Shown piece by piece: positions 1 through 64,000 of a DNA stretch of 64,000 nt. Source of the stretch: Micromonospora sp. NBC_01813. GTDB lineage: Bacteria > Actinomycetota > Actinomycetes > Mycobacteriales > Micromonosporaceae. The notes below the pieces were generated by a model. It was not told where the DNA came from. It saw only the letters and a program-made list of their open reading frames with translations, and did no database searches. The position numbers were made by a program, and so were the translations under genes. The stretch's first letter is position 1. The number at the start of each line of letters is the position of its first letter. The stretch lies in the NCBI RefSeq assembly GCF_035917335.1, contig NZ_CP109067.1, positions 684,501 through 748,500 on the forward strand, in the 5' to 3' direction.

Positions 1-1
1 G

Positions 2-805
2 CGTCAGCTGCTCGACGTGCTGGTCGACACCGCGCCGGCGCCGGCGGCCCGGCCGGACACCACCGGCAGTCCGCGCCCGTTGGACGCCCCGTTCTCGGGT
101 TTCGTGTTCAAGACCCAGGCCAACATGAACCCCGCACACCGCGACCAGGTGGCGTTCGTCCGGGTGTGTTCCGGTCGGTTCGAACGCGGCATGGTGGTCA
201 CCCACGCGGGCACCGGCCGCCCGTTCGCCACCAAGTACGCCCAGCAGGTCTTCGGCCGCGACCGGGACACCATCGACGAGGCGTTCCCGGGTGACGTCGT
301 CGGTCTGGTCAACGCGACCGCGCTCGGGATCGGCGACAGCCTGTACGCCGCCGGGCCGGCGGTGACGTTCCCGCCGCTGCCGTCGTTCGCCCCCGAGCAC
401 TTCGTGGCGATCCGGGCCACGGATTCGTCGAAGTTCAAGCGGTTCCGCCGGGGGATCGAGCAGCTCGACGGTGAGGGCGTGGTGCAGGTGCTGCGCTCGG
501 ACCGTCGCGGGGAGCAGTCCCCGGTGCTGGCAGCGGTCGGGCCGATGCAGTTCGAGGTCGCCACCCACCGGCTGGCCGCCGAGTTCGGGGTACCGACCGC
601 GATCGACCACCTGCCGTACACCCTCGCGCGGCGGACCGACGCGGCGAGTGCGGCCGCGCTGAACGCCGCACCCGGCGTCGAGGTGATGACCCGGGTCCGC
701 GACGGTGAGCTACTCGCGCTCTTCCCCGACAAGTGGCGGCTGTCCACCGTGCGCAACCGCGACCCTGACCTGGTGCTCGAACCGCTGCTCGCCGACGCCC
801 AGTGA
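2..805 (+). CDS. prfC: Peptide chain release factor 3, C-terminal part (cut by window edge)
   Basis: Open from base 2 in frame, so the start and the GTPase domain lie outside the window. The 267 visible residues match domains II and III of RF3, the GTPase that recycles RF1/RF2 from the ribosome. Recognisable parts are the domain II beta-barrel opening FSGFVFKTQANMNPAHRDQV, a stretch ending in GDVVGLVN, the segment KFKRFRRGIEQLDGEGVVQV and GPMQFEVATHRL. The last residues overlap a possible GTG of the next gene by a GTGA. The RF3 assignment rests on similarity across the whole visible length; the missing N-terminus prevents a check of the G motifs. Confidence 0.88.
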   Translation, partial: RQLLDVLVDTAPAPAARPDTTGSPRPLDAPFSGFVFKTQANMNPAHRDQVAFVRVCSGRFERGMVVTHAGTGRPFATKYAQQVFGRDRDTIDEAFPGDVVGLVNATALGIGDSLYAAGPAVTFPPLPSFAPEHFVAIRATDSSKFKRFRRGIEQLDGEGVVQVLRSDRRGEQSPVLAAVGPMQFEVATHRLAAEFGVPTAIDHLPYTLARRTDAASAAALNAAPGVEVMTRVRDGELLALFPDKWRLSTVRNRDPDLVLEPLLADAQ

Positions 806-834
806 CCACGGCCCACACCGACCGGGAGGTTGCG

Positions 835-1575
835 ATGCCGGCACGTTTCGCCGAACTGGACTGGCGGGAGACCCCGATGGGGGAGATCAGCCTGCGGCGG
901 CGGCACGACCCGACGGTCGACCGCGACGTGTACGAGGTGAAACTCGGCGACGAGTTCCTGATGTCCAGCCTGTTCACCGTCGCCGAGGAGGAACTGGCCC
1001 GACTGGCCCTCGACGCGGTGCGCGCCGACGCCGACCCCGACGCGGTGCCCGTCGACCTTGACGTGGTGGTCGGCGGCCTGGGGCTCGGCTACACCGCCGT
1101 GACCGTCCTGGACCATTCGTCGGTGCGGTCGCTGATCGTGGTGGACGCCATCGACACGGTCATCGACTGGCACCGGCGTGGTCTGGTGCCGGCCGGGCTG
1201 CGGCTGGCCGCCGACCCGCGGTGCCAGCTGCTGCACGGCGACTTCTTCGCCCTGGCCGGGCGACCCGCCGGTCTGGACCCGGACGAACCCGGGCGGCGGT
1301 TCCACGCGATCATCGTCGACATCGACCACTCGCCCCGCCACCTGCTGCACCCGGGGCACGCCGACTTCTACCAGCCGGCCGGACTGCGTCAACTGGCGGC
1401 GCACCTGCATCCGGGCGGGGTCTTCGCGCTCTGGTCGAACGACCCACCGGAGGACGAGTTCCTGACCCTGCTCGCCGACGTCTTCGCCACCGCCCGCGCC
1501 GAGGTGGTCAGCTTTCCCAACCCGCTGCAGGGCGGCACCTCGGCCAACACCGTCTACCTGGCCACCGTCGCCTGA
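835..1575 (+). CDS. Spermidine-synthase-like methyltransferase-fold protein
   Basis: A 246-residue protein with a Rossmann methyltransferase-type fold. VDLDVVVGGLGLGYTAVTVL is the nucleotide-binding first strand and loop, SLIVVDAIDTVIDWH the acidic second strand, and FHAIIVDIDHSP the motif IV region. A late strand reads PGGVFALWSNDPPED. This resembles the spermine/spermidine synthase-like proteins of actinomycetes, most of which have unknown substrates. The ATG at 835 is preferred because GGGAGG lies 5 bases upstream; a GTG at 802 overlapping the prfC stop is the alternative. True polyamine synthesis is not established. Confidence 0.75.
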   Translation: MPARFAELDWRETPMGEISLRRRHDPTVDRDVYEVKLGDEFLMSSLFTVAEEELARLALDAVRADADPDAVPVDLDVVVGGLGLGYTAVTVLDHSSVRSLIVVDAIDTVIDWHRRGLVPAGLRLAADPRCQLLHGDFFALAGRPAGLDPDEPGRRFHAIIVDIDHSPRHLLHPGHADFYQPAGLRQLAAHLHPGGVFALWSNDPPEDEFLTLLADVFATARAEVVSFPNPLQGGTSANTVYLATVA

Positions 1576-1608
1576 CACCGGGCGACCCGGCGATGCACAC
1601 CCGGTGCA

Positions 1609-2001
1609 TCACTCCTGCAGCGGATCGTGGCCCCAGTTCATCAGCGAGTGCCGCCACCGGGTGTCGGTGACGTCGCCGGACGGGCGTTGGGCCAGATGCC
1701 GGTGCACGTACCCGACGACCTTGCGCATGTGTGCGTAGTCGTCGTCGTCCAGCGCCTCCCGCCTGGTCCGCAGCAGGGTGACGATCCGTCGGCCGGAGGC
1801 GTGCCCGACCGACTCGCCGCCGTCGTTGTGCTGCCCGGCGGCCTTCGACTCCGGGGTACGCAACCACCTCGCCAACTCGTCCGGGCTCATGTTGACCACG
1901 TCGACGAACGCCCGGTACGCCTGCACGGCGTCGCCGCTGCTGTCGGTCCGGTGACCGGACTTCTTGGTCAAGGTGCGTTCACGTGTCACGGCGCAGCGCA
2001 T
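1609..2001 (-). CDS. DUF3140 domain protein
   Basis: A 130-residue protein whose body matches DUF3140: NMSPDELARWLRTPESK, then ESVGHASGRRIV, DDDDYAHMRKVVGYVHRHLA and a C-terminal RHSLMNWGHDPLQE. The function of this small soluble family is unknown. The gene overlaps the 3' end of the HVA1 gene by about 23 bases on the same strand. From what I recall, the two families are neighbours in many actinomycetes, so they probably form an operon. A GTG five codons in is another possible start. Confidence 0.85.
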   Translation of the reverse strand: MRCAVTRERTLTKKSGHRTDSSGDAVQAYRAFVDVVNMSPDELARWLRTPESKAAGQHNDGGESVGHASGRRIVTLLRTRREALDDDDYAHMRKVVGYVHRHLAQRPSGDVTDTRWRHSLMNWGHDPLQE

Positions 2002-2248
2002 CCGGCTTGTGCACCGCGTCGCGGCCCGACTTGTCGCTGCGGACCCGGTACTGCGGATGCTCGGGGTCGGCGACCACCGTACGGCCGGCGGCCTGCCGAC
2101 GGGAGGTGATCTCTTCCTCTACCGTGCCGGGCACGGTCACCCCGTGGCTGCGCCAGTTGACCCGGTCACCCGGGCGCGGGTGTTCGACCGGCTGGCCGGG
2201 GCGCTGCTCGGGGCGGTCGCCCTCGCGGGGCCGCTTGTTTCTCGCCAT
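1979..2248 (-). CDS. HVA1-family (DUF2945) small TUDOR-like protein
   Basis: A protein of about 89 residues. The core GDRVNWRSHGVTVPGTVEEE followed by VADPEHPQYRVRSDKSGRDA is typical of the hypervirulence-associated TUDOR domain (DUF2945/HVA1), a small beta-barrel of unknown role. The N-terminus is basic and Arg/Glu/Pro-rich. I chose the ATG at 2248 (MARNKRPREG); a longer frame from 2287 adds a low-complexity leader that family members lack. It lies just upstream of, and overlaps, the DUF3140 gene. Confidence 0.75.
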   Translation of the reverse strand: MARNKRPREGDRPEQRPGQPVEHPRPGDRVNWRSHGVTVPGTVEEEITSRRQAAGRTVVADPEHPQYRVRSDKSGRDAVHKPDALRRDT

Positions 2249-2299
2249 GCCCGCGCGGTTACCCGTCGGCCGGTCGGCAAACCGCACGGCGGGGACGGT

Positions 2300-2935
2300 C
2301 TACGGGGTGATCTCGCCGATCGGCAGCTTCACCGGGAACGGGGAGTCGAGTTCGAGCAGGTCGGCGGTCTGCGCGACGAGGGCGTACTCCCGCTCGCCGC
2401 TGGCGCCGGGCCGGTCGCCGAGCCGGTACGCGTAGATCCGCGCCGGGTCCTGCTCGACCCGCCAGTAGTGGCTGATGCCGACGGCGGCGTACCCGGCCGG
2501 CTTATGAAACCGGTCCCGGCGCCGGGTCGCCGGGGAGACCACCTCGACGATCAGCAGCACCTCGTCCGGGGTGAGGTAGTGCCGGTCACCGCTGCCGCCC
2601 TCGGCGCGGTGCACCAGCACATCCGGCTCGTAGGTGTTGCGCGGCCCGACCGCGACCCCGACCGCCTGGGCAGCCCGGTAGCCGTCCGGCGCGTGCCGGC
2701 GAAGCCAGGCGCAGAGCAGGAACGAGATGTCCTGATGATCGAGGGTGGGGGAGGGAACCACGGTGACGACTCCGTCGAGGAGTTCGACGCGGGGGGCGTC
2801 GGCGGGCAGGGCGAGGACATCTTCGATGCTGTAGTCAGCCAACCGCTGCCGGACCGGGTCCGGCTGCCACGGTGCTGCTGCGCTCCACGCCCCGCCGTGC
2901 GGCGCTGCGGCAGGGTGGATCGGCTCGGCGCCCAC
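2300..2935 (-). CDS. Uma2 family (DUF820) nuclease-like protein
   Basis: A protein of about 211 residues with the Uma2 restriction-endonuclease-like fold: YSIEDVLALPADAPRVELLD, PSPTLDHQDISFLLCAWLRR, the PD-type motif NTYEPDVLVHR and the strand DEVLLIVEVVSPATRRRDR carrying the E-X-V/K-type catalytic positions. Such proteins are numerous in actinomycetes and cyanobacteria, and their role is unsettled. The GTG at 2935 begins 4 bases after the stop of the upstream methyltransferase gene, which suggests co-transcription. Longer in-frame reading into that gene gives low-complexity sequence and was discarded. Confidence 0.8.
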   Translation of the reverse strand: MGAEPIHPAAAPHGGAWSAAAPWQPDPVRQRLADYSIEDVLALPADAPRVELLDGVVTVVPSPTLDHQDISFLLCAWLRRHAPDGYRAAQAVGVAVGPRNTYEPDVLVHRAEGGSGDRHYLTPDEVLLIVEVVSPATRRRDRFHKPAGYAAVGISHYWRVEQDPARIYAYRLGDRPGASGEREYALVAQTADLLELDSPFPVKLPIGEITP

Positions 2936-2939
2936 CCGG

Positions 2940-3854
2940 TCAGCGTACCGCCGACGTGGCCGCCCCGTTGTCTGCCGGCGGCGCGCCGCCGGGCCGGTCG
3001 GCGGGTGTGCCTGCGTCGGTGGGCTTGTCGGCGACGAAGATGGCGGTGCCGGGGAACAGCCGGCCGCGCAGCGGACTCCACTGCCCCCAGATCTGCTCAT
3101 GCCCGTCCGGCCACGGCGGCTCGACGATGTCGCGCAGGACGAAACCGGCGGCGACGAGTTCGCGGACCCGGTCGCCGATGGTGCGGTGCTGCTCGACGTA
3201 GCTGGGCACCCCGTCGTCGTCGGTCTCCACGTACGGCCGGCGGTCGAAGTAGGAGTGCACCGCGACCAGCCCGGGTTCACCCGGGTCGTCCAGGAAGATC
3301 CAGCGCATCGGGTGGGTGACGGAGAAGACCCAGCGTCCCCCTGGGCGCAGCACCCGGTGCACCTCGCGCATCGCGGCGGCAGAGTCGGCGACGAACGGCA
3401 CCGCGCCGAACGCGGTCCAGACCGTGTCGAAGGCGTCGTCGGCGAATGGCAGGGCGAGCGCGTCGGCCTGGATGAGCGGCACCCGTACGCCGGTGCGGTC
3501 GGCCCCGGCGACGGCCTGGCGCAGCATGCCGGCGGACAGGTCCAGGGCGACGCAGTCGGCGCCCTGGCCGGCCAGCCAGCGGCTGCCGCTGGCAGCGCCG
3601 CAGCCCAGTTCGAGGACCCGCCGGCCGGTGACGTCGCCGAGCAGCCCGGCGTCGGCCTCCAACAGCCCTTCCGGACACCAGCGCAGGTCGGCGTCGCCGA
3701 GGAAGTCGCCGTGCTCGGCCTGGTAGTCGTCGGCGTCGGTGTCCCACCAGTGGCGGTTCGCCTGGCGGGCCTCGTCGTCGGTGACCACGTGTCTGGTCAC
3801 TCTGGGTGCGTCCGTGCTCGGCCCGTCGTCGTACGCGGCTGCGGCGGTGTTCAC
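2940..3854 (-). CDS. Class I SAM-dependent methyltransferase
   Basis: A 304-residue class I methyltransferase. Motif I is RRVLELGCGAASGSRWLA, motif II VALDLSAGMLRQA, motif IV ADALALPFADDAFDTVWTA and the post-motif HRVLRPGGRWVFSVTHP. These are Methyltransf_11/25-like features with no substrate signature that I recognise. The C-terminal 25 residues are Ala/Pro/Gly rich. The start is GTG at 3854, preceded by GGGAGG that sits in a small hairpin. It heads the leftward group and diverges from rpsA. Confidence 0.85.
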   Translation of the reverse strand: MNTAAAAYDDGPSTDAPRVTRHVVTDDEARQANRHWWDTDADDYQAEHGDFLGDADLRWCPEGLLEADAGLLGDVTGRRVLELGCGAASGSRWLAGQGADCVALDLSAGMLRQAVAGADRTGVRVPLIQADALALPFADDAFDTVWTAFGAVPFVADSAAAMREVHRVLRPGGRWVFSVTHPMRWIFLDDPGEPGLVAVHSYFDRRPYVETDDDGVPSYVEQHRTIGDRVRELVAAGFVLRDIVEPPWPDGHEQIWGQWSPLRGRLFPGTAIFVADKPTDAGTPADRPGGAPPADNGAATSAVR

Positions 3855-3858
3855 GGCG

Positions 3859-3874
3859 GGGAGGGTAACCTCCC
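3859..3874 (-). promoter_or_regulatory. Hairpin enclosing the ribosome-binding site of the methyltransferase gene
   Basis: GGGAGG-GTAA-CCTCCC is a perfect 6-bp stem with a 4-base loop. Read on the minus strand, its first arm is the only Shine-Dalgarno-like sequence before the GTG start at 3854. If it folds, it would mask the ribosome-binding site. This is inferred from sequence alone. Confidence 0.45.
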
Positions 3875-3933
3875 GTTCCGCGTGGGAGCGTGACCAGGGG
3901 TGGCGTGCTAGGGTTGTTCACCCATCGACATCA

Positions 3934-3949
3934 TGTGATCTCGATCACA
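3934..3949. promoter_or_regulatory. CRP/GlxR-type operator
   Basis: TGTGATCTCGATCACA is an exact match to the TGTGA-N6-TCACA consensus bound by CRP-family regulators, including mycobacterial Crp and corynebacterial GlxR. It lies in the divergent gap between the methyltransferase gene and rpsA, about 80 bases before the former and about 105 bases before the rpsA -35 candidate. The match is seen directly; binding and target are inferred. Confidence 0.6.
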
Positions 3950-4037
3950 GTCAATCGGGAATCGCTGGCGAATCCCCGCCTGAGGGCCCGTTTTCTCCGG
4001 ACCCTCGGACGTGGCGATCGGATAGCTACCGGGAGGG

Positions 4038-4069
4038 CTTGCACGCTGTGGTAATGCAAGCGGTAGGCT
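4038..4069 (+). promoter_or_regulatory. Candidate rpsA promoter overlapping an inverted repeat
   Basis: TTGCAC (4039-4044) and TAGGCT (4064-4069) resemble -35 and -10 boxes, but with a long 19-base spacer. CTTGCA-N11-TGCAAG (4038-4060) forms an inverted repeat over the -35 and most of the spacer, as an operator would. The leader to the rpsA start would be about 210 bases. Confidence 0.4.
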
Positions 4070-4288
4070 AGATGACGCGCTCGCGGATCGTGTGCCTCGG
4101 CAGGGAGCAGGTCCGCGGTCGGCGGTTACATCCGATGATGGCAGCGGCGGTCGATGATCCCCTCGGTCACGGTCGGTGACGACGACGTCATCGTCGCGGT
4201 GTGCCCGCCGGCGGATCCGTGAGCCACGCCAGGTCACCGCGACGACAAACCAGCAGTGACACCCATCCGATCCGGAGCAACCGCCCAC

Positions 4289-5815
4289 ATGACGAGCAGC
4301 ATCGAGGCCACCTCGAGCGCCCCCAAGGTCACCGTCGACGACCTCGGCAGCGAGGAAGCATTCCTCGCCGCTATCGACGAGACCATCAAGTACTTCAACG
4401 ACGGCGACATCGTGGAAGGTACCGTCGTCAAGGTCGACCGGGACGAGGTCCTGCTCGACATCGGCTACAAGACCGAGGGCGTCATTCCCTCGCGCGAGTT
4501 GTCGATCAAGCACGACGTGGACCCTGCCGACGTTGTTTCGGTTGGCGATCACATCGAAGCCCTTGTCCTGCAGAAGGAGGACAAGGAAGGCCGACTGATC
4601 CTGTCGAAGAAGCGTGCGCAGTACGAGCGCGCGTGGGGCACGATCGAAAAGATCAAGGACGAGGACGGGGTCGTGCGCGGCTCGGTCATCGAGGTGGTCA
4701 AGGGCGGCCTCATCCTGGACATCGGGCTGCGGGGCTTCCTGCCCGCCTCGCTGGTCGAGATGCGGCGCGTACGCGACCTGCAGCCGTACGTCGGCCGCGA
4801 GCTCGAAGCCAAGATCATCGAGCTGGACAAGAACCGCAACAACGTGGTCCTGTCCCGCCGGGCCTGGCTGGAGCAGACGCAGTCCGAGGTGCGCACCGAG
4901 TTCCTCAACAAGCTGCAGAAGGGCCAGGTCCGCAAGGGCGTCGTCTCCTCGATCGTCAACTTCGGTGCCTTCGTCGACCTCGGCGGGGTGGACGGTCTGG
5001 TGCACGTCTCCGAGCTGTCCTGGAAGCACATCGACCACCCGTCCGAGGTGGTCGAGGTGGGCCAGGAGGTCGAGGTCGAGGTCCTCGACGTCGACCTGGA
5101 CCGCGAGCGGGTCTCGCTGTCGCTCAAGGCGACCCAGGAAGACCCGTGGCGCCAGTTCGCCCGGACCCACGCGATCCAGCAGATCGTGCCCGGCAAGGTG
5201 ACCAAGCTGGTGCCGTTCGGCGCGTTCGTTCGCGTCGACGACGGCATCGAAGGCCTGGTGCACATCTCCGAGCTGGCCGAGCGGCACGTGGAGATCCCCG
5301 AGCAGGTCGTCCAGGTCGGCTCCGACGTCATGGTCAAGGTCATCGACATCGACCTGGAGCGTCGTCGGATCTCGCTGTCGCTCAAGCAGGCCAACGAGGG
5401 CTTCGTCGAGGGTGAAGACCACTTCGACCCGACCCTCTACGGCATGGCCGCGACCTACGACAACGAGGGCAACTACATCTACCCGGACGGCTTCGACCCG
5501 GAGACCGGGGAGTGGCTCGAGGGCTTCGACAAGCAGCGGGAGACCTGGGAGACGCAGTACGCCGAGGCTCGCACCCGCTGGGAGGCGCACACCAAGCAGG
5601 TCCAGACGGCCCGTGCGGCCGACGCGGACGCCGCTGCCAACCCGGCTCCGCCGGTAGCCGCCTCGACCGGCGGTGGCAGCAGCAGCAGTGGTGGGGCGAC
5701 CTCCTCCTCCAGCTCGACCCCGTCGCGGTCCGGCGGCGAGGAGCCGGTCGGCACCCTCGCCACCGACGAGGCGCTCGCCGCACTGCGCGAGAAGCTCGCG
5801 GGCGGCAAGAGCTGA
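4289..5815 (+). CDS. rpsA: 30S ribosomal protein S1
   Basis: A 508-residue S1 protein with four S1 (OB-fold) repeats at about residues 33-105, 120-190, 205-280 and 292-365. Repeated features are GDIVEGTVVKVDRDEVLLDI, FGAFVDLGGVDGLVHVSELS and FGAFVRVDDGIEGLVHISEL. The C-terminal 60 residues are Ala/Ser/Gly rich. S1 binds mRNA and helps initiation. Actinobacterial homologues start MTSSIEATSSAPKV, so I place the start at the ATG at 4289 rather than the in-frame GTG at 4256. A strong terminator follows 24 bases after the stop. Confidence 0.96.
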   Translation: MTSSIEATSSAPKVTVDDLGSEEAFLAAIDETIKYFNDGDIVEGTVVKVDRDEVLLDIGYKTEGVIPSRELSIKHDVDPADVVSVGDHIEALVLQKEDKEGRLILSKKRAQYERAWGTIEKIKDEDGVVRGSVIEVVKGGLILDIGLRGFLPASLVEMRRVRDLQPYVGRELEAKIIELDKNRNNVVLSRRAWLEQTQSEVRTEFLNKLQKGQVRKGVVSSIVNFGAFVDLGGVDGLVHVSELSWKHIDHPSEVVEVGQEVEVEVLDVDLDRERVSLSLKATQEDPWRQFARTHAIQQIVPGKVTKLVPFGAFVRVDDGIEGLVHISELAERHVEIPEQVVQVGSDVMVKVIDIDLERRRISLSLKQANEGFVEGEDHFDPTLYGMAATYDNEGNYIYPDGFDPETGEWLEGFDKQRETWETQYAEARTRWEAHTKQVQTARAADADAAANPAPPVAASTGGGSSSSGGATSSSSSTPSRSGGEEPVGTLATDEALAALREKLAGGKS

Positions 5816-5838
5816 CCAGCACCAACTGAGCAGCACCA

Positions 5839-5876
5839 GGTCCCGCCGGGGTTCGCCCCGGCGGGACCTTTCTCTT
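5839..5876 (+). terminator. Intrinsic terminator after rpsA
   Basis: A perfect 13-bp stem (GGTCCCGCCGGGG, 5839-5851, with its complement at 5856-5868) closes on a TTCG tetraloop and is followed by TTTCTCTT. This is the clearest intrinsic terminator in the window. It separates rpsA from coaE. Confidence 0.9.
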
Positions 5877-5978
5877 CCTGTCGCCGCCGCTTGATGCTTG
5901 GCTCGGCCGTGGTCGCCGGGCGATTCACCGGCACACCCCAACGCCGCCAGGGCGGACCGGTTCCGGTTGACTGTCGGC

Positions 5979-7172
5979 ATGCTGAAGGTGGGATTGACCG
6001 GCGGCATCGGCGCCGGCAAGAGCGCGGTCGCCACCCGGTTGGCCGCCCACGGCGCGCTGATCGTCGACGCCGACCGGCTCGCCCGGGAGGTGGTCACGGT
6101 CGGCACCGACGGGCTGGCCGAGGTGGTCGAGGCCTTCGGACGGGAGGTGCTCGCCGCCGACGGCTCCCTGGACCGGCCGGCGCTCGGTGCCCGGGTCTTC
6201 GCCGACCCGGACGCCCGGGCCCGCCTGGAAGCCATCGTGCACCCCCGGGTACGCCGCCGCACCGTGGAGTTGACCGCCGCCGCACCGGCCGACGCGGTCG
6301 TGGTCAACGACGTACCGCTGCTGGTGGAGACCGGGCAGGCTCCGGCGTACCACCTGGTGGTCGTGGTGTCCGCGGCCGAGTGGCTGCGCGTCGACCGGCT
6401 GACCCGCGACCGGGGCATGTCCCGCGATGCCGCGCAGGCCCGGATCCGGGCGCAGGCCGACGACGCCCAGCGGGCCGCCGCCGCCGATGTGCTGCTCGAC
6501 AACGACGGCAGCCGCGACGACCTGGCCGCCGCCGTCGACCGGCTCTGGCACGACCGGCTGGTGCCGTACGAGGCGAACCTGCGCGCCGGCCGCCCCGCGC
6601 CGCGACCGACGCTGGCGGTGCTGGCAGATCCGGACCCGACCTGGCCGGTACAGTTCGACCGGATCGCCGCCCGTATCCGGCACGCCGTGGGCGCGGACCG
6701 CCGCGTCGACCACGTCGGCTCCACGGCGGTCCCGGGGTTTCCCGCCAAGGACGTCATCGACGTCCAGCTGACGGTCGATTCCCTCGACGACGCCGACGGG
6801 TGCGCGGCGGCGCTGGCCGCCGCCGGGTTCCCCCGGCCGCCCGGCGACTGGTGGGACAGCCCGAAGCCCGATCCGGGCACCGGGCGGCTGGGGGAGCCGT
6901 GGCCGAAGCGGCTGCACGGCAACGCCGACCCCGGCCGCGCGGTCAACCTGCACGTCCGGGTCGGCGGCTCACCCGGCTGGCGCTACGCCCTGGCGTTGCG
7001 CGACCACCTGCGGGTCGATGCGGCGCAGCGGGCCGACTACCTGGCCGTCAAGCGGCGGATCGCCGCCACCGGGCCGACGACCCGGGAGTACGCCGCAGCG
7101 AAGGAACCGTGGTTCGACCAGGCCTGGCCGCGCCTGCTGCGGTGGATCGAGGAGACCGGCTGGCAGCCGTGA
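5979..7172 (+). CDS. coaE: Dephospho-CoA kinase fused to a GrpB-like domain
   Basis: A 397-residue two-domain protein. Residues 1-200 are dephospho-CoA kinase, the last step of coenzyme A synthesis: P-loop GLTGGIGAGKSAV (residues 5-17), DADRLAREVV, and LLVETGQAPAYHLVVVV. Residues from about 208 to the end form a GrpB/UPF0157 nucleotidyltransferase-like domain, with DPTWPVQFDRIAARI, DHVGSTAVPGFPAKDVIDVQ and an RDHLRVD...YLAVKRR tail. The same fusion is known from mycobacterial CoaE, where the extra domain is thought to help folding. ATG 5979 is chosen because the kinase strand starts at its second residue. Confidence 0.94.
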   Translation: MLKVGLTGGIGAGKSAVATRLAAHGALIVDADRLAREVVTVGTDGLAEVVEAFGREVLAADGSLDRPALGARVFADPDARARLEAIVHPRVRRRTVELTAAAPADAVVVNDVPLLVETGQAPAYHLVVVVSAAEWLRVDRLTRDRGMSRDAAQARIRAQADDAQRAAAADVLLDNDGSRDDLAAAVDRLWHDRLVPYEANLRAGRPAPRPTLAVLADPDPTWPVQFDRIAARIRHAVGADRRVDHVGSTAVPGFPAKDVIDVQLTVDSLDDADGCAAALAAAGFPRPPGDWWDSPKPDPGTGRLGEPWPKRLHGNADPGRAVNLHVRVGGSPGWRYALALRDHLRVDAAQRADYLAVKRRIAATGPTTREYAAAKEPWFDQAWPRLLRWIEETGWQP

Positions 7173-7424
7173 CGGCCAGCGGAGGGGTGAACTGGCGGTA
7201 GGTGGGGCGCTCGCGGCGGCCGGGTCACGCAGGGCGTGACAACTTCGGATGCGCTCGCCGGCTGGCGCCGGGGCAGCTACCCGAACATCCGGACCGCGGC
7301 GCGCCGGTGTGGGCGCTGCCGGTGATCCGCGCGGCCGCCGCGAGCGGCCTACCCCGTCACGGTATCGCGGGTGTGGCAGCCCACACAATGACAATATCGA
7401 AGCTGATCGGCGACCGGCCGTGTG

Positions 7425-7447
7425 TTGTCGGACCCTCGGCGTACGTT
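7425..7447 (+). promoter_or_regulatory. RecA-independent DNA-damage promoter (PafBC type) of uvrB
   Basis: TTGTCGGAC (7425-7433), an 8-base spacer and TACGTT (7442-7447) fit the RecA-NDp pattern TTGTCRGTG-N8-TAnnnT. Seven of nine bases of the upstream box match. The -10 ends 6 bases before the ATG, so the message may be leaderless. The same arrangement precedes uvrA and uvrC. Confidence 0.7.
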
Positions 7448-7453
7448 GGTGAC

Positions 7454-9571
7454 ATGGCGCTCGACATCCCACGACTCGACGGCCGCTTCCAGGTCGTCAG
7501 TGACTACTCCCCGGCCGGGGACCAGCCGGCGGCCATCGACGAGCTTGAGCGTCGGGTGCGTCGGGGCGATCGCCACACGGTGCTGCTCGGCGCGACCGGC
7601 ACCGGTAAGAGCGCCACCACCGCCTGGCTGGTCGAGCGCCTGCAGCGGCCCACCCTGGTGATGGCCCCGAACAAGACCCTCTGCGCCCAGTTGGCCAAGG
7701 AGTTCCGCGAGCTCATGCCGCACAACGCGGTGGAGTACTTCGTCTCCTACTACGACTACTACCAGCCCGAGGCGTACATCCCGCAGACCGACACCTACAT
7801 CGAGAAGGACTCCTCGATCAACGAGGAGGTGGAGCGGCTGCGGCACTCGGCGACCATGTCGCTGCTGACCCGCCGGGACGTGATCGTGGTCGCGACCGTG
7901 TCGGCGATCTACGGCCTGGGCACCCCACAGGAATACCTCGAACGCGCGGTCAAGGTCGCGACCGGCGCCGAGCAGGACCGCGACTCGCTGCTGCGCCAGC
8001 TGGTCGAGATCCAGTACGCCCGCAACGACCTGGCCTTCAACCGGGGCACCTTCCGGGTCCGCGGCGACACCCTGGAGATCATTCCGGCGTACGAGGAGTT
8101 GGCGGTCCGGATCGAGTTCTTCGGCGACGAGATCGAGAAGCTCTACTATCTGCACCCGCTGACCGGTGACGTGGTCCGCGAGGTCGACCAGCTGCTGATC
8201 TTCCCGGCCACGCACTACGCCGCCGGGCCGGCCCGGATGGAGCGGGCGATCGGCGACATCGAGGCCGAGTTGACCGAGCGGCTCGCCGAGCTGGACCGCC
8301 AGGGCAAGCTCCTCGAAGCGCAGCGGCTGCGGATGCGCACCACGTACGACATCGAGATGATGCGCCAGGTCGGCTTCTGCTCCGGCATCGAGAACTACTC
8401 CATGCACATCGACGGGCGCGACTACGGCAGCCCGCCGCACACCCTGCTGGACTACTTCCCGGACGACTTCGTCACCGTCATCGACGAGTCACACGTGACG
8501 ATCCCGCAGATCGGCGGCATGTTCGAGGGCGACGCGTCGCGCAAACGGATGCTGATCGACCACGGGTTCCGGCTGCCCAGCGCCGCCGACAACCGGCCGC
8601 TGCGCTTCGACGAGTTCCTCGAGCGGGTCGGTCAGATGGTGTTCCTGTCCGCCACCCCGGGGCCGTGGGAGATGGAGCACGCGGCCGGCGAGTTCGTCGA
8701 GCAGGTGATCCGCCCCACCGGGCTGGTCGACCCGCAGGTGCTGGTCAAGCCGACCAAGGGGCAGATCGACGACCTGATGCACGAGATCCGGTTGCGCACC
8801 GACCGCGACGAGCGGGTGCTGGTCACCACGCTGACCAAGAAGATGGCCGAGGACCTCACCGACTACCTGCTGGAGCACGGCATCCGGGTGCGGTACCTGC
8901 ACTCCGAGGTCGACACGCTGCGCCGGGTGGAGCTGCTGCGCGAGCTGCGCAAGGGCGAGTACGACGTGCTGATCGGCATCAACCTGCTGCGTGAGGGCCT
9001 GGACCTGCCCGAGGTGTCCCTCGTCGCGATCCTCGACGCCGACAAGGAGGGCTTTCTGCGCAGCGGCCGGTCGTTGATCCAGACCATCGGCCGGGCCGCC
9101 CGAAACGTCTCCGGCGAGGTCCACATGTACGCCGACAAGATGACCCCGTCGATGGCCGCCGCGATCGACGAGACCACCCGGCGTCGGGCCAAGCAGGTGG
9201 CGTACAACGAGGCGCACGGCATCTCGCCGGAGCCGCTGCGCAAGAAGATTCACGACATCCTCGACGACATCTACAAGGAGGCCGACGACACCGACGGCGC
9301 GCTCGCCGGTCGGTCGGTCGGTGGCTCCGGCCGGCAGATGTCCCGCGGCAAGGGCCCGGTGCCGGAGACCCGCAGCAGAGGTCGGGGCACCACCACCCCG
9401 TCCAGCGCCGGGATGGCCCGCGCCGATCTGGCCCAACTGATCCAGGAGCTCAACGACCAGATGCTCAATGCCGCCCGCGAGCTGCAGTTCGAGCTGGCCG
9501 CCCGGATCCGCGACGAGATCTCCGAGCTGAAGAAGGAGCTGCGGGCGATGGACGTCGCCGGCGTCAGCTGA
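7454..9571 (+). CDS. uvrB: Excinuclease ABC subunit B
   Basis: A 705-residue UvrB, the damage-verifying helicase-like subunit of nucleotide excision repair. Walker A is [13 protein letters not shown] (about residue 40). The DNA-clamping beta-hairpin is [20 protein letters not shown], the DEAD-like motif is [14 protein letters not shown], and motif VI contains [13 protein letters not shown] motif for UvrC binding ends the protein ([18 protein letters not shown]). The start at 7454 gives the usual N-terminus and sits right after the damage-type promoter. No LexA box was found upstream. Confidence 0.97.
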
Positions 9572-9727
9572 GCCGTTCACCGGGGGAGGAATTGGGCCAG
9601 CTCTGCACCCGGCCGACCCGCGCACCGATGTGCTGGAGACACTGACCAGCGACATCTAAAGCCGGGATCTGCTGGCTAAGCTGGTGGTAGCGGGATGAGC
9701 GAATCATCTGCTGGAAGGGAGTACGCC

Positions 9728-9913
9728 GTGGAGCCGACTCAAATCGAGCTGCGCTGGCGTAAGAGCAGCCGCAGCAACGCCAACGGCGACTGTGTCGAGG
9801 TCGCCCCGGCCAGCAGGGTGGTTGCGGTCCGCGACTCCACCGACCCGACCGGTCCGCGACTGGCCTTCCCCGCCACCGCTTGGCGCTCCTTCGTGGATGG
9901 TCTGCGCGGCTGA
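9728..9913 (+). CDS. DUF397 protein, copy 1 of 3
   Basis: A protein of about 61 residues formed by a single DUF397 domain: LRWRKSSRSNANGDCVEVA, VVAVRDSTDPTGPRLAFP, AWRSFVDGLRG. DUF397 proteins usually sit beside an XRE/DUF5753 regulator in actinomycetes and are thought to be its partner. No regulator is adjacent here. GTG 9728 follows AAGGGAG at a good distance; an ATG at 9695 is a longer option. It is nearly identical to copy 3. Confidence 0.82.
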   Translation: MEPTQIELRWRKSSRSNANGDCVEVAPASRVVAVRDSTDPTGPRLAFPATAWRSFVDGLRG

Positions 9914-10011
9914 CCGAACAGCTTCGGTGCCTTGCGACCGTCAGCGACAGCGCTTTGGCGCAACATGCGTTCAGGGACATGGTTCACCAGGCAGTTGAGG
10001 AGCTACCCCAG

Positions 10012-10227
10012 ATGTATGACCTGACCGGAGCGGTGTGGCATAAGTCCAGCCGCAGCAACAACAGCAACAACTGTGTCGAGGTCGCGACCGGCGTACCGGG
10101 CTGCGACGTGGTTGTCGCCGTACGTGACAGCAAGGAGCGGAGCGGCCCGGTGCTGGTCTTCCGTCGTGGCGAGTGGAAGGCGTTCCTCGCCGGTGCCCAT
10201 GCGGGCGACTTCGACCTGAACCAGTGA
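10012..10227 (+). CDS. DUF397 protein, copy 2 of 3
   Basis: A 71-residue DUF397 protein, more divergent than its neighbours: VWHKSSRSNNSNNCVEVATG, VVVAVRDSKERSGPVLVFRR, EWKAFLAGAHAGDF. The ATG at 10012 has GAGGAG about 9 bases upstream. The next copy begins at or within the stop codon of this one, so copies 2 and 3 are translationally linked. Confidence 0.82.
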   Translation: MYDLTGAVWHKSSRSNNSNNCVEVATGVPGCDVVVAVRDSKERSGPVLVFRRGEWKAFLAGAHAGDFDLNQ

Positions 10228-10229
10228 CA

Positions 10230-10421
10230 ATGGTCAGGCCGACCCCGACCGAGCCGCTGCGGTGGCGCAAGAGCAGCCGCAGCAACGCGAACGGGAACTG
10301 TGTCGAGGTCGCCCCAGTCGGCGGGGTGGTCGCGGTCCGCGACTCCACCGACCCGACCGGCCCGCAGTTGGCCTTCCCCGCTGCCAGTTGGCGCTCCTTC
10401 ATGGATGGCCTACGCGGCTGA
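10230..10421 (+). CDS. DUF397 protein, copy 3 of 3
   Basis: A 63-residue DUF397 protein: LRWRKSSRSNANGNCVEVAP, VVAVRDSTDPTGPQLAFP, SWRSFMDGLRG. It differs from copy 1 at only a handful of positions in the shared core, which points to recent duplication or gene conversion around the more divergent copy 2. ATG 10230 is listed; GTG 10224, overlapping the previous stop, is equally possible. Confidence 0.8.
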   Translation: MVRPTPTEPLRWRKSSRSNANGNCVEVAPVGGVVAVRDSTDPTGPQLAFPAASWRSFMDGLRG

Positions 10422-10488
10422 CGCTACGCGGGCAGGGTGCTTCAGGAAGCATCAGCCTGACGGCGGCCGGGCGGAAAGCTGAACTCTG

Positions 10489-10542
10489 TTTCATCGTGAT
10501 CCCGCTGGGGGATCAAAATCCCGCAGGGGGATCACGATGAAA
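10489..10542. repeat. 54-base long hairpin downstream of the DUF397 genes
   Basis: Two 25-base arms (10489-10513 and 10518-10542) pair with two mismatches around a CAAA loop. The outer 15 bases, TTTCATCGTGATCCC, are a perfect inverted repeat. It may terminate the DUF397 transcripts, although no T-run follows, or be a dispersed palindromic element. The rest of the 10422-10696 gap shows only the PadR promoter. Confidence 0.6.
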
Positions 10543-10668
10543 TGGTGTCACCCCCGGAGGTCCGGGCGATATCCTCACCAAACGGACGAATCCTGATCCG
10601 GTCCCCAATCGTCGAGTGCTCTCCGCGGCGTCGCCGAACAGTCCGCCTCGGTCCCGCACTGGACGGGA

Positions 10669-10689
10669 CTGTGTGGCGCACAGTACTGT
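10669..10689 (+). promoter_or_regulatory. Promoter and candidate auto-operator of the padR gene
   Basis: CTGTG-TGGCG-CACAG (10669-10683) is an inverted repeat, and CTGTGTGGC recurs at 10686-10694. TACTGT (10684-10689) is a -10 candidate 7 bases before the ATG at 10697, consistent with a leaderless message. PadR regulators commonly repress their own operon, so this is the expected operator position. Confidence 0.45.
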
Positions 10690-10696
10690 GTGGCAC

Positions 10697-11020
10697 ATGG
10701 TTGGCGACAGGCTGGAACTTGAGCTGCGCCGGGGCGTTGTCGTGCTGGCGGTGCTGTCACAGCTGGGCGAGTTTCGCTACGGCTACGAGTTGCGGCAGTC
10801 GCTGTCCGACAACGGCCTCCCGATCGAGGAGGGGACGCTGTATCCGCTGCTGCGGCGGCTGGAGAGTCAGGGCGTCCTGGTCAGCGAGTGGCGGACCGAA
10901 GGGCAGCCACGCCGCTACTACCGCCTGAGTGCCGCCGGGGAAGAGCTGTACGTCCGGCTCAGGGACTCGTGGTACGGGATGAACGAGGCCATGGGCCAGC
11001 TGCTGAAGGGGGACAGGTAG
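10697..11020 (+). CDS. PadR family transcriptional regulator
   Basis: A 107-residue winged-helix regulator: LRRGVVVLAVLSQLGEFRYG, YELRQSLSDNGLPIEEGTLY, PLLRRLESQGVLVSEWRT and QPRRYYRLSAAGEEL, which is the whole PadR DNA-binding domain and its wing. The start is ATG 10697; upstream in-frame sequence is low complexity and lies over the promoter. Its stop codon directly abuts the ATG of the next gene, a membrane protein of the type often paired with PadR regulators. Confidence 0.92.
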   Translation: MVGDRLELELRRGVVVLAVLSQLGEFRYGYELRQSLSDNGLPIEEGTLYPLLRRLESQGVLVSEWRTEGQPRRYYRLSAAGEELYVRLRDSWYGMNEAMGQLLKGDR

Positions 11021-11911
11021 ATGCTGACCACCGAGGAACTGATCGATGCGTACGTCTCCGACGTGGCGCGGTTGCTGCCGCGCCGGCAGCGCAGGGACGT
11101 GGCGCTCGAACTGAGGGCGCTACTGCGCGACGAACTGGCCGACAGTGACGATCCGGTGGCCCGGCTCCGGGCGTTTGGTCGCCCCGCCGACGTGGCTGCC
11201 AGGTACGGGCAGCCACCGATCGTCGTCGACCAGGCCGACACGCGCCGGTTCGTGCGGCTCAGCGTCGCCGGCGTACTGGTGATCTGGCTGCTCGGCGCGG
11301 TGTCCGCGACCGACGTCGTCGACTGGTACTGGACGTACGGTCTGCCGGCGCTCTGGTGGCCCGGATTCCTCGTCGTGGCGTTCGGCCTCGGCGGCTGGGC
11401 GCGACGCCGCTGGCCGGCCCGCTTCGTCTGGCGGCCGCGCAGATCGGCCGCCGGCCGGGTCGTCCGGTCCGGCCGGATCGCCGCCTTCGTCTTCTACGTC
11501 GCCGGTACGGTCGTGCTGGTCAACGCGGCCTGGCTGCTGGATCAGCTCGGGGCCGCGCCGCAGGCCGTGCAGGCCCTCACCTTCGACGGCGAGTTCGCCC
11601 AGTTCCGTGGCCCACTCGTGCTCGCCCTGCTCATCGCCACACTGGTGCACCATCTCGTGGTCACCATCCACGGGCGGTGGCGACCGGTCACCCGTACCGT
11701 CGGGATGCTCCTCGGACTGGCCATCTGCGCCGTGCTGACCTGGGTGCTGTTCGCCGGGCCCGTCTACCTGAGCCCGGAAGCCGACCGTACCGCCAAGTTC
11801 TGGGTCGCCGTCATCGTCGCCGTGAGCCTCGTCGACCTGCTGATCGAGGCCGGGCGTCTGCTCCGGCACCGGGTGGCCGGCCCGATGGCGCCGCCGCTGG
11901 GCGCACTCTGA
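11021..11911 (+). CDS. PadR-linked multi-pass membrane protein (HAAS-like N-terminus)
   Basis: A 296-residue integral membrane protein. Residues 1-70 are cytoplasmic and helical (LTTEELIDAYVSDVARLLPR, DVALELRALLRDELAD, ARLRAFGRPADVAARYG), as in the HAAS-type domains that accompany PadR regulators. About six hydrophobic segments follow, for example LSVAGVLVIWLLGAVSA, AFVFYVAGTVVLVNAAWLL and TVGMLLGLAICAVLTWVLFA. It starts one base after the padR stop. It may sense a signal or control the regulator; the ligand is unknown. Confidence 0.8.
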   Translation: MLTTEELIDAYVSDVARLLPRRQRRDVALELRALLRDELADSDDPVARLRAFGRPADVAARYGQPPIVVDQADTRRFVRLSVAGVLVIWLLGAVSATDVVDWYWTYGLPALWWPGFLVVAFGLGGWARRRWPARFVWRPRRSAAGRVVRSGRIAAFVFYVAGTVVLVNAAWLLDQLGAAPQAVQALTFDGEFAQFRGPLVLALLIATLVHHLVVTIHGRWRPVTRTVGMLLGLAICAVLTWVLFAGPVYLSPEADRTAKFWVAVIVAVSLVDLLIEAGRLLRHRVAGPMAPPLGAL

Positions 11912-12028
11912 CGAGCGGCATCGCAGGTGACCCAACCGCAGGACAGCGCAGATACGGGCAGCGGGTAGTCGTACCGGATTGTTATCGTGCCGGGTCCGCA
12001 GCCCACGCCGCATCCGGAGCGCCTTCGA

Positions 12029-12952
12029 ATGACGATCAACGAGCACATCACCCATCTGGCCGGACTTCCGGTTGTCGCCTTCGACCCGCAGACCGCGCCC
12101 GAGCACGCCGGAGCACCGGTTGCCTGGCGGCTCAGCGTGACCGATGACAAGGGCAGGGACGCCTTCGCCGAGTTGGTCACCACCTGGTTGGACACTGTCG
12201 ACCCGGCGAGCGTGCAGGCGCTGGTCGTCGGCGACTGGGGCAACGCCTGGGACATCGCGTTTCCGGTGCAGGCGCTGGTCGACGCCGCATCCCGGCTGGC
12301 GAACCTGCGGGCCGTGTTCCTCGGCGAGATGACCTTCGACGAGTGTGAGATGTCCTGGATCCTGCAGCCCGACATCACCCCGCTGCTGACCGCGTACCCG
12401 GCGCTGGAGGTACTGCGGGTACGCGGCGCCATGTCGCTGCAGCTGCAAGCCGTCCAGCACACCGGGCTGCGGGAGCTTGCCATCGAGTCCGGCGGGCTGC
12501 CGGCCACCATCACCCGCGCCATCGTGGAAAGCGACCTGCCGAACTGCGCCCACCTCGAACTGTGGCTCGGCACCGAGGACTACGGGCGCGACACAGGCGT
12601 CGACGACCTCGCGCCGATCCTCGACGGCACTCGGCTGCCCGCCCTGCGTACCCTCGGGTTGCGCAACGCCGAGATCGCCGACGAGGTCGCCGCGGCCCTG
12701 GCCACGGCGGCGGTCGTGTCCCGCCTGGAGGTTCTCGACCTGTCGCTGGGCACCCTCGGTGACGACGGCGCCGCCGCGCTGCTCGACGGCCAGCCGTTGA
12801 CCCACCTGCGTCGGCTCGACCTGCACCGGCACTACCTGTCCGACGAGATGATGGCCCGGCTGCCCGCCGCGTTGCCCGGCGTCGACGTCGACGTCACCGA
12901 CCAGGAGGAGGAAGACGAAGACATGGGCCGGTACGTGGCAGTCGGCGAATGA
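12029..12952 (+). CDS. STM4015 family leucine-rich-repeat protein
   Basis: A 307-residue protein that opens the five-gene cassette. Residues 1-110 form a family-specific N-terminal region (HLAGLPVVAFDPQTA, SVQALVVGDWGNAWD). Residues of about 120-290 contain irregular leucine-rich repeats (YPALEVLRVRGAMSLQLQ, LPALRTLGLRNAEIADEV, LEVLDLSLGTLGDDGAAALL, LTHLRRLDLHRHYLSDE). The protein ends in an acidic run and a distinctive tail, DQEEEDEDMGRYVAVGE. LRR proteins usually bind other proteins; here it may be scaffold or substrate for the following enzymes. GGAG lies 9 bases before ATG 12029. I know no biochemical function for this family. Confidence 0.82.
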   Translation: MTINEHITHLAGLPVVAFDPQTAPEHAGAPVAWRLSVTDDKGRDAFAELVTTWLDTVDPASVQALVVGDWGNAWDIAFPVQALVDAASRLANLRAVFLGEMTFDECEMSWILQPDITPLLTAYPALEVLRVRGAMSLQLQAVQHTGLRELAIESGGLPATITRAIVESDLPNCAHLELWLGTEDYGRDTGVDDLAPILDGTRLPALRTLGLRNAEIADEVAAALATAAVVSRLEVLDLSLGTLGDDGAAALLDGQPLTHLRRLDLHRHYLSDEMMARLPAALPGVDVDVTDQEEEDEDMGRYVAVGE

Positions 12953-12972
12953 CCGGTTGTTAACCTCCCCCG

Positions 12973-14085
12973 ATGAGCCACACCGCGCCGCTGGTGGTGG
13001 TCGGCAACCCGGACAACCGGCGGGTCGGCTCGTTTCGGGCCGCCGGGCACGCCGCTGGCCTGCGGGTACACGTGCTGCCCTGGCGGGAGTTGGCCGCCGG
13101 CGACGTCAGCCTGCCCGATCGCGCGCAGGTGCGCATCGACTCACCCGGTGAGGACGCCGAGGTCGACCGGCTGCTGCGCGGTGCCGACCAGCCGCTGGCC
13201 CACGGCGAGATCAGCGGCGGTGCCGCCTGGTACGCCGGGCTGCTCGCCGCGCTCGCCCGGCTGACCGTCGCCGCGCAGCGGGCCGGCGCCACCCTGCTCA
13301 ACGACCCCGCCGACATCGCCACCATGTTCGACAAGGGTGCCTGTCAGCGACGACTTGCCCAGGCCGGGGTGGCGCAACCGGCCGCGCTGGACGACGCGCC
13401 GGCCGACTGGGCGGCGCTGCGGGCAGCGCTGGCCGCCGCCGGTTGGGCGCGGGTCTTCGTCAAACCGGTACACGGCTCGTCGGCCTCCGGCGTGCTGGCC
13501 CTGCACCTGGCCGGTGACCGGGTGCAGGCGGTCACCTCGGTCGAGGCGGCCGACGACGGACGGCTGTACAACTCGCTGCGGCTGCGGGCGTACCGCACCG
13601 AACGCGAGGTGGCGTCGATCGTGGACCGGCTGGCACCGGACGGGTTGCTGGTGCAGCGTTGGTTCCCCAAGGCCGGGCTGCACGGGCGGGTCTTCGACCT
13701 GCGGGTGCTGGTGATCGCCGGCCAGCCCGATCATGTGGTGGTCCGCAGCAGCGAAGGGCCGGTGACCAACCTGCACCTGGGCAACCGGCGCGGCGACCCG
13801 GCAGCGGTACGCGCGGTGCTCGGCCCGCAGCGCTGGCCGGCGGCGCTCGCCGAATGCGTGAGCGCGGCCCGCTGCTTCACCGGCAGCCTGCACGTCGGCG
13901 TGGACCTGATGATCGCAAGTGACTGGCGGCGGCACGCCGTGGCGGAGGTCAACGCCTTCGGGGACCTGCTTCCCGGGGTGTGCGACGACGCCGGGCGCGA
14001 CAGCTACGCTGCCCAACTGCACGCCGTGCGTACCGGCCGGTTTACCGCCTGGCGGGCCGCCGCCGCAATGGAGAGGTCGGCATGA
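12973..14085 (+). CDS. STM4014 family ATP-grasp ligase-like protein
   Basis: A 370-residue protein with an ATP-grasp C-terminal half: RVFVKPVHGSSASGVLAL (nucleotide-binding lysine and glycine-rich loop), LLVQRWFPKAGLHGRVFDLR, NLHLGNRRGD and the metal-binding AEVNAFGDLLPG. The N-terminal half (LVVVGNPDNRRVGSFRAAGH) is a pre-ATP-grasp Rossmann-like lobe. ATP-grasp enzymes join a carboxylate to an amine via an acyl phosphate, so amide or peptide bond formation is the expected chemistry. The substrate is unknown. It lies 20 bases after STM4015 and overlaps STM4013 by an ATGA. Confidence 0.84.
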   Translation: MSHTAPLVVVGNPDNRRVGSFRAAGHAAGLRVHVLPWRELAAGDVSLPDRAQVRIDSPGEDAEVDRLLRGADQPLAHGEISGGAAWYAGLLAALARLTVAAQRAGATLLNDPADIATMFDKGACQRRLAQAGVAQPAALDDAPADWAALRAALAAAGWARVFVKPVHGSSASGVLALHLAGDRVQAVTSVEAADDGRLYNSLRLRAYRTEREVASIVDRLAPDGLLVQRWFPKAGLHGRVFDLRVLVIAGQPDHVVVRSSEGPVTNLHLGNRRGDPAAVRAVLGPQRWPAALAECVSAARCFTGSLHVGVDLMIASDWRRHAVAEVNAFGDLLPGVCDDAGRDSYAAQLHAVRTGRFTAWRAAAAMERSA

Positions 14086-14906
14086 AGGATCTGATCGGCA
14101 GCCACGACCTGCTGTTCGTCACCCTCGACACGCTGCGCTACGACGTGGCGGCCGAGTTGCTCGCCGCCGGTCGCACACCGCAGCTGGCCCGGGCGCTGCC
14201 CGGCGGCCAGTGGCAGCGGCGGCACAGCCCGGCCAGCTTCACCTACGCTGCACACCAGGCGTTTTTCGCCGGCTTCCTGCCCACCCCGGCCGAGCCGGGC
14301 AGCCACCCCCGGCTGTTCGCCGCGAAGTTCCCCGGTGCCGCCACCACTGACGAACACACCTGGATCTTCGACGCCCCGGACCTGGTCACCGCGCTGCGCA
14401 AGGAGAGCTACCACACCGTCTGCGTCGGCGGCGTCGGCTTCTTCAACCGGGCCTCACCGTTGGGAGCGACCCTGCCCGGCCTGTTCACCGAGGCGCACTG
14501 GGAGCCGACGTTCGGGGTGACCGCACCGGCCTGCTTCGAAGCCCAACTGGACCGGATCGCCGAGGTCGTCCCGGCGGTGCCGGCCGACCAGCCACTGTTC
14601 CTGTTCGTCAATGTCGCCGCCATGCACCAGCCGAACCGGCACTACCTGCCCGGCGCCGACCGTGACAACCGGGACAGCCACGCCGCCGCTCTGGAGTACG
14701 TCGACCAGCACATCGGCCGACTCTTCGCCACGATGACGTCCCGCGACCGGCCGTGCATGACGATCATCTGCGCCGACCACGGCACCGCGTACGGCGAGGA
14801 CGGACACAGCGGGCACCGGGTCGGCCACGAGGTGGTGTGGACGGTCCCGTACGCCGACTTCGTGCTCGCCCCCGGGTCGTGGTCCGCCGCGGCCGAGTCA
14901 CCGTGA
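14082..14906 (+). CDS. STM4013 family alkaline-phosphatase/sulfatase-fold hydrolase
   Basis: A 274-residue member of the alkaline phosphatase superfamily. The N-terminal metal site and nucleophile are in LLFVTLDTLRYDV (Asp16 with Thr17 in the nucleophile place). The second metal cluster is CADHGTAYGEDGHSGHRVGH (Asp232, His233, His242, His245 and His249 are candidate ligands). The C/S-X-P-X-R sulfatase maturation signature is absent, so a phospho- or phosphonate-ester hydrolase or phosphotransferase is more likely than a sulfatase. No signal peptide is present, so it is cytoplasmic. ATG 14082 overlaps the upstream stop. Confidence 0.82.
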   Translation: MKDLIGSHDLLFVTLDTLRYDVAAELLAAGRTPQLARALPGGQWQRRHSPASFTYAAHQAFFAGFLPTPAEPGSHPRLFAAKFPGAATTDEHTWIFDAPDLVTALRKESYHTVCVGGVGFFNRASPLGATLPGLFTEAHWEPTFGVTAPACFEAQLDRIAEVVPAVPADQPLFLFVNVAAMHQPNRHYLPGADRDNRDSHAAALEYVDQHIGRLFATMTSRDRPCMTIICADHGTAYGEDGHSGHRVGHEVVWTVPYADFVLAPGSWSAAAESP

Positions 14907-16249
14907 CCGTGCTCGGGCTCGGGGCATCCGTCGGCGGGCTCGACGGTTCGCCGTACCAGGGATATCTGTACGGCTACCCGCACAAGACCGCGTACCGACC
15001 GCTGCGCCCCCGCCCGGCGTTGCGTGACGTCTGGTCCGGGCAGCGACGTGACGCGCTCTTTCTCTACCTGCACCTGCCGTTCTGCGAGATGCGGTGCGGC
15101 TTCTGCAACCTGTTCACCCGGTCGAACCCGCCGGCCGGGCAGGTGCGCGCGTACCTGGATCAGCTGCACCGCCAGGCGGACCGGGTGTCCGCCGCGCTCG
15201 GCGACGACGCCCGGGTCGCCCGGGTCGCGGTCGGCGGCGGCACCCCGACCTACCTGGACGCGGCCGAGCTGGCCGAGCTGTTCGACCTGATCGACCGGTT
15301 CCGCCCGGCCGGCACCCCGACGGCGGTGGAGACCTCGCCGGCGACCGCGACCCCGGATCGTCTCGCGGTGCTCGGCGCGCGGGGCACCAGCCGGATCAGC
15401 ATCGGCGTGCAGAGCTTCCTGGACGCCGAGGCGCGGGCCGCCGGCCGGCCGCAGCGGCGCAGCGAGGTCGAGCAGGCCCTGGCCGCCATCCGCGATCAGC
15501 CGATCGGCGAGCTCAACATCGATCTCATCTACGGCATCCCCGGTCAGACACCGGCCACCTGGGAACAGTCGTTGGCGGCGGCGCTGCGCTGGGCGCCCGA
15601 GGAGCTGTTCCTCTATCCGCTGTACGTCCGCCCGCTCACCGGGCTGTCCCGACGTGCCCCGGCAGACCTGCCTGATCCACAGTGGGACGACCAGCGGCTG
15701 GCGCTCTACCGGCAGGGCGTCGACCGGCTCCGGGCCGCCGGCTACCGGCAACTGTCCATGCGACATTTCCGCCTGGCGCGGCTGCCGGACGACGTCACCG
15801 GCGAATACTCGTGCCAGGACGACGGCATGGTGGGGCTCGGCTGCGGTGCCCGTTCGTACACCACCGACCTGCACTACTCGTTCGACTACGCGGTCTCGGT
15901 CAGCCAGGTACGGGCGATCATCGACGACTATCTCAGCCGGCCGGAGTCCGACTTCGACCACGCCGAGGTCGGGTACCGGCTCGACGTCGACGAGCAACGC
16001 CGACGGTGGCTGATCACCTCGCTGCTGCGCGCCGACGGCTGCGACCCGCTCGGCTACACCGACCGGTTCGCCAGCCACCCGCTCGACGACTTCCCGCAGT
16101 TGGCGGTGCTCGCCGACCGGGGCTGGCTGACCGTGACCGCCGACCGGTTGGCGCTGACCGACACCGGGCTGGCCTACTCCGACGCGATCGGCCCGTGGCT
16201 GGTCTCCGGCCCGGTCCGCGCCGCGATGGCCAGTCTGCCGACCCGATGA
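14903..16249 (+). CDS. STM4012 family HemN-like radical SAM protein
   Basis: A 448-residue radical SAM protein with CX3CX2C at Cys61, Cys65 and Cys68 (LHLPFCEMRCGFCNLF). The glycine-rich motif VAVGGGTPTYL and HemN-type blocks RISIGVQSF and LNIDLIYGIPGQT follow. It belongs to the HemN/HemW superfamily but differs from true coproporphyrinogen dehydrogenase, and its genomic partners are not haem genes. GTG 14903 overlaps the STM4013 stop in a GTGA. The C-terminal half has a winged-helix-like region (RWLITSLLRADGCDPLGY). The expected chemistry is a radical modification of an unknown substrate. Confidence 0.86.
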   Translation: MTVLGLGASVGGLDGSPYQGYLYGYPHKTAYRPLRPRPALRDVWSGQRRDALFLYLHLPFCEMRCGFCNLFTRSNPPAGQVRAYLDQLHRQADRVSAALGDDARVARVAVGGGTPTYLDAAELAELFDLIDRFRPAGTPTAVETSPATATPDRLAVLGARGTSRISIGVQSFLDAEARAAGRPQRRSEVEQALAAIRDQPIGELNIDLIYGIPGQTPATWEQSLAAALRWAPEELFLYPLYVRPLTGLSRRAPADLPDPQWDDQRLALYRQGVDRLRAAGYRQLSMRHFRLARLPDDVTGEYSCQDDGMVGLGCGARSYTTDLHYSFDYAVSVSQVRAIIDDYLSRPESDFDHAEVGYRLDVDEQRRRWLITSLLRADGCDPLGYTDRFASHPLDDFPQLAVLADRGWLTVTADRLALTDTGLAYSDAIGPWLVSGPVRAAMASLPTR

Positions 16250-17175
16250 CCAGTCTGCCCGACCCGGTGATCAGACCCGCCGACCCGGTGATCAGGTCCG
16301 GTGATCCGGTGACCGGGCCCCGGGAGCTGAGCATCCTCTACCGGGGGCCGCTGGCCAGCTGCAACTACGACTGCCCGTACTGCCCGTTCGCGAAGCGGCG
16401 CGACGACCCGGCGGCGCTGCGGGCCGACCGGGCGGCGCTGGAGCGCTTCGTCGACTGGGTCGAGCGCAACCCGCACGGCGACCGGATCTCGGTGCTGTTC
16501 ACCCCGTGGGGTGAGGCGTTGACCCGGTCGTGGTACCGGCGGGCGCTGCTGCGCCTGGCCGAGCTGGAGCAGGTGCAGCGGGTCGCGATCCAGACCAACC
16601 TGGCCGCCCGGCTGGACTTCCTCGCCGACGCGACCGCCGCCGCACTGGGCCGGCTGGCGTTCTGGGCCACGTACCATCCCGGCCAGGTCGACCCGGACCG
16701 TTTCCTGCGGCAGTGCGCGACGCTGCGTACGCTCGGGCTCCGGTTTTCGGTGGGGATGGTCGGCCTGCCGGAGCACCTGGGGTCGGCGCGGTCGATGCGG
16801 GCCGCGCTGCCCACCGAGGTCTACCTCTGGGTGAACGCCGCCGACGGGCACCGCTACGACGCGGCGCAGGAGCAGGAGTGGGCCGGGGTCGATCCGCTGT
16901 TCGGTTACAGCGTCCGCCCGCACCCGTCGGCCGGTCGGTCCTGCCGTACCGGCGAGTCGGTGATCTCGGTGGCCGGCGATGGCACGGTCCGCCGCTGTCA
17001 CTTCGTCGCCGAGCCGCTGGGCAACCTCTACGACGGTTCCTACCGGGCGGCGCTCGGTCCGCGTCCGTGCCCGCTGGCGACCTGCGACTGCCACATCGGC
17101 TACGTGCATCTGCGGACCCTGCCGCTGTACGACGTCTTCGCCGGCGGTGTCCTCGAACGCATCCCTGCCCGCTGA
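16246..17175 (+). CDS. STM4011 family radical SAM protein with C-terminal cysteine cluster
   Basis: A 309-residue radical SAM protein with CX3CX2C at Cys39, Cys43 and Cys46 (SCNYDCPYCPFAKR) and the GE-type motif LFTPWGEALT. Five more cysteines at 233, 251, 275, 280 and 282 (GRSCRTGE, VRRCHF, CPLATCDCH) form a SPASM/twitch-like region that could hold an auxiliary iron-sulfur cluster, as in peptide-modifying radical SAM enzymes. The first 24 residues are an odd repeat (DPVIRPADPVIRSGDPV) encoded by near-identical DNA units. It overlaps STM4012 by an ATGA and ends the operon. The SPASM assignment is by cysteine pattern only. Confidence 0.84.
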   Translation: MTSLPDPVIRPADPVIRSGDPVTGPRELSILYRGPLASCNYDCPYCPFAKRRDDPAALRADRAALERFVDWVERNPHGDRISVLFTPWGEALTRSWYRRALLRLAELEQVQRVAIQTNLAARLDFLADATAAALGRLAFWATYHPGQVDPDRFLRQCATLRTLGLRFSVGMVGLPEHLGSARSMRAALPTEVYLWVNAADGHRYDAAQEQEWAGVDPLFGYSVRPHPSAGRSCRTGESVISVAGDGTVRRCHFVAEPLGNLYDGSYRAALGPRPCPLATCDCHIGYVHLRTLPLYDVFAGGVLERIPAR

Positions 17176-17176
17176 C

Positions 17177-17213
17177 GCCCCGCCCAAGATCGCGCGCCCC
17201 GCCCAAGATCGCG
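17177..17213. repeat. Two 18-base direct repeats after STM4011
   Basis: GCCCCGCCCAAGATCGCG occurs at 17177-17194 and again at 17196-17213, one base apart, directly after the STM4011 stop. The AAGATCGCG part also matches the arms of the hairpin that follows, so this looks like a nested palindromic repeat element. Confidence 0.7.
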
Positions 17214-17214
17214 A

Positions 17215-17272
17215 CGATCTTGCACTTATCGATGGACAAACAGGGCATATCCTGTCGATAACTGCAAGATCG
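17215..17272. terminator. Large hairpin between convergent STM4011 and glycosyltransferase genes
   Basis: The arms CGATCTTGCACTTATCGA (17215-17232) and 17255-17272 pair over 18 bp with one mismatch. Inside, CAGG-GCATAT-CCTG extends the helix after an 8-base bulge. Its location between two convergent stops suggests bidirectional termination, though it lacks T-runs. It could equally be a dispersed palindromic element. Confidence 0.55.
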
Positions 17273-17280
17273 CCGGGCAC

Positions 17281-17320
17281 GGGGCGGCACGGGGCGGCAC
17301 GGGGCGGCACGGGGCGGTCA
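17281..17320. repeat. 10-base tandem repeat
   Basis: GGGGCGGCAC is repeated three times and followed by a variant, GGGGCGGTCA, whose last bases contain the stop codon of the leftward glycosyltransferase gene. It is a short simple-sequence tract likely to vary in copy number. Confidence 0.8.
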
Positions 17321-18550
17321 GGGGAGGGCGGCGAGGACTTCGGCGCAGCCGTCCTCGGCGGCGATCCGTGCGGCGAGGCGTCGGGCACGCTCGGCGTACT
17401 CCGGTCGGTGAACCACGGTGCGGATCGCGTCGGCCAGCCGGTCGGCGGTCAGTCGGCGGGCCGGGATCGGCTCGGCCCCGACGCCGAGTCGCACCAGCCG
17501 CGCTGCCCAGAACGGCTGATCGGCGATGGCTGGCACGGTGACCGACGGCACCCCGGCGCGCAGCGCGGCCGCGGTGGTGCCGGCCCCGGCGTGGTGCACG
17601 ACGGCGGCGACCCGGGGCATCAGCCAGTCGTGCGGCACCTCGCCGATGGGCAACGCGTCGTCGCTGGCGACCCGCAGGTCACCCCACCCGGCCTGCACCA
17701 CCGCCCGTACGCCGGCCCGCCGTAGCGCGGTGCCGATCGCCGGGCCCGCCTGCGGGTCGAGCACCGCCATGCTGCCGAAGGTGATGAGCACCGGCGGGGG
17801 ACCGGCCCGCAGAAACTCGGTCAGTTCCGGCGGCGGTGTCCATCCGGGGTCGCTGGCGGGCCACCAGTAGCCGACCATCTCCAGGCCGCGACGCCAGTCG
17901 GTCGGGCGGGGCAGCACCGATGGGCTGACGCCGTGCAGCACCGGCCAGTTCGCCCGTTCGGCCTGCGCCAACAACCGGGCCAGGCTGACCGGCGGCAGGC
18001 CGAGCCGTCGTCGCAGCCGCCGCGACGCCCGGTCGTACGCCCGGGCGCTGACCGCCGCGCCCGCCAGCCCGAGTAGCCGGTTGCCGCGCCGACCCCACGA
18101 CCGGTCGCCGAGCAGTACGGGTGGAAAGTCACCGGTTGGCGCCACCGGTTGCAGGAACACGCCGATGCTCGGTATGCCGCGTCGTTGCGCCACCGAGTAG
18201 CCCAGCGGCGCGGTCGTGGTGGCCAGCAGCAGCAGGTCGGCGTCGACGCCGACATCGAGCAGGCCGTCGCCGAGAGCGTCGAGGTAGCGCCGGCCCTGGC
18301 GGGCGAACTCGACGGTGCCGCGCAGGCTGCCGCCGTGCCGGTGCAGGCGCTGTCCGTCGGTGGTGCGTTGCGCCGCGTACGGATCTCCGGGCAGCGGGCG
18401 GAAGTCGAGCCCGGCACCGGTTACCAGGTCGGTGAAGTTGTCGTGGGTGGTCAGGGTGACCTGGTGGCCGGCGGCGCGGAGCGCCTGCCCGAGACCGGTG
18501 TAGGGGGCGACGTCGCCGCGGCTGCCGGCGGTCACGATCTCTACCCGCAT
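17318..18550 (-). CDS. Family 1 glycosyltransferase (UGT/MGT type)
   Basis: A 410-residue GT-B glycosyltransferase. The acceptor half begins MRVEIVTAGSRGDVAPYTGL. The donor half has GPPPVLITFGSMAVL and the signature VVHHAGAGTTAAALRAGVPS followed by IADQPFWAARLVRLGVG, the nucleotide-sugar binding motif of sterol, macrolide and flavonoid glycosyltransferases. It transfers a sugar to a small hydrophobic acceptor of unknown identity and could serve antibiotic inactivation or tailoring. ATG 18550 gives the exact family N-terminus. The monooxygenase-like gene upstream on the same strand is 17 bases away, so the two are probably co-transcribed. Confidence 0.9.
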   Translation of the reverse strand: MRVEIVTAGSRGDVAPYTGLGQALRAAGHQVTLTTHDNFTDLVTGAGLDFRPLPGDPYAAQRTTDGQRLHRHGGSLRGTVEFARQGRRYLDALGDGLLDVGVDADLLLLATTTAPLGYSVAQRRGIPSIGVFLQPVAPTGDFPPVLLGDRSWGRRGNRLLGLAGAAVSARAYDRASRRLRRRLGLPPVSLARLLAQAERANWPVLHGVSPSVLPRPTDWRRGLEMVGYWWPASDPGWTPPPELTEFLRAGPPPVLITFGSMAVLDPQAGPAIGTALRRAGVRAVVQAGWGDLRVASDDALPIGEVPHDWLMPRVAAVVHHAGAGTTAAALRAGVPSVTVPAIADQPFWAARLVRLGVGAEPIPARRLTADRLADAIRTVVHRPEYAERARRLAARIAAEDGCAEVLAALP

Positions 18551-18567
18551 GGTGGCGACGCCGCGAC

Positions 18568-18861
18568 TCAGGCGGGCACGTCGACGAAGTGTTCCACCAG
18601 CGGCGCGGCGGCGAAGTACGGCCCGATCAGCTCCCGCCAGCGGGGGAACCGGTCGCTGTCCCGGAAGTTCTCCTCGTGCGCGGCGACCGAGTCCCATTCG
18701 ACGAGCAGGACGAAGCGGGTGGGGGTCTCGACACCCCGAGTCATCCGGACCGAGCGGCAGCCGGCGGTGGTGGCCAGAAGTTCGTGGCCGGTGGCGTACG
18801 CCTGGGCGAAGGCCGCCTCCTGGCCGGGCTGGACGTCGATGAGGGCGATTTCAAGGACCAT
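18568..18861 (-). CDS. Antibiotic biosynthesis monooxygenase (ABM) domain protein
   Basis: A 97-residue single-domain ferredoxin-like protein: MVLEIALIDVQPGQEAAF, HELLATTAGCRSVRMTRG, RFVLLVEWDSVAAHEENFRD. ABM proteins are small dimers that include quinone-forming monooxygenases and haem-degrading or stress proteins; which applies is unclear. ATG 18861 starts the first strand directly. It precedes the glycosyltransferase gene on the minus strand. Confidence 0.85.
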   Translation of the reverse strand: MVLEIALIDVQPGQEAAFAQAYATGHELLATTAGCRSVRMTRGVETPTRFVLLVEWDSVAAHEENFRDSDRFPRWRELIGPYFAAAPLVEHFVDVPA

Positions 18862-19052
18862 GGCGGGAAGCGTCGCACATCGGTGTGCCGGCATCGGCTC
18901 GGGTGGGCCGGGCAGCGTGGCTGTCGGGCGGCCGGCGGCCAGCCAAGACAGACAGCTAGCCTCCTAGGATGCCGTAGGGGTAGTGCTGGTGGTCACCTTC
19001 ACCCTGGCCCGGTGTGTTCATTCGTCCCCGGGTAGGCAACAATGGCGTCAAA

Positions 19053-19184
19053 TGGAGGGGAGTACTCCTTCGCGCTGGCGTCGTCAGCACGGTCGGCCCG
19101 GTTCGCCGGCTCGACCCGGTGCCAGCGGTCATCGCGGGCCGGACCATCAGGTCCCGGTCGCGTGATGGCGGAAGAGACCTCCGT
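19053..19184 (+). promoter_or_regulatory. yybP-ykoY manganese riboswitch upstream of terC
   Basis: The hallmark pairing is present. GGAGG (19054-19058) runs directly into the conserved GGAGTA loop strand, and the 3' side carries AGA followed by CCTCC (19178-19182), as in the Bacillus yybP and Escherichia coli mntP/alx leaders. Inner helices are CGCTGGC/GCCAGCG (19073-19079 with 19121-19127) and GGAC-CATCAG-GTCC (19141-19154). Known members bind Mn2+ and switch on exporters, including TerC-family proteins. The element ends 87 bases before the TTG start of terC. The remainder of the 18862-19270 gap shows no gene. Confidence 0.82.
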
Positions 19185-19270
19185 CAGTCACTACTGCGTG
19201 CATCTCCACCCGCTCTGGACCTGCCGGTCCGGGCGGTCCTGGTGGTGCCGCGTGTCTGTCGGAGGTCGAG

Positions 19271-20269
19271 TTGAACATTCCTGCCTGGGTATGGCTGGTC
19301 ACCCTGGTCGTGTTGACCGCGGTGCTCATCGCCGACCTGCTGATCATCGTCCGCCGCCCGCACGAGCCGAGCATGCGCGAGTCGGCGATCTGGACGGTCT
19401 TCTACATCGCGCTCGCGGTGATCTTCGGTCTCGGCGTCTGGGCGACGTCCGGTGGCCGCTACGCCGGGGAGTTCTTCGCCGGGTACGTCACGGAGAAGAG
19501 TCTGTCCGTCGACAACCTCTTCGTCTTCGTGATCATCATGAGTCGGTTCGTGGTGCCACGGAAGTACCAGCAGAAGGTCCTACTGGTCGGGGTGGTGCTG
19601 GCGTTGGTCCTGCGCGGCGGGTTCATCGCCGCTGGCGCCGTACTGATCTCCCAGTTCTCCTGGGTGTTCTACATCTTCGGCGCGTTCCTGATCTACACCG
19701 CGATCGGGCAGCTGCGGCACGACCAGTCGGCCGAGGAGTTCTCCGAGAACGCGGTGATCAGGTGGAGCCGTCGGGTGCTGCCGGTCTCCGGCGCCTACGA
19801 CGGCGGCCGGCTGACGACGGTGACCGAGGCCGGTCGGCGGATGTTCACCCCGATGCTGATCGTGATGATCGCGATCGGGTTCACCGACCTGATCTTCGCC
19901 CTCGACTCGATCCCGGCGATCTTCGGGATCACCGAGGAGCCGTACCTGGTCTTCACCGCCAACGTGTTCGCCCTGATGGGGCTGCGGCAGCTCTACTTCC
20001 TGCTCGGCGGGCTGCTGAACCGGCTGGTCTACCTCGGTGTCGGGCTGGCGGCCGTGCTCGGCTTCATCGGGATCAAGCTGGTCCTCGAGGCGCTTGCCGA
20101 CAACACGGTGTTCTTCATCAACGGTGGGGAGCCGGTCGGCTGGGCACCGCACATCCCGATCTGGCTGTCGCTGACGTTCATCTTCGTGACGTTGATCGTG
20201 ACCACGGTGGCGTCGTTGGTCAAGTCGTCGCGCGACCGCAAGCGCGAACTCGCCGACCTCGTCAAGTGA
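19271..20269 (+). CDS. TerC family integral membrane protein (probable Mn2+ exporter)
   Basis: A 332-residue TerC protein with about nine membrane segments, for example IPAWVWLVTLVVLTAVLIAD, SAIWTVFYIALAVIFGLGVW, VLLVGVVLALVLRGGFIAAG and FIFVTLIVTTVASLV. The charged family motifs EKSLSVDNLFVFVI and TDLIFALDSIPAIFGIT are present and supply the acidic residues expected for metal transport. The start is TTG 19271 with GGAGG 5 bases upstream. The riboswitch in its leader supports a role in manganese efflux. Confidence 0.93.
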   Translation: MNIPAWVWLVTLVVLTAVLIADLLIIVRRPHEPSMRESAIWTVFYIALAVIFGLGVWATSGGRYAGEFFAGYVTEKSLSVDNLFVFVIIMSRFVVPRKYQQKVLLVGVVLALVLRGGFIAAGAVLISQFSWVFYIFGAFLIYTAIGQLRHDQSAEEFSENAVIRWSRRVLPVSGAYDGGRLTTVTEAGRRMFTPMLIVMIAIGFTDLIFALDSIPAIFGITEEPYLVFTANVFALMGLRQLYFLLGGLLNRLVYLGVGLAAVLGFIGIKLVLEALADNTVFFINGGEPVGWAPHIPIWLSLTFIFVTLIVTTVASLVKSSRDRKRELADLVK

Positions 20270-20320
20270 GGGTCGCCGGCCTCGTCAGGTGAGGGCTGGC
20301 GACCTCGTCAGATGAACGGA
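20252..20320. repeat. Three tandem 23-base units at the terC stop
   Basis: Units at 20252-20274, 20275-20297 and 20298-20320 share the core CCTCGTCARRTGA. The first unit encodes the last terC residues and its TGA; the next two repeat this ending outside the gene. The copies have diverged at several positions. Confidence 0.75.
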
Positions 20321-20321
20321 C

Positions 20322-20357
20322 CTGGTCGGGGGTCGCCTGTCGGCGACCCCCGACCAG
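20322..20357. terminator. Bidirectional terminator between terC and typA
   Basis: A perfect 16-bp stem (CTGGTCGGGGGTCGCC, 20322-20337, with 20342-20357) closes on TGTC. It sits between the convergent terC and typA stops. It is GC-rich without a clear T-run on either strand, as many actinobacterial terminators are. Confidence 0.75.
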
Positions 20358-20364
20358 TGACCGG

Positions 20365-22230
20365 TCAGTTCTGGTGCTTGCGCCGGGCCTGCGACCGGGC
20401 CCGGGTGGTCTGGTCGAGGATGACCTTGCGCAGCCGGATCGCCTCGGGCGTCACCTCGACGCATTCGTCTTCCCGGCAGAACTCCAACGCCTGCTCGAGG
20501 GAGAGCTTGCGGGGCGGGACCAGCCGCTCCAGCTCGTCGGCGGTCGACGACCGCATGTTGGTGAGCTTCTTCTCCTTGGTGATGTTGACGTCCATGTCGT
20601 CGAGGCGGGAGTTCTCGCCGACCAGCATGCCCTCGTACACCGGGGTGCCGGGCTCGACGAAGAGCGAGCCGCGCTCCTGCAGGTTGAACATGGCGAAGCT
20701 GGTCGCCACCCCGGTACGGTCGGCGACCAGCGAACCGGTCGGCCGGGTACGCAGCTCGCCGAACCACGGCTCGTAGGACTCGAAGACGTGGTGCAGGATG
20801 CCGGTGCCGCGGGTCTCGGTGAGGAACTCGGTCCGGAAGCCGATCAGCGCACGGGCCGGGACCAGCCACTCCATCCGGATCCAGCCGGTGCCGTGGTTGA
20901 CCAACTGCTCCATCCGGCCCTTGCGGGTGGCCAGCAGCTGGGTGATGGCCCCCAGGTAGTCGTCCGGGGCGTCGATGGTCAGCCGTTCCACCGGCTCGCA
21001 GGTGCGTCCGTCGATCTCCCGGGTCACCACCTGCGGCTTGCCGACGGTCAGCTCGTACTGCTCGCGGCGCATCTGCTCGACCAGGATCGCCAGGGCAAGC
21101 TCACCGCGGCCCTGTACCTCCCACGCGTCGGGGCGTTCGGTGGGCAGCACCCGCAGCGAGACGTTACCGATGAGCTCGCGGTCCAGCCGGTCCTTGACCA
21201 GCCGGGCGGTGACCTTCGAGCCTTTGACCTTGCCGGCCAGCGGTGAGGTGTTGGTGCCCAGGGTCATCGAGATGGCCGGCTCGTCGACGGTGATCAACGG
21301 CAGCGGCCGTGGGTCGTCGGCGTCGGCCAGCGTCTCGCCGATCATGATGTCGGGGATTCCGGCGACCGCGATGATGTCGCCCGGCCCGGCGGAGTCGGCC
21401 GGTTTGCGCTCCAGGCCCTCGGTCATCAGCAGTTCGGAGATCCGGACCTTCTGCTGGCTGCCGTCGGTGCGGCACCAGGCGACGGTCTGGCCCTTGCGGA
21501 TGTTGCCCTGCCGGACCCGGCACAGCGCGAGCCGGCCGAGGAACGGTGAGGCGTCGAGGTTGGTCACGTGGGCCTGCAGCGGCGCGTCCGGGTCGTAGGC
21601 GGGCGCGGGGATGGTCTCCAGCAGGCTGCGGAACAGTGGTTCGAGGTTGTCGCTGTCTCCGGGCACGGATCCGTCGGCGGGCTGGGTGAGTGAGGCGATG
21701 CCGTCGCGGGCGCAGGCGTAGAGGATCGGGAAGTCGATCTGCGCCTCGTCGGCGTCGAGGTCGAGGAAGAGTTCGTACGTGTCGTCGACGACCTCTTTGA
21801 TCCGGGCGTCCGGCCGGTCCACCTTGTTGATCACCAGGATGATGGGCAGCCGGGCCTGCAGCGCCTTGCGCAGTACGAAGCGGGTCTGTGGCAGGGGTCC
21901 TTCGCTGGCGTCGACCAGCAGCAGGACGCCGTCGACCATGGTGAGGCCGCGCTCCACCTCGCCGCCGAAGTCGGCGTGCCCCGGCGTGTCGATGATGTTG
22001 ATGACGACCGGGTCACCCTGGTCGGGCAGGTAGGTGATCGCGGTGTTCTTGGCCAGGATGGTGATGCCCTTTTCCCGCTCCAGGTCCATGGAGTCAAGCG
22101 CGCGGTCGGACATTTCAGCACGGGTGTGCAGTTGGCCGCCTTGGCGCAGCATCGCGTCAACCAAGGTGGTCTTACCGTGGTCGACATGCGCGATGATGGC
22201 CACGTTGCGGAGATCGGAGCGGGTCTGCAT
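20365..22230 (-). CDS. typA: Translational GTPase TypA/BipA
   Basis: A 621-residue ribosome-binding GTPase. G1 is IAHVDHGKTTLVDAML, G3 IIDTPGHADFGGEVER and G4 VINKVDRPDAR. Domain II and EF-G-like domains III and V follow (GRGELALAILVEQMRREQYE, IGFRTEFLTETRGTGIL) with the TypA-specific C-terminal domain (SLEQALEFCREDECVEVTP). It assists 50S assembly and stress adaptation. ATG 22230 has GGGAGG about 9 bases upstream; further upstream reading lacks homology. Confidence 0.96.
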   Translation of the reverse strand: MQTRSDLRNVAIIAHVDHGKTTLVDAMLRQGGQLHTRAEMSDRALDSMDLEREKGITILAKNTAITYLPDQGDPVVINIIDTPGHADFGGEVERGLTMVDGVLLLVDASEGPLPQTRFVLRKALQARLPIILVINKVDRPDARIKEVVDDTYELFLDLDADEAQIDFPILYACARDGIASLTQPADGSVPGDSDNLEPLFRSLLETIPAPAYDPDAPLQAHVTNLDASPFLGRLALCRVRQGNIRKGQTVAWCRTDGSQQKVRISELLMTEGLERKPADSAGPGDIIAVAGIPDIMIGETLADADDPRPLPLITVDEPAISMTLGTNTSPLAGKVKGSKVTARLVKDRLDRELIGNVSLRVLPTERPDAWEVQGRGELALAILVEQMRREQYELTVGKPQVVTREIDGRTCEPVERLTIDAPDDYLGAITQLLATRKGRMEQLVNHGTGWIRMEWLVPARALIGFRTEFLTETRGTGILHHVFESYEPWFGELRTRPTGSLVADRTGVATSFAMFNLQERGSLFVEPGTPVYEGMLVGENSRLDDMDVNITKEKKLTNMRSSTADELERLVPPRKLSLEQALEFCREDECVEVTPEAIRLRKVILDQTTRARSQARRKHQN

Positions 22231-22259
22231 GGCTCTATCCTCCCGGAATCCGGTTGGCC

Positions 22260-22299
22260 GCCCGCCAGCGGGTCCGCCAGGATCACCCAGCTGGCGGGC
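22260..22299 (-). terminator. Hairpin between the MMPL gene and typA
   Basis: GCCCGCCAGC (22260-22269) and GCTGGCGGGC (22290-22299) form a perfect 10-bp stem with a 20-base loop, just after the MMPL stop on the minus strand and before typA. It is likely a terminator or attenuator. The long loop lowers confidence. Confidence 0.5.
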
Positions 22300-22307
22300 G
22301 TTACCGG

Positions 22308-24437
22308 TCACCGCAGGTCAACGGCAGCGGCGTGGGGTGGGCGCAGGCCCTCGGCCGGGTCGGTCGGCGGGGTCGGGTCGGGTCGGCGGGCGAGCGCGCC
22401 GGGCCACCAGAATCGGCGTCCGAGCACCATCGCGATCGCCGGCACCAGCAGGGTCCGCACGAGCAGGGTGTCCAGCAGTACGCCGAACCCGACGATGATC
22501 CCGATTTCGGTGAGGGTGACCAGTGGCAGTACCCCGAGGACGGCGAAGACCGCGGCGAGCAGGATGCCGGCACTGGTGATCACCCCGCCGGTGACGGCCA
22601 GCGCGGTCCGCATCCCCTGCCGGGTGCCCTGGGTGGGGGTCTCCTCCCGGGCCCGGGTGGTCAGGAAGATGTTGTAGTCGACGCCGAGGGCGACCAGGAA
22701 CAGGAACGCCAGCAGCGGCACGCTGGTGTCCAGCGCGGGGTAGCCGAGGACCTGGGTGAACAGGGTGGTGGCGGCGCCGAGCGCGGCGAAGAAGGTGGCG
22801 ACGACGGTGCCGACCAGGATCAGCGGCGCGATCAGGGAGCGCAGCAGCACGATCAGCACCGCCAGCACCACGACGAGCACCAGGGGTACGACGACCCGTA
22901 GGTCGCGCAGGGCCGCTTCGCGGGTGTCCAGGTTGGCGGCGACGGATCCGCCGACCAGGGCGTCGGCGTCGGGTACGGCACCGACGGCGGCCCGTAGGTC
23001 GCGGACGGTCTGGTAGCTCTGGGCGCTGTCCGGCTCGGCCCGCAGGACGACCTCGATGACGGTGAGGTCGTCGCTGCCGCCGGTGGGTCGGGCACTGGCC
23101 ACCCCGTCGACGGTGCCGGCGGCGTCGAGTACCTGTTGTTCGCGGCCGGCGTCGGCGATGACGAGGACCGGGTCGGCGGTGCCGGCCGGGAATGACCGGG
23201 ACAGGGTGGCCAGGCCGTCGATCGATTCGGCGCTGACCCGGAACTGTTCGGTCTTGCTGAGTCCGAGCCGGGCGTCGAACAGTCCGGTGGCGAGGACGGC
23301 GAGCAGCAGCACCGATCCGGCCAGGACGGTACGGGGGCGGCGGCTGACCAGGTTGCCGGCGCGGGCCCAGATCCCGGTACGGGTGGGGTCGGCCTGTCCG
23401 GGACGGGGGACGAAGGGCCAGAACAGTCCGCGTCCACAGACGGACAGGGCGGCGGGCAGGACGACGAGTCCGTACAGGGCTGCGGTGCTGATGCCGACGG
23501 CGCCGGCGACGCCGATCGCCCGGTCGTTGGCGAGGATCGCGGCGAGCAGGGTGAGCAGGCTGAGTACGACGGTGAGGGCGCTGGCGGTGATCGCCGGTCC
23601 GGCGGAGCCGAGGGCGCGGCGCAGCGCGTGGCGGCGGTCGGGTTCGCGGCGTAGTTCCTCGCGGTAGCGGGCGATGAGCAGCAGGGCGTAGTTGGTGCCG
23701 GCGCCGAAGACGAGGACGTCGACGATGCCGGTGGTGGACGGGTCGATCCGCAGGTCGATAGCGCGGCTGACGATGGCGATGAGTCCGTTGCTGACCACGT
23801 CGGCGGTGCCGACCACGGCGAGCGGGACGAGCCACAGCCAGGGGCTGCGGTAGGTGATCAGCAGCAGAGTGGCGACGACGGCGACGGTGGCGGCGAGCAG
23901 GGTGACGTTGGCGCCGTCGAAGGCCGCCGCGACGTCGGCGGTGAATCCGGCGCCGCCGGTGAGTTCGGCGGTGGCGCCGGCGGGCAGGCCGGCGCGGGCC
24001 TCGGCGCGCAGCCGGTCGACGATGTCGCCGAGCCGTTCGATGTCGATCTCGGCCGGGAGCGGGACGGCGACCAGCGCGGCGGTCCGGTCGGGTGCGAAGA
24101 CGGGTGGGCTGACCTCGCCGCCGACGGCGTCGCGGGCGAAGGCGTCGCGGTCGGCGGCGATGGCCGCTTCGTCGGCGGCGGTGAGTGGGCGGCCGTCGCG
24201 GGAGTAGACGACCAGTGCCGGGTTGAGCTGCCCGCCTGGCAGTTGCCGGCGCAGTTCGGCGACCTGGACGGACTCGGCGGTGTCGGGCAGGGCGCCGGTG
24301 GGGTCGTTGCCGGTGCGGGGGTCACCGGCGAAGGTGATCACCAGGGTGGAGAAGGCCGCTGCGGCGAGCAGCACCAGCCAGGCGCTCCATCTGCCGCAGA
24401 TGATCGCGGTCAACCGGGATCCGATCGTGGTTGCCAT
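22308..24437 (-). CDS. MMPL family (RND-type) membrane exporter
   Basis: A 709-residue RND/MMPL transporter with two similar halves, each a membrane helix, a periplasmic domain and a block of about five helices. The sterol-sensing-like motif is DVLVFGAGTNYALLLIARYR in half one and LVALGVDYNIFLTTRAREET in half two. The second keeps the GVDY acidic pair used for proton coupling, while the first has GAGTNY instead. It probably exports lipids or drugs. It diverges from a MarR regulator across 116 bases, so it is the expected target. The start is ATG 24437. Confidence 0.9.
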   Translation of the reverse strand: MATTIGSRLTAIICGRWSAWLVLLAAAAFSTLVITFAGDPRTGNDPTGALPDTAESVQVAELRRQLPGGQLNPALVVYSRDGRPLTAADEAAIAADRDAFARDAVGGEVSPPVFAPDRTAALVAVPLPAEIDIERLGDIVDRLRAEARAGLPAGATAELTGGAGFTADVAAAFDGANVTLLAATVAVVATLLLITYRSPWLWLVPLAVVGTADVVSNGLIAIVSRAIDLRIDPSTTGIVDVLVFGAGTNYALLLIARYREELRREPDRRHALRRALGSAGPAITASALTVVLSLLTLLAAILANDRAIGVAGAVGISTAALYGLVVLPAALSVCGRGLFWPFVPRPGQADPTRTGIWARAGNLVSRRPRTVLAGSVLLLAVLATGLFDARLGLSKTEQFRVSAESIDGLATLSRSFPAGTADPVLVIADAGREQQVLDAAGTVDGVASARPTGGSDDLTVIEVVLRAEPDSAQSYQTVRDLRAAVGAVPDADALVGGSVAANLDTREAALRDLRVVVPLVLVVVLAVLIVLLRSLIAPLILVGTVVATFFAALGAATTLFTQVLGYPALDTSVPLLAFLFLVALGVDYNIFLTTRAREETPTQGTRQGMRTALAVTGGVITSAGILLAAVFAVLGVLPLVTLTEIGIIVGFGVLLDTLLVRTLLVPAIAMVLGRRFWWPGALARRPDPTPPTDPAEGLRPPHAAAVDLR

Positions 24438-24482
24438 CGCTGACCTCGTCCCTCGCTGGCCGCCAGATAGTACGGCTGTCGA

Positions 24483-24504
24483 ATATCTCGTTCATCGAGA
24501 CTAT
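24483..24504. promoter_or_regulatory. Candidate MarR operator between the MMPL and marR genes
   Basis: ATATCTCG-TTCAT-CGAGACTAT is an imperfect palindrome in the middle of the 116-base divergent gap, which is the usual place and length for a MarR-family site. TATAGC nearby could serve as a -10 element. Binding is inferred from position. Confidence 0.5.
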
Positions 24505-24553
24505 AGCGGTACTGGGATAGGGTTTCGCCAGGGCGTCGAACGGAGGACCAGGG

Positions 24554-25111
24554 TTGAGCGCCGGCGTGTGGGGGCCCCGGCCGAGCGGCCGGCAGGCCGT
24601 GGTGTCCGAGATCATCCGTCGGCTGCGCGGCTACACCGTCGAAGCCGGTCACGTCGGGCACGCCTTCGCCGCGCTGCACGACCTGCACGCCACCGACCTG
24701 CAGGCGCTGATCGCGGTGATGGACGCCGAACAGTCCGGTGACCCGATCACCCCCGGTGTGCTGGCCACCCAGCTGAACCTCACCTCCAGTTCGGTCACCG
24801 CGCTGGTCGACCGGCTGGAGCGGGCCGGGCACCTGCACCGCGACCGCGACGCCAGCGACCGGCGCAAGGTGCGGCTGCGGTACGCGGCCGGCGGTGCCGA
24901 GCTGGCCCGGGAGTTCTTCGCGCCGCTCGGGCGGCGCACCGACGCGGTGATGGCCGGCTTCACCGACGACGAGTTGGAGACGGTCCGGCGGTTCCTCGTG
25001 GCGATGGGGGACTCCACCCGGGCACACCGCGACGAGGTCCGCGCCGCCGCCCGTACCGTCGTGCGCCCCGGACCGGTGCCGGTGCTGCCGGCTGACGGTG
25101 CTGCCGGCTGA
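24554..25111 (+). CDS. MarR family transcriptional regulator
   Basis: A 185-residue winged-helix regulator: DLHATDLQALIAVMDAEQS, ITPGVLATQLNLTSSSVTAL (recognition helix), VDRLERAGHLHRDRDASDRR (wing with the DRR motif) and KVRLRY. It starts at TTG 24554 with GGAGG 7 bases upstream. Divergent from the MMPL exporter, it is the likely repressor of that gene. The 3' end overlaps the start of the CocE-type hydrolase by 14 bases. Confidence 0.91.
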   Translation: MSAGVWGPRPSGRQAVVSEIIRRLRGYTVEAGHVGHAFAALHDLHATDLQALIAVMDAEQSGDPITPGVLATQLNLTSSSVTALVDRLERAGHLHRDRDASDRRKVRLRYAAGGAELAREFFAPLGRRTDAVMAGFTDDELETVRRFLVAMGDSTRAHRDEVRAAARTVVRPGPVPVLPADGAAG

Positions 25112-26738
25112 CCGCCCGCCGGGCGGGCGTCGCGCCCGGGTCGGCCCGCGACGGCTGATCCGGGTCCGCCGGGACCTGTCGGTGCGTACCCGTGACGGGT
25201 TGCGGCTGAGGACCGACCACTACGTCGCGCCGGTCGGTCGGGCGCCGGCCGTGCTCATCCGTACGCCGTACGGCCGGGGTGGTCCGATCCGGCTGCTCGG
25301 TCTGCTGCTGGCCAGCCGGGGCTGGCATGTCCTGGTGCAGTCCTGCCGGGGCACCTTCGGTTCCGACGGGGAGTTCGAGCCGCTGCGCCACGAGTGGGCC
25401 GACGGGCTGGACACCCTGGAGTGGTTGCGTCGCCAGCCCTGGTACGACGGCCGGCTCGGCACCTTCGGGATCAGCTACCAGGGTTTCGGGCAGTGGGCGA
25501 GCGCGGCGCACGCCGGGACGGATCTGCGGGCCATGGTGGCCGTGGTCACCGCGGCGCAGATTCGCGATTCCACGTACGCGGGCGGATCGTTCTCGCTGGA
25601 CACGATCCTGACCTGGGCTGAGCTGCTCTCCGCGCAGCGGGTGCCGTGGCTGGCCCGGCGGCGGGAGTTGCTGCGGGGTCAGCCACGGCTGAGAGCCGGC
25701 CTGGGGCACCTGCCGTTGGCCGAGGCGGACCGGATCGCGACCGGGGCGGCGGTGCCGTTCTTTCAGCAGTGGCTGGATCAGCACCAGCCGGGTGCGGCCT
25801 ACTGGCGTTCCCGGACGTTCCACCGGGAGATCGCCCAGGTGCGGGCCCCGGTGTCGATGGTGACCGGGTGGCACGACATCTTCCTGACGGCCCAGTTGGC
25901 CGACTACGCCGCGTTGCGGGCCGCTGGCCGTCGACCCGTGCTGACGATCGGGCCGTGGACCCATGGCAGTCCCGGTCTGTTCCGGACCGCGGTGCGCGAG
26001 GCGGTGTCGTTCTTCGCCGCGCACCTCGACGCCGAGCCGGCGTCGACGCCCGGTGCGCGGGCGCGGTCGGCCCCGGTCCGGGTGCACGTGGCCGGCGCCG
26101 GTTGGCGGCACCTTGCCGACTGGCCGCCACCGGCGACGCCGACCCGGTGGTGCCTGTGGCCTGACGGGCGGCTGGACCGCGCGGTGCCGCCGGTGTCCGC
26201 GCCGGACCAGCACGGCTACGACCCGGCCGACCCGACCCCGTCGGTCGGCGGCGCCCTGTTGGTGGCGCAACGGGCCGGGGTGCGCGACAACCGGGCGCTG
26301 GAGGCCCGGGCGGATGTGCTGACCTACACCAGCGCCGTTCTGGACGGGCCGGTGGAGGTGATCGGTCCGGTCACCGCCGAGGTCTTCGTCCGCGGCGACC
26401 TGCCGCACTTCGACGTCTTCGTCCGGCTGTGCCGGGTCGACCGGTGGGGCCGGTCCTGGAACGTCTGCGATGGACTGACGCGGGTGGACGGTGGGGCCGT
26501 CGGGGAGGGTGACGGTGTGCGCCGGGTGCCGGTGGCGCTGTGGCCGACGGCCTGTCGGTTCGGGTCGGGGGATCGGTTGCGGGTGCAGGTCAGCGGGGGC
26601 GCCCATCCGCGTTGGGCGCGCAATCCGGGGACCGGCGAACCGCTGGGCACGGCTCGTACGCTGCGTGCCGGGCAGCGGTGGATATTCCACGACCCGGCGC
26701 GTTCCTCGGCGCTGTGGCTGCCGGTCACGCAGGGTTGA
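25098..26738 (+). CDS. CocE/NonD family X-prolyl-dipeptidyl-peptidase-like hydrolase
   Basis: A 546-residue alpha/beta hydrolase of the CocE/NonD family. The N-terminal hallmark is LSVRTRDGLRLRTDHYVAP with VLIRTPYGRGG. The nucleophile elbow is LGTFGISYQGFGQWASA (Ser in G-I-S-Y-Q-G). GWHDIFLTAQ and PWTHGSPGLF supply the acid and histidine regions, and a C-terminal jelly-roll follows (VLTYTSAVLDGPVEVIGPVT). Members cleave esters or amides such as cocaine or beta-lactam side chains. No signal peptide is seen. GTG 25098 overlaps marR; no better start was found. Confidence 0.88.
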   Translation: MLPADRPPGGRRARVGPRRLIRVRRDLSVRTRDGLRLRTDHYVAPVGRAPAVLIRTPYGRGGPIRLLGLLLASRGWHVLVQSCRGTFGSDGEFEPLRHEWADGLDTLEWLRRQPWYDGRLGTFGISYQGFGQWASAAHAGTDLRAMVAVVTAAQIRDSTYAGGSFSLDTILTWAELLSAQRVPWLARRRELLRGQPRLRAGLGHLPLAEADRIATGAAVPFFQQWLDQHQPGAAYWRSRTFHREIAQVRAPVSMVTGWHDIFLTAQLADYAALRAAGRRPVLTIGPWTHGSPGLFRTAVREAVSFFAAHLDAEPASTPGARARSAPVRVHVAGAGWRHLADWPPPATPTRWCLWPDGRLDRAVPPVSAPDQHGYDPADPTPSVGGALLVAQRAGVRDNRALEARADVLTYTSAVLDGPVEVIGPVTAEVFVRGDLPHFDVFVRLCRVDRWGRSWNVCDGLTRVDGGAVGEGDGVRRVPVALWPTACRFGSGDRLRVQVSGGAHPRWARNPGTGEPLGTARTLRAGQRWIFHDPARSSALWLPVTQG

Positions 26739-27258
26739 CGTCCGTCTGACAACAATGGCCGGTCGTGATGTGCGGCGACGGGTCCGAGATACGTCAATGA
26801 ACGTGTTGATTTGCATACTCTGAGTTATTTCCGCTGGTCAGAAGCTTGTCGATCGCGCTATTCTCGAGACAAGGCACCGTCGGACGGGGTATCCGACCAC
26901 TGAGTCGACGGCACCGGGCGATCGGGCCGACGCCCCACCGACGTGCCAGGTGACACATGAGTGACCGGCCTGGCCGACCGGTGCTCACAGTGGATCGAGC
27001 AAGTCTGCTGGCGGCAGTGTTCCTGCGGGCGAGCGGTCCACGCCGGCTGGCCACGGCGAGCCGGTCCCATTCCCGTCGACAACGACCGATCGTCGACCCG
27101 ACGCCGACCGACCAGTCGACCGCCACCCGGTCGCCCGTCGACCGACGCCGGTCGATCTCACCTGCGCCGGACCGGGCCCACCGGTCGGATCCGGCCCCAC
27201 CCGTACAGCCGGGGAACCGGCGGATCCACCGATCCGGCCGACGCACCGACCGGCTGGG
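26739..27258. other. Long gap without a convincing gene
   Basis: About 520 bases between the hydrolase and amidase genes. A relatively AT-rich pocket near 26800-26830 may hold a promoter, but no well-spaced -35/-10 pair is visible. GTCGGA-N7-TCCGAC (26879-26897) is a small hairpin. From about 27060 the DNA is dense in GTCGAC and CGACCG words, giving low-complexity Ser/Thr/Arg/Pro translations in more than one frame. An in-frame extension of the amidase from 26957 is possible but unlikely. Confidence 0.5.
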
Positions 27259-27274
27259 AAAGGAGGCAATCCAC

Positions 27275-28093
27275 ATGGGAATCTGGACCGATCTCGCGAC
27301 CTGGCGGGGTCCCACCGTCAACAGCGGTAACGGCACCGGCGCCCTCAACGAACCAGCGGATCGGCTCGACGAACACCATGGAATCGTGGTGCACATCGCC
27401 GCCGGCTACTTCGAGGGCACGATCGCCTGGCAACGCAATCCGGCGTCGCGGGTGTCGTCGCACTTCGTGGTGGCCAAGGACGGTCGAATCGCCCAGATGG
27501 TGGACACCGAGATCCGCGCCTGGACCCAGCGGGCCGGCAACCGTACCTGGCTCAGCATCGAGAACGAGGGGTTCCTGCCGGACCGGCTGACTCCGCAGCA
27601 GGTAGAGGCGAACGCCCAGTTGCTGGCCAGGTCACACCGCGAACATGGCGTACCGGTCCGCAACGCGAACAGTCCGCTCGAACGAGGCCTCGGTCATCAC
27701 AGCATGGGTGCCGAACACGGCTTCGACTGGGGGCACAGCCAGTGTCCCGGCCCGGCGATCGTCGCCCAGAAGCCGACGATCGTCGCCCGGGCGGCACAGA
27801 TCATCACCCCGATCCGGCCACCGACGCCACCGCGTCCACGTTGGATCATCGACGACCTCGACGACCCGGGAGACAACGTCATGTACCTCGTGCAGTGCAC
27901 CACCCAGACCCCGAACCCGATCTTCGTCGTCCACGACAGCGGCAAGGTACGCCACATCGGCCCGGCGGAGCTGGCCTACCTGCGCAGCCTGACCGGCGAC
28001 GACGCCGTACCCACGATCACCGAGTCCGAGCCGTCCGCCTGCTCCCGGCTGCTGGCCGAGGCCCGGGTCTCCCAGGGCTTCCTGCAGAACTGA
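27275..28093 (+). CDS. N-acetylmuramoyl-L-alanine amidase (PGRP-type, endolysin-like)
   Basis: A 272-residue protein. Residues 25-165 form an amidase_2/PGRP domain: HHGIVVHIAAGYFEGTIAWQ, VSSHFVVAKDGRIAQMVD, IRAWTQRAGN and FDWGHSQCPGPAIV. They carry the histidines and cysteine expected for zinc-dependent cleavage of the stem peptide from muramic acid. Residues of about 205-272 (NVMYLVQCTTQTPNPIFVVH, VRHIGPAELAYLRSLTG) are a small C-terminal domain like those of actinobacterial and phage lysins. There is no signal peptide. The start ATG 27275 has a near-perfect AAAGGAGG 8 bases upstream. Confidence 0.85.
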   Translation: MGIWTDLATWRGPTVNSGNGTGALNEPADRLDEHHGIVVHIAAGYFEGTIAWQRNPASRVSSHFVVAKDGRIAQMVDTEIRAWTQRAGNRTWLSIENEGFLPDRLTPQQVEANAQLLARSHREHGVPVRNANSPLERGLGHHSMGAEHGFDWGHSQCPGPAIVAQKPTIVARAAQIITPIRPPTPPRPRWIIDDLDDPGDNVMYLVQCTTQTPNPIFVVHDSGKVRHIGPAELAYLRSLTGDDAVPTITESEPSACSRLLAEARVSQGFLQN

Positions 28094-28121
28094 CAGCACC
28101 GACAGAACCGACCGGACCCGA

Positions 28122-28142
28122 CCGGCCGCTGCACGCGGCCGG
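28122..28142. terminator. Hairpin between the convergent amidase and hydrolase genes
   Basis: CCGGCCGC (28122-28129), loop TGCAC and GCGGCCGG (28135-28142) form a perfect 8-bp stem between two convergent stops, consistent with bidirectional termination. Confidence 0.55.
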
Positions 28143-28150
28143 CCAGGGCG

Positions 28151-29092
28151 TCACCGGGCCGCCGTCGGCGTCCTGACGCCTGCGCCACGTCGGTACGCCC
28201 CATCCGCCCGACCGGCACCTCCCCGGGAAGCGGCCACCTCGTCGAGGAAGCCGTGGATCACCCGGGCGAACTCGACCGGATTGTCGTGACTCATCGCGTG
28301 CACCACGCCGGGCATCCGGACCAGCCGGGCGTCCGGAGCCTGTCGTCGCAGCTGGGCCGCCCATTCATCGGAGACCAGCGGGTCGCGGGTGCCCCGGCAC
28401 ACCAGCACCGGCGCGCCGACCCGGGCGATCTTGTCCTCGGGCCGGTCGGCCAGCGCCGCGGCGAAGGTCCGCAGCACCCGGCGGACGCCGGCCCGCCGGT
28501 AGCCGGTCACCTGCAGCCGCCTCAGCCGCCGCGACTGGGTGGCCCGCTCGAGCCGCCAACGCCACAGCTGGCCAAGCCAGCTGCGCCGATCCCGGTCCAC
28601 GATCGGGCTGGCCAGCACCACCGCCGACACCCAGTCGGGGGCCTGCGCCGCCGTCTCCAGCACCACCTGGCAGCCGAGCGAGACACCGACCAGCACCACC
28701 GGCTCGGTGACCACCGCCGGTAGCCAGCTGGCCAGGGCGGTGCCGAGTTCGGCGACGCCGGGCACCGGATCCGGCTTGCTGCTGTGGCCACAGCCGGGCA
28801 GGTCCAGAGCCAGGACCGTCCCGCTGGCGGCGAGCCGCCGCGCCACCGGGACGCAGAGCCCGGCCGCCACTGCGAGACCGTGAACCAGCACGACGGGCGG
28901 GCGTCGGCCGCCGCGTACCGCGTCGGCGGTGATCATCGCCGACTGCTCCCAGCACAGGCTGGCGATCGTCCAGCTGGTGTCCGCCGGCGCGCCGGCGCGG
29001 ACCCGCCAGCTCGGCGCGGCGGGGACCTCGACCCGGCCGGTGACCGGCTGCGGTGCCGGCACGGTCGGCGGCGGCACCAGCAGCACGCTCAT
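28151..29092 (-). CDS. Alpha/beta-fold hydrolase
   Basis: A 313-residue alpha/beta hydrolase. The oxyanion region is PPVVLVHGLAVAAG, the strand-3 turn LALDLPGCGHSSKPDPVPG and the nucleophile elbow VVLVGVSLGCQVVLE. The acid is in VLVCRGTRDPLVSDEW and the histidine in PGVVHAMSHDNP, so the full Ser-Asp-His triad is present. The substrate is unknown. The first 60 residues are a Pro/Val-rich extension. ATG 29092 overlaps the stop of the upstream dehydrogenase in an ATGA, so the two form an operon. Confidence 0.88.
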   Translation of the reverse strand: MSVLLVPPPTVPAPQPVTGRVEVPAAPSWRVRAGAPADTSWTIASLCWEQSAMITADAVRGGRRPPVVLVHGLAVAAGLCVPVARRLAASGTVLALDLPGCGHSSKPDPVPGVAELGTALASWLPAVVTEPVVLVGVSLGCQVVLETAAQAPDWVSAVVLASPIVDRDRRSWLGQLWRWRLERATQSRRLRRLQVTGYRRAGVRRVLRTFAAALADRPEDKIARVGAPVLVCRGTRDPLVSDEWAAQLRRQAPDARLVRMPGVVHAMSHDNPVEFARVIHGFLDEVAASRGGAGRADGAYRRGAGVRTPTAAR

Positions 29093-30006
29093 CGGGCGCC
29101 ACGTCCCGACCCGTGGGCCAACGCCGGCTGCCGGCCCCCGGTCACCCGCGCCCCCGGCGGCTCCGGACACCGCACGTTGCCGCCGGTGTGGTCGACGGCC
29201 TCGTGGGCGAAGTGGGTCCGGGGCACCGTGCGGGCACTGGCCCGTTCGGTCCGCGCCGGCAGCAGCCGGGCGGCGAGCACCCCGAGCCGGGCACCGGCCC
29301 CGACGTAGACCTCCCGGCGTGGCCGGCGAATCAGCCGGCCGACGGCCTGCGCCACCTGGTCGGCGTCGCGGGGACGGGTCGGCGGCACCACCCGCCGGCC
29401 GGTCCAATTGGCGGCGTTGCGTAGCAACGGGGTGTCCACCGGCCCGGCCACCACCGTGCACACGGCGATCCCCGGTACGTCGCGTACCTCCTGGCGCGTG
29501 CAGTCGCTCAACGCCCGGACGGCGTGCTTGCTCGCCACGTACGCACTCTGCTGGGGTGCCGGCACCCAGCCGGCGACCGACGACACGTTGATCAGGGTGC
29601 CGTGTCCCTGGTCCCGGAACCAGGGCAGGACCGCGCGGATGCCGTGGTAGGTGCCGAACAGGTTCGTCTGCACCACCTGATGCCACAGCGGTGCCGGGGA
29701 CTCCTCGACCGGACCGAACAGGTTCACCCCGGCGTTGTTGACCCATACGTCGATGCGGCCGAAGCGGGCGACGGCCTGCCGGGCGGCGTCGGCCATGGCG
29801 TCGGCGTCGGTCACATCCAGCGGTGTCACCAGCACCTGCGCGCCCCGGCCCCGGCATTCGGTGGCCAACGTCTCCAGGGCGTTCTCCCGCCGGGCGAGCA
29901 GCACCAGGGTGGCGCCGGCGGCGGCGAAGCGTCGGGCGCAGGCCCGGCCGATTCCGCTGGACGCGCCGGTGACGACGACGACCCGGTCATCGAGGTGTCT
30001 GGACAC
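29089..30006 (-). CDS. Short-chain dehydrogenase/reductase (SDR)
   Basis: A 305-residue classical SDR. The NAD(P)-binding motif is VVVVTGASSGIGRACARR, the structural motif VNNAGVN, the catalytic Ser in INVSSVAGW and the Tyr/Lys pair in QSAYVASKHAVRAL. Residues 33-40 (LLARRENA) suggest NADP preference. A C-terminal extension (RREVYVGAGARLGVLAARLL) resembles SDRs near membranes. GTG 30006 has AGGAGGAG 5-10 bases upstream. It is divergent from another SDR gene and translationally coupled to the hydrolase downstream. Confidence 0.9.
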   Translation of the reverse strand: MSRHLDDRVVVVTGASSGIGRACARRFAAAGATLVLLARRENALETLATECRGRGAQVLVTPLDVTDADAMADAARQAVARFGRIDVWVNNAGVNLFGPVEESPAPLWHQVVQTNLFGTYHGIRAVLPWFRDQGHGTLINVSSVAGWVPAPQQSAYVASKHAVRALSDCTRQEVRDVPGIAVCTVVAGPVDTPLLRNAANWTGRRVVPPTRPRDADQVAQAVGRLIRRPRREVYVGAGARLGVLAARLLPARTERASARTVPRTHFAHEAVDHTGGNVRCPEPPGARVTGGRQPALAHGSGRGAR

Positions 30007-30216
30007 GGTCTCCTCCTGAAGTGGACCCGCACCGCCGTCCCGGCCGCGTCGTGCCGGCGCGGCGCGCAGGGCGACTGCCCAGCGGAGCCGGGTCGAAACG
30101 TGATCGGGACTCCGAGGGCCGTTCAGTGGGTGTCGCGGCGGTTTCCGCGCGGGCCGGTGCGGGTAGGGCTGCGACGTCCACCCCGTTGCGTCCCTACCGC
30201 GAGGAGCGAACCAGTC

Positions 30217-31119
30217 ATGGGCGACGACAGCCAGCACCCCCGGCAGGATCCGACGCGGCAGTACGGCCAGCGGCAGGGGCAACCGGTGCAGAAGCAGCAC
30301 CCGCCGGGTAGCACCGCGACGATGGATCCGCAGCCGGACCACGGCGAACAGAGCTACCGGGGCAGCGGCAAGCTGACCGACCGTCGGGCGGTGATCACCG
30401 GCGCGGATTCGGGCATCGGCCGGGCGGTCGCGCTGGCGTTCGCCCGAGAAGGTGCCGACGTGTGCTTCTCCTACCTGCCGCAGGAGGAACACGACGCGCG
30501 GCAGACGGCCCGGCTGATCGAACAGGCCGGCCGACGGGCGGTGCCGGTGCCGGGCGACATCACCGAGGAGCACCAGTGCGGGGAGTTGGTGCGTCGGGCC
30601 GTCGAGGAGTTGGGCGGCATCGACATCCTGGTCAACAACGCCGCGTACCAGATGGCACAGGAGAAGGGGATCGCGGAGATCTCCACCGAGCAGTTCGACC
30701 GGGTGCTCAAGACCAACCTGTACGCGATGTTCTGGATCTGCAAGGCGGCGGTCCCGCACATGCCGCCCGGCTCCAGCATCATCAACACGTCGTCGATCCA
30801 GGCGTTCGATCCGTCGCCGTCGCTGCTGGACTACGCCACCACCAAGGCGGGCATCGTGAACTTCACCAAGGGCCTGGCGATGAACCTGGTCGACCAGGGG
30901 ATCCGGGTGAACTCGGTGGCACCCGGCCCGGTGTGGACGCCACTGATCCCGGCGACGATGCCGCCGGACGCGGTGGAGCAGTTCGGCACCCAGTCGCCGA
31001 TCGGCCGGCCGGCGCAGCCGGCGGAGCTCGCGCCGTCGTTCGTCTTCTTTGCCTCGCCGGAGTCCAGCTACACCACCGGGGAGGTGCTCGCCGTGACCGG
31101 CGGTCGGCGCACGATCTGA
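30217..31119 (+). CDS. SDR family oxidoreductase, general-stress-protein-39-like
   Basis: A 300-residue SDR with a long hydrophilic N-terminal tail (residues 1-45, rich in Gln, Pro, His) typical of the YdaD/YhxC (Gsp39) subgroup. Motifs: RRAVITGADSGIGRAVAL, ILVNNAAYQMAQ, IINTSSIQAF and the active-site LLDYATTKAGIVNFTKGLA. The end reads TTGEVLAVTGGRRTI, as in that subgroup. Relatives are induced by stress in Bacillus; the substrate is unclear. ATG 30217 has GAGGAG 10 bases upstream. Confidence 0.9.
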   Translation: MGDDSQHPRQDPTRQYGQRQGQPVQKQHPPGSTATMDPQPDHGEQSYRGSGKLTDRRAVITGADSGIGRAVALAFAREGADVCFSYLPQEEHDARQTARLIEQAGRRAVPVPGDITEEHQCGELVRRAVEELGGIDILVNNAAYQMAQEKGIAEISTEQFDRVLKTNLYAMFWICKAAVPHMPPGSSIINTSSIQAFDPSPSLLDYATTKAGIVNFTKGLAMNLVDQGIRVNSVAPGPVWTPLIPATMPPDAVEQFGTQSPIGRPAQPAELAPSFVFFASPESSYTTGEVLAVTGGRRTI

Positions 31120-31145
31120 GTGACCGCGTTCGCTATGTTGAGCGG

Positions 31146-32972
31146 GTGACCGACGCGCATCGGGTTGCCAGGGCCCGGCTGGGCATCGACTTCGGAACCT
31201 CCAGCACGGTGGCGGTCGTCGCGCTGCCGCAGCGGGATCCACGCCCACTGCTCTTCGACGGCTCGCCGTTGCTGCCGTCGGCGGTCTGCGTCGACCCGAC
31301 CGGCCGCATCCTGGTCGGCCGGGACGCGCTGCACACGGCGATGTCCATCCCGGAGGCGTTCGAGCCGTACCCTAAGCAGCGCATCGACGACGGCACGGTC
31401 CTGCTCGGTGGTGCGGAGATCGCGGTGTCCCGGCTGTACCAGGCGGTGCTGGACCGGGTGGTGTCCGACGCGCGCCACGTCACCGGGCGCCTCGCCGGCG
31501 AACCCCTCGACGTGGTGCTCACCTGCCCGGCGGCCTGGGGACGGCAGCGGCGGGCGACCCTGCTGGCGGCCGCGCCACCCGGGGCCCGGCTGGTCGACGA
31601 GCCGGTGGCCGCCGCCCATCACTTCGTCGACCTCGCCGGGACGGACCTTGCCGACGGCCGGACCGCCGTCGTCTACGACCTCGGTGCCGGCACGTTCGAC
31701 GCGGCCGTGGTGCGGCGTACCGGTGACGGGTTCGCCGTGATCGCAGCCGAGGGCGTAGCCGACTGCGGCGGGTTGGACATCGACGCGGCGATCGTGCGGC
31801 ACCTGGCCGCTGCGGTTCCCGACGCGGCGGCCTGGCACCGGCTGAACCAGCCGGTCACGGCGGTGGACCGCCGCGCCCGGCAGCAACTGTGGGAGAACGT
31901 CCGCGCCGGCAAGGAGATGCTGTCGCGCACCGCGCTCACCCACATCCACCTGCCGATCCTGGAAGTTGACGCACCGCTCGGGCGGGAGACGCTCGACGAG
32001 CTCGCCGCGCCGATCATCGAGCGGACCGTCGCCACCGTCCGGGCCGCGCTGCGGGGGGCCGGCGTGGCGGCCACCGACCTCGCGGCGATCCTGCTCGCCG
32101 GTGGATCCAGCCGGATGCCGGCGGTGGCCACCGCGCTGCACCGGGCCTTCGGCATCGTGCCGAGCACAGTCGACCAGCCGGAGCTGGCGGTCGCCGAGGG
32201 GAGCCTGCGGGCAGTTGCCGCCACGCAGCCACCACCGGACCGACCGCAGCCACCACCCGTCGCGTCGACGCCGCCGGGCCCGACCTGGCCGGCGCAGCCT
32301 GCCGGGCCTGCCCCGCAGGTCACGGTCGCGGCCCCCGGGTCAGTGGACCGCCGACGGGCGTGGCGGACCGGGTCGGTTGGCCTGGCCACCGTCGGTGTGC
32401 TCGTCGCTACGCTGATCGTGTTCCGTGTCATCGACCGGGACCCACCGGTCGTCGCCGGCCCGACGGTCTCGGCGAGCCCGTCGTCGCCCAGCCCGTCGCC
32501 GAGCCCGTCGCCCACCTACCCGCCCGGCATCGACCCGTGTCTGCTGGGCACCTGGCGGGTCACGGTCAACGCCGTGTACGGGCGCATCGACAACGACCGG
32601 GTCCAGTACATCGGAGGCGCGGACACCACCATCACCTACCGGACTGACAACACCTACACGTACGACTACGCCGAGACGAAGCCGCAAACTACTACCTATG
32701 GTGGCCGCACCTATTCGAACAAGGCCCGTGGGACTGCGACCATCCGCTATCACGCCGACGGTGCCACGATGTTGGTGTCGATGGTCAGCAACGACGCTAC
32801 GTCGGAAGTGCGTCGTGACGGGGTGGTCGTCAACAAGGCGTCGACGTCGTACCTCATGGAACCGCAGCAGTACCGCTGCACGCCCGAACGTCTGGTCCTG
32901 GCCAGCAGCGAGGGCAAATACACCATCGAGGCGGTCAGAGTTTCCGCGGCCACGATCCCCGGATCGGACTGA
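31146..32972 (+). CDS. Hsp70-like ATPase with transmembrane anchor and extracellular domain
   Basis: A 608-residue protein. Residues 8-365 are an actin/Hsp70 ATPase domain: phosphate 1 LGIDFGTSSTVAVV, phosphate 2 VVYDLGAGTFDAAVV, adenosine site AILLAGGSSRMPAV. The usual substrate-binding domain is missing. It is replaced by a Pro-rich linker, a membrane helix at about 406-427 (VGLATVGVLVATLIVFRVI), a Ser-Pro repeat spacer and a 145-residue outer domain with two cysteines that resembles lipocalin-like domains (LLGTWRVTVNAVYG, YRCTPERLVLASSEGKYTIE). The GTG at 31146 begins just ahead of the ATPase strand. Its role is unknown; an envelope-linked chaperone-like switch is speculative. Confidence 0.85.
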   Translation: MTDAHRVARARLGIDFGTSSTVAVVALPQRDPRPLLFDGSPLLPSAVCVDPTGRILVGRDALHTAMSIPEAFEPYPKQRIDDGTVLLGGAEIAVSRLYQAVLDRVVSDARHVTGRLAGEPLDVVLTCPAAWGRQRRATLLAAAPPGARLVDEPVAAAHHFVDLAGTDLADGRTAVVYDLGAGTFDAAVVRRTGDGFAVIAAEGVADCGGLDIDAAIVRHLAAAVPDAAAWHRLNQPVTAVDRRARQQLWENVRAGKEMLSRTALTHIHLPILEVDAPLGRETLDELAAPIIERTVATVRAALRGAGVAATDLAAILLAGGSSRMPAVATALHRAFGIVPSTVDQPELAVAEGSLRAVAATQPPPDRPQPPPVASTPPGPTWPAQPAGPAPQVTVAAPGSVDRRRAWRTGSVGLATVGVLVATLIVFRVIDRDPPVVAGPTVSASPSSPSPSPSPSPTYPPGIDPCLLGTWRVTVNAVYGRIDNDRVQYIGGADTTITYRTDNTYTYDYAETKPQTTTYGGRTYSNKARGTATIRYHADGATMLVSMVSNDATSEVRRDGVVVNKASTSYLMEPQQYRCTPERLVLASSEGKYTIEAVRVSAATIPGSD

Positions 32973-33014
32973 CGCGGCACGGGCCAGGGAGGGTGCCTGC
33001 CTGCCAAGCTTTCC

Positions 33015-33048
33015 TCCCGGTGGTCGCGTCGGCGGGCGACCACCGGGA
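33015..33048. terminator. Hairpin between the hsp70-like and small secreted protein genes
   Basis: TCCCGGTGGTCGC (33015-33027) pairs perfectly with 33036-33048 across an 8-base loop. It lies between convergent stops; TTTCCTCC precedes it. A bidirectional terminator is likely. Confidence 0.7.
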
Positions 33049-33055
33049 ACGCTGG

Positions 33056-33403
33056 TCAGCCCCGGTAGGAGAGGAAAAAGCCCTCATGTGGGAAGGTGTG
33101 GAAGTTGTTGAGCTCGACCGCCTCGCCGCTGCAGTCGGGGGTCTGGTAGCCGGGGACGGAATTGAAACCGCCGCTCCAGCCGATCAGCCAGATCGCGTCG
33201 GCCGGGACCGGGTGGCAGCCGCCGTCCGGCGTGGCCTGCCGGCCGACGATGATCTGCGTGTAGGCCTGGTAGAAGACGAGGCCGGTGTCGGGGATCTTGA
33301 GTCGCTCGACAGCGGCTGCGGGCGATGCCGGTATCGTCACGGCCAGCGTGGCGATCAGGGCGGCGGCGAGACCTGCGGCGATTCGGCGGGTGGAGGCGCG
33401 CAT
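33056..33403 (-). CDS. Small secreted protein of unknown function
   Basis: A 115-residue protein with a clear Sec signal peptide: basic MRASTRR, hydrophobic IAAGLAAALIATLAVTIP and an Ala-X-Ala cleavage region ending ASPAAA. The mature part is about 84 residues with two cysteines (GGCHPVPADAIW and TPDCSGEAVEL), probably a disulfide, and several aromatic residues. I recognise no family. It has its own palindrome-rich upstream region. No obvious partner is adjacent. Confidence 0.75.
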   Translation of the reverse strand: MRASTRRIAAGLAAALIATLAVTIPASPAAAVERLKIPDTGLVFYQAYTQIIVGRQATPDGGCHPVPADAIWLIGWSGGFNSVPGYQTPDCSGEAVELNNFHTFPHEGFFLSYRG

Positions 33404-33453
33404 CGGTGTCCTTCCGGGACGGATCCGAAGCTCGGTTCAGCTCAGGAGCGAAG

Positions 33454-33518
33454 TGACATCTGTCAATCACCTTCTATAGAGAAATTCCTCGTGTCAACTA
33501 GATGCGGATGGATCTAGT
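33454..33518 (-). promoter_or_regulatory. Two palindromes upstream of the small secreted protein gene
   Basis: TGACA-TC-TGTCA (33454-33465) and ACTAGAT-N8-ATCTAGT (33497-33518) are perfect inverted repeats. On the minus strand TTGACA (33497-33492) and TATAGA (33478-33473) look like -35 and -10 boxes, but the 13-base spacing is short. Operators for an unidentified regulator are likely. Confidence 0.4.
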
Positions 33519-33576
33519 GCGTTGACCGGGAACGTCGCCGGGCCTGAGTGCCAGGCTGCCCTGGCGGCCTGTCGAC

Positions 33577-34230
33577 CTACCAGCCGCGGGCCCGCCACTG
33601 GGGCAGCGACGGGCGTTCGGTGCCCAGCGTCGAATCGTTGCCGTGGCCGGGGTAGAACCAGGTGTCGTCGGGCAGCCGGTCGAACAGTTTGTGCTCGACG
33701 TCGTCGATCAGCGAGGCGAAGTCGCGCTGGTCGCCGCGGGTGTTGCCAACGCCACCTGGAAAAAGGGAGTCGCCAGTAAAAAGGTGCGGGACGCCGTCGG
33801 GATCGCGGTAGAGCAGGGCGATCGAGCCGGGGGTGTGCCCGACCAGGTGGATGACCTCCAATGCGCAGTCGCCGACGGCGACCCGGTCGCCGTCGGCGAC
33901 CGTCCCGGTGACCACCGGTAGTTCGTCGGCGTCGGCCGGGTGGGCGAGCGACGCGGCGCCGGTGGCGGTGACCACTTCCTCCAGCGCCACCCAGTGATCC
34001 ATGTGCCGGTGGGTGGTGACGACGGTGGTCAGCCCGGCCGGACCGACCAGCTGCAACAGCCGGGGTGCCTCGTTGGCCGCGTCGATCAGCACCTGCTCGT
34101 CGGTGGCGTGACAGCGCAGCAGATAGGCGTTGTTCGCCATCGGGCCGACCGCGACCTTGGTGACGCTCAACGCGGCCAACTCCCGCACCTGCTGCGGGCC
34201 GCCGACGATGACATCTCCCTGGTAGGGCAC
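33577..34230 (-). CDS. MBL-fold metallo-hydrolase
   Basis: A 217-residue metallo-beta-lactamase fold protein: the metal site VVTTHRHMDHWVALEE (H-X-H-X-D-H), then HLVGHTPGSIALLY, PHLFTGDSLFPGGVGNT with the third metal ligand, and YPGHGNDSTLG. The pattern is that of glyoxalase-II-like hydrolases, so a thioester such as S-lactoyl-thiol is a plausible substrate. GTG 34230 has AGGAGG 5-6 bases upstream. From memory, a similar gene often lies near uvrA in actinomycetes. Confidence 0.9.
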   Translation of the reverse strand: MPYQGDVIVGGPQQVRELAALSVTKVAVGPMANNAYLLRCHATDEQVLIDAANEAPRLLQLVGPAGLTTVVTTHRHMDHWVALEEVVTATGAASLAHPADADELPVVTGTVADGDRVAVGDCALEVIHLVGHTPGSIALLYRDPDGVPHLFTGDSLFPGGVGNTRGDQRDFASLIDDVEHKLFDRLPDDTWFYPGHGNDSTLGTERPSLPQWRARGW

Positions 34231-34336
34231 CGGATCCTCCTACTGGTCGTGGCCCGGACGGAATTGGCTTTCCCGGGGTGCCGGATGAAGGCTACCGTTG
34301 CCGTGACGCGTCAGGCAGAACTCATGGAAGGAGGTG

Positions 34337-34429
34337 ATGACGACCGTGACTGTGCCCTGCGGTCCGTCCGCCGCTCCTTCCCTCCGGTGCTACCCGGCCG
34401 AGCTGGTCGGCGTGCACCCCTCGACCTGA
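34337..34429 (+). CDS. Possible 30-residue leader peptide before rsgA
   Basis: A short frame (MTTVTVPCGPSAAPSLRCYP, then AELVGVHPST) ends 11 bases before rsgA. AAGGAGGTG (34328-34336) is an unusually complete Shine-Dalgarno sequence. It is too close to the ATG at 34337 but well placed for the in-frame GTG at 34346. The peptide contains two cysteines. It may be a regulatory leader peptide or chance; no homologue can be checked here. Confidence 0.35.
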   Translation: MTTVTVPCGPSAAPSLRCYPAELVGVHPST

Positions 34430-34440
34430 CAAGGGTTGCC

Positions 34441-35508
34441 ATGACGTTCGATCTCACGTCCCTTGGTTGGGACGCCTTCTACGATCGTGCCCTGCCCACT
34501 CTCGACACCACCGACCAGCCGGGCCGGGTCGCCCGGGTGGACCGTGGCGTCTGCACCGTACTGGTCGCCGAAGGCCTGGTCCGGGCCAGCCTCGCCGGCG
34601 CGGTCCTGTCCGTCGCGGCGGCCGACCCCGCGGCCCTGCCCTGTGCCGGCGACTGGGTGAGCGTGCGGACCTGGCCGGATCAACGGATCACCGTGGAACA
34701 GGTGCTGCCCCGGCGCAGCGCGATCGTGCGCCGTACCGCCGGCCGGGACTCCACCGGCCAGGTGCTGGCCGCCAACGTCGACGTCGCCGCGGTGGTCGAG
34801 CCGATGCACCCGACGCCCGACGTCGGCCGGATCGAGCGGTTCCTCGCCCTGATCTGGGAGTCCGGTGCCGAACCGGTCGTGCTGCTGACCAAGTGTGACG
34901 CCGTCGCCGACCCGGCGGCGGTGGTCCGGCTGGTCGCGGGGTCCGCGCCGGGGGCGCGGGTGCTCGCGGTGAGCGCTCAGCGCGGCGACGGGCTGGCCGA
35001 GGTACGGCCGTACGTGGCGGTCGGGCGGACCCTCGGCCTGCTCGGGCCGTCCGGTGCGGGCAAGTCGACACTGGTGAACGCCCTCGCGCAGGCGGAGGTG
35101 ATGGGCACCCAGACCATCCGGCGGGTCGACGGCAAGGGTCGGCACACCACCACCTACCGGGCGTTGATCCCGATTCCCGGCGGCGGCGCGGTGCTGGACA
35201 CCCCGGGCGTACGGGCGGTGGGCCTGCTGGACGCCGCCGGTGGGCTCGACGAGGCGTTCGCCGACGTCGCGCAGTTCGCCGCCGAGTGCCGGTTCACCGA
35301 CTGCGGGCACGGCAACGAGCCGGGTTGCGCGGTGCGCGACGCGCTCGCCTCCGGTGACCTGCCGGTGCGCCGGTGGGAGAGCTGGCAGCGGCTGCAACGG
35401 GAGGCGGCGTACGAGATGCGCCGTCGCGACGTGCGGCTGGCGGCGGCGGAGCGGGCCAAGTGGAAGCGGGTCAGCAAGGAGAACCGGGAGCGGTACCGGC
35501 AGCGGTGA
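34441..35508 (+). CDS. rsgA: Ribosome small subunit-dependent GTPase A
   Basis: A 355-residue circularly permuted GTPase that helps 30S maturation. The N-terminal OB-fold is followed by the permuted G motifs: G4 VVLLTKCDAV, G5-like RVLAVSAQRGDG, P-loop LLGPSGAGKSTLVNALA and G3 VLDTPGVRAVGL. A C-terminal zinc-binding cluster of Cys/His (AECRFTDCGHGNEPGCAV) is present. ATG 34441 follows AAGGG; an in-frame ATG at 34324 would add 39 residues of low-complexity sequence and was not used. Confidence 0.95.
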   Translation: MTFDLTSLGWDAFYDRALPTLDTTDQPGRVARVDRGVCTVLVAEGLVRASLAGAVLSVAAADPAALPCAGDWVSVRTWPDQRITVEQVLPRRSAIVRRTAGRDSTGQVLAANVDVAAVVEPMHPTPDVGRIERFLALIWESGAEPVVLLTKCDAVADPAAVVRLVAGSAPGARVLAVSAQRGDGLAEVRPYVAVGRTLGLLGPSGAGKSTLVNALAQAEVMGTQTIRRVDGKGRHTTTYRALIPIPGGGAVLDTPGVRAVGLLDAAGGLDEAFADVAQFAAECRFTDCGHGNEPGCAVRDALASGDLPVRRWESWQRLQREAAYEMRRRDVRLAAAERAKWKRVSKENRERYRQR

Positions 35509-35544
35509 CCGCCGCCGGGTGCCGGCCGACCCACCGGTGCCACG

Positions 35545-35582
35545 GCGAGCATCCCACCGTCAACTGACGGTGGGATGCTCGC
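35545..35582. terminator. Bidirectional terminator between rsgA and the LCP gene
   Basis: GCGAGCATCCCACCGTCA (35545-35562) pairs perfectly with 35565-35582, an 18-bp stem with a minimal loop. The stem overlaps the last seven codons of the leftward LCP gene, so coding and terminator functions share the same bases. Confidence 0.8.
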
Positions 35583-36633
35583 GCAGCCATTCGTCGACGG
35601 TATCGGTGCGGATCGCCTCGTAGAGCGCGGCGGCCTGCGCCTCGTCGGGGAAGACCACGCTCTGCCCGTCCTGCTGTCCGGTGCCGGACGACGGCGAGGT
35701 GAGCATGGTCAGGTCGGCGCTGCGTAGTTGCCGTAGCGCCCACACCGTGTCGAACACCGAGGTGCTCTCGTCGACGCTGACCGCGTCGGCGGTGGCGCGG
35801 AGGAAGTCGTTGAGCCGGCCCGGGTCGGTGAGCAGCCCTTCGCCGCTGGCCTGGTCCAGCACGGCGGCGATGATCTCCTGCTGGTGGCGCACCCGGGTGA
35901 AGTCGCCGTCGGTGAACTGGTAGCGCTGGCGGGCGTAGTCGAGCGCGGTGTCGCCGTCCATCTGCTGCAGCCCGGCGGTGAACTGCCGGTACGGGGGGTG
36001 GACCGAGGTGAACGACTCGTCGACGGCGAGCTCGATGCCGCCGACCGCGTCGATGATCTCCGCGAACCCGCCGAAGTCGATCAGCACCACGTGGTCGATG
36101 CGGACACCGGTGAACGCCTCGACGGTCTGGACCAGCAGCGGTGTCCCGCCGTTCGCGTACGCCGAATTGATCTTGTCGTCGTGTCCGTCGCCGGCACCGG
36201 TCGGGTCCGGCACCCGTACCCAGGTGTCGCGGGGGATCGAGACCATCTGGACGCTGTCGCGGTCGGCCGGCAGGTGGGCCAGGATGATGGTGTCGGTGCG
36301 GGAGCCCGAGGTGTCGGGATCCCGTGAGTCGCTGCCGACGATCAGGAAGTTCGCCGCCTTCTCGACGGCCTTGACGGGGCGCTGCGCCTGCGGCAGGGCG
36401 GTGAAGACCTCGAGCTTGTCGACCTGTGACTCGACCGACCGGGCGTAGAGCCAGCCGGCGGTGGCGGTCCCGCCGACCACCAGCAGCAGGGACAGGCCGG
36501 CGATCAGCAGGGTGAGGCGCAGCCAGCGACCGCCGCGCCGGCGGGTCGCCGGTGGGGAAGCTCCGTCCAGGTTCGGACCATCTTCGGACGGCATGGGTGG
36601 TTGCGCCGCAGAGTCGGCTACCGGATCGGCCAT
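35560..36633 (-). CDS. LytR-CpsA-Psr (LCP) family wall-polymer ligase
   Basis: A 357-residue LCP protein. A cytoplasmic Pro-rich N-terminus is followed by one membrane helix at about residues 37-62 (LTLLIAGLSLLLVVGGTATA). The external LCP domain has NFLIVGSDSRD, GSRTDTIILAHLPAD, VSIPRDTWVRVP, DKINSAYANGG and ALDYARQRYQFTDGDFTRVR. The Asp and Arg residues bind the polyprenyl pyrophosphate. It transfers glycopolymers to peptidoglycan or arabinogalactan-like acceptors. The start is ATG 36633. Confidence 0.94.
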   Translation of the reverse strand: MADPVADSAAQPPMPSEDGPNLDGASPPATRRRGGRWLRLTLLIAGLSLLLVVGGTATAGWLYARSVESQVDKLEVFTALPQAQRPVKAVEKAANFLIVGSDSRDPDTSGSRTDTIILAHLPADRDSVQMVSIPRDTWVRVPDPTGAGDGHDDKINSAYANGGTPLLVQTVEAFTGVRIDHVVLIDFGGFAEIIDAVGGIELAVDESFTSVHPPYRQFTAGLQQMDGDTALDYARQRYQFTDGDFTRVRHQQEIIAAVLDQASGEGLLTDPGRLNDFLRATADAVSVDESTSVFDTVWALRQLRSADLTMLTSPSSGTGQQDGQSVVFPDEAQAAALYEAIRTDTVDEWLREHPTVS

Positions 36634-36732
36634 GAGATGGAACGGTACGTCGCCGCGTGGCGGGTCGACACTGCCGGCTCGGCTGATCTGTCCCGACCGT
36701 CATGGGTGGGCATATCCCAACCGGCAGGGGAG

Positions 36733-36909
36733 GGGCCGACCCGTCCCACCCCCCGATCGGACGGGCCGGCCCGCTGACGCGCGGAGGAACCCCTACTCCA
36801 CGCGAGGTCAAATGGTGCCTTGACCGATATGTGGAGTATGGCGAACGGTCGGCGGTCCCCGTGCCGGTTTCGGCGGACCCGGCGGTATGTTGCCCCGATC
36901 GGGGGACAT
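36733..36909. other. Structured gap upstream of uvrA
   Basis: In the 512-base divergent gap 36634-37145 no gene is convincing, but secondary structure is dense. A 14-bp stem (36733-36746 with 36759-36772, one mismatch) comes first. Next is a two-tier stem-loop, TACTCCAC/GTGGAGTA outside and GGTCAA/TTGACC inside (36794-36838). Last is ATGT-TG-CCCC-GATC-GGGG-G-ACAT (36887-36909). An unannotated RNA or a set of operators is possible. Confidence 0.4.
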
Positions 36910-36946
36910 CGTGCCGGTGACCGGGCGTCAGGTGTGTCCCCGGAAG

Positions 36947-36969
36947 TTGTCGGACCCCGGGGCTACAGT
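36947..36969 (+). promoter_or_regulatory. RecA-independent DNA-damage promoter (PafBC type) of uvrA
   Basis: TTGTCGGAC (36947-36955), an 8-base spacer and TACAGT (36964-36969) fit TTGTCRGTG-N8-TAnnnT. The box is identical to that before uvrB over nine bases. The leader to the uvrA GTG would be about 170 bases. Confidence 0.7.
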
Positions 36970-37145
36970 TGCCCAGGCGCGCGGCGTGTCGCTGTTCAGC
37001 AGGCACTGCGTCCCCGAGCGGACCCCAGTGGCTTTCATGGCGGCTCGCCCGACAGCTCCAGCTTGCATACAGCTCAGCTCGCACACAGCTCAGCCGGATA
37101 CACCTGACCCTGCACATCTCAGCCTTCAACGGGAGCAGCCGGACC

Positions 37146-40100
37146 GTGGCCGACCGATTGATCATCCGTGGCGCGCGTGAGCACAACCTCCGCGACGTCA
37201 GTCTCGACCTGCCCCGTGACGCGCTGATCGTGTTCACCGGGCTCTCCGGCTCCGGCAAGTCCAGCCTTGCCTTCGACACGATCTTCGCCGAAGGGCAGCG
37301 GCGGTACGTGGAGTCACTGTCGTCGTACGCGCGGCAGTTCCTCGGCCAGATGGACAAACCGGACGTCGACTTCATCGAAGGGCTTTCGCCGGCGGTCTCG
37401 ATCGACCAGAAGTCCACCTCCCGCAACCCGCGCTCGACGGTCGGCACGATCACCGAGGTCTACGACTACCTGCGGCTGCTGTTCGCCCGGGTCGGTGAGC
37501 CGCACTGCCCGGTCTGCGGGGAGCGGATCTCCCGGCAGACCCCGCAGCAGATCGTGGACCGGGTCCTGGCGATGCCGGCGGGCACCCGGTTCATGGTGCT
37601 CGCCCCGGTGGTGCGCGGCCGCAAGGGCGAGTACGTCGACCTCTTCGCCGACCTGCAGGCCAAGGGGTACGCCCGGGCCCGGGTCGACGGCGTGGTGCAC
37701 CCGCTGACCGAGCCGCCGAAGCTCAAGAAGCAGGAGAAGCACACCATCGAGGTGGTCGTCGACCGGCTCACCGTCAAGGACGGCGCCCGGCGGCGGCTGA
37801 CCGACTCGGTGGAGTCCGCGCTCGGCCTGGCCGGCGGCATCGTGCTGCTCGACTTCGTCGACCTCGCCGAGGACGACCCGGGCCGGGAGCGGCGCTACTC
37901 CGAACACCTCGCCTGCCCGAACGACCACCCGTTGGCGATCGAGGACCTGGAGCCGCGGGTCTTCTCCTTCAACGCGCCGTACGGTGCCTGCCCGGAGTGC
38001 GTCGGGCTGGGCACCAAGAAAGAGGTCGACGCCGAGCTCGTCGTCCCGGACATCGAGCGCACCCTGCGTGACGGGGCGATCCAGCCGTGGTCCGGCGGGC
38101 AGACCCAGGAGTACTTCCTGCGGCTGCTCGCCGCGCTCGGTGAGGCCGAGCACTTCGACCTGGACACGCCGTGGCGCAAGTTGCCCAGCCGGGCCCAGAA
38201 GACGGTCCTCTACGGCTCCGACGACCAGGTGCACGTGCGCTACCGCAACAAGTACGGCCGGGAGCGTTCCTACTACACCGGCTTCGAAGGCGTGATCCAG
38301 TGGATCGAGCGGCGGCACACCGACACCGAGTCGGAGTGGTCACGGGACAAGTACGAGGGGTACATGCGGGACGTGCCGTGTGGATCCTGCGGCGGTGCCC
38401 GGCTCAAGCCCGAGGTGCTGGCGGTCACCGTGGCCGACCGCAACATCGCCGAGGTGACGGCGCTGTCCGTCGGTGACTGCGCCGACCTGCTCGCCGGCCT
38501 GGTGCTCACCGACCGGCAGAAGCTTATCGCCGAACGGGTGCTCAAGGAGATCAACGCCCGGCTGCGGTTCCTGGTCGACGTCGGCCTGGACTACCTGTCA
38601 TTGGACCGGCCGGCCGGCACCCTCTCCGGCGGTGAGGCACAGCGGATCCGACTCGCCACCCAGATCGGCTCCGGCCTGGTTGGCGTGCTGTACGTGCTCG
38701 ACGAGCCGTCGATCGGCCTGCACCAGCGGGACAACCACCGGCTGATCGAGACCCTGGTGCGGCTGCGCGGGCTCGGCAACACGCTGATCGTCGTCGAGCA
38801 CGACGAGGACACCATCCGGACCGCCGACTGGATTGTCGACATCGGGCCCGGTGCCGGTGAGCACGGCGGCCGGATCGTGCACAGCGGCTCGGTGCAGGAG
38901 CTGCTGGCCAGCGAGGAGTCGTTGACCGGGGCGTACCTGTCCGGTCGGCGGGTCATCCCGGTGCCGGCCAGCCGGCGTCCGCTGACCGCCGGGCGGGAGC
39001 TGGTCGTGCACGGGGCGCGGGAGCACAATCTGCGCAACCTGACGGTGCCGGTCCCACTGGGCCAGCTCGTCGCGGTCACCGGCGTCAGCGGGTCTGGCAA
39101 GTCGACCCTGGTCAACGACATCCTCTACACCGTGCTGGCCAACCAGATCAACAACGCCCGACTGGTGCCCGGCCGGCACAACAGGATCAGCGGCCTGGAG
39201 CAGGTGGACAAGGTCGTCGGGGTCGACCAGTCGCCGATCGGCCGTACGCCGCGGTCGAACCCGGCGACGTACACCGGGGTCTTCGACCACGTCCGCCGGT
39301 TGTTCGCCGAGACCACCGAGGCCAAGGTACGCGGCTACGGTCCGGGGCGGTTCTCCTTCAACGTCAAGGGCGGTCGCTGCGAATCCTGTTCCGGCGACGG
39401 CACGATCAAGATCGAGATGAACTTCCTGCCGGACGTCTACGTGCCCTGCGAGGTCTGCAAGGGCGCCCGGTACAACCGGGAGACCCTCGAGGTCCACTAC
39501 AAGGGCCGCACCATCGCCGAGATCCTGCAGATGCCGATCGAGGAGGCCGCCGACTTCTTCGAGGCCATCCCGGCGATCCACCGGCACCTGAAGACCCTGG
39601 TCGACGTCGGCCTGGGTTACGTGCGGCTCGGCCAGCCCGCGCCGACCCTGTCCGGTGGCGAGGCCCAGCGGGTCAAGCTCGCCTCCGAGCTGCAGAAGCG
39701 GTCGACCGGGCGGACCATCTACGTGCTCGACGAGCCGACCACCGGGCTGCACTTCGAGGACATCCGCAAGCTGCTGACCGTGCTTTCCGGCCTGGTCGAC
39801 AAGGGCAACACCGTGGTCGTGATCGAGCACAACCTCGACGTGATCAAGACCGCGGACTGGTTGATCGACATGGGTCCGGAGGGCGGCCACCGGGGCGGTA
39901 CGGTGGTGGCGACCGGCACCCCGGAGGAGGTCGCCGAGGTGGCCGAGAGCCACACCGGGCAGTTCCTGCGCGGCGTGCTCGGCCTGACCGGGGCACCGGC
40001 CGGCGCCCCGGCGGCGACGTCGCGTGCGGCCAAGGCCAACGGCACCCCGGCCAAGTCCGCCGGCAAATCGGCCGGTGCACCGGCACGCACCAGCAAGGCG

Positions 40101-40154
40101 ACCGCCGGGACGCCCCGGGCGCCCCGCAAGGCCGCCGTACCCAGTCGTCATTGA
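37146..40154 (+). CDS. uvrA: Excinuclease ABC subunit A
   Basis: A 1002-residue UvrA, the dimeric ABC ATPase that first recognises DNA lesions. The N-terminal Walker A is [17 protein letters not shown], the second [16 protein letters not shown]. Zinc-binding pairs are [25 protein letters not shown] and CEVCKGARY. Signature motifs are [17 protein letters not shown] and [17 protein letters not shown], with [14 protein letters not shown] and [14 protein letters not shown] as Walker B. The C-terminal 55 residues are an Ala/Lys/Pro-rich tail. GTG 37146 (GGGAG 10 bases upstream) gives the usual N-terminus [15 protein letters not shown]. Confidence 0.97.
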
Positions 40155-40273
40155 ACCGGCACCAGCCGCACCGCTGCCGTCAAACCGGGATGAACCGTTC
40201 GTGATTCGCGTCCGTGTCTACTGGCGTGGCCACGGACGACCAGCCGTGGCAACCAACAAGGAGGTCCCACCGC

Positions 40274-40777
40274 ATGACTGAGCACCAGACGACGACCGAC
40301 GCCAACCCGACCAGCCGCCGTGCGCTGCTGATCGGCGTGGGTGGGGTCGGGGCGACCGTCGCGCTGGCCGCATGTGGCACCGGCAACGACGACGACCTGG
40401 GCAGCGGCGGCACGAACGCGCCGGCCGGCAACGACCAGTCCACCGGCTCGGACGGCGGCAGTTCGGACGGCGGCGGCGAGACCGGTTCCGGTGGCGAAGG
40501 GCTCACCACCAGCCAGGTGCCGGTCGGTGGCGGGATCATCCTCGCCGACCAGGGCGTCGTGGTCACTCAGCCAGCCGCAGGCGAGTTCAAGGCGTTCAGC
40601 AATGTCTGCACCCACCAGGGGTGCCCGGTCGCCAACCTCGACGGTGGCACCATCAACTGCACCTGCCACTTCAGCAGCTTTTCCATCGAGGACGGCTCGG
40701 TGCTTTCCGGCCCCGCCCCGTCGCCGCTGGAGGAGAAGGCCGTCTCCGTCGATGGCGAGGCCATCACGGTGGCGTGA
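40274..40777 (+). CDS. Rieske [2Fe-2S] lipoprotein
   Basis: A 167-residue exported protein. A twin-arginine signal (TSRRALLIGVGGVGATVALA) leads to a lipobox, LAAC. A Gly/Ser/Asn-rich linker of about 50 residues follows. The Rieske domain has the first cluster motif CTHQGCPVANLDG and the second CTCHFSSFSIEDGSVLSGPA, giving two Cys and two His ligands. Electron transfer at the outer membrane face is expected; the partner is unknown. AAGGAGGT lies 9 bases before ATG 40274. It is inserted between uvrA and uvrC, an arrangement I recall from other actinomycetes. Confidence 0.92.
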   Translation: MTEHQTTTDANPTSRRALLIGVGGVGATVALAACGTGNDDDLGSGGTNAPAGNDQSTGSDGGSSDGGGETGSGGEGLTTSQVPVGGGIILADQGVVVTQPAAGEFKAFSNVCTHQGCPVANLDGGTINCTCHFSSFSIEDGSVLSGPAPSPLEEKAVSVDGEAITVA

Positions 40778-40781
40778 CGCC

Positions 40782-40834
40782 GGCCGGCTCGTGGCCGCCG
40801 GGTGCGTGCGGCACCCGGCGGCCGCGAGCCGGCC
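40782..40834 (+). terminator. Terminator after the Rieske gene
   Basis: A 23-bp stem (40782-40804 with 40812-40834), interrupted only by one T/G pairing, closes on a 7-base loop. It starts 4 bases after the stop and ends just before the uvrC promoter. No T-run follows. Confidence 0.75.
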
Positions 40835-40837
40835 AGC

Positions 40838-40860
40838 CTGTCACAGCCCTGCACTACGCT
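40838..40860 (+). promoter_or_regulatory. RecA-independent damage-type promoter of uvrC
   Basis: CTGTCACAG (40838-40846), an 8-base spacer and TACGCT (40855-40860) fit TTGTCRGTG-N8-TAnnnT less closely than uvrA and uvrB do (six of nine in the upstream box). The -10 ends 7 bases before the ATG, suggesting a leaderless message. Confidence 0.55.
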
Positions 40861-40867
40861 GGCGGCG

Positions 40868-42814
40868 ATGGCAGATCCGTCCAGCTACCGCCCCGCCCCC
40901 GGCACGATCCCGGACGCCCCCGGCGTCTACCGGTTCCGTGACCCCACCGGCCGGGTCATCTACGTCGGCAAGGCCAAGAGCCTGCGCAGCCGACTCAACT
41001 CCTACTTCGGCGACCTCTGGCAGCTGCACCAACGCACCCAGCAGATGGTCACCACCGCGGCCGCGGTCGACTGGGTGACCGTCGGCAGCGAGGTCGAGGC
41101 GCTGCAGCTGGAGTACCTCTGGATCAAGGAGTACGACCCCCGGTTCAACGTCCGCTACCGCGACGACAAGTCGTATCCCTACCTGGCGGTCACCCTCGAC
41201 GAGGAGTTCCCCCGGCTGCAGGTCATGCGGGGCGCGAAACGCAAAGGGGTGCGCTACTTCGGGCCGTACTCGCACGCCTGGGCGATCCGGGAGACCCTCG
41301 ACCTGCTGCTGCGGGTCTTTCCCGCCCGGACCTGCTCGGCCGGGGTTTTCAAACAGGCGGGTCACGTCGGGCGACCCTGCCTGCTCGGTGACATCGGCAA
41401 ATGCTCGGCACCGTGCGTCGGGCGCGTCGACGCCGCCGACCACCGGGCGATCGTCGACGATTTCTGCGACTTCATGGCCGGGCGCACCGACACGATGGTG
41501 CGGCGCCTGGAGCGGGAGATGCGCGACGCCTCCGACGCGTTGGAGTTCGAGCGGGCCGCCCGGCTGCGCGACGACGTCGCCGCGCTGCGCAAGGCGATGG
41601 AGAAACAGACCGTCGTGCTCGGCGACGGCACCGACGCCGACGTGGTCGCCTTCGCCGAGGACCCCCTCGAAGCCGCCGTGCAGGTGTTCCACGTGCGTGG
41701 CGGCCGGGTGCGTGGCCAGCGCGGCTGGGTGGTGGAGAAGGTCGAGGAGCTGACCACGGCCGACCTGGTGCACCACTTCTGTACCCAGGTGTACGGCCCG
41801 GAACAGGGCGAGACCGACGTGCCCCGGGAGTTGCTGGTGCCCGAGTTGCCGGCGGACGCGCCGGCCCTGGCCGACTGGCTCAGCGACCGCCGGGGCAGCC
41901 GGGTGACGCTGCGGGTGCCGCAGCGCGGCGACAAACGCGCGCTGATGGAAACGGTTGGCCGCAACGCCGGCGAGGCACTGACCCGGCACAAGCTGCGCCG
42001 AGCCAGCGACCTGACCACCCGGGGGCAGGCGTTGGAGGAGATCGCCGAAGCGCTCGGGCTGGCCACCGCGCCGCTGCGCATCGAGTGCTTCGACGTCTCC
42101 CAGATCCAGGGCACCGACGTGGTGGCCAGCCTGGTGGTGTTCGAGGACGGCCTGCCACGCAAGGCCGAGTACCGGCGGTTCGCGGTGCGGGGAGCCACCG
42201 ACGACCTGTCCGCGATGAGCGAGGTGCTGCGCAGACGCTTCGCCCGCCACCGCCCGACCGCGTCGCCGGCGGAGACGGCGGAGCCGCCGGTGCCGGTGGC
42301 GCAGGAGCCGCCGCCGGCAGTCGACCCGCAGACCGGGCGGCCACGCAGGTTCGCGTACCCGCCGCAGTTGATCGTCGTCGACGGCGGCGCCCCGCAGGTC
42401 CAGGCCGCCGCCACGGTCCTGGCCGAGCTCGGCGTCGACGACGTGGCGCTGTGTGGCCTGGCGAAACGACTGGAGGAGGTCTGGCTGCCCGCCGACGACT
42501 ACCCGGTCATCCTGCCGCGCACATCCGAAGGGCTGTACCTGCTGCAGCGGATCCGCGACGAAGCACACCGCTTCGCGATCAGCTACCACCGGCAGCGCCG
42601 GTCGAAACGGATGATCGCCTCCGGGCTGGACGAGGTGCCCGGGCTCGGTGACGTGCGTCGTAAGGCCCTGCTGAAACACTTCGGATCGGTACGCCGACTC
42701 GCCGCCGCCACCGTCGAGGAGATCACCGAGGTGCCCGGCATCGGGCGGCGTACCGCTGAGACGATCATCGCTCAGCTCGCCGGGTCGTCGGATACCGACC
42801 AGGATCGCCCCTAG
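40868..42814 (+). CDS. uvrC: Excinuclease ABC subunit C
   Basis: A 648-residue UvrC, the nuclease that cuts on both sides of the lesion. An N-terminal GIY-YIG domain ([20 protein letters not shown]) is followed by a cysteine region ([16 protein letters not shown]), a UVR motif ([20 protein letters not shown]), the RNase-H-like nuclease ([34 protein letters not shown]) and C-terminal helix-hairpin-helix repeats ([32 protein letters not shown]). A Pro/Ala-rich insert of about 35 residues lies between the nuclease halves, a common actinobacterial feature. Confidence 0.97.
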
Positions 42815-42817
42815 AAT
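42812..42817 (+). promoter_or_regulatory. -10 element for leaderless rapZ transcript
   Basis: TAGAAT overlaps the uvrC stop codon (TAG) and ends 6 bases before a GTG at 42824. That spacing is typical of leaderless actinobacterial messages. No clear -35 is visible. Confidence 0.4.
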
Positions 42818-42823
42818 CCATCT

Positions 42824-43906
42824 GTGGTGTCGACCGGCGCGCATCCGGCGTGCGGCGCACCCGGGGGCGGGAGGACCGTGAGGCAGCACAGCCTGAGTTC
42901 GGGAGACGACGTCACCCGCGACACCGCCGGCGCGGGCGACAGCCCGCCGGCCGGTGACGACGGGCCGGCCGTCGGCGCGGCCGGTGACGATCTGGCCAGT
43001 AGCGCGGTGCACGACGGTGAGCCCGCTGAGCACACCGCCGAGCAGGACGAAGCCCGGCTGGTGGTGGTGACCGGTGTCTCCGGCGGTGGCCGCAGCACCG
43101 TCGCCCGCGCGCTCGAGAACGTCGGCTACTACGTGGTGGACAACCTGCCGCAGGCGCTGCTGCTCGACATGGCCGAGCTGGCCATGCGGGCCGGTGGCGC
43201 GGCCCGGCGTACCGCCATGGTGCTCGACGTGCGCAGCCGCGCCTTCTCCACCGACCTGGTCGGGGCGATCCGGGCCCTCAAGGAGCGCGGCTACCAGCCC
43301 CGGGTGGTCTTCGTCGACGCCGCCGGCGACGTGCTGATCCGCCGGTTCGAAAGCGTCCGGCGCTCCCACCCACTGCAGGGCGACGGACGGCTGGCCGACG
43401 GGATCGCCGCCGAGCGGGAGCTGCTCGCCGAGGCCCGCGACCAGGCCGACGTGATCATCGACACCTCCCACCTCAACGAGAATCAGCTCCGCCGCCGGGT
43501 CGAGGAGCTGTTCGGCGGCGAGGACGCCCGACGGCTGCGGGTCACCGTGCTCTCCTTCGGCTTCAAGTACGGCCTGCCGCCGGACGCCGACTTCGTGATC
43601 GACGCGCGTTTCCTGCCCAACCCGTACTGGGTGCCGGAGCTGCGGGAGTACACCGGCCGGGAGCCGTCGGTCAGCGGCTACGTGCTCGGCCAGACCGGTG
43701 CCGACGACTTCGTCCGCAACTACGCGGAGCTGATCAGCGCCACCACCTCCGGCTTCGAGCGGGAAGGCAAGCGGTACCTGACCGTGGCGGTCGGCTGCAC
43801 CGGCGGCAAACACCGCAGTGTGGCGATCGCCGAGGAGCTCGCCGTACGGCTGCGGCAGGCCCGGCTGTCGGTCAACGCCCAGCACCGTGACCTGGGGCGC
43901 GAGTGA
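42824..43906 (+). CDS. rapZ: RapZ (YvcJ) family nucleotide-binding protein
   Basis: A protein of about 360 residues. The first 75 form an acidic, low-complexity extension. The RapZ core begins RLVVVTGVSGGGRSTVARAL, where the P-loop lysine is arginine, as I recall for actinobacterial homologues. Other motifs are VGYYVVDNLPQALL, VDAAGDVLIRRFESVRRSHP and the C-terminal GCTGGKHRSVAIAEEL, the nucleotide or metabolite-binding end. In other bacteria it controls small-RNA decay or competence. GTG 42824 fits a leaderless message; GTG 42878 with GGGAGG is the alternative. The stop overlaps yvcK by a GTGA. Confidence 0.92.
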   Translation: MVSTGAHPACGAPGGGRTVRQHSLSSGDDVTRDTAGAGDSPPAGDDGPAVGAAGDDLASSAVHDGEPAEHTAEQDEARLVVVTGVSGGGRSTVARALENVGYYVVDNLPQALLLDMAELAMRAGGAARRTAMVLDVRSRAFSTDLVGAIRALKERGYQPRVVFVDAAGDVLIRRFESVRRSHPLQGDGRLADGIAAERELLAEARDQADVIIDTSHLNENQLRRRVEELFGGEDARRLRVTVLSFGFKYGLPPDADFVIDARFLPNPYWVPELREYTGREPSVSGYVLGQTGADDFVRNYAELISATTSGFEREGKRYLTVAVGCTGGKHRSVAIAEELAVRLRQARLSVNAQHRDLGRE

Positions 43907-44889
43907 GCGCACTTCGCGTGGTGGCCTTCGGCGGCGGGCACGGGCTGGCCGCCTCGCTGCGTGGGCTGCGGCACGCCGGCGCCGATCTGGAGCTGGATCT
44001 GACCGCGGTGGTGACCGTCGGCGACGACGGGGGATCCAGCGGCCGGCTGCGCGCCGACCGGGGCGCGCTGCCGCCGGGCGACCTGCGTCAGGCACTCGCC
44101 GCGCTGGCCGGGCCGGAGCCGGCCGACCAGCTGACCGCCGAGTTGTTCCAGCACCGGTTCGTGCCGGTGCCGGGCGAGGCACCGCCCGGTGACCGCCCCG
44201 ACCCGCTCACCGGGCACGCCGTCGGCAACCTGGTGCTCTGCGGCCTGATGGAGCTGCTCGGCGACCCGGTCGTCGCCCTCGACCACGTCGGCGCGCTGCT
44301 CGGCGCCACCGGGCGGGTGCTGCCGATGTCCTGCGAGCCGGTGTCGATCGAAGCGGACGTGCGCGGCGGTGATCCGCGCCGGCCCCGCGAGGTGGCCACC
44401 ATCAGCGGCCAGCACGCGGTCGCGGTCACCCGGGGGCGGGTCGAGTCGGTGCGGTTGTTGCCGAAGACCCCCGGTGCCTGCCGGCCGGCGGTCGAGGCGG
44501 TCCGCCGCGCCGACTGGCTGATCTTCGGGCCGGGCAGCTGGTACACCAGTGTCATCCCGCACCTGCTGGTGCCCGACCTGGCCGCCGCGATCGTGGCGAG
44601 CCCGGCCCGCCGGCTGGTCACCCTCAACCTGGCGGCCGAGAAGGAGACCCTCGGCCTGTCGGTCGCCGACCACCTCGCCGCGTTGAGCTGGTACCTGCCG
44701 GAGCTGCGGGTCGACACGGTGCTCGCCGACGGCAAGGCGGTCGGCGATCCCGACCCGGTGGCCCGTGCGGCAGAATCGCTGGGTGCACGTCTGACGCTCG
44801 CCCCGCTGGCGGTCGTCGACGGCAGCCCCCGGCACGATCCTGTCGCGCTGGGGGCCGCACTGGTGCCTGTCCTGGGCTCCGCTCGTTAA
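43903..44889 (+). CDS. yvcK: YvcK/CofD-like UDP-sugar-binding regulator
   Basis: A 328-residue protein of the gluconeogenesis/wall-regulating YvcK (CuvA) family. Glycine-rich start LRVVAFGGGHGLAASLRGLR; signature VVTVGDDGGSSGRLRADRGA; AVGNLVLCGLMELLGD; DWLIFGPGSWYTSVIPHLL. In Bacillus and mycobacteria it binds UDP-GlcNAc and adjusts cell-wall synthesis. GTG 43903 overlaps the rapZ stop; whiA follows 53 bases later, completing the conserved rapZ-yvcK-whiA set. Confidence 0.94.
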   Translation: MSALRVVAFGGGHGLAASLRGLRHAGADLELDLTAVVTVGDDGGSSGRLRADRGALPPGDLRQALAALAGPEPADQLTAELFQHRFVPVPGEAPPGDRPDPLTGHAVGNLVLCGLMELLGDPVVALDHVGALLGATGRVLPMSCEPVSIEADVRGGDPRRPREVATISGQHAVAVTRGRVESVRLLPKTPGACRPAVEAVRRADWLIFGPGSWYTSVIPHLLVPDLAAAIVASPARRLVTLNLAAEKETLGLSVADHLAALSWYLPELRVDTVLADGKAVGDPDPVARAAESLGARLTLAPLAVVDGSPRHDPVALGAALVPVLGSAR

Positions 44890-44942
44890 GCACGTACGTA
44901 TCGGCACCCGCCGTCAAACCGGCCCCCGTGAGGTGAATGACT

Positions 44943-45923
44943 ATGGCGATGACCGCTGCCGTCAAGGACGAGCTCAGCCGGGTCGACGTACCCAAGCCGT
45001 GTTGCCGGCGCGCCGAGATGGCGGCGCTGCTGCGCTTCTCCGGCGGGCTGCACATCGTCGCCGGCCGGGTCGTCGTGGAAGCGGAACTGGACACCAACGC
45101 GGTGGCCCGCCGGCTGCGGCGTGAGGTGGCCGACGTGTACGGCTACCCCAGCGAGATCCACGTGCTCAGCCCGAGTGGGCTGCGCAAGGGCAACCACTTC
45201 ATCATCCGGGTGGTCAAGGACGGTGAGTCGTTGGCCCGCCAGACCGGGCTGTTGGACGTCCGCGGTCGCCCGGTCCGGGGCCTGCCCCCGCACCTGGTGT
45301 CGGCGAACGTCTGCTGCGCGGTGTCGGCGTGGCGCGGTGCGTTCATGTCGCACGGCTCGCTGACCGAGCCCGGCCGGTCGAGCGCGTTGGAGATCACCTG
45401 CCCGGGACCGGAGTCGGCTCTGGCGCTGGTCGGCGCCGCCCGCCGGCTCGGCATCACCGCCAAGGCGCGTGAGGTGCGTGGCGTCGACCGGGTCGTGGTC
45501 AAGGACGGCGACGCGATCGCCGCGCTGCTCACCCGGGTCGGCGCGCATTCCAGCGTGTTGACCTGGGAGGAGCGGCGGGTACGCCGGGAGGTGCGGGCCA
45601 CGGCGAACCGGTTGGCCAACTTCGACGACGCGAACCTGCGCCGGTCGGCGCGGGCGGCGGTGGCCGCCGCCGCCCGGGTGACCCGGGCGTTGGAGATCCT
45701 CGCCGACGACGCGCCGCGGCATCTGACCTCGGCCGGTCGGCTGCGGTTGGAGCACCGCCAGGCGTCGCTGGAGGAGTTGGGGGCGTTGGCCGATCCGCCG
45801 TTGACCAAGGACGCGATCGCCGGCCGGATTCGACGGCTGCTCGCGCTGGCCGACAAACGCGCCCACGATCTGGGCATTCCAGACACGGAGGATGCGGTGA
45901 CGGCGGAGATGCTCGTCGGGTGA
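44943..45923 (+). CDS. whiA: DNA-binding protein WhiA
   Basis: A 326-residue WhiA. The N-terminal homing-endonuclease-like (LAGLIDADG-derived) domain contains [19 protein letters not shown] and [15 protein letters not shown]. The middle holds [20 protein letters not shown]. The C-terminal helix-turn-helix is [20 protein letters not shown] with [20 protein letters not shown]. In Streptomyces it works with WhiB to trigger sporulation septation. ATG 44943 fits AGGTG 7 bases upstream; ATG 44937 is two codons longer. Confidence 0.95.
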
Positions 45924-45946
45924 ACACCTGATGTGAACGAGGGTGA

Positions 45947-48389
<2,443 letters not shown>

Positions 48390-48393
<4 letters not shown>

Positions 48394-49193
48394 GATCAGT
48401 GCCGAAGACCGCTGACCGCCGGCCGCTGATGGCCGGCAACTGGAAGATGAACCTCAACCACCTGGAAGCGATCGCGCTGGTCCAGAAGCTGGCGTTCAGC
48501 CTGAACGTGCAGCAGCTGACCGACGTCGAGGCGGTGGTGCTGCCGCCGTTCACCGCGCTGCGCAGCGTGCAGACCCTGATCGACGGCGACAAGCTGGTCA
48601 TCGGGTACGGCGCACAGGACCTGTCGCCGTACGCCGGTGGTGCCTACACCGGAGACATCTCCGGGGCGATGCTGGCGAAGCTGGGCTGCCAGTACGTCAC
48701 CGTCGGGCACTCGGAGCGGCGGGCCTACCACCACGAGGACGACTCGGTGGTCAAGGCCAAGGTCGCGGCCGCGCTCGCCAACGGGATCACCCCGATCCTG
48801 TGCGTCGGCGAAGGTCTCGACGTGCGGGAGGCCAACGGGCACGTCGCGCACTGCAACGACCAGTTGACCGCAGCGCTCGCCGGGCTGACCGCCGAGCAGG
48901 TGGTCAAGGTCGTCGTCGCGTACGAGCCGGTCTGGGCGATCGGCACCGGCAAGACCGCCACCCCGGCGGACGCCCAGGAGGTCTGCGGTGCGGTCCGGGC
49001 CCGGCTCGCCGAGCTGTACGACGGGGCCACCGCCAACCAGGTCCGGGTGCTCTACGGTGGCTCGGTCAAGGCGGCGAACATCGCGGCGATCATGGCCGAG
49101 GTCGATGTCGACGGTGCGCTGATCGGCGGAGCCAGCCTGGACGCCGAGGAGTTCGCGCAGATCGTCCGGTTCCCGGAGCACGTGAAGCGCTGA
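48390..49193 (+). CDS. tpiA: Triosephosphate isomerase
   Basis: A 267-residue TIM barrel enzyme. Catalytic lysine in [14 protein letters not shown], histidine in [15 protein letters not shown], glutamate and the mobile loop in [19 protein letters not shown], and phosphate-binding [10 protein letters not shown] and [18 protein letters not shown] 48390 overlaps the pgk stop; a GTG three codons later is also possible. Confidence 0.97.
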
Positions 49194-49401
49194 GGCACCC
49201 ATCGATCCGGTGGCGTCGGGCAACCCCGGCGCCCCCGGATCACCGGGCCCGGTGGCGACGCTGCAGATCCCGCCCGGTGCCGGTCGTCACACGGCCGGGC
49301 GGACCGCTATCCTTGGTGAGCCTGAGTGCCGGCCCACTCGGGTTCGTCCGGTTGGTCCGTAGGACCCCGCGGCGACCGTCATGAGAGGATTGACCACTGC
49401 C

Positions 49402-49662
49402 ATGCCGATCGAGTTCGCCTACGTATTGATCGTGTTGCTGGTGATCACGAGCGTGATGCTCACCATGCTGATCCTGCTGCACAAGGGCAAGGGCGGCGGC
49501 ATGTCCAGCATGTTCGGTGGCGGGGTGAGCACCAGCCTGGCCGGATCCTCGGTGGCTGAGAAGAACCTCGACCGGTACACCGTGCTCGCCGGCATCGTGT
49601 GGTTCGCCTGCATCGTCGGCCTGGGCCTGTGGCTCAAGGTCGCGATGAACACGGGTGTGTGA
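49402..49662 (+). CDS. secG: Preprotein translocase subunit SecG
   Basis: An 86-residue, two-helix membrane protein of the SecYEG channel. Helix 1 is FAYVLIVLLVITSVMLTMLI, followed by the cytoplasmic HKGKGGGMSSMFGGGVSTS loop; helix 2 is YTVLAGIVWFACIVGLGLWL. ATG 49402 gives the family N-terminus MPIEFAYV; ATG 49381 is seven codons longer. A TATCCT at 49308-49313 could be the -10. Confidence 0.92.
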   Translation: MPIEFAYVLIVLLVITSVMLTMLILLHKGKGGGMSSMFGGGVSTSLAGSSVAEKNLDRYTVLAGIVWFACIVGLGLWLKVAMNTGV

Positions 49663-49688
49663 TTCGTCGCTGTCCGTCGTAAGATTTC

Positions 49689-49722
49689 GCGCGGCCCGTT
49701 GATACGGGTCGCGCTTTCTTTT
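49689..49722 (+). terminator. Intrinsic terminator after secG
   Basis: GCGCGGCCCG (49689-49698) pairs with CGGGTCGCGC (49705-49714) with one G/T wobble across TTGATA, followed by TTTCTTTT. It separates secG from rbpA. Confidence 0.85.
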
Positions 49723-49800
49723 CCGCAGCATCCGCTTCACCCGCGTCGCACCACCGGCCCCGCCGTGGTGACACCCCTCTCGACGACAGGAGCGACCCCT

Positions 49801-50145
49801 ATGGCGAGCACCAACACCATCCGTGGCAGCAGGGTGGGCGCCAGCCCGGCCCGACCGACCGAGCGGGCGCAACCCGCGCCGCGGCGGCAGACGACCTACT
49901 GGTGCGCCAACGCGCACGAGGTGGACATCAGCCTGGCCGCCGACGTGACGACGCCGGAAACCTGGGAGTGCCCTCGCTGCGGGCTGCCCGCCGGGCAGGA
50001 CCGACACAACCCGCCGGCGCGCCCGCGCAACGAGCCGTACAAGTCGCACCTGGCGTACGTGAAGGAGCGGCGCAGCGAGGCCGACGGCGAGGCCATCCTC
50101 GCCGAAGCACTCGCGGCGGTCCGCGCCCGGCGCGGCGAGGTCTGA
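49801..50145 (+). CDS. rbpA: RNA polymerase-binding protein RbpA
   Basis: A 114-residue actinobacterial transcription factor that binds sigma and RNA polymerase and stabilises open complexes. Zinc-ribbon-like core TTYWCANAHEVDISLAAD and ETWECPRCGLPAGQD (three Cys and a His), basic linker PPARPRNEPYKSHLAYVKER and the C-terminal sigma-interaction helix DGEAILAEALAAVRARRG. ATG 49801 follows AGGAG by 8 bases; upstream reading crosses the terminator. Confidence 0.94.
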   Translation: MASTNTIRGSRVGASPARPTERAQPAPRRQTTYWCANAHEVDISLAADVTTPETWECPRCGLPAGQDRHNPPARPRNEPYKSHLAYVKERRSEADGEAILAEALAAVRARRGEV

Positions 50146-50261
50146 CCGCGTGTATCATCATCTCAGCTTGAAGTGGGTACTGCCGGTTTCGGGCACAGAC
50201 AAGGGCTAAGACACTGATTAATCGGACCTTCACCTTCGCGAAGCACCACACGCCCAGTCCG

Positions 50262-51122
50262 GTGCGGGTGGCCGTGCGATGGACGATGCTTGAGACGCGA
50301 AATGCCAGAAGTCGGCTGACGGTCCCGGTGACCACGCGGTGCGAGTACGACAACGTCTATCACTGTACGGTTCGCAAGACGGCGAGCCAATGGGTGAAAT
50401 CGCTACTCAGTGACCCGGTCGTGTATCGCCATTCCGGATTGTTGCCCTTCGACCAGCGGGTGCACCGCCGGCGCTACCCGGACGCCATCCCGCCCGGCCG
50501 TGTCGCCTCGTCGCTCTTTGTCTCCCGCAAGCGCTTCGACTCGATCCCCAAGCCGGAAAAGTACCGCGCGTTCTTCATCCAACGTGACCCGCGCGACATC
50601 GTCGTCTCGAGCTACTTCTCGCTGCGCGGCTCCCACACGCCGATGGGCGACATTCTGCAGCACCGGAAGATCCTCCGGGAAACACCGGCCAAGGAAGGGA
50701 TGCTGTACATCATCAAGCACCTTTCCGAGACCAACCTCTTCTCCTGTCTCCGGTCGTGGGTGGTCGCGCCCAGCACGGAAGCGGTCCGCATTTTCCGGTA
50801 CGAGGATCTGACCGGCGAACAGCAGTTGGATGAGGTGGATCAGCTGCTGCGGCACTGCGGGATTGCGCTTCCTCGGCCTGATCTGGTGGCACTGCTCGAG
50901 CGGCACGGTTTCTCCCGGATGCGGAAGACCCGGCTGGAGGACGGGTCGAATTCTCACTACCGCAAGGGTGAAGCCGGCGACTGGATGAACCACTTCGACG
51001 ACGACATCTACGAAGCCTTCGTCAAAGCGACCGGTGACCTTGTCCAGCGTTGCGGCTACCCCACCCGGGAGGAGGCGCTTCGTGACCTTGAAGCGCCCCA
51101 CCAAGGGGACCCTGTCGGTTAG
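50262..51122 (+). CDS. Sulfotransferase family protein, copy 1
   Basis: A PAPS-dependent sulfotransferase fold protein, about 286 residues from GTG 50262. The 5'-phosphosulfate loop is YHCTVRKTASQWVKSLLSD, the 3'-phosphate site FIQRDPRDIVVSSYFSLRG and the C-terminal signature YRKGEAGDWMNHFDDDIYEA. It would transfer sulfate from PAPS to an unknown acceptor. Homology with copy 2 continues upstream of the GTG to a CTG at 50214 (LINRTFTFAKHHTP), preceded by AAGGG, so the true start may be CTG. Codon use is less GC-biased than in neighbours, hinting at transfer. Confidence 0.85.
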   Translation: MRVAVRWTMLETRNARSRLTVPVTTRCEYDNVYHCTVRKTASQWVKSLLSDPVVYRHSGLLPFDQRVHRRRYPDAIPPGRVASSLFVSRKRFDSIPKPEKYRAFFIQRDPRDIVVSSYFSLRGSHTPMGDILQHRKILRETPAKEGMLYIIKHLSETNLFSCLRSWVVAPSTEAVRIFRYEDLTGEQQLDEVDQLLRHCGIALPRPDLVALLERHGFSRMRKTRLEDGSNSHYRKGEAGDWMNHFDDDIYEAFVKATGDLVQRCGYPTREEALRDLEAPHQGDPVG

Positions 51123-51146
51123 GAAACGGCCCTGATCAACCAGACC

Positions 51147-52022
51147 TTGACGTACGCCAAGCATCACACGCCCGATTCTGTGCGGGTGGCCGCACGCTGG
51201 GCGATGCTGGAAACGCAGAACGTGAGAAGCCGCCTCACGGTCCCGGTGGTCGCGCGGTGCGAGTACGACAACGTGTACCACTGCACGGTGCGCAAGACGG
51301 CCAGCCAGTGGGTGAAATCGCTGCTCAGCGACCCGGTGGTGTATCGCTACTCGGGGTTGTTGCCATTTGATCAGCGGGTGAGTCGGCGGCGTTACCCGCA
51401 CGCCGTTCCCACCGGCCGGATCGTCTCGTCGCTGTTCATCTCCCGCTACGGGTTCGATGCGCTGCCCAAGCCGGAGAAGTACCGGGCGTTCTTCATCCTG
51501 CGGGACCCGCGCGACGTCGTCGTGTCGAGCTACTTCTCGCTGCGAAGCTCCCACACCCCGATGGGCGACGTCCTGACGCACCGCAAGGTCCTCCAGGAGC
51601 TACCGGCCAAGGAAGGGCTGCTATACGTCATCGATCACCTGACGAAGGTGAACCAGTTCTCCTCGATGCGGTCGTGGGTGGCCACACCGAGCGCGGAGAC
51701 CTTCCGGGTGTTCCGCTACGAGGACCTCGTCAGCGAGCGGCAGGTGGACGAGATGGATCAGCTGCTGCGGCACTGCGGCATCGCCATCCCCCCGGCCGAG
51801 CTGACCGCACTGCTCGACCGGCACGGCTTCTCCCAGATGCGTAAGAAGCGCCGGGAGGCCGGCCCGACCGCCCACTACCGCAAGGGCAAAGCCGGCGACT
51901 GGCTCAACCATTTCGACGACGACATCCACGACGCCTTCGTGGCGGCCACCGGCAATCTCGTCGAGCTCTGCGGCTACCCCAGCCGCGAGGAGTCGCTCCG
52001 CGCGCTCGACGCGTCGCAGTGA
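51147..52022 (+). CDS. Sulfotransferase family protein, copy 2
   Basis: A tandem paralogue of the preceding gene, about three quarters identical by eye over the whole length: YHCTVRKTASQWVKSLLSDP is unchanged, FILRDPRDVVVSSYFSLRSS and YRKGKAGDWLNHFDDDIHDA are nearly so. TTG 51147 is the nearest standard start. A CTG at 51132 (LINQTLTYAKHHTP) sits 9 bases after the copy 1 stop and aligns with the CTG of copy 1. The two genes are surely co-transcribed. Confidence 0.86.
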   Translation: MTYAKHHTPDSVRVAARWAMLETQNVRSRLTVPVVARCEYDNVYHCTVRKTASQWVKSLLSDPVVYRYSGLLPFDQRVSRRRYPHAVPTGRIVSSLFISRYGFDALPKPEKYRAFFILRDPRDVVVSSYFSLRSSHTPMGDVLTHRKVLQELPAKEGLLYVIDHLTKVNQFSSMRSWVATPSAETFRVFRYEDLVSERQVDEMDQLLRHCGIAIPPAELTALLDRHGFSQMRKKRREAGPTAHYRKGKAGDWLNHFDDDIHDAFVAATGNLVELCGYPSREESLRALDASQ

Positions 52023-52056
52023 TGGTCGCTGCTGACCGTCGCCGGGTCGACGGCGG

Positions 52057-52386
52057 TCAGTCTGCGGCCGGCACCAGTACGGTCGTGCCTGACCAGCTGA
52101 TGTGCGCGTTGCGGATGTGGTGCCACGGTTCGCCGTTCTCGTCGAGGCCGGTCAGCTCGGCGAGGTAGTGGCCGAAGCCGTACCCGCCGGCCCGCAGGGT
52201 GGCGACCGCCCACGGGTGAAGCTGGTCGGCGACGCGCTCTGGATGGCGCTGGTCGAGCGGGACTTCGATGACGCCGAGCAGGTCGTAGCGCTCGTTGGCG
52301 GTGCCGGGGTCGATCACCCGGCACAGCGAGAATCCGTGCCGTTCGGGCTGCTCACCGTCCACCCAGCTGAGTTGTCCGGCCACTGT
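52057..52386 (-). CDS. Hypothetical protein
   Basis: A soluble protein of about 109 residues that I do not assign to a family. Visible segments: QLSWVDGEQPERHGFSLCRV, YDLLGVIEVPLDQRHPERV and LHPWAVATLRAGGYGFGHYL. It lacks signal peptide and membrane segments. GTG 52386 has GGAGG 5 bases upstream and is preferred over ATG 52401. It converges on the sulfotransferase pair and diverges from the XRE regulator. Confidence 0.6.
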   Translation of the reverse strand, partial: TVAGQLSWVDGEQPERHGFSLCRVIDPGTANERYDLLGVIEVPLDQRHPERVADQLHPWAVATLRAGGYGFGHYLAELTGLDENGEPWHHIRNAHISWSGTTVLVPAAD

Positions 52387-52522
52387 GTCCTCCATGATCA
52401 TTGTTTGGATGCTGAGGTGAGGGAAGCATCGCGCTAAAACTCGCTTATATCAACCCCTTGTGTTGTTCATGATCACCTGGTGTGATGTTGTGGTCACCAT
52501 CCAATCGCGAGGGAGGCCACCG

Positions 52523-53419
52523 ATGGCACGTGCACCGAGGACCCGCAAGGCACCTGCCAACCCCGCCATGTCACCCACCGTGCAGGCCATGGAGCTCGGC
52601 ATCCGACTGCGCGAACGCCGCGAGGAGCTGGGCATGACCGCCGTCGGCGTCGGCCGCAGCAGCGGCATCACTCAGGCGTACGTCTCCGGAGTGGAGATCG
52701 GCAAGGTCAAACTCCCCGCCGACCGCCTCGCCCAGCTCGTCAAGATCTACGAGATCGACGACCAGGAGGCCACCGAGCTGGAGGCGTTGCGGATCGGTGC
52801 GATGGCCCGCGCCTGGTGGCACACGTACAAGCAGCTCTTCCCGGCCGAGTTCCTGCGCTTCCTCGGCTACGAAGCCGGCGCCGACCACGTCCGCACCTAC
52901 CAGAGCGAGCTGATCGACGGCCTGCTGCAGACCGAGGCGTACGCCCGCGCGATCCTCCGTGGCGGCAACACCTACGTCCGGCTCACCGAAACCGAGCAGC
53001 GCGTCGAGGTGCGGATGGCCCGCCAGCGCCGGCTCGCCGAGGAGCCACCGCTGCGGATCACCGCGATTGTCGGCGAAGGCGCGATCCGGCAGCAGGTCGG
53101 TGGCCCAGCGGTGATGCGCGCCCAGCTCGACCACCTGGCCGATCTGATGACCCGGCACCCGGAGCAGATCCAGATTCGGATCATGCCCTTCTCGGCCGGC
53201 GCGTACCCGGCGCTCGGTGCGCCGTTCGTGATCCTGTCGTTCCCGTCGGCCCGGGTGCCGGACCTGGTCTGGCAGGAGGTGCTGACCTCCAGCGACATCA
53301 TCGACCAGTCGAGCCGGGTCGCCGACTACACGATCACGTTCGGGGAGACGTTGGAGCGGGCGTTAAGCTTCGAGGAGTCCCTCGCCCTGATCCGCCAGGT
53401 CGCCCAGGAGATGAGATGA
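52523..53419 (+). CDS. XRE-family regulator with DUF5753 domain
   Basis: A 298-residue protein. A helix-turn-helix at about residues 24-85 (GIRLRERREELGMTAVGVGR, SSGITQAYVSGVEIGKVKLP) is followed by DUF5753 (FLGYEAGADHVRTYQSELID, GLLQTEAYARAILRGG, EGAIRQQVGG, IRIMPFSAGAYPALGAPFVI). This is the classic actinomycete regulator of the BldB/WhiJ-like systems, encoded with a DUF397 partner. ATG 52523 has GGGAGG 6 bases upstream. The stop overlaps the partner start by an ATGA. Confidence 0.93.
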   Translation: MARAPRTRKAPANPAMSPTVQAMELGIRLRERREELGMTAVGVGRSSGITQAYVSGVEIGKVKLPADRLAQLVKIYEIDDQEATELEALRIGAMARAWWHTYKQLFPAEFLRFLGYEAGADHVRTYQSELIDGLLQTEAYARAILRGGNTYVRLTETEQRVEVRMARQRRLAEEPPLRITAIVGEGAIRQQVGGPAVMRAQLDHLADLMTRHPEQIQIRIMPFSAGAYPALGAPFVILSFPSARVPDLVWQEVLTSSDIIDQSSRVADYTITFGETLERALSFEESLALIRQVAQEMR

Positions 53420-53613
53420 CCGAGCACACCCCCACCCGTGGCTGGTTCAAGTCCTCCCGTAGCGCCAGCAACGCCGCCTGCGTCGAGGTCCGCCTCGGCG
53501 CCGACACCATCGGCGTACGCGACTCCAAGGACGTCAGCGGCCCGGCGCTCGCCTTCGACTCGGCCGCCTGGACCGGCTTCCTCACCACCCTCAAGGCCGT
53601 CGACCCCAGCTGA
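53416..53613 (+). CDS. DUF397 protein, partner of the XRE regulator
   Basis: A 65-residue DUF397 protein: RGWFKSSRSASNAACVEVRL, TIGVRDSKDVSGPALAFDSA, AWTGFLTTLKA. It is translationally coupled to the XRE/DUF5753 gene, in contrast to the three orphan copies near 10 kb. In WhiJ-type systems the DUF397 protein modulates the DNA-binding partner; some families act as toxin-antitoxin-like pairs. Confidence 0.9.
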   Translation: MTEHTPTRGWFKSSRSASNAACVEVRLGADTIGVRDSKDVSGPALAFDSAAWTGFLTTLKAVDPS

Positions 53614-53619
53614 CCGGCG

Positions 53620-54579
53620 GTGAGCATAGCCGCCGGCGGAGCTGGCCTGGAGATCCCGGCGGAGCTGGCCGCATCCCACGCCACCTACTTCGGCGACGCC
53701 GGGCGGGCCTGGATAGCGGCGCTGCCGCAGCAGGTCGTGGCCATCATGGACCGATGGGGGCTACGTCACGACGGGCCGGCGAGCTGCGGAGCGATCGCCC
53801 TCGTGCTGCCCGTCCTGCAGACCGACGGGTCGCCGGCGATGCTGAAGCTGCAGCCGATCGACGAGGAAACCGTCGGCGAACCGGCGGCGCTGCGGGCCTG
53901 GGGCGGCGACGGCGCTGTCCGACTCCTGCGGCACGACGCCAGCTCCGGCGCGATGCTGCTGGAACGCCTCGACGCCGACCGTACCCTGGCAGTCGTCCCC
54001 GACGACCTGGCCGCGCTGCGGATCCTCAGCCAGCTCCTCGCCCGGCTCACCTCGGTGGCCGCACCGCCCGACGTACGCCGCCTCGCCGATGTCGCCGCCG
54101 GGATGCTCGACCGGGTGCCGCAGGCGCTGGTACGGCTACCCGCAGCCGACCATCCGCTGATCCGGCGGTGCGCGGCGGCCGTCAAGGAGTTGCTGCCGGA
54201 GGCCGGCGACCGACTACTGCACTGGGATCTGCACTACGACAACGTCCTCGCCTCCCGGACCGACCCGCGCGCGCCGGGCGGTCGGGAGTCGTGGCTGGCG
54301 ATCGACCCCAAACCACTCGCCGGAGATCCCTGCTTCGAGCTGCTTCCCGCGTTGCACAACCGCTGGGCCGACGTGGTGGCCACCGGCGACGTGCCGCGTG
54401 CGGTTCGGCGACGATTCGACCTGATGACCGAGGTGCTGGGCGTCGACCGGCAACGGGCGGTCGGTTGGACGCTCGGCCGCGTACTGCAGGACCTGCTCTG
54501 GGAGTCCGGGTCCGGTGCCACGGCGTGGCACAGCGCGCCGGACCGGGCGGTCGCCCACGCCCTGCTGCGCCAGGATTGA
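53620..54579 (+). CDS. APH(6)/hydroxyurea-type phosphotransferase
   Basis: A 319-residue protein-kinase-like phosphotransferase of the streptomycin 6-kinase type: TYFGDAGRAWIAALPQQVVA, SPAMLKLQPIDEETVGEPAA, LLERLDADRTL, the catalytic loop RLLHWDLHYDNVLASR (the H-x-D-x-x-x-x-N pattern) and the metal-binding LAIDPKPLAGDPCFEL. Resistance to aminoglycosides or hydroxyurea is possible but unproven. GTG 53620 lies 6 bases after the DUF397 stop. It converges on a second kinase-fold gene. Confidence 0.87.
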   Translation: MSIAAGGAGLEIPAELAASHATYFGDAGRAWIAALPQQVVAIMDRWGLRHDGPASCGAIALVLPVLQTDGSPAMLKLQPIDEETVGEPAALRAWGGDGAVRLLRHDASSGAMLLERLDADRTLAVVPDDLAALRILSQLLARLTSVAAPPDVRRLADVAAGMLDRVPQALVRLPAADHPLIRRCAAAVKELLPEAGDRLLHWDLHYDNVLASRTDPRAPGGRESWLAIDPKPLAGDPCFELLPALHNRWADVVATGDVPRAVRRRFDLMTEVLGVDRQRAVGWTLGRVLQDLLWESGSGATAWHSAPDRAVAHALLRQD

Positions 54580-54586
54580 CCTCCGG

Positions 54587-55507
54587 TCAGCCGATCGTGG
54601 CGCTGAGACGTCGCAGCGCGGCGTGAGCCGGTGGACCCCAGGTCGGCTTGCCGCCGGGGCGACCGTGGACCCCGGCGTCGCCGATCAGGATGCCGCCGAG
54701 GGCGCGGGCCATCGCCCAGCCACGGGCACGGCGCATGGTGGCGGCATCCAGAATCTGCTGGTACGCCGCGTAAAAGTGGTCGATGCTGCCGTCCGGGAGC
54801 AGGATCCAGCCGGCAGCGAGGTCGTACGCCGGGTCGCCCACGCAGAGGTCCCCGAAGTCGATGACACCGCAGATGGTGCCGTCGGCGGTGAGAACGTTGG
54901 CCGGATGTAGGTCGGCGTGCAGCCACCGGGCCGGACCCGACCATCCAGGCGCGGTGACCGCGTCTCGCCAGACAGCGTGGACGGCGTCCGGGTCGTCGAT
55001 CAGCCCGCGCCCGGTGACCTCGGTGAGTCCGTGGGTGAACTGGTCGGTGTGGTCGGCCAGCGGCCCGCCCCGGCCGCTGCCGCTGCCCGTGGGCGCACTG
55101 TCGGGAGCGGGCCGGTGCAGCGCGGTCAGGAACGTCGCCAGGGATTCGGCCGCCGCGTGGGCTCGGGTGACCGGGGCGCGGTCGGCGGGGGCACCCGGGA
55201 CCCAGGTGGTGACGAGCCACGGCCGGGGGAACCGCGCGGACGGCTCACCGAGTCGCTGGGGTACGGGGACCGGCAACGGCAGGCGCGGTGCCAGCGCCGG
55301 CAGCCAGGCATACTCCTTGCGCAGCAGCGCGTCCGCCGACCTGGTCGCCCAGGGCAGCCGTACGGCGAGATCGTCGCCGAGGCGCCACATCTGGTTGTCC
55401 CAGCCGCGCGCGGCCAGCCGGACCGGTCGGTCGGCGAGGTCGGGGCACTGGTCGCGGAGCAGACCCCGGACCAGCTCCGCGGTGACCTCGACCTCGACGT
55501 GGTCCAC
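54587..55507 (-). CDS. Aminoglycoside phosphotransferase (APH) family protein
   Basis: A protein of about 306 residues with the APH fold: ARGWDNQMWRLGDDLAVRLP (nucleotide lysine region replaced by R/LP as in this subgroup), RPWLVTTWVPGAPAD, the catalytic loop RWLHADLHPANVLTADG and CGVIDFGDLCVGDPAYDLAA. Such proteins phosphorylate antibiotics, choline, homoserine or sugars. GTG 55507 is chosen because homology begins there; the longer frame runs over the divergent hicB-like gene. Confidence 0.87.
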   Translation of the reverse strand: MDHVEVEVTAELVRGLLRDQCPDLADRPVRLAARGWDNQMWRLGDDLAVRLPWATRSADALLRKEYAWLPALAPRLPLPVPVPQRLGEPSARFPRPWLVTTWVPGAPADRAPVTRAHAAAESLATFLTALHRPAPDSAPTGSGSGRGGPLADHTDQFTHGLTEVTGRGLIDDPDAVHAVWRDAVTAPGWSGPARWLHADLHPANVLTADGTICGVIDFGDLCVGDPAYDLAAGWILLPDGSIDHFYAAYQQILDAATMRRARGWAMARALGGILIGDAGVHGRPGGKPTWGPPAHAALRRLSATIG

Positions 55508-55576
55508 GGCGAGCAACAGTAGCCGTAGCTTGTCGGTAGAGCCCAGGGAATCGGCGCAGGCCTGGAGGGAGGATTC

Positions 55577-55780
55577 GTGGAGGTGACGACCTACTTGGTG
55601 GTCTGCCGGCGGGTCGGCGACTGGTGGGCGATCAGTGTGCCTGAACTCAACGGCGTACATACGCAGGCCCGGCGACTCGACCAGGTCGCTGCGGCGGCTC
55701 GAGAAGCGATCGCGCTGCTGCTTGACGTCAATCAAACCGTGGTGGACGTCGATGTGTTTCCAGAGCCTCCAGGTGTCTGA
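55577..55780 (+). CDS. HicB-like small protein
   Basis: A 67-residue alpha/beta protein: TTYLVVCRRVGDWWAISVPE, LNGVHTQARRLDQVAAAARE, AIALLLDVNQTVV. This is the partial RNase-H-like fold of HicB antitoxins and related proteins. It lacks a DNA-binding tail and no HicA toxin gene is adjacent, so an independent role is possible. GTG 55577 has GGAGGGAGG just upstream; GTG 55583 is an alternative. Confidence 0.75.
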   Translation: MEVTTYLVVCRRVGDWWAISVPELNGVHTQARRLDQVAAAAREAIALLLDVNQTVVDVDVFPEPPGV

Positions 55781-55885
55781 AACGAAGCTGGTCAGCCGCC
55801 CTGAGGCTGTGCCCGCTGGGTGCGGTGAACAGGACTGTTGCGACTGGACGAGGCTCGTCCGCGCCCATAGCCTTTCCAGGCTTGG

Positions 55886-56263
55886 TCAGCAGGTCGAGTG
55901 GAACAGACCGCCCACCGGCTGGGTCGCGGCCAGTTCGTTGTAGTGCTGCACGGCTTGCGTCGTCTCGCCGACGTACGGCGTGATGCCGTGCCGGTCGAGA
56001 AGCTCAAGGGTGCGCGGGTCGATCTGAAGCTGAAGCTGCATGCCGCGGGACAGCACGATCGCGGTCGCGCCGTGGCGCAGCAGCTCCTCGACGTCGGCGG
56101 GTTGAATCCCAGGGCTGTGCCGGGTCCCGGTCTCGGACCAGTCCCAGGCCCGGCCGCCGCCGGGGTGGAGCATGAAGTCCTTGCCGGTCCCGAGCCCTTC
56201 GACCTCCATCCGACCCCACGAGATCGCCAGCACCCTGGGGGATCGCCCTGCGACGTCGGTCAA
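55886..56263 (-). CDS. Mth938-like domain protein
   Basis: A protein of about 125 residues of the Mth938/DUF498 family: PRVLAISWGRMEVEGLGTGK, GGGRAWDWSETGTRHSPGIQ, ADVEELLRHGATAIVLSRGM and the end AATQPVGGLFHSTC. Known structures show a small alpha/beta fold; a human relative (AAMDC) links to adipogenesis and mitochondrial complexes carry NDUFAF3. The bacterial role is unclear. TTG 56263 is chosen since GGAG lies 7 bases upstream and homology starts right after; ATG 56209 would cut the first strand. Confidence 0.82.
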   Translation of the reverse strand: MTDVAGRSPRVLAISWGRMEVEGLGTGKDFMLHPGGGRAWDWSETGTRHSPGIQPADVEELLRHGATAIVLSRGMQLQLQIDPRTLELLDRHGITPYVGETTQAVQHYNELAATQPVGGLFHSTC

Positions 56264-56347
56264 CGCGGTCTCCGTTCGATCGGCTGCGGTCAGATCGTGC
56301 CGCTGGATCCACCGTAACCGTCGACCCGCCGAAGGCGTCGGCCCGGA

Positions 56348-56378
56348 CGGGTGCGCCGGTGGCGTGCCGGCGCACCCG
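56348..56378 (-). terminator. Terminator after the GH64 gene
   Basis: CGGGTGCGCCGG (56348-56359) pairs perfectly with 56367-56378 around a 7-base loop, directly downstream of the GH64 stop on the minus strand and before the Mth938-like gene. Confidence 0.65.
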
Positions 56379-56402
56379 GACCGAGGCGGGGGAGAGGCCC
56401 GG

Positions 56403-57590
56403 TCAGAACGGGCTGAGCACCACTCCGGCGGAGCGGGGGTCGCCGTCGTGCACGAGGGACTCGAACGCGCCGACGTCGTCAAAGGCGAACGCGTACGCCT
56501 TTCCGTCACGCATGTTGGCGTGGATGATCCGGGCGTACTGGTTGGTGGGGTTGCTGCGGTAGAACTCGGCGGCGTTGGTGCTGGGTTGGGTGTGGATGGT
56601 GCCGAGGGTGCCCCGGTTCAGCGCGGCGCACAACGTGCGGGAGATCGGCCCGACCACCTGGTCGTTGGGGGCGGGCAGGTCGCCGTCGCAGCCCCACACG
56701 CTCGCCGACGAGGGCCGGTTGAACGAGGCGACGACCTGGCCGGCACTGTTGGTGAAGGTCATCACCCGGCCCGAGGTCCGACCGAAGTAGCGGATGTCGG
56801 GGCGGTCGCCGAACGGCACGACGGTCAGCGTCCGGCTGGTGTACGCGTTCCACGCCGAGGTGATGTAGGAGTCCAGGTAGGTGGTGCTGAACAGGCCGGC
56901 GCCGGCCGCCTTGCCCGGTGCGAGCACCCGCAGCACGGTGCCGTCGCCCCGGGTCTGCACCGTGTTGGCCCAGCCGGACTGGGCGCGGACCCCGTTGATG
57001 ATCGCGTTGCGGCCGCCCGTGACGACGTCGCCGGTGCGTTTGGTGACGCCGTTGGCGCCGGTCACGGTGACCGCGTGCGGCACCGCGAACATGTCCACCT
57101 GGGAGCTGTTGAGCCAGAGGCCGGCGTCGTTGTAGGTGAACTCGCTCCAGTCGAACAGGATGTCGCGGTTGGGGTCGCCGCCGGCCCAGGGGGCCGGCTG
57201 GACCAGGCCGGTCGGGGTGAGGAAGAACTTCAGTTTTTCGCCGAAGGAGAAGTAGACCCGGCCGGAGAAGCCGCGCGGGAAGCGGACCGTCGCGCTGGCG
57301 CCGTTGGTCGGTCCGGCGATCGAGGCGTCCGGGGCGGGCGACGGTGGGATCTGCCCGCCGGACCAGGGGATGAAGGTGCCGGCCTGGTTGACGTATCCGA
57401 GGCGGCCGGAGGAGAGCTGTACGCCGATCACGTACAGGTGGACGGACCCGGCCCGGCCGGTGCTGTTGGTGACGGTGACCGGCAGCAGCGCCGGGCCGAT
57501 CGCCTGGGCGGGGGTGGCGGCGACGAGGCCGGCCGGGACGGCGGTGAGCAGGGCGGCTGCGACGGCCAGCAGCTTTCTTCGGACAACCAC
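56403..57590 (-). CDS. Secreted GH64 beta-1,3-glucanase
   Basis: A 395-residue exported enzyme. Signal peptide at residues 1-30 (RRKLLAVAAALLTAVPAGLV, cleavage near TPAQA). The rest matches glycoside hydrolase family 64: LLPVTVTNSTGRAGSVHLYV, ILFDWSEFTYNDAGLWLNSS, QVDMFAVPHAVTVTGANG and FYRSNPTNQYARIIHANMRD, including the acidic residues of the thaumatin-like core. GH64 enzymes release laminaripentaose from fungal-type beta-1,3-glucan. GTG 57590 has GAGGAG 8 bases upstream. A LacI-type palindrome lies before it, suggesting sugar-responsive control. Confidence 0.92.
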   Translation of the reverse strand: MVVRRKLLAVAAALLTAVPAGLVAATPAQAIGPALLPVTVTNSTGRAGSVHLYVIGVQLSSGRLGYVNQAGTFIPWSGGQIPPSPAPDASIAGPTNGASATVRFPRGFSGRVYFSFGEKLKFFLTPTGLVQPAPWAGGDPNRDILFDWSEFTYNDAGLWLNSSQVDMFAVPHAVTVTGANGVTKRTGDVVTGGRNAIINGVRAQSGWANTVQTRGDGTVLRVLAPGKAAGAGLFSTTYLDSYITSAWNAYTSRTLTVVPFGDRPDIRYFGRTSGRVMTFTNSAGQVVASFNRPSSASVWGCDGDLPAPNDQVVGPISRTLCAALNRGTLGTIHTQPSTNAAEFYRSNPTNQYARIIHANMRDGKAYAFAFDDVGAFESLVHDGDPRSAGVVLSPF

Positions 57591-57623
57591 GAGGGACTCC
57601 TCTGGTCGGAGGTCGGACGGCGA

Positions 57624-57635
57624 GAGAGCGCTCTC
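57624..57635 (-). promoter_or_regulatory. LacI-type operator upstream of the GH64 gene
   Basis: GAGAGCGCTCTC is a perfect 12-base palindrome with the central AGCGCT of LacI/CebR-type operators. It sits about 35 bases before the GTG. On the minus strand a TTGACA (57669-57664) lies upstream and could be the -35, so the operator would overlap the transcription start region. Confidence 0.6.
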
Positions 57636-57775
57636 CGAGAAGAGTCTTACTGTTAACACTGTTTGTCAATAGATGTGCGGCGATGTGGTGACCTGTGGTG
57701 CCGACGTCGATATCCAGTTGCCGGTCGGGTCGGGCGTCACCGACGATGGCTGTCGTGGCGACGGGCGAACGGCCG

Positions 57776-58450
57776 ATGGATGCCGCTCGTCGCCGTGAGC
57801 TTGCCCGCCGAGTGCTCGACGGCTACGCCAGCGGGCCCGACGCCCCGGTCCAGGCGACCGCCCGCGCCCTGGCGAAGATCGACCGTGCCGTCGCCCTGGT
57901 GCTCGTCGAAGGCGTCAGCGACCAGATCGCGGTGGAGACGGCCGCGGCGGGCCGTGGCCGGGATCTCGACGCGGAACGGGTGGCGGTCGTGCCGATCGGT
58001 GGAGCACACGCGACCGGCCGGTTCCTGGCCAGCCTCGGCCCGCTGCACCCGCAGGTGCGGCTCGCCGGGCTGTGCGACCTGCCGGAGGTGGACATCGTCC
58101 GGCGGGGGCTGGCCGCCGCCGGGTTCGGCGTACCCCTGACCCAGGCAGACCTCGCCAAGCTCGGGTTCTTCGTCTGCGTCGACGACCTGGAGGACGAACT
58201 GATCCGTGCCCTGGGCGTCGAGACGGTCGAGGCCGTCCTGGACTCCCAGGGCGACCTCGGGTCCTTCCGTACGTTGCAGGGCCAGCCCGCCTGGCGCGAC
58301 CGGCGACCCGAAGCGCAGCTGCGGCGGTTCATGGGCAGCGGCTCGCGTCGCAAGTCACGCTACGCCCGGCTGCTCGTCGAGGCGGCCGTTGCCCGGGATG
58401 CCCTGCCCCGGCCCCTCGACCGGTTGCTCGCCTACGTGGGCGCGCACTGA
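57776..58450 (+). CDS. Stand-alone TOPRIM domain protein (OLD-like)
   Basis: A protein of about 224 residues whose centre is a TOPRIM fold like that of OLD nucleases: ALVLVEGVSDQIAVETAAAG (catalytic Glu), RVAVVPIGGAHATGRFLASL and LAGLCDLPEVDIVRRGLAAA (metal Asp/Glu). The ATPase domain of OLD proteins is absent. N- and C-terminal helical regions flank it (RRRELARRVLDGYASGPDAP, RPLDRLLAYVGAH). Such proteins are listed in actinomycetes as TOPRIM nucleotidyl transferase/hydrolase-like proteins without known function. ATG 57776 begins the conserved helix; ATG 57746 is ten codons longer. Confidence 0.78.
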   Translation: MDAARRRELARRVLDGYASGPDAPVQATARALAKIDRAVALVLVEGVSDQIAVETAAAGRGRDLDAERVAVVPIGGAHATGRFLASLGPLHPQVRLAGLCDLPEVDIVRRGLAAAGFGVPLTQADLAKLGFFVCVDDLEDELIRALGVETVEAVLDSQGDLGSFRTLQGQPAWRDRRPEAQLRRFMGSGSRRKSRYARLLVEAAVARDALPRPLDRLLAYVGAH

Positions 58451-58535
58451 ACCGTCATGGTGGCCGCCGAGGCGACACCGCGAGCATCCTCAGCCAGTCG
58501 GGTGAGCGTTCACCGAACCCTGCTAGTTTCTGCCC

Positions 58536-60218
58536 GTGAGTGAGGCAGACGGATCACCCACCGTCCCACGTGTCGTCCGAAACGACTGGTCTTCGGTGTC
58601 CGCGCCCGAGCTGGCGGGCTGGCGGCCCACGCTGACGGTGAGCGTCGTCATTCCGGCCTTCAACTGTCAGCCGACCCTCGACCTGACGCTGGCGTCGTTG
58701 AGCCGGCAGACGTACCCGGCCGATCTGCTCGAGGTCGTCGTGGTCGACGACGGCTCCGACCCGCCGTTGACCCTGCCCCCGGTCCGGCCGGCGCGGACGA
58801 GAATCGTCCGGGTCGGTGCCGACGGCGTGGCCGGCTGGGGGCGGGCCGCCGCGCTGCGCTGCGGGGTCGCACACAGTTCCGGCGAGATCCTGCACTGGCT
58901 GGACGCCGACATGATCGTCTACCCCGAGCACGTGGCGGCTCAGGTCCGCTGGCAGCACGTGCTGCCGTACGCGGTCACCCTCGGCTACAAGCGCTTCGTC
59001 GAGCCGGACGGCGACGGGCGGTGGCCGTCGGCGGAGACGGTCGCCGAGACCCTGGACCGGGGCGCGGCGGCGGACCTGTTCGGTGACCGGGCCAGCGAGC
59101 CGCACAGCTACGTCGAGCGGTACATCAACCAGACCGACCAGCTCCGCCTCGCCGACCACCACGTCTTCAAGATCCACGTCGGGGCGACCGCCGCGCTGCG
59201 CCGCCAGCTGTACGAGCAGGCCGGCGGCTTCGACGCGGACCTGCGCCTCGGCGAGGACACCGAGTTCGGCTACCGCCTCGCCCAGGCGGGTGCCGTTTTC
59301 GTGCCGGAGCCGGCCGCGCGCAGTTGGCATCTCGGGCGTACCCATGTCATGCGGGCCCGCCAGGACGTCGCCCGCTGGAACCGCCCCTTCTTCGCCGACC
59401 GGGTCCCGTACCCCCGCACCTGGCGCAAGGTCGGCGGGACGTCCTGGTCCGTCCCGCTGGCCGAGGTGGTCACGGTGGTCGGTGACGAGCCGCTGGAACG
59501 GGTACGGGCGGCCGTCGACTCGGTGCTACGCGGCAGCGAGCACGACATCCGGATCACTCTCGTTGGCCCGTGGGACCGCCTCGACGACGCGCGGGTGCGG
59601 GTGCTCACCGACCCGCTGCGCGACCTGCGGCTGATCGCCGCGACCTACCGGGGCGAACCACGGGTCCGGCTGGCCACCGAACGGCCCACCAGCGTCTTTC
59701 CCACGCCGTACCTGCTGGATCTGCCGGCCGCCTACGGCCTGGCGCCGGACGCGCTGCGGCACCTGATCGACGTCGCCGACCGCCACCAGGTCGGCGTGGT
59801 CCGGGTCGATCCGCGAGGCGTGGTCCGGGCAGACCCGGACGGCACCGCCGACGCCGCCGGGGAGACCGGCGTCCAGCTGTGGCGGACCGCCGCGCTCGGC
59901 CGGGCCCGGTGGGTGCGCTGCGCCGACGAGCCGCTGTTCGACGCGGTGACCTCGGTGTACGGGCACCGCGACGTGACCGCCGACGCGGTCGGCGTGGCCG
60001 ACCTGACCCGGTTCGACGTGGCCGACCTGGCGGGCGGCATGCCCCGGCTGACCGGGCGGGGCCGGGCACCCGCCCTGGTGCCGACGACGGTGGAGGTGGC
60101 GGGCGTGCGGTCGCTGGCCAAGGCCACGGTGGTGGTCGCGTGGATGGCGGGTCGGCGGGTACGGGCGACGCTGCGCGTGCCGCACCGGCCAGCGCGCGGC
60201 GCCACCACGATCGACTAA
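58536..60218 (+). CDS. Family 2 glycosyltransferase with C-terminal extension
   Basis: A 560-residue protein. Residues 30-260 are a GT-A family 2 domain: VSVVIPAFNCQPTLDLTLAS, LEVVVVDDGSDPPLTL, EILHWLDADMIVYPEHVAAQ (metal DxD-like DAD) and the acceptor-side GFDADLRLGEDTEFGYRLAQ. Residues 300-560 are a second, degenerate domain that may pair with it. No membrane helix is evident. GTG 58536 follows TAGTTT (58524-58529) by 6 bases, a leaderless arrangement. Its stop overlaps the convergent glycosyltransferase stop at CTAA. Confidence 0.88.
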   Translation: MSEADGSPTVPRVVRNDWSSVSAPELAGWRPTLTVSVVIPAFNCQPTLDLTLASLSRQTYPADLLEVVVVDDGSDPPLTLPPVRPARTRIVRVGADGVAGWGRAAALRCGVAHSSGEILHWLDADMIVYPEHVAAQVRWQHVLPYAVTLGYKRFVEPDGDGRWPSAETVAETLDRGAAADLFGDRASEPHSYVERYINQTDQLRLADHHVFKIHVGATAALRRQLYEQAGGFDADLRLGEDTEFGYRLAQAGAVFVPEPAARSWHLGRTHVMRARQDVARWNRPFFADRVPYPRTWRKVGGTSWSVPLAEVVTVVGDEPLERVRAAVDSVLRGSEHDIRITLVGPWDRLDDARVRVLTDPLRDLRLIAATYRGEPRVRLATERPTSVFPTPYLLDLPAAYGLAPDALRHLIDVADRHQVGVVRVDPRGVVRADPDGTADAAGETGVQLWRTAALGRARWVRCADEPLFDAVTSVYGHRDVTADAVGVADLTRFDVADLAGGMPRLTGRGRAPALVPTTVEVAGVRSLAKATVVVAWMAGRRVRATLRVPHRPARGATTID

Positions 60219-61201
60219 GAGGCGACCGACCGATCGGCCGGGCGCGACGGCTGCGCGTGCTGCGGCCGGTCACGGCGCTTGAGCACCATGTCCCGCACGG
60301 TGCGACGCAGGTCCGGCGGGATCAGCCAGATCTGCGCGAACGTGACGTAGTCCAGCATGCCCGGCCGGCCATGCCGCCGCGCCTCGCGCAGCAGCGTCCC
60401 GAAGACCTTGCCGCTGCGGGTCGGTGCCGCCATCGAGCTGATCACGCTCATCATGAGCGCCGCGTACGCGCGGGGGGTCATCAGCGGGCGGCTGCGCCGG
60501 AGCCACTCGAACTGCGCCTGCCACGGCGAATGCAGGCTGATCCGGGGCCGGTTCTCGTCCTGGTGCCAGATGACCAGCGGCTCGTCGGCGAAGACGAGTG
60601 CGACATCGTCGTGGCTCAGCGCCCGCAGGGACCAGTCGAGCTCCTGCATCCGGGGCACCGTCGGATCGAACGGCACCCGGCGGAACAGTTCGGTCGGAGC
60701 CATGATCGTCGACGTCTGGATGAAGCCGTCGCCATGGAACAGCCCTCGGCGGACGGTGAAGTACTCGCTGAGCGGCTCGTCCGGTCCGGGTAGCCGGCGG
60801 GGAATGACGAACTCGGCCCGCGGGGTCCGGTTGATCAACCGGCTCGCGACGATCGGCAGCGGCGCGGACGCCGCGCGAGCGACGTCGAGTTGCGCGGCGA
60901 GCTTGTGGGGCAGCCACTCGTCGTCGTCGTCGAGCAACGCCACCCAGGGCGCGCGCGCATGCCCTACCCCGACGTTGCGGGCCGCTGGTGCGCCGCCACG
61001 CTCGGGCAGTTCGATCACCCGCAGCCGGGAGTCGGCGATCGCGTCGAGCGCGGCCCGGGTCGCCTCGTCGGGCCCGTCGATCACCACGATCACGTCGATG
61101 TCCTCGACGGTCTGCGCGAGAGCACTGCGGACGGCGCGGGTGACGAGATCCGGACGGCTGTGCGTGGGGATGACCACGCTGACGGCTGAGGTGCTGAGCA
61201 T
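60215..61201 (-). CDS. Family 2 glycosyltransferase
   Basis: A 328-residue GT2 enzyme: VSVVIPTHSRPDLVTRAVRS, DVIVVIDGPDEATRAALD, APAARNVGVGHARAPWVALL and the metal motif LLDDDDEWLPHKLAAQLDVA, then FFT-like acceptor segments with MQELDWSLRALSHDDV (ED-type base). A basic C-terminal tail follows (LKRRDRPQHAQPSRPADRS). A cell-surface polysaccharide role is likely. ATG 61201 is listed; ATG 61216 is five codons longer but lacks a ribosome site. Confidence 0.88.
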   Translation of the reverse strand: MLSTSAVSVVIPTHSRPDLVTRAVRSALAQTVEDIDVIVVIDGPDEATRAALDAIADSRLRVIELPERGGAPAARNVGVGHARAPWVALLDDDDEWLPHKLAAQLDVARAASAPLPIVASRLINRTPRAEFVIPRRLPGPDEPLSEYFTVRRGLFHGDGFIQTSTIMAPTELFRRVPFDPTVPRMQELDWSLRALSHDDVALVFADEPLVIWHQDENRPRISLHSPWQAQFEWLRRSRPLMTPRAYAALMMSVISSMAAPTRSGKVFGTLLREARRHGRPGMLDYVTFAQIWLIPPDLRRTVRDMVLKRRDRPQHAQPSRPADRSVAS

Positions 61202-61340
61202 GCGTCGACCTGCCATGGGTGCGGTTGAGCAGCTACGGGCGATGGCGCGGGCTGTCCTGTCGAACGGAACCTGGCCCGGGTGATTCACGGGCGATGTTCG
61301 CTGTCGCGTACGACCATTGGGTGAAGCCCAGACAGGCAGC

Positions 61341-61379
61341 AGGCGTACAGACCGGGAAAAATGCCCGGTCCGTACGCCT
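61341..61379 (-). terminator. Probable terminator of the zwf-opcA-pgl operon
   Basis: AGGCGTACAGACCGGG (61341-61356) pairs with 61364-61379 with one mismatch; the loop read on the minus strand is CATTTTT. It lies 66 bases past the pgl stop and 140 bases before the glycosyltransferase start, in an otherwise empty gap of 243 bases. Confidence 0.6.
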
Positions 61380-61444
61380 GAGTGTGGTTCTCTCCGCTGC
61401 GAAGCCCGTCGGTGAGCTGCTGGCCGCCAACTGCCGGTGAGGTG

Positions 61445-62218
61445 CTAGCCGGCAGCCGCCGGTGCCACCGCGATCTCGGCGGCCGCGGCCTGGTCGAGCA
61501 GCCACCAGGTGCGCCGCACGCCGCGTACGCCCGATGCCGGCACCGCGACCGGGTCGGTGCCGCCGTACGCGCGGCCGACCGCCGCCGCCTTGTCCGCGCC
61601 GGCCGCGACCAGCCACACCTCGTCGGCGGTGTTGATCGTCGGCAGGGTCAGGGTGATCCGGGTCGGTGGCGGTTTCGGGCTGTCGCGCACCGCCGCCACC
61701 GGCCGGGTCTCGCCGGTGACCGGATGCCCCGGGAACACCGAGGCGACGTGCCCGTCCTCGCCGACGCCGAGCATCAGCACGTCGAAGCGGGGCAGTGGGG
61801 CCGTACCCGGGCCGGCGGCGACCCGGTCGAGGACGGCGGCGTACCGGGCGGCGGCGGCCTCCGGGTCGTCGCCGTCCGGTCCGTCGGTGGCGGGCATCGC
61901 GTGCACCCGCTGCGGATCGAGTGGCAGCGCGTCCAGCAGTGCCGCGCGGGCCTGGGTCTCGTTGCGGTCCGGGTCACCGGCCGGCAGGAACCGTTCGTCA
62001 CCCCACCAGATGTCGACCCGCGACCAGTCGATCGCGGCGCTGGCCGGCAACTCTCCGACCGCGCGCAGCACCGCCGCCGCGACCCGGCCGCCGGTCAGCA
62101 CCACCGATGCTTCGCCCCGGTCGGCCTGGGCGTCGATCAGCCGTACGACGAGCCGGGACGCCACCGCGCTGGCCAGCACGGTGGCGTCCGGATGCACCAC
62201 GAGACCGGAGCCGCTCAC
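61445..62218 (-). CDS. pgl: 6-phosphogluconolactonase
   Basis: A 257-residue lactonase of the glucosamine-6-phosphate-isomerase fold (DevB/SOL type), the second pentose-phosphate enzyme. ASVVLTGGRVAAAVLRAV, IDWSRVDIWWGDERFLPAGD, PDRNETQARAALLDALPL, FDVLMLGVGEDGHVASVFPG and ADKAAAVGRAYGG are present. GTG 62218 overlaps the opcA stop. Confidence 0.95.
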   Translation of the reverse strand: MSGSGLVVHPDATVLASAVASRLVVRLIDAQADRGEASVVLTGGRVAAAVLRAVGELPASAAIDWSRVDIWWGDERFLPAGDPDRNETQARAALLDALPLDPQRVHAMPATDGPDGDDPEAAAARYAAVLDRVAAGPGTAPLPRFDVLMLGVGEDGHVASVFPGHPVTGETRPVAAVRDSPKPPPTRITLTLPTINTADEVWLVAAGADKAAAVGRAYGGTDPVAVPASGVRGVRRTWWLLDQAAAAEIAVAPAAAG

Positions 62219-63222
62219 GAACCGCTCCGGGCCGGCTCGGCGTCCGGTGCGGTCGTACCGGGGATCGCCGGGTCCTTCCAGATGTGCACCCGCTTGGCCG
62301 GCCGGGCCGACAACTCCGGCAGCCCGGCGAGGGTGCCGAGCGCGTCGGAGTAGACCTGGTCGGCGTCGAGCCGGCGCAACTCCTCGGCGAGTTCCTCGCC
62401 GAGCGGCCGGCGGACCAGCGGCATCTGCCGTTCCGGCTGCCCGGTCCGGGTGAACAGCGCGGTGCTGTCCTCCCGGACGATGCTGAGCCCGTCGCCGTTG
62501 GCGCAGCGCAGCTCCACCGAGCGCATCCGTGGCGACGCCGTGGTCTCCTCCCAGCGTGGCGTGATGCCGAGCCGGGCGGCCAGCCAGCTGATCATCAGCG
62601 CGGCGGTCGGGTCGGCCCGGGGCGCGGTCACCGTGGCGCCGGTGATCTGCGCATCGGTGGTGTCGAACGCCCCGGCCACCAGGGTGCGCCACGGGGTGAT
62701 CCGGGTCCAGGCCAGGTCGGTGTCGCCGGAGGCGTAGTCGACGGCCCGTTGCAGCAGCGCCTGCACCGGGTTCGGGGCCTGCGCCGAGTCGGTGATCCGC
62801 CGGTCGGCGACCACCCCGAGGTAGTCGTTGGCGATCTGCTCCGGCGGCTCGCCGTGCCACCAGGTGACCACCGGCACGTCCGGCACCAGCAGCGGCATCA
62901 CCACCGACTCGGCGTGCAGCGCGAGCCGGCCGGAGGTCCGCATCACCACGGCCTCGCAGGGGCCGAGCCGGCCGCCGACGACCACTTCGGCGTCGAGCCG
63001 GCTACGTTTGCGGTCGATGTCGGCGCGGACCACGACGAGCAGCCGGCACGGGTGGGCGGCGGCGGCGATGGTGGCTGCCGCCTCCGCCTCGCGTACCCGC
63101 TTCTCGTCGACCACGACGATCAGCGTCAGCGCCATCCCGCTGGCCACCCCGCCGGCGCTGCGCCGCTCGGCGGCCAACGCCTTGACCACCTCGTTGCCGG
63201 TGGTGTCCCACAGGCTGATCAT
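62215..63222 (-). CDS. opcA: Glucose-6-phosphate dehydrogenase assembly protein OpcA
   Basis: A 335-residue OpcA: MISLWDTTGNEVVKALAAER, ALTLIVVVDEKRVREAEAAA, CEAVVMRTSGRLALHAESVV, PLLVPDVPVVTWWHGEPP and MISWLAARLGITPRWEET. In actinobacteria and cyanobacteria it activates or assembles the dehydrogenase encoded upstream and can be a redox target. ATG 63222 overlaps the zwf stop; its end overlaps pgl, so zwf-opcA-pgl is coupled. Confidence 0.96.
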   Translation of the reverse strand: MISLWDTTGNEVVKALAAERRSAGGVASGMALTLIVVVDEKRVREAEAAATIAAAAHPCRLLVVVRADIDRKRSRLDAEVVVGGRLGPCEAVVMRTSGRLALHAESVVMPLLVPDVPVVTWWHGEPPEQIANDYLGVVADRRITDSAQAPNPVQALLQRAVDYASGDTDLAWTRITPWRTLVAGAFDTTDAQITGATVTAPRADPTAALMISWLAARLGITPRWEETTASPRMRSVELRCANGDGLSIVREDSTALFTRTGQPERQMPLVRRPLGEELAEELRRLDADQVYSDALGTLAGLPELSARPAKRVHIWKDPAIPGTTAPDAEPARSGS

Positions 63223-64000
63223 GCTCTCCTCCAGGATCGGCCCTCGCGGGCCAGCATCTCGTCGGCGGCCCGGGGCCCCCACTCGCCGGCCCGGTACTGC
63301 TCCGGCTTGGTGCCCTGCCAGGCCTGTTCGAGGGGGTCGATGACCCGCCAGCTCTGCTCCACCTCGTTGGCGTCCGGGAAGAGCGTGCGGTCGCCGATCA
63401 GCACGTCGAGCACCAACCGCTCGTACGCCTCCGGGCTTGCCTCGGTGAACGCCTCGCCGTACTGGAAGTCCATCGCGATGTCGCGGACCTCCATCGTGGT
63501 GCCCGGCACCTTGGCGCCGAACTTGAGCACCACGCCTTCGTCCGGCTGGACCCGGATGACCAGCTGGTTGCTGCTGAGCATCTCCACGTCGGTGCGGTTG
63601 AACGGCAGATGTGGTGCCGTCTTGAACATCACCGCGACCTCGGTCACCCGGCGGGGCAACCGCTTTCCCGCGCGCAAATAAAACGGCACCCCCGCCCACC
63701 TGCGGTTCTGGATCCCCAGCCGGATCGCCACGTACGTCTCGGTGGTCGAGTCGGCCGGCACGTTCGGCTCCTCCAGGTAGCCGCCGGCCCGCTGGCCGGC
63801 CACCCAGCCGCGTAGGTACTGCCCCCGGACAGTGCCGGCGGCCACGTCGGCGGGCAGACTGATCGCCCGCAGCACCTTCAGTTTCTCCGCCCGGATCTCC
63901 TCGGCGTCGAAACTGGTCGGCTCCTCCATGGTGACCAGGGCGAGCAGCTGCAGCAGGTGGTTCTGCACCACGTCCCGGGCGGCACCGGTGGCGTCGTAGA
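63219..64000 (-). CDS. zwf: Glucose-6-phosphate 1-dehydrogenase, C-terminal part (cut by window edge)
   Basis: The visible 259 residues are the C-terminal half of G6PD: VVQNHLLQLLALVTMEEPTS, EKLKVLRAISLPADVAAGTV, QYLRGWVAGQRAGGYLEEPN, VPFYLRAGKRLPRRVTEVAV and LVLDVLIGDRTLFPDANEVE. The reading frame stays open to base 64000, so the coenzyme domain lies outside. It makes NADPH and 6-phosphogluconolactone for the next two genes. Confidence 0.96.
   Translation of the reverse strand, partial: YDATGAARDVVQNHLLQLLALVTMEEPTSFDAEEIRAEKLKVLRAISLPADVAAGTVRGQYLRGWVAGQRAGGYLEEPNVPADSTTETYVAIRLGIQNRRWAGVPFYLRAGKRLPRRVTEVAVMFKTAPHLPFNRTDVEMLSSNQLVIRVQPDEGVVLKFGAKVPGTTMEVRDIAMDFQYGEAFTEASPEAYERLVLDVLIGDRTLFPDANEVEQSWRVIDPLEQAWQGTKPEQYRAGEWGPRAADEMLAREGRSWRRA

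Follow-up and report, generated by a model that had tools for sequence, protein, structure and literature searches.

A conserved five-gene STM4015-STM4011 cassette whose leucine-rich repeat protein ends in a near-invariant glutamate: a candidate protein-borne modification pathway

What is made by five coupled genes whose families carry names and no assigned function? The question is raised by a 64,000-nucleotide stretch of DNA from Micromonospora sp. NBC_01813 (hereafter the window), in which five plus-strand open reading frames (ORFs) at 12029-17175 follow each other in the order STM4015-4014-4013-4012-4011. A preliminary description of this DNA had proposed that they make or install a modified peptide-like or nucleotide-like group. 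Our family calls are based on NCBIfam profiles with curated cut-offs, and all five proteins exceed theirs, which confirms the cassette and its order (Table 1). The first two genes are separated by 20 bases, as read from the window sequence. Direct reading of the junctions confirms that the last four genes are joined by 4-base overlaps, namely ATGA at 14082-14085 (STM4014/STM4013), GTGA at 14903-14906 (STM4013/STM4012) and ATGA at 16246-16249 (STM4012/STM4011). Searches of Rfam at the gathering threshold and for tRNAs gave no matches. The absence of an assigned function is borne out in the open-access literature, where we found no function for the cassette, subscription journals being mostly outside the search. 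The STM40xx names appear in that literature as table entries or in a remark on a paralogue only, and nothing was found there for DUF6745 or for the combination of leucine-rich repeat (LRR), radical SAM and ATP-grasp proteins.

Table 1. Features of the STM4015-STM4011 cassette, in window coordinates.
Feature	Position	Strand	Description	Profile score or measure
STM4015	12029..12952	+	Acidic LRR protein, 307 aa, pI 4.31; proposed carrier/substrate	NF038076, 365 bits (cut-off 275)
Variable acidic linker preceding the STM4015 tail	12896..12928	+		Mean column entropy 2.2 bits, residues 290-299 (alignment A7)
STM4015 C-terminal tail, RYVAVGE-COOH	12929..12949	+	Proposed attachment site Glu307	
STM4014	12973..14085	+	ATP-grasp ligase, 370 aa, pI 8.81; proposed loader	NF038074, 403 bits (cut-off 175)
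STM4013	14082..14906	+	Alkaline-phosphatase-superfamily enzyme	NF038075, 414 bits (cut-off 250); PF00884
STM4012	14903..16249	+	HemN/NocN-like radical SAM enzyme, GTG start	NF006067, 595 bits (cut-off 380)
STM4011	16246..17175	+	Radical SAM enzyme, five C-terminal Cys (SPASM/twitch-like)	NF038073, 389 bits (cut-off 200)

Our survey, in which an ORF was counted as a cassette member only with a match above 60 bits, found all five genes in the same order in 94 of the 97 loci that bear STM4011, the window counted in, and the cassette is spread over five phyla. Such a constant order is far beyond chance, and this neighbourhood survey, which the preliminary description had called for, supports its view of one coupled system. 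The three loci short of all five genes carry a deletion (L019) or lie at contig ends (L088 and L092), and L030 is only seemingly incomplete because its STM4014 shares one reading frame with STM4013. The sole Bacteroides copy is partly deleted. Since L015 and L098, which seem to be one contig, carry identical proteins, the 97 loci amount to 96 distinct ones and their 107 STM4015 sequences to 106. Sequences were retrieved for 11 of the 13 plasmid records that carry STM4011. Among 296 Actinomycetota genomes, STM4015, STM4014 and STM4011 exceed their cut-offs in the same six, one of them the window genome; below the cut-offs the STM4014 model also matches in 53 genomes and the STM4011 model in six more, and these matches are generic relatives. 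STM4015 is above its cut-off in one of 299 genomes from the phylum of locus L105, the centre genome itself, and in four of 194 from that of L107, centre genome counted. Judged by STM4013, the cassette is present in 108 of the 280 genomes sampled from the family to which the window belongs. A finding that the genes usually occur apart had been named as evidence against a common system, and with 94 intact loci this objection mostly fails, but there are two counter-cases: in genome G845 the locus retains STM4013 alone and STM4015 is absent from the genome, and G905 likewise has STM4013 and no STM4015.

The new observation of this study is that STM4015 ends in a tail of fixed length with a near-invariant terminal glutamate, mostly of the form R-[YF]-x-x-x-x-Glu-COOH. 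The LRR nature of the protein holds, though a Pfam search of the window's STM4015 gave no LRR match: its AF2 model (mean pLDDT 92.5) has an LRR fold, and the best PDB match of that model in Foldseek is 2RA8, a solved homologue from Bacteroides fragilis with 32% identity. All 107 STM4015 proteins from the surveyed loci end in Glu, with Arg at -6 in 104 and Tyr or Phe at -5 in 104, as do all 22 from the window's own family and 140 of the 143 copies examined overall. The 143, for which additional copies were sought in 28 of 80 genome-contig loci, leave out four partial N-terminal matches in L155 and a sub-cut-off match, L158. Each of the three copies without the tail is in a genome with another, tail-bearing copy, and paralogues, whether tandem or scattered, mostly keep the tail despite differing LRR parts. 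In alignment A7 (70 rows) Glu307 has an entropy of 0 and Arg301 is conserved at 96%, following a variable linker; the other tail positions are conserved no better than the LRR. The commonest last residue in the other four cassette proteins reaches merely 22-43%.

A fixed chain end alone is no proof of a reaction there, because some neighbours of the cassette share this trait: DUF6745 proteins end in Thr in 23 and in Ala in 3 of 26 cases, and small neighbouring proteins end in Asp in 26 of 26. DUF6745 was considered as a part of the core and rejected: of the 97 loci, 26 have it beside the cassette; the flanks retrieved around the 57 Paenibacillaceae loci (L031-L087) are all without it; and 5 of 296 genomes encode it but no STM4015. 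The C-terminal Glu of STM4015 may be a docking signal. The near-invariant tail, together with the kinship of the ATP-grasp enzyme to ligases for protein or peptide carboxylates, makes STM4015 itself the likely peptide substrate or carrier, a role that the preliminary description did not foresee.

In a profile search of the PDB the top matches of STM4014 are LysX entries (1uc8/1uc9 and 3vpd, E 7e-6), which cover part of the domain. Foldseek matches of its AF2 model (pLDDT 93.4) include PsnB with its precursor, ArgX with LysW, LysX, and RimK. Graspetide ligases such as PsnB act on peptide carboxylates, and RimK adds Glu to a protein C-terminus. Profile and model suggest that the closest solved relatives of STM4014 are mostly ligases for protein or peptide carboxylates. 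D311 and N327, which we take to be the ATP-grasp metal ligands, are invariant in 66 rows. The proposed carrier and ligase have opposite charges, acidic and basic (median pI 4.36 for STM4015 and 8.26 for STM4014; 7.96 for STM4011).

Profile comparison puts LysX and ArgX closest to STM4014 among solved proteins and fold comparison places them near the top, although STM4014 has its own family, NF038074. STM4015 ends in Glu, as the carrier LysW does. According to PMC10433800, LysX joins an amine to the gamma-carboxyl of the C-terminal Glu of LysW, a protein with Zn-binding Cys and an EDWGE end of which Glu54 is last. The cassette fails the defining tests of the LysW family, as STM4015 is a 307-residue LRR protein that ends in RYVAVGE, has no invariant Cys in A7 and so differs from a Cys/Zn carrier with an EDWGE motif. 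The cassette also has radical SAM enzymes where the LysW pathway uses LysZ, LysY, LysJ and LysK. STM4014 shares its fold with the graspetide ligases PsnB and MdnC, but identity is 17-20% to PsnB and 12% to MdnC, and we found nothing in support of graspetide membership. The window's packed cassette holds no short precursor peptide and has no room for one, and neighbour clustering took ORFs of at least 80 aa only, by which a short precursor elsewhere may have been missed. RimK also shares the fold, but STM4014 scores 21.1 bits against the TIGR00768 cut-off of 143.4.

We suggest, giving the proposal about an even chance of being right, that the cassette encodes a modification pathway borne on a protein, with STM4015 as Glu-tail carrier, STM4014 as loader and STM4011-4013 acting on the attached group. 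STM4015 would be a dedicated acidic LRR protein offering its terminal Glu, and STM4014 would activate a carboxylate of this residue with ATP and couple an amine to it, in the simplest case an amino acid, in a step modelled on LysX with LysW or on RimK with ribosomal protein S6. STM4012 and STM4011 would next use carbon-centred radicals to change either the attached group or the tail, and STM4013, with a lineage-specific APS kinase or Cof-type HAD, would handle a phosphate step or release; the product may be released or stay on the protein. Several observations speak against this loading of the Glu tail. The tail is not predicted to be floppy (pLDDT about 80 for residues 301-307) and, as Foldseek also lists 351 residues for 2RA8, a chain of 362, it may lie against the LRR like a cap. 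The two genomes mentioned above have STM4013 but no STM4015, and the fold comparison also places STM4014 near DcsG and D-Ala ligases, whose substrates are free amino acids.

The modification might instead be permanent, STM4014 extending STM4015 with amino acids in the way that RimK extends S6. The modified LRR protein would then itself be the final product and could serve, for instance, in binding or regulation. RimK is among the fold matches, some STM4015 copies lie far from the cassette, as expected of targets, and the N-terminal parts of STM4015 vary (WGR in Bacteroides). But a simple tail extension would hardly call for as many as two radical SAM enzymes plus one of the phosphatase fold, and we regard this reading as unlikely.

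In STM4013 the residues D16, T54, D232 and H233 are invariant in nine sequences (alignment A4), and its PDB matches are NPP and sulfatases. Further phosphoryl enzymes accompany the cassette in particular lineages, an APS kinase in some Paenibacillaceae and a Cof-type HAD in Salmonella and Bacteroides. These accessories point to small phosphorylated compounds, and together with ATP-grasp relatives that use free amino acids, such as DcsG, they would fit a pathway in which the substrate of the four enzymes is soluble and STM4015 serves only for docking, as a scaffold, or as a chaperone, its tail binding one enzyme. The strict conservation of the terminal residue exceeds what docking needs, and several top fold matches of STM4014 are ligases solved with a peptide or carrier protein; we think it rather improbable that the pathway is of this kind.

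STM4012 has the cluster motif C61-X3-C65-X2-C68 (alignment A5) and resembles class C enzymes, its profile aligning at positions 13-414 to HemN (1olt) and at 41-310 to NocN (9p2u), but it lacks the fourth Cys that in HemN comes right after the cluster motif and is a separate NCBIfam equivalog. It also resembles HemW and HutW, which could make the cassette an offshoot of haem synthesis or of some other cofactor pathway already known, an assignment that had been named as fatal to a new system. Its own family gives STM4012 595 bits; against the haem families it reaches at most 150 and stays below every cut-off (HemN 132/325, HemW 130/205, HutW 150/400 bits), and the Salmonella record has hemN besides, so a haem branch is very improbable.

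STM4011 has a CX3CX2C motif and five C-terminal Cys, invariant in nine aligned sequences (A1), and recalls the SPASM/twitch maturase SkfB, whose C-terminal part is its best solved match (E 5e-4). The profile match is weak and SPASM/twitch domains have seven such Cys. Of the two members tested against Pfam SPASM, the window's gave no match and that of Bacteroides 18.3 bits, below the cut-off of 21.5. The SPASM-like cluster of the preliminary description therefore holds weakly, through the five invariant Cys, and misses the Pfam cut-off. A SPASM-like STM4011, and a tail with an aromatic residue at -5 and Glu last, would suit a RiPP-like maturation, in which the tail, like PqqA, would serve as core peptide, receive a cross-link through radical SAM chemistry and then be cut off. 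A 300-residue LRR would be an odd leader, though, and family searches with the five proteins gave no peptidase. A Tyr-specific reaction of the PqqA kind is unlikely, since 20 of the 107 proteins have Phe at -5 and 3 have Ser or Asn there; we judge this maturation quite improbable. A role in anti-phage defence was also rejected: PADLOC gives STM4012 only, with 26.5 bits over 77 residues to PDC-M51A, and its models show no match for STM4015, STM4014, STM4013 or STM4011.

The earlier suggestion that the operon makes or installs a modified group is thus partly upheld, in that the system is coupled and conserved and the objections raised against it mostly fail. The tail Glu narrows the question to a single residue. 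Going further, we tentatively put forward as a possibility that STM4015 is the first carrier of the LRR type, that the radical SAM enzymes build an unusual amino-acid-like or nucleotide-like compound on the terminal Glu, and that in some genomes several carriers, some of them remote, feed one enzyme set. If true, the cassette would represent a biosynthetic route of a new kind, borne on a protein and using two radical SAM enzymes.

In the window, which is part of a genome of one contig of 7.6 Mb, the five open reading frames of the cassette lie where the preliminary description had placed them. All five proteins score well over the cut-off of their named NCBIfam families, and the ATGA, GTGA and ATGA overlaps that were said to join STM4014, STM4013, STM4012 and STM4011 can be read directly in the sequence. 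STM4015 is separated from STM4014 by a gap of 20 bases. The cassette, its nearby repeats and the features mentioned below are collected in the table. That a TypA-like gene is found near the cassette both in the window and in Salmonella is probably chance.

Positions of the cassette, of neighbouring features and of loci in other genomes and plasmids
Feature	Sequence	Position	Remark
Whole window	C1 (contig)	684501-748500
Cassette STM4015 to STM4011	window	12029-17175	+ strand
Two small ORFs	window	9880-10421	mutually overlapping; presumably DUF397-like from their appearance
Repeat array	window	16224-16295	about 21 bases x 3.5, across the STM4012/STM4011 junction
Perfect tandem repeat	window	17176-17213	19 bases x 2, just downstream of the cassette
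Perfect tandem repeat	window	17276-17317	10 bases x 4.2, just downstream of the cassette
Gene we take to be TypA-like	window	20365-22311	opposite strand, a few kb past the cassette
TypA gene	L018 (Salmonella)	11623-13446	by annotation; opposite strand, a few kb past the cassette
STM4013 remnant, STM4012 missing	L019 (Bacteroides finegoldii plasmid record)	9572-11530
STM4013 alone	L177 (genome G845)	8119-8940
DUF6745 and His-rich genes	L029 (cassette locus)	1980-3444	example
DUF6745 and His-rich genes	L022 (cassette locus)	10893-12190	example

The cassette is widespread, and its five genes occur largely together. A tblastn search of plasmids found STM4011 in 13 records from Streptomyces, Embleya, Nonomuraea, Deinococcus, Methylobacterium, Paenibacillus, Bacteroides and Salmonella, 11 of which were taken into our locus set. 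A scan of genome contigs gave at least 538 confirmed relatives, of which 80 were kept as loci, 57 of them from Paenibacillaceae. By ORF matches, 93 of the 97 STM4011 loci, the window included, carry the five genes in order on one strand (85 plain, seven with a tandem STM4015 pair and one with a split STM4012). A tblastn check showed L030 to be complete as well, which brings the number to 94; of the three incomplete loci, two are cut off by a contig end and the third carries a deletion. The full set of five genes occurs in Actinomycetota, Deinococcota, Bacillota, Pseudomonadota and Cyanobacteriota. STM4015, STM4014 and STM4011 exceed the cut-off in the identical six of 296 Actinomycetota genomes, the window's own among them. 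STM4013 does so in 108 of 280 Micromonosporaceae genomes, and 19 of 20 loci drawn from such STM4013-positive genomes hold the whole cassette. This linkage is already implied by the STM40xx family names.

There are a few exceptional loci. In genome G845, STM4013 stands alone where relatives hold the whole cassette, between genes that we label uvrB-like and TerC-like, the site of the window's cassette; a search of this genome found no STM4015. Genome G905 likewise has STM4013, and STM4015 was not found in it. The gene loss in the B. finegoldii record could be an assembly error.

The C-terminus of STM4015 is nearly fixed. Between the window and other actinomycetes, STM4015 shares 45-57% identity and STM4014 48-59%, the lowest values in the cassette (STM4011 reaches 67-70%); even so, the final seven residues of STM4015 keep a constant length and pattern. 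In our first set all 107 STM4015 proteins end in Glu, with Arg at position -6 in 104, Tyr (84) or Phe (20) at -5, and Thr, Gly, Ser or Ala at -1 throughout; copies added later also have Trp, Tyr or Asp at -1. In the 70-row alignment A7 the entropy is 0 at Glu307 and 0.3 at Arg301, with 1.1-1.7 at the positions between and a mean of 2.2 in the preceding linker. The last residues of the other four cassette proteins are highly varied. In a new Micromonosporaceae sample the terminal Glu was present in 22 of 22 proteins, 19 of them with R[YF]xxxxE. The tail is also kept in four of six additional copies remote from the cassette, in five of six copies from three cyanobacterial loci and in both members of the tandem pair in genome G871, giving 140 of 143 over all sets. 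The exceptions are two sister proteins from Streptomyces, encoded away from the cassette (L142 and L143), and one copy in the cyanobacterial locus L155, whose cassette contains four diverged STM4015 genes, three with the tail and the fourth, without it, between STM4012 and STM4011. Three-frame reading near these three copies revealed no tail in another frame.

What could act on such a tail? The best solved relatives of STM4014, found with a profile of eight sequences, are LysX structures (1uc8 and 1uc9, then 3vpd, titled LysX), at E-values near 1e-5 over about 66 positions. The AF2 model of STM4014 (mean pLDDT 93.4) has as Foldseek neighbours PsnB with its precursor, ArgX with LysW, LysX/ArgX with LysW-gamma-AAA, DcsG and RimK, at query TM-scores of about 0.5-0.6. 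Most of these neighbours activate a protein or peptide carboxylate, but DcsG and the D-Ala ligases are not known to do so. D311 and N327, presumably at the metal-ligand places of the ATP-grasp fold, are invariant in the aligned proteins.

In the LysW system, according to PMC10433800, LysX joins the amine to the gamma-carboxyl of a C-terminal Glu, and the ArgW E54A mutant is an arginine auxotroph. By analogy, STM4014 would join an amine to the terminal Glu of STM4015, a loading reaction that is our preferred reading and to which we give roughly even chances. It is unlikely that STM4015 is instead permanently modified. The tail may be ordered, which would count against the proposed loading. With a median pI of 4.36 and a charge of -29, STM4015 is a strongly acidic protein; STM4014 and STM4011 are mildly basic. 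A free pathway in which STM4015 is a docking part is, in our view, improbable. The case from the STM4015 end alone is weakened because neighbouring proteins have conserved ends too. Of the 97 loci, 26 have a DUF6745 gene and a His-rich gene of about 100 residues next to the cassette, as do seven of 20 Micromonosporaceae loci; DUF6745 ends in YxPxxx[TA] and the His-rich protein carries GEVTGHSH and QREYxP motifs.

Under the proposed loading of STM4015, the other members would supply further chemistry. The STM4012 profile aligns to HemN over 400 positions and also to NocN, and Cys 61, 65 and 68 are invariant in seven sequences. STM4011 has CX3CX2C and five more invariant Cys, with SkfB as its best solved match. 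STM4013 keeps D16, T54, D232 and H233 in nine of nine sequences, which we take to be the set of single-metal phosphotransferases of the alkaline-phosphatase superfamily; among solved structures, STM4013 is related to nucleotide pyrophosphatases and sulfatases. An adenylyl-sulfate kinase gene, its identity checked on one case, follows STM4011 in 22 of 58 Paenibacillaceae loci (L044, L063, L079 and 19 others) and is absent there from 36; in 13 of the 22, there is a possible four-base overlap between its start codon and the stop of STM4011. The Salmonella locus has a Cof-type HAD gene that overlaps STM4011, and in the Bacteroides locus L019 a HAD phosphatase domain is fused to it. From these kinase and HAD genes beside STM4011 we infer a phosphorylated intermediate; the Paenibacillaceae kinase may merely serve sulfate assimilation.

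The five families had been described as named but without an assigned function, and this agrees with the literature searched, which mostly leaves out subscription journals and in which we found no function for them. Membership of the graspetides, though conceivable, found no support here. The LysW carrier is a Cys/Zn protein with an EDWGE motif, whereas the window's STM4015 is an LRR protein with another tail, and on this defining test the cassette falls outside the LysW family. Within the same literature, subscription journals being mostly outside it, two observations appear to be new, the tail of STM4015 and its connection with the class of ligase to which STM4014 belongs, and in its proposed working the cassette would resemble a carrier or tail-ligation system.
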